DNA of 22,766 bases from a virus, in IMG/VR virus record IMGVR_UViG_3300048694_000664, positions 1 through 22,766 of that record; one strand, 5' to 3'. Below the pieces are notes generated by a model. It was not told the DNA's origin and made no database searches. It saw only the letters and a list, made by a program, of their open reading frames with translations. Positions 1 through 22,766 of the stretch are shown here, one piece after another (position 1 is the first letter of the stretch; every line of letters starts with the position of its first letter). Both the position numbers and the translations under genes were made by a program.

Positions 1-45
1 TAACCAACGCACCTCTCCATTTTCAATCCATCCCACTGCTTTCAC
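1..45 (-). CDS. Start of a small unknown protein, cut by window edge
   Basis: Fifteen codons remain, reading MKAVGWIENGEVRWL with a GTG start at 45. The GTG overlaps the stop of the preceding gene as GTGA, the same junction seen between the paralogue at 5541-5753 and its downstream neighbour. The open frame and the coupling support a real gene. The fragment is too short to identify, and the rest lies outside the window. Confidence 0.4.
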   Translation of the reverse strand, partial: MKAVGWIENGEVRWL

Positions 46-251
46 GATTCAACTCCAAAATGTTCTTTTAATACTGCACTTGCTTCATATTCTTGATAAT
101 CATCAAGGGCAACTTCTTGTTCAAGGATAAATCCCTCAACAAGCATAGCACATTCCTTGACAATCAACTCGGCGAACTTTTCCAAATCAATGTGATGCTC
201 GCTGTACCGATGATAGCATTGTTCAGCAAGTTCTCGAATTCGTTTGTTCAT
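42..251 (-). CDS. Small paralogous family protein, copy 1 (EHFGVE family)
   Basis: A 69-residue protein, one of six copies in this window of a family with fixed edges. The N-terminus is MNKRIRELAEQ, the central core FAELIVKECA, and the C-terminus LKEHFGVES; the rest varies. It looks mainly helical, with no signal peptide or membrane segment. The start overlaps the end of the zinc-binding-type gene upstream (248-475), and its end overlaps the next gene as GTGA. Function is unknown. The family seems typical of small early proteins of aquatic tailed phages, but that is recollection and not shown by the sequence. Confidence 0.85.
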   Translation of the reverse strand: MNKRIRELAEQCYHRYSEHHIDLEKFAELIVKECAMLVEGFILEQEVALDDYQEYEASAVLKEHFGVES

Positions 252-475
252 TTATCGAGTCCTTTGATCCACTCGAATTTTTTACCTTCTTCGTAGTACT
301 CTCGGGCACGGCCCGAGTAGTACATAATCTCGCCACATTGGGTACACTTATAACGATGTAGGTCAATATCTACAGTTGTACTAACTGTTTCGTACTGCCA
401 CTCTCCGTCTATTTCTTCACCAAAATAGTCTCGAGTAACCCAACGTTCAGTTGTTCTTTCGTGTCTACAACTCAT
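248..475 (-). CDS. Small zinc-ribbon-like protein of unknown function
   Basis: A 75-residue protein with C3 and H5 near the N-terminus (SCRHE) and a CxxC at C44/C47 (KCTQCGE). Together these could hold one zinc ion. Between them lies an aromatic, acidic stretch, and after the CxxC a YYSGRAREYYEEGKKFEW tail. ATG at 475 overlaps the stop of the preceding gene as ATGA. The metal site is inferred from spacing only; no enzymatic motif is visible. A small nucleic-acid- or protein-binding role is possible but unproven. Confidence 0.8.
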   Translation of the reverse strand: MSCRHERTTERWVTRDYFGEEIDGEWQYETVSTTVDIDLHRYKCTQCGEIMYYSGRAREYYEEGKKFEWIKGLDK

Positions 476-693
476 TCTGGTACCTCAACAAGTTGGAAGA
501 TTTTATAGGTGCGTTTGTTCTTGCCCTTGTTGTCGGGTTGATTCTGACAATAATCACGGAAGTTGCGGGCCTGTTCCATTGTGCCGTAGAATGTTTCGCT
601 ATGGTAACAATAAAGCCCTACTGAGCCGCTGTCGCCTTCCCAGTAGAAGCCTACACCGTACATGAACTTTTTAGCCTGTTTCTTTTTAGCCAT
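472..693 (-). CDS. Small unknown protein, relative of the 11122-11364 protein
   Basis: A 73-residue basic protein (starts MAKKKQAKKF). It contains FYGTMEQARNF and ends with YKIFQLVEVPE. The same order of motifs, FYGT, an EA/EQAR helix, then a YxxFxLxVP strand at the C-terminus, occurs in the 80-residue protein at 11122-11364, so the two are probably paralogues. The start lies at the end of copy 2 of the EHFGVE family. No function is recognised. Confidence 0.8.
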   Translation of the reverse strand: MAKKKQAKKFMYGVGFYWEGDSGSVGLYCYHSETFYGTMEQARNFRDYCQNQPDNKGKNKRTYKIFQLVEVPE

Positions 694-899
694 TATTCAA
701 CTCCGAAATGTTCTCTAATCTCAGCATGGGCCCTATCACCAAATTGATTATAAAACCCTAACACTGTGTCAGCACATTCCCGAACAATCAACTCGGCGAA
801 TTTTTTTACTTCCGCTTCGTTCTCGTAATTTCCATTGATATCTACAGCACCATAGATACCAGCCTTGGCCGCAATTTCTTTAATTCGTTCGTTCATCAT
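693..899 (-). CDS. Small paralogous family protein, copy 2 (EHFGVE family)
   Basis: A 68-residue protein that begins MMNERIKEIAAKAG, carries the core KFAELIVRECA and ends IREHFGVE. Two tandem ATG codons allow a start at 899 or 896. By analogy with the other copies, the second ATG (TGATG overlap with the previous stop) may be the one used. Its first 38 or so residues are identical to copy 5 at 5541-5753, and a 112-base stretch of DNA is exactly shared; only the C-terminal third differs. Function unknown. Confidence 0.87.
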   Translation of the reverse strand: MMNERIKEIAAKAGIYGAVDINGNYENEAEVKKFAELIVRECADTVLGFYNQFGDRAHAEIREHFGVE

Positions 900-904
900 T
901 CAAC
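793..904. repeat. 112-base exact direct repeat, first unit
   Basis: Identical to 5647-5758. It covers the 5' half of copy 2 of the EHFGVE family and the end of copy 3. Exact identity over 112 bases, including third codon positions, points to recent duplication or gene conversion. Confidence 0.9.
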
Positions 905-1135
905 TCCGAAATGTTCTTTAATCTTACCACCAACATTATAATCAGTGCCTTCGTTATGTTCCATGTGTTGATTCGCAACATCCGCACATTCCCGAACAAT
1001 CAACTCGGCGAACTTTTCAATATTGTTGTCCCACAACCCAATGGATTCTCGGTATTGTACCGGATTGCTCGTTAGAGTGTGAGTGGAGAAATGTCCGCCT
1101 GCCTGTTTAACAAGTTCTCGAATTCGTTCGTTCAT
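896..1135 (-). CDS. Small paralogous family protein, copy 3 (EHFGVE family)
   Basis: A 79-residue protein with the family edges MNERIRELVKQAGG and KIKEHFGVE and the core EKFAELIVRECAD. The open frame extends upstream to 1234, but the family alignment fixes the start at the ATG at 1135. That ATG falls at the end of the preceding gene (1132-1401), in the usual overlapped arrangement. The middle (about residues 15-38) is unlike the other copies. Function unknown. Confidence 0.87.
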   Translation of the reverse strand: MNERIRELVKQAGGHFSTHTLTSNPVQYRESIGLWDNNIEKFAELIVRECADVANQHMEHNEGTDYNVGGKIKEHFGVE

Positions 1136-1401
1136 GATTCCACCTTTGTTAGTCGGTCCCAAACCAAGCCGTGCCAGGGTCGGAATCCAATGGTTTCTCC
1201 CATCCAGTTTATGTGCTTGACCATCTCTGCCCAATCACCTTGGCTATCTTGATACACCACCCGGCAAGGGCCAAATATATTCCGGCACTCCTCATATACC
1301 TGTTCAGCATCGTTGGTGACACTGCGCCCACCGAGATCCAGGTCCCGGATGAACACAATGTTGCCTTCTCGCCTAACAAATTCCCAGCGGCTTCTGCTCA
1401 T
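1132..1401 (-). CDS. Unknown small protein
   Basis: An 89-residue soluble protein (MSRSRWEFVRREGN...). It looks like a small alpha/beta fold: strands around FVRREGNIVFIRDLDLGG, a helix around AEQVYEECRN, then a strand around CRVVYQD. It starts with ATG at 1401, overlapping the stop of the bL12-like gene as ATGA, so the two are translationally coupled. No family is recognised. Its position directly after the bL12-like gene may be informative, but nothing in the sequence ties it to the ribosome. Confidence 0.8.
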   Translation of the reverse strand: MSRSRWEFVRREGNIVFIRDLDLGGRSVTNDAEQVYEECRNIFGPCRVVYQDSQGDWAEMVKHINWMGETIGFRPWHGLVWDRLTKVES

Positions 1402-1781
1402 ACTTCAAATCCTACTCGACGCAGGCCCACAACGGCCACACTGTAATCTTGTGGTCGAACTGTGAGGCTCATGGGTTTGCCTAACTCGACCATGTCAGAC
1501 GCATCCTTGGCTTCCTTGAGACCCAGTCCAGTCCAGTTGCGAATCTCTTTGATACGGGCCACACGGTCAGTGTTGGGACCTACCCGGCGCAACACGATCC
1601 TGTTGTTGTGAGTGCCTGTGAGCATGGCAAAGAAGATTTGCCCTTTCACATCCGGGTCCAAGGTGCCGGCAATGGTTTCCCACAGCCGCATGCCTTCATC
1701 GGCACCGTAGGCTTCTGTGATGCTTCGCATAAAATGCAAACCATTTGCAATGACGGCGTCCTTGTGTTCTTCGGGAATCAT
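1398..1781 (-). CDS. Ribosomal protein bL12 C-terminal-domain-like protein
   Basis: A 127-residue protein. Residues about 61-127 match the bL12 (L7/L12) C-terminal domain, with the hallmark helix TGLGLKEAKD at 84-93 preceded by RIKEIRN and a final VGLRRVGFEV strand. In bacterial ribosomes this domain forms the stalk that recruits translation GTPases. The first 60 residues (AYGADEGMRLWETIAG...DVKGQIFFAMLTG) do not resemble the bL12 dimerisation domain and may be a phage-specific module. The start at 1781 is chosen because AAAGGA lies just upstream and ATG overlaps the previous stop as ATGA; a longer frame to 1835 lacks this support. A role in redirecting host translation is inference. Confidence 0.85.
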   Translation of the reverse strand: MIPEEHKDAVIANGLHFMRSITEAYGADEGMRLWETIAGTLDPDVKGQIFFAMLTGTHNNRIVLRRVGPNTDRVARIKEIRNWTGLGLKEAKDASDMVELGKPMSLTVRPQDYSVAVVGLRRVGFEV

Positions 1782-2020
1782 TGATTTTTCCTTTTTAACA
1801 GCCAGAACGTAACTTCCTCTGCAGGAATCACACACATTTCCTTGCTAAACTTATTGACGGGCCGAGTTGTGGCGCTGGGGTCAGCCAACATGATTTTTAC
1901 CGTAGCGCCACCATTGTTACGAGATTTACCCAATCCTAGAACTTGGTAGACGTTGGCATAGAACGCTACAAAGTCACCCACACGGATCGGGCGATCAATG
2001 ATGTCAGTGACTTCGTTCAC
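1778..2020 (-). CDS. Small SH3/KOW-like unknown protein
   Basis: An 80-residue beta-rich protein. The stretch RPIRVGDFVAFYANVYQVLGLG, about residues 10-31, is typical of small SH3-like barrels that begin with a VGDxV turn. ATG at 2020 overlaps the stop of the 239-residue protein upstream as ATGA, and its own stop overlaps the bL12-like start. The fold assignment rests on pattern only. No function is recognised. Confidence 0.78.
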   Translation of the reverse strand: MNEVTDIIDRPIRVGDFVAFYANVYQVLGLGKSRNNGGATVKIMLADPSATTRPVNKFSKEMCVIPAEEVTFWLLKRKNQ

Positions 2021-2736
2021 GCAAACTCCCGGTCAGCAAGCTTGTTCCACATCACTTGTTTTTCGCGGTAGCGAGCCAGGCCCGGCCAGTCAGCGGCAAA
2101 GATATTGAAACTATAACCGAATAATTGGACATAGCACTTGTGTTCTTTGCTGTAGTGCATACCACCACCACTGCCAGAGCCAGTGTAAGCACGAGGTCGC
2201 GTTCGGTGACTACCAAAGCCGCCAAAGAGATTGCCTCCTAGGTAAACACCATCCCACTCCTTGGGCCACTCGATCAGCCATTCAATGTGGCCACTCCAGC
2301 CAGGATAACCACGCGGTGCGCCCGGGACACGGCCACCCCAGTTGGTCATACCATTGTGCGGGCATGAGTGGCTGTTGCTAACTGATTCGCTCCATGCCAG
2401 ATTAAATTCAGTAAACTCCAGCAGTTTGGGACAGGGCATGGGAATGCCTTTGCCCCTGAAAGCCTTGCCAACTCGTTCCCAGTCATAGTGATTGTGACGT
2501 GCCGCTTCGGCCCAGAACAGGTGCTGGTTGTTGATAACCATAACAGCCCAGTCTTCTAGGCATTGCTCACGCTCGTACAGCGGAGCCCACTCAGCATCAG
2601 CCTGTTCGCGAGCAATAGTCAAACGTTTTTGCTCAAGACGGTGACGTGCAAGTTTACGCAGATGGTTCTGATACTTCTTTTTGTCTTCAAAGATCTTACC
2701 ATCTGCTTCTGATTTGTATGCTGTGATAACGCTCAT
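2017..2736 (-). CDS. Unknown 239-residue protein
   Basis: The N-terminal 60 residues are charged and helical (KIFEDKKKYQNHLRKLARHRLEQK in part), probably a coiled coil. The remaining two thirds are rich in Gly, Trp and aromatic residues, including LGGNLFGGFGSHRTRPRAYTGSGSGGG near residues 168-194, suggesting a loop-rich beta domain. Cys/His residues are scattered without a clear zinc motif. It is the longest gene in the left third of the window and sits in the run of small early genes. No family is recognised. Confidence 0.82.
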   Translation of the reverse strand: MSVITAYKSEADGKIFEDKKKYQNHLRKLARHRLEQKRLTIAREQADAEWAPLYEREQCLEDWAVMVINNQHLFWAEAARHNHYDWERVGKAFRGKGIPMPCPKLLEFTEFNLAWSESVSNSHSCPHNGMTNWGGRVPGAPRGYPGWSGHIEWLIEWPKEWDGVYLGGNLFGGFGSHRTRPRAYTGSGSGGGMHYSKEHKCYVQLFGYSFNIFAADWPGLARYREKQVMWNKLADREFA

Positions 2737-2737
2737 A

Positions 2738-3004
2738 TTACGCTTTCAAAATGTTAATCAGTTTATTGTGCTCGTATGCTTGCTCTGCAGCCTCGACCAA
2801 CTTGTTCATGTAAGCCGCATAGTCCTCGGCACGGCGTGCTTGTTCATCTTTGTCGTGTCGGGGACCAACCGGAAATTCTGCAACGGTCCGATAACCGTCC
2901 TCGTCTTCTTCTTTGCTATAGCGATCGGTTACAAAATAAAGGATGAGTTCTCCACGACCGTCTTTGGTTTCCCAAACTTTATATCGTCGTTTCTTGTCAC
3001 TCAT
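2738..3004 (-). CDS. Unknown small charged protein
   Basis: An 88-residue protein (MSDKKRRYKVWETKDGRGE...). The first half looks like beta strands, the second half (RRAEDYAAYMNKLVEAAEQAYE) like a long amphipathic helix. ATG at 3004 overlaps the preceding stop as ATGA, and the next gene starts two bases after its stop. No recognised domain. Confidence 0.8.
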   Translation of the reverse strand: MSDKKRRYKVWETKDGRGELILYFVTDRYSKEEDEDGYRTVAEFPVGPRHDKDEQARRAEDYAAYMNKLVEAAEQAYEHNKLINILKA

Positions 3005-3387
3005 GCAACATCTCCGAACTTCTGTTTCAGTTTTTCAAACAACTCACGTTCTTCTTGCTCCGTGGCCAACGCTGTGGCAAGTGCCCGAGCCTTTTTGGTT
3101 TCACGAGCTTGGCGAGCCTTTTCTTTCGCGGCCCATTCCTTGGCCACACGCTTGTCGTATTCAGCATCGGTTTCCCAACGATCCACACGCACGTAGACCT
3201 CCAGGCCACCGTCATGGCCATAGTATTCGGTTTCGAATTTTACTTGCTTGTCATGGGTGAAGATTTCTTCTTCGTACCGATGCAACATGCTTTGCAGGTC
3301 AATGATCACATCGTCTAGGCTACGACCGTCAAACAAGTCAACAATGTCAACGTGATCGTTACGATCTAACACACGCTTTTTACTCAT
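3001..3387 (-). CDS. Unknown coiled-coil protein
   Basis: A 128-residue protein. The first 75 residues contain beta-type sequence such as VKFETEYYGHDGGLEVYVRVDRWE. The C-terminal part (AKEWAAKEKARQARETKKAR onwards) is Ala/Lys/Glu/Arg-rich and should form a long helix or coiled coil. Similar charged helical tails occur in the neighbouring proteins at 3740-4102 and 4186-4500. Its start overlaps the end of the 54-residue gene upstream by eight bases. Function unknown. Confidence 0.82.
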   Translation of the reverse strand: MSKKRVLDRNDHVDIVDLFDGRSLDDVIIDLQSMLHRYEEEIFTHDKQVKFETEYYGHDGGLEVYVRVDRWETDAEYDKRVAKEWAAKEKARQARETKKARALATALATEQEERELFEKLKQKFGDVA

Positions 3388-3544
3388 CTACTGCCTCAAC
3401 TTTCTCCTGCGGAACCAAACGCAGGTAAGGTTCCATGTAAACGCCTTCCTTGACCGTGAACAACTCCGGCCCCATGTTGGGCACTGAATAGACCACAGTT
3501 CCGGGTGCCATGTCGTAGTGTTGTTTGGTTATTACGTATTTCAT
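3380..3544 (-). CDS. Small unknown protein (54 residues)
   Basis: Begins MKYVITKQHYDMAPGTVVYS and ends VPQEKVEAVDE. The frame is supported by coupling at both ends: its ATG overlaps the stop of copy 4 of the EHFGVE family as TGATG, and its stop lies within the start of the next gene as ATGAGTAA. The sequence looks like a small beta protein. No function is recognised. Confidence 0.75.
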   Translation of the reverse strand: MKYVITKQHYDMAPGTVVYSVPNMGPELFTVKEGVYMEPYLRLVPQEKVEAVDE

Positions 3545-3738
3545 CATTTGACTCCGAAATGTTCTTTAATCATAGCCGCATAGTGATGAGGTCCTGGATT
3601 TACATAGGCCATTGCTAAACATTTATCAGCACATTCTCGCACAATCAACTCGGCGAATTCTGCCTTGTCCTCTTCAGCCCAGGTTAAACCAACTCTACCA
3701 TTTAGTCCTTGGACGATTTCAAAAATTCGTTCGTTCAT
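3544..3738 (-). CDS. Small paralogous family protein, copy 4 (EHFGVE family)
   Basis: At 64 residues this is the shortest copy: MNERIFEIVQGLNG at the start, core EFAELIVRECAD, end MIKEHFGVK. The variable segment between start and core is only about 14 residues, compared with up to 26 in copy 3. It starts one base after the stop of the coiled-coil gene upstream. Function unknown. Confidence 0.86.
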   Translation of the reverse strand: MNERIFEIVQGLNGRVGLTWAEEDKAEFAELIVRECADKCLAMAYVNPGPHHYAAMIKEHFGVK

Positions 3739-3739
3739 T

Positions 3740-4102
3740 TTACAACCCCAACACTTCGCGTTCTTCTTGGCTGAGTTTATTCAGTGCGGCGCTACGGACA
3801 TTGGCACGGCGCTCGGCTTCGGCACGTTTTGCTTCCTTGTCCTCCACGTTGTATTCCAGTTCCCACAGACTGGTATCAGCAAACTCAGTCCACGCAGGCA
3901 GAACGTAGAAGGTAGTGTAGCGGTTATCACGGTCGCTGAGCACAAACTTAGCGTCCTTGACTTCGATCTCAAAGTTCATTTTAGTGGCACGATCCAGGAC
4001 TGCCATCATGCGCTCAGTGTAGGTGGACTTGGCCAGTTCCACACGCTTTTCGAGCTCTGCGGCTTCGCGGGCCAGTCGTTCTGCTTTGGTTTCTCGTGCC
4101 AT
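3740..4102 (-). CDS. Unknown coiled-coil protein, promoter-proximal
   Basis: A 120-residue protein, highly charged and helical (MARETKAERLAREAAELEKR). A central beta-like stretch reads FVLSDRDNRYTTFYVLPAW, and the tail RRANVRSAALNKLSQEEREVLGL resembles the end of the 4186-4500 protein. The start at 4102 is preceded by AAGGAG at 6 bases; the frame is open to 4165 but has no such site there. It is the first gene behind the strong promoter at 4133-4161. Function unknown. Confidence 0.85.
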   Translation of the reverse strand: MARETKAERLAREAAELEKRVELAKSTYTERMMAVLDRATKMNFEIEVKDAKFVLSDRDNRYTTFYVLPAWTEFADTSLWELEYNVEDKEAKRAEAERRANVRSAALNKLSQEEREVLGL

Positions 4103-4132
4103 TTGCGGCTCCTTATTTCTTACTATGCTTAT

Positions 4133-4161
4133 ATTATAGCAAATTGGGAAATATTGGTCAA
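4133..4161 (-). promoter_or_regulatory. Sigma70-type promoter
   Basis: On the minus strand, -35 TTGACC (4161-4156) and -10 TATAAT (4138-4133) are separated by 17 bases. It faces the gene at 3740-4102, about 30 bases away, and lies just behind the hairpin at 4168-4190. The spacing and -10 are ideal for the host housekeeping sigma factor, as expected of a phage early promoter. Confidence 0.85.
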
Positions 4162-4167
4162 CCAACG

Positions 4168-4190
4168 AGTAGTACTACAAAAGTACTACT
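4168..4190 (-). terminator. Hairpin, probable terminator or attenuator
   Basis: A perfect 9-base stem AGTAGTACT / AGTACTACT with a 5-base loop. The left arm on the coding strand contains the TAG stop of the gene at 4186-4500. The same stem and loop recur at 6755-6783. On the minus strand it is followed by CGTTGG, not a U-run, so termination in this direction may be weak; T-rich flanks on the other strand would favour stopping + strand transcripts. Confidence 0.6.
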
Positions 4191-4500
4191 TTTTCTTTAG
4201 TCCCAACAGGGCTTTTTCCTCGTCGGTTAGTCGTGCCAGCAGTCGCTCTTTGGCTTCCTTGCGGTCTTGACGAGCCTGTGCTTCGGCTCGAGCTTTGCGG
4301 TCAGCTTCTTTGTGTGTGGTCCACCACTCACGGATCTCATCATCCCGGAGCAACAGGAAATCTTCCTTGCCCATTTCTTCCAGTGCCGCCAGGGCCTTAC
4401 AGGCAATACGAGCCAGTTTGTCGGCTTCGTTTTTGAGCCGCTTGATGTCTCGATCGGTGCTGGTCCGAGCCCAGTTTGTGTCATAACTCATGCAAGGCAT
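4186..4500 (-). CDS. Unknown coiled-coil protein
   Basis: A 104-residue protein. After a short MPCMSYDTNWARTSTDRD lead it is almost wholly charged helix, rich in Ala/Lys/Arg/Glu, ending LLARLTDEEKALLGLKKK. The start at 4500 is fixed by AGGAGG four bases upstream; the frame continues to 4587 without a site. The tail L..LxxEEkxLLGL is shared with the protein at 3740-4102, so the two may be distant paralogues. The stop codon lies inside the hairpin at 4168-4190. Confidence 0.82.
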   Translation of the reverse strand: MPCMSYDTNWARTSTDRDIKRLKNEADKLARIACKALAALEEMGKEDFLLLRDDEIREWWTTHKEADRKARAEAQARQDRKEAKERLLARLTDEEKALLGLKKK

Positions 4501-4501
4501 A

Positions 4502-4663
4502 TTACCTCCTAAGTGTTTTCCAAATTTTCTTTGCTTGTTCTTGCCGGTGTTGTTTGCAATTTTTGCTACAGAACTGAGCCCATCCACGTTGTCTATCTGC
4601 TACTCTAGCAGTAAACAGGCCCTCGCAATGTTTGCACTGGTAAGAGCCTTTTAGACCCCTCAT
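4502..4663 (-). CDS. 53-residue putative zinc-finger protein
   Basis: Sequence begins MRGLKGSYQCKHCEGLF and contains CKHC at about 10-13 and CSKNC at about 32-36, a CxxC...CxxxC arrangement separated by about 18 residues that can bind one zinc ion. The remainder is basic (RQEQAKKIWKTLRR), consistent with nucleic-acid binding. ATG at 4663 overlaps the previous stop as ATGA. AGGAGG at the end of the gene serves the next gene. The zinc assignment is inferred from spacing. Confidence 0.78.
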   Translation of the reverse strand: MRGLKGSYQCKHCEGLFTARVADRQRGWAQFCSKNCKQHRQEQAKKIWKTLRR

Positions 4664-5085
4664 ACTTCCTCTTCTTCGTATTCTTCTTCGTCTGCGGCAG
4701 TTTCGATTTGCACATGTCCGAACTTCAGCAATCCGTAGTCTGCTTCCACTTCAAAAGGTTGTTCAAAATCTACAATAGCGCCCAACTGCACAAGGCGTTC
4801 AAGGTCGTAAGTTTTATCTTGGATGTCTTCCACACGAATACAACCAATGCTTCCGGAGTCCACACTATGGTCGGTGCCAATATTGCTCCGGTAAGAGCCA
4901 TCGCCGTATGCAGTGCCAAAACTAGCAAAGCGACGACCGTCTGCTAGCGTAAACTCACCTTCCACTTGCCTCTCATAATTTTGACCGGGCACATAAGGGA
5001 AGAACAACTCGCAACACTCTTTCCACTCGTTGTGCATTACATAACACAAGTCGCCAATGTAGTATCGGCCAGCGGGCATGGTCAT
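4660..5085 (-). CDS. Unknown phage protein with PAGRYYIGDLCY motif
   Basis: A 141-residue protein starting MTMPAGRYYIGDLCYVM. It holds the runs FASFGTAYGDGSYRS and VDSGSIGCIRVEDI and has a very acidic tail (DEEEYEEEEV). It looks like a globular beta protein without membrane segments. The start at 5085 has AGGAG seven bases upstream and overlaps the previous stop as ATGA, favouring it over the ATG at 5112. I recall related proteins of unknown function in phages and bacteria but cannot name the family. Confidence 0.8.
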   Translation of the reverse strand: MTMPAGRYYIGDLCYVMHNEWKECCELFFPYVPGQNYERQVEGEFTLADGRRFASFGTAYGDGSYRSNIGTDHSVDSGSIGCIRVEDIQDKTYDLERLVQLGAIVDFEQPFEVEADYGLLKFGHVQIETAADEEEYEEEEV

Positions 5086-5351
5086 TTCAAGTCTCCTTTG
5101 AGGGTGTGCCACATTTTAGGATCACATCCGAGATAGATGTGATACTTTTGATAATTTCTCCAGCGACTCAATCGGTTTACTCTGGTTTCGATCCAGTCAA
5201 ATAATGAGTTACGAAACCAAAACGGATTGACAATTGCTACAATCAGCGCCAACAGCACAGGCACAATGGCCACTGCAACAATAAGCCAATGGAATGCCAT
5301 AGCGCGATAGTAGTTGCCTTCGCCGGGTTTGAGTTCGATTTCTTTGTTCAT
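5082..5351 (-). CDS. Small single-pass membrane protein
   Basis: An 89-residue protein. Residues about 20-43 (FHWLIVAVAIVPVLLALIVAIV) form one clear transmembrane helix. The N-terminus (MNKEIELKPGEGNYYRA) is hydrophilic. The C-terminal 45 residues are basic and aromatic (RVNRLSRWRNYQKYH), probably cytoplasmic. It could act at the inner membrane, for example in superinfection exclusion, but nothing specific is recognisable. Confidence 0.8.
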   Translation of the reverse strand: MNKEIELKPGEGNYYRAMAFHWLIVAVAIVPVLLALIVAIVNPFWFRNSLFDWIETRVNRLSRWRNYQKYHIYLGCDPKMWHTLKGDLK

Positions 5352-5352
5352 G

Positions 5353-5544
5353 TTAGTCCATCAAGTTGTAAATTCGCTCGGTCCAATAACTGTCATAGCT
5401 CTGGCACTGCTCTGCTATTTTACCCACTTCTGCACTTTTTCGCAAGTAGGTTCGAGCATTCTTGACAGCTTGCAGTTGCTCTATAATTTGATCAATGTGT
5501 GCATCCATTTGATCATCTAGTTGGGTACGAAAAAGTTTGGTCAC
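5353..5544 (-). CDS. Small helical unknown protein, GTG start
   Basis: A 63-residue protein beginning MTKLFRTQLDDQMDAHIDQI and mostly amphipathic helix. It starts with GTG at 5544, which overlaps the stop of copy 5 of the EHFGVE family as GTGA, so translation depends on coupling. Its stop is one base before the next ATG. Function unknown. Confidence 0.75.
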   Translation of the reverse strand: MTKLFRTQLDDQMDAHIDQIIEQLQAVKNARTYLRKSAEVGKIAEQCQSYDSYWTERIYNLMD

Positions 5545-5753
5545 GATTCAACTCCGAAATGCTCTTTTAGATTTCGTTCTTCCAGAATACCAAATCCTTC
5601 AACACCTCGGCGGTGTAAATGTGCGGCACATTCTCTCACAATCAATTCGGCGAATTTTTTTACTTCCGCTTCGTTCTCGTAATTTCCATTGATATCTACA
5701 GCACCATAGATACCAGCCTTGGCCGCAATTTCTTTAATTCGTTCGTTCATCAT
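5541..5753 (-). CDS. Small paralogous family protein, copy 5 (EHFGVE family)
   Basis: A 70-residue protein: the MMNERIKEIAAKAG start and FAELIVRECA core are identical to copy 2, then a different segment (HLHRRGVEGFGILEERN) and LKEHFGVES. The first 112 bases, including the start region, are an exact duplicate of DNA at 793-904. Two adjacent ATG codons precede it; the first overlaps the previous stop as ATGA, the second as TGATG. Function unknown. Confidence 0.87.
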   Translation of the reverse strand: MMNERIKEIAAKAGIYGAVDINGNYENEAEVKKFAELIVRECAAHLHRRGVEGFGILEERNLKEHFGVES

Positions 5754-5758
5754 TCAAC
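5647..5758. repeat. 112-base exact direct repeat, second unit
   Basis: Identical base for base to 793-904. It covers the 5' half of copy 5 of the EHFGVE family plus the start junction. Just outside the unit the copies diverge: one mismatch directly at the left edge, then unrelated 3' gene halves. Confidence 0.9.
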
Positions 5759-5923
5759 ATTCTTATTTGATATCTCAGTCTTACCATCTGGCCGCTCAAC
5801 CCGCTGTCTGCGTTGGCAGTTGATAGGACCAGGCATAGGGTTAGCGAATACTTTTGCCAATCTATCAAATGCCACTTCGTCTCCCGGTAGCTGATCACGC
5901 CCTACTAATTTACTCAATTCCAT
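5750..5923 (-). CDS. Small unknown protein between two family copies
   Basis: A 57-residue protein, MELSKLVGRDQLPGDEVAF at the start and TEISNKNVE at the end, hydrophilic. It is coupled on both sides: ATG at 5923 overlaps the stop of copy 6 as TGATG, and its TGA overlaps the start of copy 5. No function is recognised. Confidence 0.72.
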   Translation of the reverse strand: MELSKLVGRDQLPGDEVAFDRLAKVFANPMPGPINCQRRQRVERPDGKTEISNKNVE

Positions 5924-6126
5924 CATTCAACTCCGAAATGTTCTTTTACTTCACGCATAGCCACATCAATGAATTCATAGCGACCCATTTCCTTGATACA
6001 TTCTCGAACAATCAACTCGGAGAATTTTTCAATTTCATCGAGACCAGCCAAACATTCAGCACCGCGATGTGTTGATTCAGTTTCTTTGAATTTGGCTAAC
6101 AATGTTTGAATTCGTGTGTTCATCAT
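5923..6126 (-). CDS. Small paralogous family protein, copy 6 (EHFGVE family)
   Basis: At 67 residues this is the most divergent copy: MMNTRIQTLLAKF start, core EKFSELIVRECIK, end EVKEHFGVE. The start overlaps the stop of the 47-residue gene upstream as ATGA. The core and C-terminus are conserved, while the N-terminal signature has drifted (MNTRI for MNERI). Function unknown. Confidence 0.86.
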   Translation of the reverse strand: MMNTRIQTLLAKFKETESTHRGAECLAGLDEIEKFSELIVRECIKEMGRYEFIDVAMREVKEHFGVE

Positions 6127-6266
6127 ATCAATGTTCCTTCAATGTCTTTTTCAACGATCTTCCAAAGGTTCCAACCCTTGATGCTGTCAATGTGTGCCTG
6201 CGCCTGCTCTTGAGTCAGAAACACCGAGTCGATCTTGTCGTTGCGGATCACAATATAGACGGTCAT
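6123..6266 (-). CDS. 47-residue MTVYIV-type small protein
   Basis: Begins MTVYIVIRNDKIDSVFLTQEQ and ends KDIEGTLI. It predicts a beta hairpin followed by a helix (QEQAQAHIDSIK). The protein directly upstream (6263-6388) begins with the same MTVYIV and has the same layout, so they are probably tandem paralogues. Coupled through ATGA overlaps at both ends. Function unknown. Confidence 0.75.
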   Translation of the reverse strand: MTVYIVIRNDKIDSVFLTQEQAQAHIDSIKGWNLWKIVEKDIEGTLI

Positions 6267-6388
6267 AGCACAGCCCTTTCCAAGATTTCGGCATCGTAGA
6301 GATCGCCGTACTCTGATGCCAGAGCTTTCTCGCGACTGTCATAGACACCATACACAGTGCCACGGTAAACAACAATATAAACTGTCAT
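6263..6388 (-). CDS. 41-residue MTVYIV-type small protein
   Basis: Begins MTVYIVVYRGTVYGVYDSRE and ends DAEILERAVL. A good Shine-Dalgarno (AAGGAG) lies upstream, inside the end of the GIY-YIG gene, whose TAA is one base before this ATG. Its TGA overlaps the next ATG. It is probably a paralogue of the protein at 6123-6266. Confidence 0.75.
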   Translation of the reverse strand: MTVYIVVYRGTVYGVYDSREKALASEYGDLYDAEILERAVL

Positions 6389-6389
6389 T

Positions 6390-6716
6390 TTATTCTCCTT
6401 TGACGCGAACGTCGGTGTTGAGTGCAGGCCGGTACTCACGTATCAGTTCACGCTCTAACTTGTGGGCCGCATCCTTGCCACGCACCACGTCGATGATAGC
6501 ATAGTTAACAGCGCCTTCGCCAGCAACACGAATTGCTTGGTACAGGTTCCAGCTCTTGTCTTCGGTGCGCGAGCGATAGATATGCTTGTTGATGCGACTA
6601 CGCAGGCTCATGTTGATAGTGCGCTGAGTCTTGGCAGTGATACCAATGTAGTACTCCAGTCCAATTTGGATGAAGTAAACAATGTGGCTACGATCCGAAC
6701 GCTTTTTTCTTAACAT
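6390..6716 (-). CDS. GIY-YIG family endonuclease
   Basis: A 108-residue protein that is essentially a lone GIY-YIG nuclease domain. It has VYFIQI (GIY-like strand, about 13-18), YYIGIT (YIG strand, 22-27), Arg residues at 39-41 followed by NKHIYRS, the catalytic-type acidic residues in [11 protein letters not shown] (Glu88/Glu90) and a closing Asn100 (RPALN). No separate DNA-binding domain of the homing-endonuclease type follows. It is the first gene behind the strong promoter at 6723-6751. It may cut host or competitor DNA or act as a selfish nuclease; which one is not shown. Confidence 0.88.
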
Positions 6717-6722
6717 GTGTAT

Positions 6723-6751
6723 ATTATAGCAAAATGGCTATTTCGGGTCAA
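6723..6751 (-). promoter_or_regulatory. Sigma70-type promoter
   Basis: -35 TTGACC (6751-6746), 17-base spacer, -10 TATAAT (6728-6723) on the minus strand. The start of the GIY-YIG gene is only 7 bases past the -10, so the transcript leader would be nearly absent or translation would begin at the very 5' end. It sits directly behind the hairpin at 6755-6783. Confidence 0.85.
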
Positions 6752-6754
6752 CCA

Positions 6755-6783
6755 AAAAGTAGTACTACAAAAGTACTACTTTT
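6755..6783 (-). terminator. Rho-independent-type terminator
   Basis: A perfect 12-base stem AAAAGTAGTACT / AGTACTACTTTT with a 5-base loop, followed on the minus strand by T. The A/T tracts on both sides make it potentially bidirectional. It separates the gene at 6805-7017 from the promoter at 6723-6751. The same core stem and loop occur at 4168-4190. Confidence 0.75.
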
Positions 6784-6796
6784 CGGGGTTACAAAA

Positions 6797-6814
6797 TGTA
6801 AACTTTAGTTTACA
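6797..6814 (-). terminator. AT-rich hairpin at gene end
   Basis: TGTAAACT / AGTTTACA, an 8-base perfect stem with a 2-base loop, followed by TTTTGT on the minus strand. It includes the TAA stop of the gene at 6805-7017. With the next hairpin at 6755-6783 it would make a double terminator. Confidence 0.6.
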
Positions 6815-7017
6815 GAGCCTGCGTAGTCGGCCCTTACATACCAATCTGGGGCACTTGCGGCGGTATTGTGCTTGGTGTTGTAGTCGATAGCAGCCTGTTT
6901 AGCCTCTGCTTCGTTGTCAAAATACCACGTATCCCAATGGCTCCGACCACTGAACCGATCATACTCCGTTAGGACGACTTTGAAGGCAACCACCGAGGGT
7001 TTTGCAATTCTGGGCAT
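6805..7017 (-). CDS. Unknown small protein
   Basis: A 70-residue soluble protein starting MPRIAKPSVVAFKVVLTEYD. It contains a strand-rich first half, then a helix (NEAEAKQAAIDYN) and a C-terminal WYVRADYAGSVN strand. This beta-helix-beta layout is common in small phage proteins. It forms its own short transcription unit between the promoter at 7060-7088 and the double hairpin at 6755-6814. Function unknown. Confidence 0.82.
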   Translation of the reverse strand: MPRIAKPSVVAFKVVLTEYDRFSGRSHWDTWYFDNEAEAKQAAIDYNTKHNTAASAPDWYVRADYAGSVN

Positions 7018-7059
7018 TGTGTGCTCCTTTCCTATGGGTTATTGGGATGGTGTAATTAC

Positions 7060-7088
7060 AGTATAAGCGATCTTGTTTTTCTGGTCAA
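7060..7088 (-). promoter_or_regulatory. Sigma70-type promoter
   Basis: -35 TTGACC (7088-7083), 17-base spacer, -10 TATACT (7065-7060) on the minus strand. The -35 overlaps the TGA stop of the upstream gene (7085-7450). It would drive the small gene at 6805-7017 after a leader of about 35 bases. Confidence 0.75.
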
Positions 7089-7450
7089 CTCTGGGCAAGC
7101 AAGGCCATGAACTTGTCAGGGTTATTAAATAGAGCAAAAAGAGTGGCCTCCTTGCTGCCATACAAGGTCAACACAGGCTTCTTGCCCAGTCTAATATGAT
7201 AGGGACAAGTCAATTTCTTGTCAAGTATCAGCAGGTTTCGGGGAACCACAGCAATGACCACGGGGATTTCGAACTGATAGGATTCGTACTCCAGCAGGTC
7301 CAACAAGTCTCGCCCTTCGGTAGTAAGTCGCAGTCCAGAATCAGTACGCCAATCCTGCCACCAAACCATAAGGGCATGTTCAAAATCAGGACGGTCTTCG
7401 CCCTGAAGTTGATCAATCAGTCGCTGAGTGAGTTCTTCTTTATTGACCAT
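7085..7450 (-). CDS. Unknown phage protein with LRLTTEG motif
   Basis: A 121-residue protein. Motifs are WWQDWRTDSGLRLTTEGRDLL around residues 30-50, then PRNLLILDKKLTCPYHIR and a C-terminal SKEATLFALFNNPDKFMALL helix. I recall proteins of this pattern in many aquatic phages, without a known function. ATG at 7450 overlaps the end of the preceding gene by 11 bases. Its stop is embedded in the promoter at 7060-7088. Confidence 0.83.
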   Translation of the reverse strand: MVNKEELTQRLIDQLQGEDRPDFEHALMVWWQDWRTDSGLRLTTEGRDLLDLLEYESYQFEIPVVIAVVPRNLLILDKKLTCPYHIRLGKKPVLTLYGSKEATLFALFNNPDKFMALLAQS

Positions 7451-7736
7451 TGGGGTATACTGTGTCCCCAGATTTTAGCAACACCACAGTGAACTTGTTG
7501 GTTTTGAACTGGGTGTTGAGTTTGCGACAAAGGTTGATAGCATGGCCGCTGTTGGCAAAACTTACCTTTTTGTACTTTGGTCCAGGAAACTGTGTGAGCA
7601 TGTTGGACGTTTTGAGGTTTATTGGACTGCCGTCAAAGAACACAGCCCACACCCCTTCCGACGCCAGCACTTGCTCGGTCTTGTAAGTTTGTTTGTTGGT
7701 GTGCTCAACCAGCACTTGTGGTTTGGGTCTCGACAT
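7440..7736 (-). CDS. Unknown 98-residue protein
   Basis: A basic protein, MSRPKPQVLVEHTNKQTYKT at the start, with VWAVFFDGSPINLK, YKKVSFANSGHAINLCRKLN and FTVVLLKSGDTVY, suggesting a small alternating alpha/beta fold. It lies between the frameshifted 69-residue gene and the LRLTTEG-type gene. No recognised family. Confidence 0.8.
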   Translation of the reverse strand: MSRPKPQVLVEHTNKQTYKTEQVLASEGVWAVFFDGSPINLKTSNMLTQFPGPKYKKVSFANSGHAINLCRKLNTQFKTNKFTVVLLKSGDTVYPNGQ

Positions 7737-7771
7737 ATTAAACTCCCAGTTTATTTATGACCATAAACTGC

Positions 7772-7981
7772 TCAGTTTTTGAAACTTCCACCTGAAACTT
7801 CCACCTGAATCACACTGTTTTGAACAACCAGTTGCTCGCGCATGGACTCCATGGCCAACAGCAATTTGGTTATGTCGGTGTGTAAATCTTTGGCATCACG
7901 CAAGCTCATAGTGATATCCCTACCACCACGAACTTCTTGTGCTTTGATTAAATCAATAAAACGGTTAATGTGAAGGCTCAT
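7772..7981 (-). CDS. Small helical protein with a frameshifted C-terminus
   Basis: A 69-residue, mainly helical protein (MSLHINRFIDLIKAQEVRGG...). The last residues QVEVSGGSFKN are encoded by two tandem copies of the 13-base unit CAGGTGGAAGTTT. Thirteen is not a multiple of three, so the second copy shifts the frame into an early TGA. Removing one copy would let the protein run on as QVEVSKTEQFMVINKLGV and end at the TAA directly before the next gene (7740-7738), the normal packing here. The ATG overlaps the MazG-like stop. Confidence 0.8.
   Translation of the reverse strand: MSLHINRFIDLIKAQEVRGGRDITMSLRDAKDLHTDITKLLLAMESMREQLVVQNSVIQVEVSGGSFKN
7782..7807. repeat. Two tandem 13-base units
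   Basis: AAACTTCCACCTG occurs twice head to tail (7782-7794 and 7795-7807) at the 3' end of the gene at 7772-7981. This looks like a slippage-type duplication that changes the reading frame. Confidence 0.9.
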
Positions 7982-8367
7982 GAGAATTTGTTAAATGGAT
8001 GCGTTTTTTTAAGATACGGTTTTAGGTCTGGCGCTGTCCAGCCCACAGGTTTCAAGACCTTGCCGTCTTCACGCTTGCGAACCTTGCCTGTTTCTCGGTC
8101 GATCTTGGCAAAGTTAGTACGCATGACTTCTTTCCAGCCACCTTCGCCATCTGCGCCTTTGCTGTGAATGGCACCGATAGTTACAACAAGAATGTCTTCT
8201 AATGCATCGAGTATTTCCAACTCGTCGCCGGCAGCAATTGCTTCCTTGAGCTCTGTTACTTCTTCGTCAATAAGTTTGACATACATCTTAAATTGTTCTT
8301 CGTCGCCTGTGACACTTTGGTCACAAGCTTTCATAAATTTCTCTTGATCACGAAACGGATTGGTCAT
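7978..8367 (-). CDS. mazG: MazG-like nucleotide pyrophosphohydrolase
   Basis: A 129-residue protein matching the all-alpha NTP pyrophosphohydrolase (MazG/dUTPase-like) fold. EExxE occurs in LIDEEVTELKEA (35-39) and a paired acidic motif in EILDALEDIL (Asp54, Asp58); these helices bind the metal ions that support hydrolysis of NTPs to NMP and PPi. Phage MazG proteins may adjust nucleotide or (p)ppGpp pools, or clean damaged or unwanted nucleotides; the substrate cannot be read here. The start at 8367 has AAGGAAC upstream and overlaps the preceding gene by 20 bases; an ATG at 8406 lacks a site. The C-terminal half (VGWTAPDLKPYL) is an extension. Confidence 0.85.
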   Translation of the reverse strand: MTNPFRDQEKFMKACDQSVTGDEEQFKMYVKLIDEEVTELKEAIAAGDELEILDALEDILVVTIGAIHSKGADGEGGWKEVMRTNFAKIDRETGKVRKREDGKVLKPVGWTAPDLKPYLKKTHPFNKFS

Positions 8368-8800
8368 TTGCTTGTTCCTTGGTTTGAAATGGGCCGCGAT
8401 AGGCATAACGCTCTAGCACGATCAGTTTGGGATTTTGTACGATTTTCCAGTTGCGGTGTTGCTTGACTTGATACCAGCCAGCAGCAAACCATGATTTGCT
8501 TTTGCTGAGTTTGGTGAACAGCGGTAACTTGCGCTTGATATCCCACATGCCGTTGTGAGCTCTGCACCCAGTGGGAAACCCATGCACATTGTCAGTTGCA
8601 GATTTGCTTTTCTTTTCTGCTGGTTCAAATTCAATGCCAATGGCTTTTCTAACCATAGGTATTGTTTTGTAAGTGTTTACACGATCCAGTATTTTTACTT
8701 CGTAACTGCCATCGGCTGCAACTTGGATGTTGCCTATCTTTTGGTTATTCTGCTTGAGAATCCAAAACTGGTTGGCTATTACTGGTTTTGCTACGATCAT
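8348..8800 (-). CDS. Unknown 150-residue protein overlapping RNase H
   Basis: A basic protein. The N-terminal 45 residues (NQFWILKQNNQKIGNIQVAADGSYEVKILD) look like a small beta sheet. A later part has GFPTGCRAHNGMWDIKRKLPLF and WFAAGWYQVKQHRNWKIVQNPKLIVLERYAYRGPF. The ATG at 8800 lies 56 bases inside the RNase H gene but has AAGGAG six bases upstream, a good site, so the long overlap looks genuine. I recall a similar family in T4-related phages, function unknown. Confidence 0.82.
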   Translation of the reverse strand: MIVAKPVIANQFWILKQNNQKIGNIQVAADGSYEVKILDRVNTYKTIPMVRKAIGIEFEPAEKKSKSATDNVHGFPTGCRAHNGMWDIKRKLPLFTKLSKSKSWFAAGWYQVKQHRNWKIVQNPKLIVLERYAYRGPFQTKEQANDQSVS

Positions 8801-9794
8801 CTAATACTCCTTTGTAAGTTTCATTGAGCCAGTTGCTGATTTGACCAGCTGACTCAGACAGTTTATTCAATTCGAACTTGCCACAAAAACGCATGAAGTG
8901 AACACCAACTTGGCCCACGTCTTTGTGGCTGATTTGTTCGCAAATTGCTTGATCCACAGCAGATTTGATTGTGTCGGGCTGTGCAGTGAGATCAATCAAG
9001 GTGACATTTCGTTCATAGTCGTCCAACACACGATGCTCTTCTCCGTTGTGGTCTGTCCAACGTTGGAGCATCATGTTGTTCCAATTGTATCCTTTACGGT
9101 CTCGGTCAGCAAAGGCCTCACGGAGACCAACTTTATTCTTTGTGCCCTTTTCGCGAACTCCAGGATATGCACTGAATACGTTGTCTGACGTGTCGCCACG
9201 CATGCACTTTTCAAATAGCAGCCAGGCAGGATCCGGAGCGGCTTTTGGCTGTTTAGTTTTCTTATCGTTGATAGCACGGCCCTTGTCGTCAAAGATGCCT
9301 TCGAGGGTAATAAGTTCATCGGTAATACCATTGTACTGTTTTACGTTCGGCGCCACCAGCTGCACATAGTCTGTGTCGCTGGAAATAATCACATGTTCGT
9401 CTTGGGGGTGTAGTGCGATCCAGCGAGCAATAACATCGTCCGCTTCAGCTTCAGGGTGCCGGATAACGCTACAATTTGTTTTTGTTGTCAAGTATTTAGT
9501 GAGCTCATCATAGGTTTCCCAGAACAGCTTGTCCTCTTCTTGCTCAGTTTCGTTCATTTTGCCACGGGCCACAGCTCGATTGGCCTTGTAAGGCTTGTAA
9601 AAATCCTTGCGCCAGCTACGACCTTCCAGTGCGAAAATAACATGGTCGGCACCAAAACGCCGGGCCACTTTGTTCACACTCATCAGCGTGACATGCAAAG
9701 CAAAGCCCACTTTGGTCCACGAATCTGCGGCGCGATGAGCACTGTGTCTAGCACGGAAAAAGGTGTTGGCAGTGTCAATTAGCAGGTATTTCAT
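8745..9794 (-). CDS. rnh: T4-type RNase H / 5'-3' flap exonuclease
   Basis: A 349-residue protein of the FEN-1/T4 RNase H family, which removes RNA primers and short 5' DNA flaps from lagging-strand fragments. Seen are LIDTANTFFRAR (Asp7), SWRKDFYKPYKANR (61-73), EAEADDVIARW (Asp119/120), ISSDTDYVQL (Asp140, Asp142) and MRGDTSDNV (Asp201, Asp204), in family order. Glu57 (FALEGR) stands where T4 RNase H has a metal-binding Asp. It is somewhat longer than the T4 protein (about 305 residues), with a low-complexity tail. It starts at 9794 behind its own promoter, with no clear Shine-Dalgarno. Confidence 0.93.
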   Translation of the reverse strand: MKYLLIDTANTFFRARHSAHRAADSWTKVGFALHVTLMSVNKVARRFGADHVIFALEGRSWRKDFYKPYKANRAVARGKMNETEQEEDKLFWETYDELTKYLTTKTNCSVIRHPEAEADDVIARWIALHPQDEHVIISSDTDYVQLVAPNVKQYNGITDELITLEGIFDDKGRAINDKKTKQPKAAPDPAWLLFEKCMRGDTSDNVFSAYPGVREKGTKNKVGLREAFADRDRKGYNWNNMMLQRWTDHNGEEHRVLDDYERNVTLIDLTAQPDTIKSAVDQAICEQISHKDVGQVGVHFMRFCGKFELNKLSESAGQISNWLNETYKGVLDDRSKTSNSQPVLDSQAE

Positions 9795-9822
9795 TGAGAA
9801 AATAAATTAGTAAACGTGCTGT

Positions 9823-9851
9823 ATTATAACAAAAAGCTGTGCCAAAATCAA
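9823..9851 (-). promoter_or_regulatory. Sigma70-type promoter for RNase H
   Basis: -35 TTGATT (9851-9846), 17-base spacer, -10 TATAAT (9828-9823) on the minus strand, about 28 bases before the RNase H start. A small hairpin (9853-9865) lies immediately upstream. Confidence 0.78.
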
Positions 9852-9852
9852 C

Positions 9853-9865
9853 CGGTAGTTTACCG
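9853..9865 (-). terminator. Short hairpin, possible weak terminator
   Basis: CGGTA / TACCG with a 3-base loop between the DUF2452-like stop and the RNase H promoter, followed on the minus strand by GTTGATTTT. The 5-base stem is short. It is noted because a hairpin directly before a promoter also occurs at 4168 and 6755. Confidence 0.35.
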
Positions 9866-9871
9866 AAATTG

Positions 9872-10339
9872 TCAGGCAACTTCGATCCAGGTATAGTCAC
9901 CTAACCATTTTACCTGGCACACATATTCATAATGTTCAGGGCAACCAGTGTTCCAATCCCCGGGTCCCATGATGCTCAAACGGGTGCAATTGGCTCGAGT
10001 GTCTGTTAGCAACCAATAGACATTGCCGTGGTACACTTGGAAATCGTATTGGGCAGCATGCACCATGTCGGTGATGTCCAATCTGCGTTTGATATCCGCA
10101 GCTTGCTTTTGAAGCACAGCAACCAGTTCCATGATCCTGTTATATTCTTGCTCGGCATGCATCCTGGCAACATTGACCATGATGTCTTTTTGCTTTTCCA
10201 CAGGCACCAAGTCAAACTTGACTCCACCTGCTTCTGTGGCATAAGGAGTTATGTTCCTGTTAAAAAAGTTAACAAGAGTGTTTCCGGTAGCTATGTCAAA
10301 GCTACTCCTCCCTTTGGCAGAGTTGTTTTCGTCGGTCAT
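9872..10339 (-). CDS. DUF2452-like protein
   Basis: A 155-residue protein. The N-terminal half is helical, with a long segment (HAEQEYNRIMELVAVLQKQA in part) that may be a coiled coil. The C-terminal half, HAAQYDFQVYHGNVYWLL...LSIMGPGDWN...YVCQVKWLGDYTWIEV, matches my memory of DUF2452: a G-x-Y-x-L strand, then a P-x-x-W motif and a final D-x-x-W. The family occurs in T4-like phages and has no known activity. ATG at 10339 overlaps the stop of the 30-residue mini-gene upstream as ATGA. The family call is from recall. Confidence 0.72.
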   Translation of the reverse strand: MTDENNSAKGRSSFDIATGNTLVNFFNRNITPYATEAGGVKFDLVPVEKQKDIMVNVARMHAEQEYNRIMELVAVLQKQAADIKRRLDITDMVHAAQYDFQVYHGNVYWLLTDTRANCTRLSIMGPGDWNTGCPEHYEYVCQVKWLGDYTWIEVA

Positions 10340-10428
10340 TCTTGGCAGGCCGGATTTGGAACTTCTAACTCAAACACATGATACTGAGATTTTGTAGTAC
10401 CTGTGTCTCTAAGTAGTAAGTATTTCAT
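10336..10428 (-). CDS. 30-residue mini-gene made from a duplicated gene end
   Basis: Encodes MKYLLLRDTGTTKSQYHVF followed by ELEVPNPACQE. All but the first few residues repeat the C-terminus of the 80-residue protein at 11122-11364, and 57 bases are exactly identical. The frame has a promoter in front (10454-10482), an ATG at 10428 and an ATGA overlap with the next gene, so it is probably translated, if only as a leader for the DUF2452-like gene. It may have lost the original gene's function. Confidence 0.6.
   Translation of the reverse strand: MKYLLLRDTGTTKSQYHVFELEVPNPACQE
10352..10408. repeat. 57-base exact direct repeat, first unit
   Basis: Identical to 11138-11194, with weaker similarity on both sides. 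It lies inside the 30-residue mini-gene. Confidence 0.9.
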
Positions 10429-10453
10429 CGCAAATTTTTAGGATAGATAACCT

Positions 10454-10482
10454 ATTGTAACACAAAAACAATATAAAAGCAA
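10454..10482 (-). promoter_or_regulatory. Sigma70-type promoter
   Basis: -35 TTGCTT (10482-10477), 17-base spacer, -10 TACAAT (10459-10454) on the minus strand, facing the mini-gene and the DUF2452-like gene. The -35 is a poorer match than in the other promoters, so the call is moderate. Confidence 0.6.
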
Positions 10483-10502
10483 TGGCGATTTTACCAAAAT
10501 AG

Positions 10503-11117
10503 TCAGGTTAACTGCAACTTTAGTTCAGTGCTATTGAATTCGCTTCCAATGGTACCATCTATAAAAGTGTTAAATGATAGACTTACTCGAGTACCTTCGT
10601 ACTCAACTTTTTCAACTGCATGTTCGAGTCTCGAAGGAAATAACAGCAAAAAACCAGAACCAACAGTGAAAAACCAGTTCTCTGCATTTAACAAAGTCCA
10701 ATCTGTAGCTTCTTGCCTGATCTGATCGTACTGTTCTTTGAAAAAATAAATTTTATCCACATTAACATCAGCATTGAAGTAAAATACCCCGGATATCATG
10801 CTGTTTACATGTCGGTGCCGATGATGGAATTGATTTTTTTGTGTGTAGTTAAGCCAAGACTGGGTGATTTTGAGCTGTTGTGGATTTTGAATTCCAAGGA
10901 CCACTTCGGCATACTCAACCACAGCTTTGGAACAGAAATCTTTTATATCAGACAAATCTGGTTCATTGAGTACGTAACTATCGATGCTTCGTTTGTTTCC
11001 TATGTTTGCTCTTGAGTTGGATTCAATTTTTGCGATGCATTTTGTTTCTTGAGTTGTGAACGCACGACCCAACTCAAACTGAGTAACTACTGTGGGGAAA
11101 ATGGTATAAATTTCCAT
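10503..11117 (-). CDS. Phage-type 2OG-Fe(II) oxygenase
   Basis: A 204-residue protein with the layout of the putative 2OG-Fe(II) oxygenases common in marine phages (PF13759-like). HRHVNSMISGVFYF (101-114) carries the first iron-binding His positions, a second strand holds FLLLFPSRLEHAVEK with distal His166, and Arg177 in TRVSLSFNTF would bind 2-oxoglutarate. Such enzymes hydroxylate a protein, nucleic acid or small molecule using O2 and 2-oxoglutarate; the substrate is not known. It lies four bases after the 80-residue gene, downstream of the nucleotidyltransferase and QueE. Confidence 0.85.
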   Translation of the reverse strand: MEIYTIFPTVVTQFELGRAFTTQETKCIAKIESNSRANIGNKRSIDSYVLNEPDLSDIKDFCSKAVVEYAEVVLGIQNPQQLKITQSWLNYTQKNQFHHRHRHVNSMISGVFYFNADVNVDKIYFFKEQYDQIRQEATDWTLLNAENWFFTVGSGFLLLFPSRLEHAVEKVEYEGTRVSLSFNTFIDGTIGSEFNSTELKLQLT

Positions 11118-11121
11118 AAAA

Positions 11122-11364
11122 TTATTCTTGGTATGCGGGATTTGGAACTTCTAACTCAAACACATGATACTGAGATTTTGTAGTACCTGTGTCTTTGAGC
11201 AGTTCAAATGTGCGAGCCTGTTCAGCTTCGTGCCTGGTACCATAAAAACCGGGCCCATAGTTTATGGGATTGGTGTTAGACACATACACATAGCTCATGG
11301 TCATGCCTGCTTGTTTGATCACAGTGTAAACTTTGTATGTTGGAGGCGGTTTAAGAGGTTCCAT
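11122..11364 (-). CDS. Unknown small protein, source of the mini-gene
   Basis: An 80-residue protein: MEPLKPPPTYKVYTVIKQAG at the start, a central VYVSNTNP and GPGFYGTRHEAEQAR helix, and a closing YHVFELEVPNP strand. The FYGT...EQAR...FxLxVP order is shared with the protein at 472-693, so they are likely paralogues. Its 3' end is duplicated at 10352-10408. It overlaps the nucleotidyltransferase gene by 14 bases. Function unknown. Confidence 0.82.
   Translation of the reverse strand: MEPLKPPPTYKVYTVIKQAGMTMSYVYVSNTNPINYGPGFYGTRHEAEQARTFELLKDTGTTKSQYHVFELEVPNPAYQE
11138..11194. repeat. 57-base exact direct repeat, second unit
   Basis: Identical to 10352-10408. It encodes the C-terminal part of the 80-residue protein at 11122-11364 and is the likely source of the duplication. 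Confidence 0.9.
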
Positions 11365-11833
11365 CTTTCAGCACCTTGTAGGTTTCTGCAGCCACCACAC
11401 GCTTGCGTAGGCTTGAACTGGAGAACGAGTGATCTCTTGAATTGAATATGTATTCAATGCCCCTAAAGTCACATTCGTCTCTGCCAGTGAAATTCTTGTC
11501 TTTGTATTCCACACCTAGAATACGCACATCCACAGGCAGGATCAGTAAAAGGTCAACGAGATCCTGTTCGGTTTGGTACACAACAACTTCATCAACATAA
11601 CGGCATGCTGCCAACTGTATCTGTCGCTCCACAACAGATTGTATCGGGCGATTCTTAGTCTCAGGCCTATCGATAGTTGGGTCTGTTTGGAGCCCGCATA
11701 TGAGGTAGTCACAGTGATTCTTGGCTTCCGAGAGCATAGCAATGTGCCCTGCGTGGAGCATATCGAAAGTGGAGAATGTGATGCCAATTCGTTTACCTTC
11801 TTGTTTGAGTCGTTTGATGTGATTAAAAATCAT
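11351..11833 (-). CDS. TagD/RfaE-like nucleotidyltransferase
   Basis: A 160-residue cytidylyltransferase-fold protein. GITFSTFDMLHAGH (17-30) provides the HxGH nucleotide-binding signature (His27, His30), NRPIQSVVERQ (61-71) the second substrate-contacting motif, and SSSSLRKR (138-145) the ISSSxxR-type motif. Members join CTP or ATP to a phosphorylated alcohol or sugar, such as glycerol-3-phosphate or heptose-phosphate, giving an activated precursor for polymer synthesis. The length fits a stand-alone enzyme of slightly above usual size. Nearby methyltransferase and glycosyltransferase genes support a role in sugar or glycan modification; the exact substrate is unknown. Confidence 0.87.
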   Translation of the reverse strand: MIFNHIKRLKQEGKRIGITFSTFDMLHAGHIAMLSEAKNHCDYLICGLQTDPTIDRPETKNRPIQSVVERQIQLAACRYVDEVVVYQTEQDLVDLLLILPVDVRILGVEYKDKNFTGRDECDFRGIEYIFNSRDHSFSSSSLRKRVVAAETYKVLKDGTS

Positions 11834-12264
11834 GATACTTCTCTACGTCCATCTCCGATGTCTCGGTCATGAATGTACTGACTGCCGTAGCTCTTTTTGA
11901 TGGCTTGTTCCTGTTCCCATGTTTCCATCACAACATGTCTACACACGTTTTGGAACCAGCGATCTACGATCTCAGCATCTGTATCTTCACGCTTTAACAT
12001 ATAACCTGCCTTGACCAATCGGGCCACGAAAATCTCGTTCCAGTCAAGCTCAAAGGCACCTTGATGTAAGTTATTGGGATCCACATCAATGCTTAATACT
12101 TGCACCCAAGGTTCGCCGCGCTCAGTTGCTAGCTCTTTTTCAGTCTTGGCAGGTGCCTTTACTTTGGGCATTGGTGGAACCTTGTTGGGATCCGGTAGTC
12201 CGTGATCCTTGGCAGCAGCCTTGGACTTTTTCTTAAAAAAATCAAATATCCCATCAAGATACAT
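11830..12264 (-). CDS. Unknown phage protein after QueE
   Basis: A 144-residue protein. A basic, proline-rich N-terminal third (FFKKKSKAAAKDHG, PNKVPPMPKVKAPAKTEKE) is followed by a globular part (WVQVLSIDVDPNNLHQGAFELDWNEIFVARLVKAGY) and a helical C-terminus (DAEIVDRWFQNVCRHVVMETWEQEQ). The start is taken as the ATG at 12264, overlapping the QueE stop as TAATG behind GGGGGA; 12276 is the alternative. Related proteins are, as I recall, frequent in T4-like marine phages, without known function. Confidence 0.8.
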   Translation of the reverse strand: MYLDGIFDFFKKKSKAAAKDHGLPDPNKVPPMPKVKAPAKTEKELATERGEPWVQVLSIDVDPNNLHQGAFELDWNEIFVARLVKAGYMLKREDTDAEIVDRWFQNVCRHVVMETWEQEQAIKKSYGSQYIHDRDIGDGRREVS

Positions 12265-13103
12265 TAGGTCCCCCATTCGTTCTTAAACAACGGTACCTGT
12301 AGTCTATCACTGTAACGCAAGCCTGCTTTCATTGCCATGACGGCCACTGCTCTGTTGTTTAGAGTGTACACACTTTCCACACCGCCCACAGGCATTAGAT
12401 AAACATGACCTTTGAATCCTGCTGAACGATATGCAGCAATAGCACACTCAGCATCGGCAAAATCTTGTTCGGTGGCAATGACAAACTTCAAATACGCTGT
12501 GCCCACATCTTCGTATTCAACAACAATCTCTGGGCAAATGGCATCTTCCCAACGCTCGCCACTACATGGCAGTTTAGCACTTACTGAGAATGTAATCTCG
12601 CGATGGTGCCAGCGACTCCATTCTTGCAGATACTTCTTAAACTCTGGAGACAATGGCTGAGTTCCGTTAGTCTCAAAAGTAATTTCTTTAAGACCCGACA
12701 TCTTGACATTGTTTAACAGGTCTGGATAAGCACGTTGCCAGCCCAGCAGTGGTTCGCCACCTGTGATAACTAGATGCTCATCTTTCCACTCTTTGTAAGG
12801 TAGCGTATCCACAATGGCATCAGCAATGGCATCTGTGCTCAACAAAGGCGACAGGTGTTTGAACCTTGGGTCCCAGCTGGCATAACTATCACATCCTGTA
12901 CTAACCAATGGCAAAGATTTGTATTCTTTATATAGAGCAGGATCAACATTGTCTGCTTCTGTACTGAGTTCGCCTCGAGGCATACCGAACCCTGCACACT
13001 TGAAGTTGCACCCAAATGTGCGTAAGAACACACTGGGCACACCCATGAATCGACCTTCGCCTTGGATGGAATAGAATAGTTCTGCTACTTTAATTTTGCT
13101 CAT
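12264..13103 (-). CDS. queE: QueE-like 7-carboxy-7-deazaguanine synthase (radical SAM)
   Basis: A 279-residue QueE homologue. QueE converts 6-carboxy-tetrahydropterin (from QueD) to 7-carboxy-7-deazaguanine using a 4Fe-4S cluster and SAM. Seen are the N-terminal AELFYSIQGEGRFMG (7-21) typical of QueE, RTFGCNFKC with Cys32 and Cys36, CDSYASWD with Cys71, and the SAM-binding TGGEP at 114-118. The cluster motif is therefore Cx3Cx34C, with a long insertion before the third Cys instead of the usual Cx3Cx2C. The start at 13103 overlaps the methyltransferase stop as ATGA; a frame to 13133 exists but the family begins here. With FolE, QueD and YhhQ it forms the deazaguanine module. Confidence 0.9.
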   Translation of the reverse strand: MSKIKVAELFYSIQGEGRFMGVPSVFLRTFGCNFKCAGFGMPRGELSTEADNVDPALYKEYKSLPLVSTGCDSYASWDPRFKHLSPLLSTDAIADAIVDTLPYKEWKDEHLVITGGEPLLGWQRAYPDLLNNVKMSGLKEITFETNGTQPLSPEFKKYLQEWSRWHHREITFSVSAKLPCSGERWEDAICPEIVVEYEDVGTAYLKFVIATEQDFADAECAIAAYRSAGFKGHVYLMPVGGVESVYTLNNRAVAVMAMKAGLRYSDRLQVPLFKNEWGT

Positions 13104-13882
13104 ATTTTCTTTGCTGTTACCAATAGATGCCAACCCAGGTGTTGCTTGATAGCGTCGCGATGTTCTTCTGTCATTGCAGCGAACCAGGGCTCAAGCTCAT
13201 AACGACCTTGTTTGTACGCTTCTACATTATACATAAAACAATGCCGCTGTTGCAAGTCAACAACCTCAAATTGTTCACCTAAAAGGCCAGTTATTTCCTC
13301 ATTTGAAAAGACTCTTGCATAAGGGCAACCATCCTGTGCTTCAAACTGATCAAGGCCTTTTTGTATCATGGCATACTTCCAAGAATTTCTAGCATAGACC
13401 ATGAAACGGAATTCGCCGCCGGGCACTAGCACACTGTGAACATTGCTGATAATCTGTTCGATAGCAGGAAAGTGGTGGATCACACCAAAGCTGTAAACCA
13501 TGTCAAAAGTGCCAAGGCTGCTCATCGCTTTGCTGTCACTGGCGTCAATGTTGTGGAATTCTCCAGATAAACCCAGTACTTCAAACCGACGGCGAGCCAA
13601 CTCTACACTTTGGTCACTGTAATCGATGCCTACATAGTTGGCACCAAATCTAGCAAACTCTTCACCGTCGGTGGCAATACCGCAACCGATTTCCAACACA
13701 CGTTGCCCTCGCCAAGCATCAAATTCAGCAAATGCAGGAATGTGCGGTTCTACGCGGTATCGCCGTTCGCTGACTTCGTGAAAGAATGCCGGTGTGCCTA
13801 CTTCACTTTGGCCGTGCTTGATATTGCAAGGCTGGCGGTTCCAGTAGTCTTTGATTTGTGTTTCTAACAAAGCTGTGGTCAT
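13100..13882 (-). CDS. SAM-dependent methyltransferase (class I)
   Basis: A 260-residue Rossmann-fold methyltransferase. Motif I VLEIGCGIATDGEEF (62-76), the acidic SAM-ribose ligand Asp87 (YVGIDYSD), a motif II/III region FDMVYSFGVIHHFP and a motif around VLVPGGEFRF are all present. It resembles the Methyltransf_11/UbiE type that acts on small molecules or sugars. The substrate is unknown; it sits between a GT-A glycosyltransferase and QueE, so a sugar or base substrate is plausible. It has its own ATG at 13882, one base after the preceding stop. Confidence 0.88.
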   Translation of the reverse strand: MTTALLETQIKDYWNRQPCNIKHGQSEVGTPAFFHEVSERRYRVEPHIPAFAEFDAWRGQRVLEIGCGIATDGEEFARFGANYVGIDYSDQSVELARRRFEVLGLSGEFHNIDASDSKAMSSLGTFDMVYSFGVIHHFPAIEQIISNVHSVLVPGGEFRFMVYARNSWKYAMIQKGLDQFEAQDGCPYARVFSNEEITGLLGEQFEVVDLQQRHCFMYNVEAYKQGRYELEPWFAAMTEEHRDAIKQHLGWHLLVTAKKI

Positions 13883-13883
13883 A

Positions 13884-14720
13884 TTAAAATTTCATAAGGT
13901 TAGGGTTTTGAAACTGCATCATCTGTTTGTTGACGTCGTTGATCTTGAGTTTTTCCCAAGGGTCTTGAGTGCCTCGGAACACGTCAGCAAAAAACTTCAT
14001 GCTAACGCCTCGCTCCTTTTCAAGATACTGGGCTATTTTTGCTGCATCTTCGTGGCGTTTTTGTATTTGATCAGTGTGATGGAAATCTCTAGGATCACTT
14101 GGATTGCCTTCTAGCATGGGTCTGTTCTGATAGGTTTCGTCGTGATTGTTGCCAGTGAGATCAAATCGATCATGTTCAACGCTGATATCAGTTCGTTCCA
14201 TGATATCCAGCAGATAGGCCTGTTGGCTGATCCAGCCATCACTGATCTGATGCGGACTTAGATAGCCCAACAGATCCAGCCATTCACGTGGAACAATGGG
14301 GAAAATACTGTAAGGGTGTTTGTTGTGGGTATCAAACGCCAGCACCTTGAACTGCCCAGTGTATTTGTAGATGTCAGTATCCCAATGAGCACTGTGCATG
14401 ATAGCATCGTCATTCCAAAACACCAGCCATTGAGCGTCTGAATTTCGAGCCAACTCATTTACATACTCGTTCAAACGAATATAGCCCATGGGCTTGAAGC
14501 TCATGGCAGTGTAAGAAATATCATGCTGGTCGAGATATGGTTGGACTGCGTTAGTAAAATGTTCGACGCCAACTGAATCATCGTCGTCGAACCCAAACAT
14601 AAATTGAACAGTGCTGATATCGTCGGCGTTTTCCACCAAGCTGCGAATACTGCGTTCCAAGCTCGCGGCTCTTCCACGAGTGGGCAACAAAATTGCAATG
14701 TTAAATTCTGGTTTATTCAT
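13884..14720 (-). CDS. GT-A type glycosyltransferase
   Basis: A 278-residue protein with a GT2-like GT-A fold. The N-terminus NIAILLPTRGRAASLERSI (7-25) is the nucleotide-sugar-binding strand and turn. FGFDDDDS (43-49) and FWNDDAIM (101-108) hold acidic residues; NDDA is the likely DxD-type metal motif. The C-terminal third (KRHEDAAKIAQYLEKERG onwards) is helical. No membrane segments are present, so it would be a cytoplasmic enzyme. Acceptor unknown; a phage glycosyltransferase may modify DNA, host surface polymers or virion proteins. Confidence 0.82.
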   Translation of the reverse strand: MNKPEFNIAILLPTRGRAASLERSIRSLVENADDISTVQFMFGFDDDDSVGVEHFTNAVQPYLDQHDISYTAMSFKPMGYIRLNEYVNELARNSDAQWLVFWNDDAIMHSAHWDTDIYKYTGQFKVLAFDTHNKHPYSIFPIVPREWLDLLGYLSPHQISDGWISQQAYLLDIMERTDISVEHDRFDLTGNNHDETYQNRPMLEGNPSDPRDFHHTDQIQKRHEDAAKIAQYLEKERGVSMKFFADVFRGTQDPWEKLKINDVNKQMMQFQNPNLMKF

Positions 14721-14723
14721 AGA

Positions 14724-15365
14724 TTAATTGCTGCTTTTGATAATGTTGCTGTCATCCTGTGAGGCAACCTTTTTCTGCAAGTAACTCAATAGTACACCAT
14801 AAGCAGGAAGGATAACAATCAAGCTAACAATGATTTTGCTGATTGAGTTGTTGGTAGCCACAATATGCCAGTTGTCGCGCATGAACTCGTCAGCACCGCC
14901 TGCAAATGCCACACCAAAGAAAGTGAACGTATCAATGAATGTGCTCACAATGCTACTTAGAGTAGGAGCGATCCACCATGTGGTATACTTCTCGCGGAAG
15001 TATTGAAACACATAAACGTCTAGCAAGTTACTAATGAAGTAGGCCATGCCAGATCCGAGGCCAATACGGAATGCCACAGATTCTGGAGCGCCGCCCGCTA
15101 GCACAATCAAAATGCTAACAATGATGGCAGGAATGAATGCCAAGGCAATAACTGCGCGACCAGTTTGTTTGCCTAGCAAACGCACAGTCAAGTCAGTTAA
15201 CACAACCACCAATGGAAATGTAAACGCTGCCACGCTGAGTGGGTTACCAAACACATCAATCTTGAATTGAACAATGTAGTTTGAAATTGCAATAATGATG
15301 ATGTGTGCCAACATCAACTTGTATGCTAATGCTCGGTCTACGCCGCTTAAGAGTTTATCTAACAT
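14724..15365 (-). CDS. yhhQ: YhhQ-type queuosine precursor transporter
   Basis: A 213-residue membrane protein with about six hydrophobic helices, matching the YhhQ/VUT_1 family. Typical segments are ISNYIVQFKIDVFG near 27-40, AAFTFPLVVVLTDLTVRLLG near 46-65, a helix with FRIGLGSGMAYFISNLLDVYVF, and WWIAPTLSSIVSTFIDTFTFFGVAF. YhhQ proteins sit in the inner membrane and take up 7-deazaguanine precursors such as preQ0 and preQ1. A phage copy beside QueE/QueD suggests extra supply of deazaguanine bases. AAGGAG lies upstream of the ATG at 15365. Confidence 0.92.
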   Translation of the reverse strand: MLDKLLSGVDRALAYKLMLAHIIIIAISNYIVQFKIDVFGNPLSVAAFTFPLVVVLTDLTVRLLGKQTGRAVIALAFIPAIIVSILIVLAGGAPESVAFRIGLGSGMAYFISNLLDVYVFQYFREKYTTWWIAPTLSSIVSTFIDTFTFFGVAFAGGADEFMRDNWHIVATNNSISKIIVSLIVILPAYGVLLSYLQKKVASQDDSNIIKSSN

Positions 15366-15378
15366 GGTTTTCTCCTTT

Positions 15379-15609
15379 TTAATTAGATTCGGTTTTGCTG
15401 TTGTCTGCGCCCAACAGTTTTAATATTTCTTGTGTCAATTGATGTTGATGAGCGTTGCTGGTGTAAGCATAGTTATACTGGATTTGAACAAAGTCAAATT
15501 CATCCATGCCTTGATGTTGCATTTTGATATGTACAGTTCCAAACATATCTTTGTCGGCCCAAATTTTAGTAGGCAAAATTTCCACAAGTTCAACAGTTTC
15601 GATGTTCAT
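15379..15609 (-). CDS. Small unknown protein between QueD and YhhQ
   Basis: A 76-residue protein, MNIETVELVEILPTKIWADK at the start and QEILKLLGADNSKTESN at the end, with strands VHIKMQHQG and DFVQIQYNYAYTSN. The start at 15609 overlaps the QueD stop as ATGA and has AGGA upstream, so it is preferred over the ATG at 15630. It is co-translated with QueD and followed by YhhQ, so a link with the deazaguanine module is possible, but the sequence does not show one. Confidence 0.78.
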   Translation of the reverse strand: MNIETVELVEILPTKIWADKDMFGTVHIKMQHQGMDEFDFVQIQYNYAYTSNAHQHQLTQEILKLLGADNSKTESN

Positions 15610-16253
15610 GCAAATAGGTCCTCGTTCCATTCACGGTGTCCTTCGCGGAAGGCCATATTGGCCTGTGTTTCGCGAACTTCAACACGATAGCACCACAAAC
15701 GAGCAGCCTCGCCTGGGCCCCACAGGTCAGGAATGTAACATCCATTGATATACTTGTAAAGCATTTCGCTTAGGCCTTCGCAGCCTAGTTTAGGTAATAC
15801 TACAATCTTAGCCATGTTCTTTTCTTGTAATAGATTGAATGTTTCCATTTCAGGATCATCTTGTGCCACAATCAATGTGTGGTCGAACATATCCTCTAAT
15901 AACTTCTTCAAGTCTTTCAATCCGCCATAGTCAGCAGCCCAGTTACGAACGTCTAGGTCGTTGGTACCAAAATAGAACTTCATTGAAAAACTGTAGCCGT
16001 GGATCAGATTGCAGTGACTGTCAGCACGCCACTGGCGATATGCACAGGGAAACGCATCGTGATACTCTTTTGTGCTTGTGTATTGATATGAAATTGCTGG
16101 ACGATAGTTTAGGTAACCTTCGTATTCGCTTCGCATTGCGGCTTCTACTTCTTCGGTAGCATCTATGCCTATATTGCGTAAACCATCAAACGCTTTGGTT
16201 GATATTTGTACTGTGTTTTGCTTTCGCCAGTCTTCGTATGAGTATTTTGCCAT
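15606..16253 (-). CDS. queD: QueD/PTPS-family protein with altered zinc site
   Basis: A 215-residue protein whose residues about 61-205 follow 6-carboxy-tetrahydropterin synthase (QueD), the enzyme that turns the FolE product dihydroneopterin triphosphate into 6-carboxy-tetrahydropterin. Seen are FPCAYRQW (68-75), HCNLIHGYSF (80-89) with catalytic-type Cys81, DHTLIV with Asp124/His125, and GCEGLSEMLY with Glu159. Zinc normally needs three His, one in the AAH motif and two in HGHS; here positions 72 and 87 are Tyr and only His85 remains. An N-terminal extension of about 60 residues is also unusual. AGGAGG lies upstream of the ATG at 16253. Activity is uncertain; the family call is firm. Confidence 0.83.
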   Translation of the reverse strand: MAKYSYEDWRKQNTVQISTKAFDGLRNIGIDATEEVEAAMRSEYEGYLNYRPAISYQYTSTKEYHDAFPCAYRQWRADSHCNLIHGYSFSMKFYFGTNDLDVRNWAADYGGLKDLKKLLEDMFDHTLIVAQDDPEMETFNLLQEKNMAKIVVLPKLGCEGLSEMLYKYINGCYIPDLWGPGEAARLWCYRVEVRETQANMAFREGHREWNEDLFA

Positions 16254-16269
16254 ATTGTCCTCCTATGAT

Positions 16270-16298
16270 ATTATAGCATAGGCAGCAGAGTTTGTATA
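16270..16298 (-). promoter_or_regulatory. Promoter for the QueD-YhhQ segment
   Basis: -10 TATAAT (16275-16270) with a TATACA -35-like element (16298-16293) at 17 bases, minus strand. The leader to the QueD ATG is short and holds AGGAGG. The -35 is weak, but the -10 and spacing match the other promoters. Confidence 0.6.
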
Positions 16299-16327
16299 GC
16301 GGGATGATGCCGGACAGGCCGCTGAAT

Positions 16328-16507
16328 TTATTTAGATTGTTTGCATTGCAAATCTTCATCGCAGATTTTTTCAATCTTGCCATCTTGTGTGTTCATTATG
16401 TACAGCTTACCATTGAGTTCAGCAGGATGGTATTTTCCGTTTTGCACTGCGGGCATAGTGACCTGATAATACAACAAAACACACATGATGATATTGGTAA
16501 ACAACAT
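16328..16507 (-). CDS. 59-residue protein with hydrophobic N-terminus
   Basis: Begins MLFTNIIMCVLLYYQVTMPA, a single hydrophobic segment with a Cys at position 9, then a hydrophilic tail (QNGKYHPAELNGKLYIMNTQ, about residues 22-41) with Cys49 and Cys55. It may be a small membrane-anchored or secreted peptide. No clear Shine-Dalgarno is present, and it fills the gap between the HIT-like gene and the QueD promoter. The open frame and protein-like composition support it, but moderately. Confidence 0.5.
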   Translation of the reverse strand: MLFTNIIMCVLLYYQVTMPAVQNGKYHPAELNGKLYIMNTQDGKIEKICDEDLQCKQSK

Positions 16508-16528
16508 TTTAACTACTTAAAAGAATAT

Positions 16529-16915
16529 TTAGTTGGGTTTTTGATAGCCTGTAGCTTTGTAGTTCTGTTGCCCAAATATAACACCTCGTACGCCACCGGT
16601 AGGGTCAGCACAGTCGCCTGTGCGTCGAGGAATAAGATGAACGTGTGGGTACATCACAGTTTGACCTGCAACTTGACCCACGTTCATGCCTATGTTGTAG
16701 CCTTCGCAGTCGCCGGCGTTGACCATTTTGTTGCCTTCAAACAAAGCAGACGTAAATGCTTCGTGAATCAATCCCGGTGTGTTTTCTTGGGGGATAAACA
16801 ACAGATGTCCCACAGTGACAGGATACCTATCTCTGTAAACAGCAACATGGAAATCCTGCCAAACAAGATCATCCCAGGGTGCGATACCTTGCTTCTTTGC
16901 TTCATTTAGTGTCAT
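16529..16915 (-). CDS. HIT-family protein with a modified triad
   Basis: A 128-residue protein of the histidine-triad nucleotide-binding family. The fold is shown by GHLLFIPQE (36-44), EGYNIGMNVGQVAGQT (71-86), the triad region VMYPHVHLIPRR (87-98) and DPTGGVRGVIF (104-113). Family members hydrolyse dinucleoside polyphosphates or AMP conjugates through the central His of HxHxH; here the first His is Tyr89 while His91 (the catalytic position) and His93 remain. The start at 16915 has AGGAAA upstream and overlaps the previous gene by 14 bases; the ATG at 16969 is not supported. A role in nucleotide or AppppA metabolism is inference. Confidence 0.85.
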   Translation of the reverse strand: MTLNEAKKQGIAPWDDLVWQDFHVAVYRDRYPVTVGHLLFIPQENTPGLIHEAFTSALFEGNKMVNAGDCEGYNIGMNVGQVAGQTVMYPHVHLIPRRTGDCADPTGGVRGVIFGQQNYKATGYQKPN

Positions 16916-17081
16916 TGTTGGTTTCCTGTTGTTCTGCCAAACTGCCGCCAGTGCAACTGGCATCTTCAAACCATTGTTCCATTGCTCGACGACGATACTC
17001 GTCTAATTCAGTCTGGCGCTTGGACTCATCTTCGGCTTTCTTTTCCAAGTTGTGATGTTTGAGTTTTGAAGTCAGCGTCAT
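16902..17081 (-). CDS. Small unknown charged protein
   Basis: A 59-residue, highly charged, helical protein (MTLTSKLKHHNLEKKAEDES...). Both ends are set by its neighbours: it begins six bases after the stop of the 47-residue gene and overlaps the HIT-like start by 14 bases. No motif is recognised. Confidence 0.65.
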   Translation of the reverse strand: MTLTSKLKHHNLEKKAEDESKRQTELDEYRRRAMEQWFEDASCTGGSLAEQQETNNDTK

Positions 17082-17087
17082 AATACG

Positions 17088-17231
17088 TTATTCGTCATCT
17101 GTTTCCACTCTAAACTCAGCCCAGCGAAAACCATCTTTTACAATGATCTTGCCGGCTCCGCTTCGCCGCAAAAAATGATCGTGCTGTTCTACGTTCTTTT
17201 TGTGGTAAGTTTTAACAGTCCAAAATGCCAT
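17088..17231 (-). CDS. Small unknown basic protein
   Basis: A 47-residue protein, MAFWTVKTYHKKNVEQHDHF at the start and FRWAEFRVETDDE at the end, predicting beta strands around a basic helix. It begins two bases after the Bax-inhibitor-like gene's stop. No function is recognised. Confidence 0.68.
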   Translation of the reverse strand: MAFWTVKTYHKKNVEQHDHFLRRSGAGKIIVKDGFRWAEFRVETDDE

Positions 17232-17233
17232 GA

Positions 17234-17914
17234 TTAGTCCTTTTTATTACCAAACAATTGTAGCAAGCTCAAGAACAAATTGATGAAATCCAAGTACAAG
17301 GTCAATGCACCTGCAATCTCCACACCGTCGCCAGCATCACCTTCGCTGACCATTTCACGGATTTGCTGGGTGTCGTAAGCTGTGAGACCCAAGAAGATCA
17401 CAATAGCGATAGCACTGATCGCCATTTGCATCACAGAGCTGCCAATGAAGATATTGATAATGCTGGCAATCACAATGGCAATCAAACCCACGAAACAAAA
17501 CTTACCCACACTATCCAAGCTTTGTTTGGTAAAATAACCGTAAAAGCTCATGGTACCAAACAACACTGCGCCACCCATGAATGCTTCCATAATAGACGCC
17601 ATGGTATACACAGCAAAGATAGTGGCAAAGCTCAAGCCCATCAGTGCCGCAAACGCATGCAAGGCCAGTGCTTTTCCTGTTCGTCCTATGTTGCTCTCAA
17701 GCAGTGCGGGAATGGCAAAGATAAATGCCAGTGGTGCAAAGATCACCAACCACTTGATCCAAGAGCCAAAGAAGAATTGTAACAGTGCAGGTGATGTGCC
17801 CACAATGTAACTCACAATCATTGAAGTAATAATAGCCAAGCTCATGTGAGCATAAACACGGCCCATTGCAGAATTAACTTCTGCGGCTGTACGATAGGTA
17901 GTGGTAGTAAACAT
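17234..17914 (-). CDS. Bax inhibitor-1 (BI-1/YccA) family membrane protein
   Basis: A 226-residue protein with about seven transmembrane helices that follows the bacterial BI-1/YccA family. The N-terminal MGRVYAHMSLAIITSMIVSYIVG begins the first helix, internal segments read HAFAALMGLSFATIFAVYT and GTMSFYGYFTKQSLDSVGKF, and the C-terminal LGLTAYDTQQIREM is the family-typical motif near the last helices. Bacterial members are inner-membrane proteins linked to stress, protease (FtsH) modulation or ion leak. A phage copy may stabilise the host membrane or protect phage proteins during infection; this is inference. ATG overlaps the preceding stop as TGATG. Confidence 0.92.
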   Translation of the reverse strand: MFTTTTYRTAAEVNSAMGRVYAHMSLAIITSMIVSYIVGTSPALLQFFFGSWIKWLVIFAPLAFIFAIPALLESNIGRTGKALALHAFAALMGLSFATIFAVYTMASIMEAFMGGAVLFGTMSFYGYFTKQSLDSVGKFCFVGLIAIVIASIINIFIGSSVMQMAISAIAIVIFLGLTAYDTQQIREMVSEGDAGDGVEIAGALTLYLDFINLFLSLLQLFGNKKD

Positions 17915-18105
17915 CAGTTATCAATCTCCATAGAATTCCACTCTTTGATAAGGGCAAGTACTTCATCTTCGGTATTACACAAGGTTTTTGTGTTCTTCCA
18001 ATCGTTATCGTCGTCACGCCCGCCAATTTCAATCATCCAACCGTTGTCGTAACGATTGATAGTGATCGATTCATTTACTTTTGAAAGTTTTTTTAGTTTA
18101 GCCAT
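17914..18105 (-). CDS. Unknown small protein
   Basis: A 63-residue protein (MAKLKKLSKVNESITINRYD...). It predicts strands ITINRYDNGWMIEIGG followed by a helix TEDEVLALIKEW, a beta-beta-alpha layout. It precedes and is coupled to the Bax-inhibitor-like gene. Function unknown. Confidence 0.8.
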   Translation of the reverse strand: MAKLKKLSKVNESITINRYDNGWMIEIGGRDDDNDWKNTKTLCNTEDEVLALIKEWNSMEIDN

Positions 18106-18117
18106 ATCATACTCCTA

Positions 18118-18615
18118 TTAAGTTGGGAAAGGCCAAGCTGCTGACGCAGTTTGTCCGGTGGGTTTTGGTGCTGATTCAAGTTCAACGTTTTCTGTAACTA
18201 CTGTACCATCTGCTTCGCACAAGTCAACTTTGAACGGCGCCATAACAGTGATGTAAGAATCTTCTTCTTGCCATTCGTGGTTGCCATCGTATAACCAACC
18301 AGCGCCACCTTCGTAGTATGCATCTTCGATAGCTTGTTGTTCTTCTGCTGAGATATCGTCGCTGAATTCAAAATTACAAGCAACGCTGTCGTCTAGTTCA
18401 GCGCCCCATCCCGATGTTGGATTACAGTAACTTATTTTGCTGTCTTTGTAAGGCAAGTTAATGCTCATATCCTCATCAATAAAACCCTGCCCCCAGCGAT
18501 AGTGGTCTTCGATGTTGAACCAGCTGATGCTGTTGTCAGCATTTTCTCGATACATTTCATACGTGATAGCAATACTCTTTTTCTCCAGTGGAGTAATGCG
18601 ATAGACTTTGGACAT
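18118..18615 (-). CDS. Very acidic unknown phage protein
   Basis: A 165-residue protein with about 32 Asp/Glu against about 10 Lys/Arg, so strongly negative. Motifs include YRWGQGFIDEDMSINL (39-54), EFSDDISAEEQQAIEDAYYEG and GWLYDGNHEWQEEDSY. Related sequences are, as I recall, found in T4-like aquatic phages, with no function assigned. High acidity can mean DNA mimicry or simple solubility; nothing here decides. Its ATG overlaps the previous stop as TAATG. Confidence 0.82.
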   Translation of the reverse strand: MSKVYRITPLEKKSIAITYEMYRENADNSISWFNIEDHYRWGQGFIDEDMSINLPYKDSKISYCNPTSGWGAELDDSVACNFEFSDDISAEEQQAIEDAYYEGGAGWLYDGNHEWQEEDSYITVMAPFKVDLCEADGTVVTENVELESAPKPTGQTASAAWPFPT

Positions 18616-18842
18616 TACTTTTCCTTTTTCTTGCGAGTTGCAGCCTTGGCTTTTACCGCAGGCTTCAGCTGGTCAAGTTCGTAAGCGTCAATTGCTTCCT
18701 GCACTTCTCTAGCCAGTGCTGCATCATCCCATTCAAGTTCTGTGCGTCCATCTTCGAAAGTTTTCACTGTCAAGTGTGTGCCTTTTTCAATCTTTGGCCA
18801 GCTGGTGCTGGACTTGCTTTTTGCTGAAGCTCGGGTTGCCAT
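18615..18842 (-). CDS. Unknown small basic/acidic protein
   Basis: A 75-residue protein: MATRASAKSKSSTSWPKIEK at the start, a strand pair (THLTVKTFEDGRTELEWD), an acidic helix (AALAREVQEAIDAYE) and a Lys/Ala-rich tail (KPAVKAKAATRKKKEK). The start at 18842 has AAGGAAA upstream; an ATG at 18866 does not. It follows FolE by 10 bases. Unknown function; a nucleic-acid-binding tail is possible. Confidence 0.8.
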   Translation of the reverse strand: MATRASAKSKSSTSWPKIEKGTHLTVKTFEDGRTELEWDDAALAREVQEAIDAYELDQLKPAVKAKAATRKKKEK

Positions 18843-18852
18843 GGTTGTTTCC

Positions 18853-19554
18853 TTATCGTGGGGCAAACTCTTGTTGGAGTTTTACGTTGTCGAAGAATTC
18901 TTTTTTAACTGACGCATCGGCCTTAAAGGCGCCGTGTAGAACCGTCGTCTGGGTAAGACTAGAGTGTGCCATAATACCACGATTCTCGCAGCAACCGTGG
19001 GTGGCTTGGATATAGACCGCAACGTCTTTTGAACCAGTTGCGAATTCAATTTCCCGAGCAATGTCCATACAAAGCTCTTCTTGTAACGTGCCGCGACGAG
19101 CACACCATTGGGCAATACGCGAATACTTTGATAGTCCGATAAGTTTGGGTCCTGCAATAATACCAATGTATGCCACACCCGATACAGGTTGATGATGGTG
19201 ACTACACATACTTTTGAGTTCTGAACGAACGACCAACATGCCTTCATACTTGCCTTCTGTGTCGTTGGGAAATGCAGTTGCGTTCGGGGATTCTTCATAT
19301 CTACCTGCCATAATTTCATACACATACATCTTGGCCAGTCGTCGTGCTGTGCCCATTGAGTTAGGATCAGTGTGTCGATCAATGATTAGGCTGTCCAGCA
19401 CTCCTTCAAACTTGCCTGTTAGCTCATCCACTAACATATCCTTTTCTTTGTCTGTGATGTAGTCTGCAATGTTGTCGCCTGCCCAATAACGTGCTCCGGC
19501 ATCAGTTAGGCGTTTGCGAATCACTTGTGATAAATTTAAGCTATTGTCTGTCAA
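18853..19554 (-). CDS. folE: GTP cyclohydrolase I (FolE)
   Basis: A 233-residue FolE homologue. It converts GTP to dihydroneopterin triphosphate, the entry point to folate and to queuosine/7-deazaguanine synthesis. Zinc ligands can be read: Cys117 and the HH pair in CSHHHQPVSG (117-126) and Cys188 in HGCCENRG. Family regions GTARRLAKMYVYEI, VAYIGIIAGPKLIGLSKYSR and AHSSLTQTT are also present. The start codon is TTG at 19554 behind CGGAG, and a strong promoter (TTGACA/TACAAT) lies upstream. It starts the unit that continues through the BI-1, HIT and QueD genes. With QueD and QueE it supports a deazaguanine pathway. Confidence 0.94.
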   Translation of the reverse strand: MTDNSLNLSQVIRKRLTDAGARYWAGDNIADYITDKEKDMLVDELTGKFEGVLDSLIIDRHTDPNSMGTARRLAKMYVYEIMAGRYEESPNATAFPNDTEGKYEGMLVVRSELKSMCSHHHQPVSGVAYIGIIAGPKLIGLSKYSRIAQWCARRGTLQEELCMDIAREIEFATGSKDVAVYIQATHGCCENRGIMAHSSLTQTTVLHGAFKADASVKKEFFDNVKLQQEFAPR

Positions 19555-19592
19555 TTTTTACTCCGAGTTCTAGACGTGGATGTCTTTGTGTA

Positions 19593-19621
19593 ATTGTACG
19601 ATATTTAGACCTGCGTGTCAA
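19593..19621 (-). promoter_or_regulatory. Strong sigma70-type promoter before folE
   Basis: -35 TTGACA (19621-19616), 17-base spacer, -10 TACAAT (19598-19593) on the minus strand. The -35 begins within a few bases of the GalE-like stop. Leader to the TTG start is about 30 bases. Confidence 0.82.
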
Positions 19622-20571
19622 CGGTTATACCATTTCCATGCATGGGAAATCATGTCTGGCAAGGTCCAATGTCGCCAATTGCCGGCAATCATATCAAATT
19701 TGGTTGAGCTAGCAGTTAGAGCAGCCGGATCACCTTCTCTTCGAGGACCAACTTGAACTTGTGGAAGTTTTCCGGTTACCTGTTGGGCAGTCATGAGTAT
19801 TTCATGATTGCTGGTGCCTTGATTGGTGCCAAGATTGTAAATGCCAGCAGGTATTTTGGAATCCAGTGCCAGTAAATGAGCTCGAGCAATGTCTTCTACA
19901 TGTATGTAATCGCGAATACAAGTGCCATCTTCTGTGGGATAATCGTTGCCAAACAGTTCAAAAACAGTGTTGTCTCTTATGGCTGTTAACACACGACCCA
20001 CAATGTGGGTGGCACCATTTTCTTGTCCATGCCGACCTTGACTGTCAGCACCGCAAGCGTTGAAATATCTAAATGCAACGTAATCCAATTTGTAAGCACG
20101 ATGATAACTGGCCATTATAGTTTCTATCATCATTTTGCTTTCGCCGTAAGGGCTAATTGGTTCTCTAGGATCCACTTCGTGACAAGGAGTCATGATAGGT
20201 GTTCCGTATACTGCCGCACTGGAACTGAAGATTATTCGAGTTTTGGGTATGGCCTGACAAACAATATCCAACAACTTCAATGTCTTGACCACGTTGTTGT
20301 TGTAGTAGTCGTCAGGATGTTCGATGCTGGGACCAACCAAGCTGGTGGCAGCACAATGTATCACAGCATCCGGACGTTCTTGTATCAACACATTTAGCGC
20401 AGCGTCGCTGGCAAAGTCGTTGCGTACAAATCGATCAAACACACCTGACAAGTTTGATGGATACTGACGTCGATCTATTCCAATTACCTTGTGCCCTGCG
20501 TCTTTGAGCAGCAGGCTAATTTGTCCCCCAATGTATCCAGAGGCTCCTGTTACTAATACTGTCTTGCTCAT
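19618..20571 (-). CDS. galE: UDP-glucose 4-epimerase-like (GalE)
   Basis: A 317-residue SDR epimerase. NAD-binding GASGYIG (9-15), a serine in FSSSAAVYG (about 116-118), the catalytic Tyr142 and Lys146 in SPYGESK, and family segments FRYFNACGAD and EDGTCIRDYIHVEDIARAH are all in order. It interconverts UDP-sugars such as UDP-Glc/UDP-Gal, providing donors for the glycosyltransferases next to it (20760-21965 and 13884-14720). Its length is slightly below bacterial GalE (about 338). Exact sugar specificity is not readable. It is coupled to the small gene at 20568-20756 by ATGA. Confidence 0.92.
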   Translation of the reverse strand: MSKTVLVTGASGYIGGQISLLLKDAGHKVIGIDRRQYPSNLSGVFDRFVRNDFASDAALNVLIQERPDAVIHCAATSLVGPSIEHPDDYYNNNVVKTLKLLDIVCQAIPKTRIIFSSSAAVYGTPIMTPCHEVDPREPISPYGESKMMIETIMASYHRAYKLDYVAFRYFNACGADSQGRHGQENGATHIVGRVLTAIRDNTVFELFGNDYPTEDGTCIRDYIHVEDIARAHLLALDSKIPAGIYNLGTNQGTSNHEILMTAQQVTGKLPQVQVGPRREGDPAALTASSTKFDMIAGNWRHWTLPDMISHAWKWYNR

Positions 20572-20756
20572 TCTGTTTCCTTGAACAGTGGCATGCTTTC
20601 AGAAAGGTGCCTAATATATTCTAAGTTAGTAGGAAAACTGTCTAGTGTGCCCTTGTGACTCATAATGCTTACTGTGAATGGTTCCTGTCGTTCTAAGCCA
20701 TAGAAAAACATTTCTCTAGCACCTTGTTCTAACTGACTTTTGAAGTGTTCGTTCAT
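20568..20756 (-). CDS. Small unknown protein
   Basis: A 62-residue protein starting MNEHFKSQLEQGAREMFFYG, with a helical start and a short strand. It lies between the GT-B gene and galE: three bases after the former and overlapping the latter as ATGA. No homology recognised; not an EHFGVE-family copy despite the MNE start. Confidence 0.75.
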   Translation of the reverse strand: MNEHFKSQLEQGAREMFFYGLERQEPFTVSIMSHKGTLDSFPTNLEYIRHLSESMPLFKETE

Positions 20757-20759
20757 AGT

Positions 20760-21965
20760 TTAATCCTTGAAGTGATACTTTGCGCCAGCAACGTGGTCAC
20801 GATAGCGATTGCCTGCACGATTCCATTGCTCACCCGCACCTTCAATAATATCAACAATCCGATCAACAGTACCGTTATTCCAATCACTAATGAGGCCCAT
20901 GTTGTGATGTGGTTTTTCCAGTAATGTTTGTAGCTTGAGGTAAGCATCGTCTATTGACCAAGGGACATATAGGCGGTCTGGATCGTTGGCAAAAGTCTCG
21001 GGGAAACTACGATAAGCAGGATATAATACGTTACAACCAAGAGTGTCAGCCTCGGAAACTGTGTTAGAGACCCAGTCTTGAAGAGCACAATTAAACAGCA
21101 CACGAGTATCGTTAACAAGAGCATAGTAATCGTCTTTCTTCAGGTTGTCGTAGATTTTGAGCGTCCCTTGCGCCTCCATATAGCGGGCACGTTCAACATA
21201 CGCTGAATTGTTGCTTCTGAGAGGTCCGCCACTGTATATTGCAAACTCACAAGGTTCGCTGGCGTTGCTATGGTATTCTTCAACAAGGTCCATGAAGAAG
21301 CCAGGTTGCTTTTCTTGGTCAAAGCGAGCTGCGAAACCCACCCTCCGGGTACGCTGCTCAAACGGTTTGATATTTTCTTTACCTCCAATGCGGCCAAGAA
21401 CTTCTTCCTTTCCAAATGCCAAGCCGGAAATGTTGTAGATTGGAGCAGTCCAGCCAGCAATCCGCATGTGAGCCACCATTTCCTCGTTGGTTGCCAGAAC
21501 GGCTCCACTAGAGAACGCAACCATTTCATTGACCATATGCTCATACAAGTTCATCCATTTCTGCAAACCCCAAACATGCACAAAGTCATCGGGGTCAATG
21601 GCCTGTGCCAAACAACGCACAAAGATTCTGGGACAATGACCAGGAGGAATCTGATTCATGATATAGCCAAGACTTTCAAAGCCCGGTTGAAACATGTCTT
21701 CAAAGTAAATCACATCAGACTCTGTGACTTCGCCGTTCTTCATCATTTGAACCAGGTTCATCATCTGGCTCATGGCAAAGTAACTGCGACCATGTGCGTC
21801 CAACACCTGTCCCACTGAGATAGCCTGTGTGTTGTCGATTGTGTTGCCGGGCACATAAACAACGTCTAGACCACGGCGTTCAAACACACGCCGATTCCAC
21901 TCTGTGAGTTGTAGTGTGTAGCGAGCTTCATAGGACTCAAGTCCCATGTAGAATAGTTTTCTCAT
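20760..21965 (-). CDS. GT-B type glycosyltransferase
   Basis: A 401-residue protein with two Rossmann-like halves. The first runs from FYMGLESYEARYTLQL; the second begins at RVGFAARFDQEKQPGFF (208-224), the linker and strand seen in GT4-type enzymes, and has NTVSEADTLGCN (301-312) with the nucleotide-sugar-binding Glu305. No membrane segments. It would transfer a sugar from a nucleotide donor to an unknown acceptor. GalE directly downstream fits the donor supply. DNA glucosylation, as in T4, is one possibility but no sequence feature proves it. The start overlaps the preceding stop as ATGA. Confidence 0.83.
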   Translation of the reverse strand: MRKLFYMGLESYEARYTLQLTEWNRRVFERRGLDVVYVPGNTIDNTQAISVGQVLDAHGRSYFAMSQMMNLVQMMKNGEVTESDVIYFEDMFQPGFESLGYIMNQIPPGHCPRIFVRCLAQAIDPDDFVHVWGLQKWMNLYEHMVNEMVAFSSGAVLATNEEMVAHMRIAGWTAPIYNISGLAFGKEEVLGRIGGKENIKPFEQRTRRVGFAARFDQEKQPGFFMDLVEEYHSNASEPCEFAIYSGGPLRSNNSAYVERARYMEAQGTLKIYDNLKKDDYYALVNDTRVLFNCALQDWVSNTVSEADTLGCNVLYPAYRSFPETFANDPDRLYVPWSIDDAYLKLQTLLEKPHHNMGLISDWNNGTVDRIVDIIEGAGEQWNRAGNRYRDHVAGAKYHFKD

Positions 21966-22372
21966 TTGTGATAAAGTCCTTTTGCTTTGATCTTCAGCGT
22001 ATTCGTGAGGTCTTGATCAATCTGTTGGGCCATTTTACTGGCGGTTGCCATAGAATACATTTCATGGTCGGTCCAACTATATTCTTTTTGTTCCATAGCA
22101 GGTCTTTGCATGCGACGAACGGTATCTTCAACATCATGCAACCGTCTATTTAGATGATTGACATCCTCGTACAATCTTCTCAGCGGCCCTGCATTGCGAC
22201 CGTGTACACCACTGTCTCTGCTCTCAGGGCGAGTCAAGGTCACAATCATCATGAGACTGCGTAGTGCGTTCATAACACGTTCGTCTTTGCTGTTAATAGC
22301 TTCATCAAACATGTCGATAAAGCGTTCTAGATCAAAGTCTGCTTGATCCGGGTCTCGAGCGGCACCGCTCAT
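21962..22372 (-). CDS. Unknown helical protein
   Basis: A 136-residue protein. It is mostly helical and charged, with likely coiled coil in GPLRRLYEDVNHLNRRLHD and VEDTVRRMQRPAMEQKE. N-terminus DPDQADFDLERFIDMFDEAI. It is coupled to the preceding small gene by TAATG and to the GT-B gene by ATGA. Function unknown; related proteins may occur in other T4-like phages. Confidence 0.8.
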   Translation of the reverse strand: MSGAARDPDQADFDLERFIDMFDEAINSKDERVMNALRSLMMIVTLTRPESRDSGVHGRNAGPLRRLYEDVNHLNRRLHDVEDTVRRMQRPAMEQKEYSWTDHEMYSMATASKMAQQIDQDLTNTLKIKAKGLYHK

Positions 22373-22593
22373 TAGAATCTCCCAGCAAGTCTGCGAGTGT
22401 CTTCATCCCACATGTTCTTGGCATTTTTGCCTTGAGCATATTTGGTATATTGTTGCCATGCATAACTCTTGAAGTTATACAAGTCGGCTTCGTTGTAACG
22501 ATAGCCATAGTCCTGGCAGAATTCCAGGAGCTTCTCAAGATCTTCAAAAATCTCTTGTACGCGAGAATTGGGTTTGAAGTTGGGTTTTGCCAT
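22372..22593 (-). CDS. Small unknown protein
   Basis: A 73-residue, aromatic-rich helical protein, MAKPNFKPNSRVQEIFEDLE at the start and MWDEDTRRLAGRF at the end. The start at 22593 has AAGGAAA upstream; an ATG at 22614 is not supported. It follows the PTPS-type fragment by 10 bases. Function unknown. Confidence 0.82.
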   Translation of the reverse strand: MAKPNFKPNSRVQEIFEDLEKLLEFCQDYGYRYNEADLYNFKSYAWQQYTKYAQGKNAKNMWDEDTRRLAGRF

Positions 22594-22603
22594 TTTGTTT
22601 CCT

Positions 22604-22766
22604 TTAGATAGCAATTAGTTGATGAGGGCGGTGAGTTTCGTATTTGATGAGGGCGCCGTTTTCACCATCTTCGGCAACCTCAATCCACACTGCACGATTG
22701 GGATACCGATCGGCAATTTGTAGATACAGGTCATCTGCGATCATTTCGCAGCTTTTGTAGTTGAGC
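22604..22766 (-). CDS. C-terminus of a probable second PTPS/QueD-family protein (partial)
   Basis: Only the last 53 residues lie in the window. The stretch NYKSCEMIADDLYLQIADRY, then AVWIEVAEDGENGALIKYE, follows the end of PTPS/QueD proteins: a conserved Cys-Glu/Thr-Glu (the Glu that binds the pterin), a helix, then a final strand pair. The same order is seen in the queD-like gene here (GCEGLSEMLY...RVEVRETQANMAF). The zinc-binding part is outside the window, so the call is tentative. Confidence 0.55.
   Translation of the reverse strand, partial: LNYKSCEMIADDLYLQIADRYPNRAVWIEVAEDGENGALIKYETHRPHQLIAI

Follow-up and report, generated by a model that had tools for sequence, protein, structure and literature searches.

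Exchange of half genes at shared DNA joints in a family of small genes from uncultured phages

In order to characterise a repeated gene family noticed in a viral contig, I analysed the whole of a 22,766-nucleotide stretch (hereafter referred to as the window) from the IMG/VR record IMGVR_UViG_3300048694_000664. Six copies of a small gene are present in its first part, interleaved with other small genes (Table 1). Residues invariant in all copies, numbered in copy 1, are M1, N2, R4 and I5 at the N-terminus, F26, E28, L29, I30, V31, E33 and C34 in a central core, and E63, H64, F65, G66 and V67 near the C-terminus. The conservation extends to the DNA, as the 17-mer ACAATCAACTCGGCGAA occurs six times in the window with at most 1 mismatch (4 exact), while 0.05 matches are expected in shuffled sequence with up to 3 mismatches allowed, and none of 100 shuffles reached six.

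An earlier note had described these genes as having constant ends and a variable middle. The six copies are indeed present as it described, but the layout is better defined as a start joint (ATGAACGAACGAATT), a variable N half, a core joint (GAAAAGTTCGCCGAGTTGATTGT..GAATGT), a variable C half and a tail joint (GAACATTTCGGAGTTGAA). Exchange is already visible inside the window, since the N halves of copies 2 and 5 are identical in DNA, with identity running 8 nt into the core, after which the C halves are unrelated. The TGATG and GTGA junctions between genes, which the note described as looking standardised, are 4-nt overlapping stop/start codons that also join genes outside the family, and are ordinary phage translational coupling.

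Table 1. Features of the window discussed in the text.
Position	Strand	Feature	Length	Core joint	Remarks
42-251	-	copy 1	69 aa	150-176	C half (1-147 side) fused to the N half of copy 3 in contig L001
693-899	-	copy 2	68 aa	774-800	shares its N half with copy 5
896-1135	-	copy 3	79 aa	986-1012	N half intact in L001 but joined to the C half of copy 1
3544-3738	-	copy 4	64 aa	3631-3657	one of the rare cases with both halves shared with another contig (L038)
5541-5753	-	copy 5	70 aa	5628-5654	shares its N half with copy 2
5923-6126	-	copy 6	67 aa	5998-6024	
148-983		stretch present in the window, absent in the otherwise identical L001	836 bp		ends lie inside the cores of copies 1 and 3
772-904		N-half tract of copy 2, repeated at 5626-5758 (copy 5)	133 nt		97% identity; the differences lie in the core
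248-475/472-693		overlapping non-family genes			stop/start overlap
1132-1401/1398-1835		overlapping non-family genes			stop/start overlap
4112-4193		PeSL-like element			separate from the joints
6702-6783		PeSL-like element			separate from the joints
6390-6716		gene weakly matching GIY-YIG homing nucleases			

I next searched for relatives of these genes. Pfam and PHROG scans of single copies, and of 108 members, identified no family, with only scattered weak one-off matches among the 108. The family is absent from about 50,000 phage records (tblastn against deposited phages gave nothing, or one weak partial hit), but several hundred relatives were found in uncultured phages, with up to 18 copies per phage record. 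In bacterial genomes 7 hits were obtained, all on short contigs (3-9 kb) of MAGs or assembled bins, and these are probably phage DNA. The genes are accessory and often form clustered arrays.

AlphaFold2 models of copies 2 and 3 (pLDDT 88.3 and 86.7 for the two models) show the same order of helices, and the predicted fold comprises three constant helices and two variable parts. The two models do not agree fully on the variable part, where a clear hairpin is predicted in copy 3 but only weak strands in copy 2. A search of solved structures gave no convincing match, as the KH, PII-like and small-terminase hits all have E > 0.4. In contrast, the same predicted fold was identified in uncharacterised proteins of uncultured Caudovirales phages (e.g. 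A0A6J5T338, Foldseek E 1.2e-5, 35% identity), which are evidently members of this family already in UniProt, although unnamed. No family entry and no description of half-gene exchange was found for these, and literature searches for the motifs, or for half-gene swapping in phages, returned nothing relevant.

I then compared the two halves separately among 340 distinct relatives. Of the pairs sharing at least 60% of a variable half, 100 share only the N half, 102 only the C half, and 3 both. These pair counts are not independent of each other, but other small ORFs of the same contigs, used as a control, behave oppositely, with 83 pairs sharing both halves and 22 sharing one. The similarities of the N and C halves are nearly uncorrelated (r = 0.03 to 0.09), and reused N modules nearly always have a new C partner (59 genes, 58 partners), as do reused C modules a new N partner (62 genes, 61 partners), so that nearly every gene is a new combination. 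The flanks are at background, and the unit exchanged is therefore the half gene. Exchange occurs within and between viruses, but mostly between different phage contigs rather than among the copies of one genome.

Similarity starts and stops at the joints. The codon identity of N-sharing pairs drops from 0.94 to 0.09 at core+8/+9, while that of C-sharing pairs rises from 0.09 at core-3. Rare synonymous codons are nearly fixed in the joints but not in the halves (CGA 0.90 against 0.14, TTG 0.85 against 0.24, GCC 0.82 against 0.20, GGA 0.94 against 0.23), and the joint words are essentially confined to the family. The shared halves are under purifying selection, with dN/dS of 0.176 and 0.163.

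Two natural experiments further illustrate rearrangement at the joints. The contig L001 is 100% identical to the window over 8663 bp, then switches inside the core from the N half of copy 3 to the C half of copy 1. In a second case, comparison of contig L053 with L073 and L079 shows an array reshuffled between ~96% identical flanks, with the block ends at start, core and tail joints.

Taken together, these observations support the proposal of the earlier note that conserved edges allow recombination to shuffle the variable parts, with the correction that the unit is a half gene. They are the opposite of what it had named as a refutation, namely old orthologues without recombination at the core. 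Because the joints are nearly constant in DNA, synonymous positions included, a half gene can be exchanged in frame by homologous recombination (double crossover, or conversion between two joints) with any other copy in the same or a co-infecting phage. A single crossover between two cores removes or joins everything between them, and still leaves an intact fused gene. I consider it likely (probability of roughly 0.75) that this family of small phage proteins is diversified by reassorting half genes in this manner. Recombination is probably carried out by the phages' own UvsX/RecA, which was identified in 10 of 15 large records; the other five show no RecA match, but several of these are probably incomplete. 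That the three constant helices form a scaffold and the two variable halves a working surface is inferred. Similarly, that the proteins are accessory factors binding varying host or rival-phage targets is inference only, as is the suggestion in the note that different host proteins are targeted.

It remains possible, although less likely, that the reassortment is real but merely a by-product of recombination in a multi-copy family with stretches of shared DNA, not selected for and making no useful diversity. Any family with conserved segments in many co-infecting phages would exchange at them, the constancy of the joints could be homogenisation, a result of frequent exchange rather than its selected cause, and nothing in this analysis shows a benefit of variety. 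However, the joints are as constant between unrelated phages as within one at synonymous sites, while halves of common descent have diverged more at such sites (0.68-0.69 against 0.71-0.82), and the halves are kept by purifying selection. This makes selection on the joints plausible, but does not prove it.

A dedicated site-specific recombinase, invertase or diversity-generating reverse transcriptase is very unlikely. While short constant DNA at cassette ends looks like recombination sites, no reverse transcriptase, tyrosine recombinase or ERF was found in the 15 large records, some of which may be incomplete, and serine recombinases were found in only one. The breakpoints are spread along the core rather than at one base, and the variation consists of whole-half replacement, not adenine mutagenesis. 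A GIY-YIG homing nuclease was also considered, but in the other large records GIY-YIG genes do not lie next to the clusters.

All sequences are metagenomic contigs, in which repeats can cause misjoins, but an assembly artefact is highly improbable: the L001 junction shares only 9 nt exactly (GGAATGTGC), shorter than the words assemblers normally use, in most pairs the half alone is shared while both flanks differ, which a misjoin cannot make, and the pattern holds across many samples and at 60-90% identity. Finally, old paralogues evolving fast around three conserved motifs would look alike in a first reading of the six copies, but this is refuted by halves identical or nearly identical in DNA joined to unrelated other halves, by the two sets of rearranged contigs, and by the low dN/dS, which argues against fast protein divergence.

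More speculatively, the family may constitute a phage-borne system of combinatorial protein diversification. Chao1 estimates of 1142 and 916 suggest that about a thousand N and a thousand C modules circulate among uncultured phages as ~100-bp cassettes, which would be joined on a fixed three-helix scaffold, at DNA joints selected for exchange, so that phage populations keep generating new small binding proteins against changing host or rival-phage targets. This remains tentative. Phage genomes are usually seen as mosaics of whole genes or domains, whereas here the exchange points lie within a ~70-aa gene and are visible in DNA. If the variable halves are binding surfaces, this is a natural combinatorial library whose modules, joints and combinations can be read directly from metagenomes. 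It also suggests why such proteins escape family databases, as whole-protein clustering splits them because the halves have different histories.

Interestingly, reassortment of this type is not entirely without precedent. In the HsdS specificity subunits of Type I restriction systems, recombination exchanges either variable domain, and joins or deletes domains, such that alleles are combinations (PMC3077401). As in these, the variable parts described here recombine independently, with breakpoints in conserved DNA between and beside them. The proteins are however not homologous to HsdS, as no match to Methylase_S or other restriction-modification domains was found among the 108 members scanned, they are only ~70 aa, there are no linked modification genes, and they are found in phages, across unrelated genomes. 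Pilin antigenic variation, shufflons and diversity-generating retroelements are also comparable, in that they probably vary protein parts in a repeat-guided or programmed manner, but here there are no silent partial cassettes and no single expressed locus, and every copy is a complete ORF. In T4-type phages, short conserved DNA elements termed PeSLs act as recombination joints for small accessory genes (Arbiol 2010; Comeau 2014; both as cited in PMC4503421). PeSLs are intergenic promoter plus stem-loop elements that move whole genes, while the joints of this family are coding, and the central one divides the gene. PeSL-like elements nevertheless occur in this window too (Table 1).

I first verified the six ORFs described in the earlier note: they are present as described, and all lie on the minus strand. 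They are referred to here as copies 1 to 6, in order of position. The 17-mer named in that note occurs six times with at most one mismatch, while 0.05 occurrences are expected by chance. Most copies are joined to their neighbours through 4-nt ATGA/GTGA overlaps, which the note had described as joints that look standardised, but non-family genes are joined in this way as well, so these overlaps are ordinary. Alignment of the copies shows three conserved segments and two variable ones, with M-N-x-R-I at the start, F-x-E-L-I-V-x-E-C in the middle and E-H-F-G-V at the end (hereafter referred to as the start, core and tail joints). Copies 2 and 5 possess DNA-identical N halves but unrelated C halves, with the switch lying in the core.

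I next gathered loci by similarity to the window's copies, all of them metagenomic. In the first 80 loci plus the window, 329 ORFs match the family profile. The family has no Pfam or PHROG entry, it was not found in about 50,000 deposited phage records, and its nearest predicted structures are nearly all uncharacterised proteins of uncultured Caudovirales phages. Of 15 records searched whole, the richest has 18 copies, and the copies are often clustered. Relatives with the same backbone gene order as the window lack copies at several of the window's positions, so the genes are accessory.

In order to determine whether the two halves are inherited together, identity was computed separately for the variable N and C halves of 226 distinct proteins, with the conserved joints cut away. 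At 60% identity, 44 pairs share only the N half, 48 share only the C half and 1 shares both, with a correlation of 0.03. Adding 114 distinct proteins from further contigs gives 100, 102 and 3 over all pairs, respectively, although such pair counts are not independent. In contrast, small non-family ORFs of the first 80 loci, treated alike but split at their midpoint and without a conserved core, give 83 pairs sharing both halves, against 15 and 7. A recurring N module nearly always has a new C partner (59 genes, 58 partners), and the reverse holds (62 genes, 61 partners). Only 2 of the 44 and 4 of the 48 half-sharing pairs lie on one locus, so exchange is mostly between phages.

I then mapped the breakpoints, using pairs whose shared half is at least 85% identical in DNA. 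For N-sharing pairs, codon identity is 0.94 at core+8 and 0.09 at core+9, while C-sharing pairs are at 0.09 at core-3 and at 0.51-0.91 from core-2 to core+4. In the closest pairs the first mismatch lies at many positions along the core, which fits homologous exchange better than cutting at a fixed base. Identity usually ends within 11 nt upstream of the start codon and 7 nt past the last sense codon, and the flanking DNA is at background. The units are therefore half-gene cassettes of roughly 100 bp.

Two natural experiments show rearrangement at the joints. Contig L001 (L numbers designate contigs of the survey other than the window) is 100% identical to the window over 8663 bp, and then switches, inside the core, so that the N half of copy 3 is joined in frame to the C half of copy 1, and the 836 bp between these are missing. 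The two cores share GAAAAGTTCGCCGAGTTGATTGT, then three mismatches, then GGAATGTGC, and the switch is in the last 9 nt, too short for an ordinary k-mer assembly chimera. In the second case, contigs L053 and L073/L079 are about 96% identical next to a family array on both sides. Within the array, blocks are reordered and rejoined with ends at starts, cores and tails, and the right-hand identical block begins in the tail joint of the last copy.

The joints are also notably constant at the DNA level. The synonymous codon in these is nearly fixed, and is often a rare one: Arg CGA 0.90 against 0.14 in other genes, Leu TTG 0.85 against 0.24, Ala GCC 0.82 against 0.20, Gly GGA 0.94 against 0.23 and Val GTT 0.92 against 0.35. 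Same-residue codon identity between members with unrelated halves is 0.71-0.82 in the joints and 0.41-0.44 in the variable parts, and even halves of common descent reach only 0.68-0.69. This may reflect selection for exchangeability or may be the result of constant exchange, as the data do not separate the two. The exact joint words occur inside family genes 131, 136 and 125 times, and outside 0, 0 and 3 times. Interestingly, the tail joint is found at the end of ORFs that otherwise do not belong to the family, and seems to have captured other gene ends, while in contig L006 a common C module has been captured by another gene.

Independent pairs of shared halves have a dN/dS of 0.176 (N, 50 pairs) and 0.163 (C, 55 pairs), so the modules are maintained as protein, and novelty comes from recombination. 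AlphaFold2 gives confident models for copy 3 (pLDDT 88.3), with a helix at residues 3-11, strands at 15-23 and 26-33, a helix at 36-58 holding the core and a helix at 68-76 holding the tail, and for copy 2 (pLDDT 86.7), with helices at residues 3-12, 27-46 and 51-64 and weak strands between. In these models the start, core and tail joints thus fall on the three helices, the N-variable part on the hairpin, and the C-variable part on the end of helix 2 and the following loop. It is possible that the helices form a scaffold displaying the variable parts, but this is inferred. No convincing solved relative was found.

With regard to the mechanism, ten of 15 large records carry a RecA/UvsX-type recombinase. 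None of these records, whose completeness is not established, has a reverse transcriptase, a tyrosine recombinase or an ERF protein, and one has serine recombinases. General homologous recombination at short shared joints, between copies and between co-infecting phages, is the most economical account, although RecT- and Rad52-type annealing proteins were not included in the search. These are multi-copy accessory small genes in a neighbourhood with strong sigma-70-type promoters, suggesting that they may have early host-takeover or counter-defence roles; this remains an inference.

The logic matches the reassortment of target recognition domains in HsdS genes, where recombination in conserved central and flanking sequences exchanges either variable domain (PMC3077401). 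The family is not HsdS, however, and no paper was found that describes it. T4-type phages are reported to shuffle genes at PeSL elements (cited in PMC4503421), and two elements that look like these lie in the window, but here the joints are coding and divide the gene.

Coordinates of the segments compared with contig L001, and of other features identified in the window and in other contigs
Contig	Position	Feature
Window	984-9646	Segment 100% identical to L001
Window	148-983	Segment missing in L001, with two small ORFs and copy 2
Window	147-1	Segment to which L001 switches
Window	4112-4193 and 6702-6783	82-nt repeat (83%) holding, on the minus strand, a stem-loop AGTAGTACTTTTGTAGTACT followed by TTGACC-17-TATAAT with extended -10; looks like a T4-type PeSL element
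Window	6390-6716	Small protein with a weak GIY-YIG match (E 0.00097, below cut-off), beside copies 5 and 6; homologues in L172, L175 and L176
Window	10338-10417 and 11124-11203	80-nt repeat, 93%; the 3' part of ORF 11122-11364 is duplicated upstream without the rest of the gene
Window	12264-19554	Likely 7-deazaguanine (preQ0) pathway genes: radical SAM QueE-like, PTPS/QueD-like, GTP cyclohydrolase I, Vut_1 transporter
Window	17234-17914	Phage-borne Bax inhibitor-1 family membrane protein (PF01027, E 3.8e-52); homologous DNA in L003 and L004, encoded homologue in L176
L034	10440	Tail joint (KEHFGVEE, exact DNA) at the end of a non-family ORF
L004	8645	Tail joint (KEHFGVEE, exact DNA) at the end of a non-family ORF
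L008	5674	Tail joint (KEHFGVEE, exact DNA) at the end of a non-family ORF
L006	9382-9616	Common C module (GVALSPMLRDMVSRGQAYDLIKQHFGVEE) joined to an N-terminal part that lacks the family start and half of the core
L013	10243-10813	Member with 'KFAALVAAAEREACA...AIRARG'-like C part
L020	11961-12216	Member with 'KFAALVAAAEREACA...AIRARG'-like C part
L058	8423-8648	Member with 'KFAALVAAAEREACA...AIRARG'-like C part

The members from contigs L013, L020 and L058 point to a possible link between this family and a widespread type of small phage proteins. Outside of the family, the likely preQ0 pathway genes suggest that the phage DNA is deazaguanine-modified.
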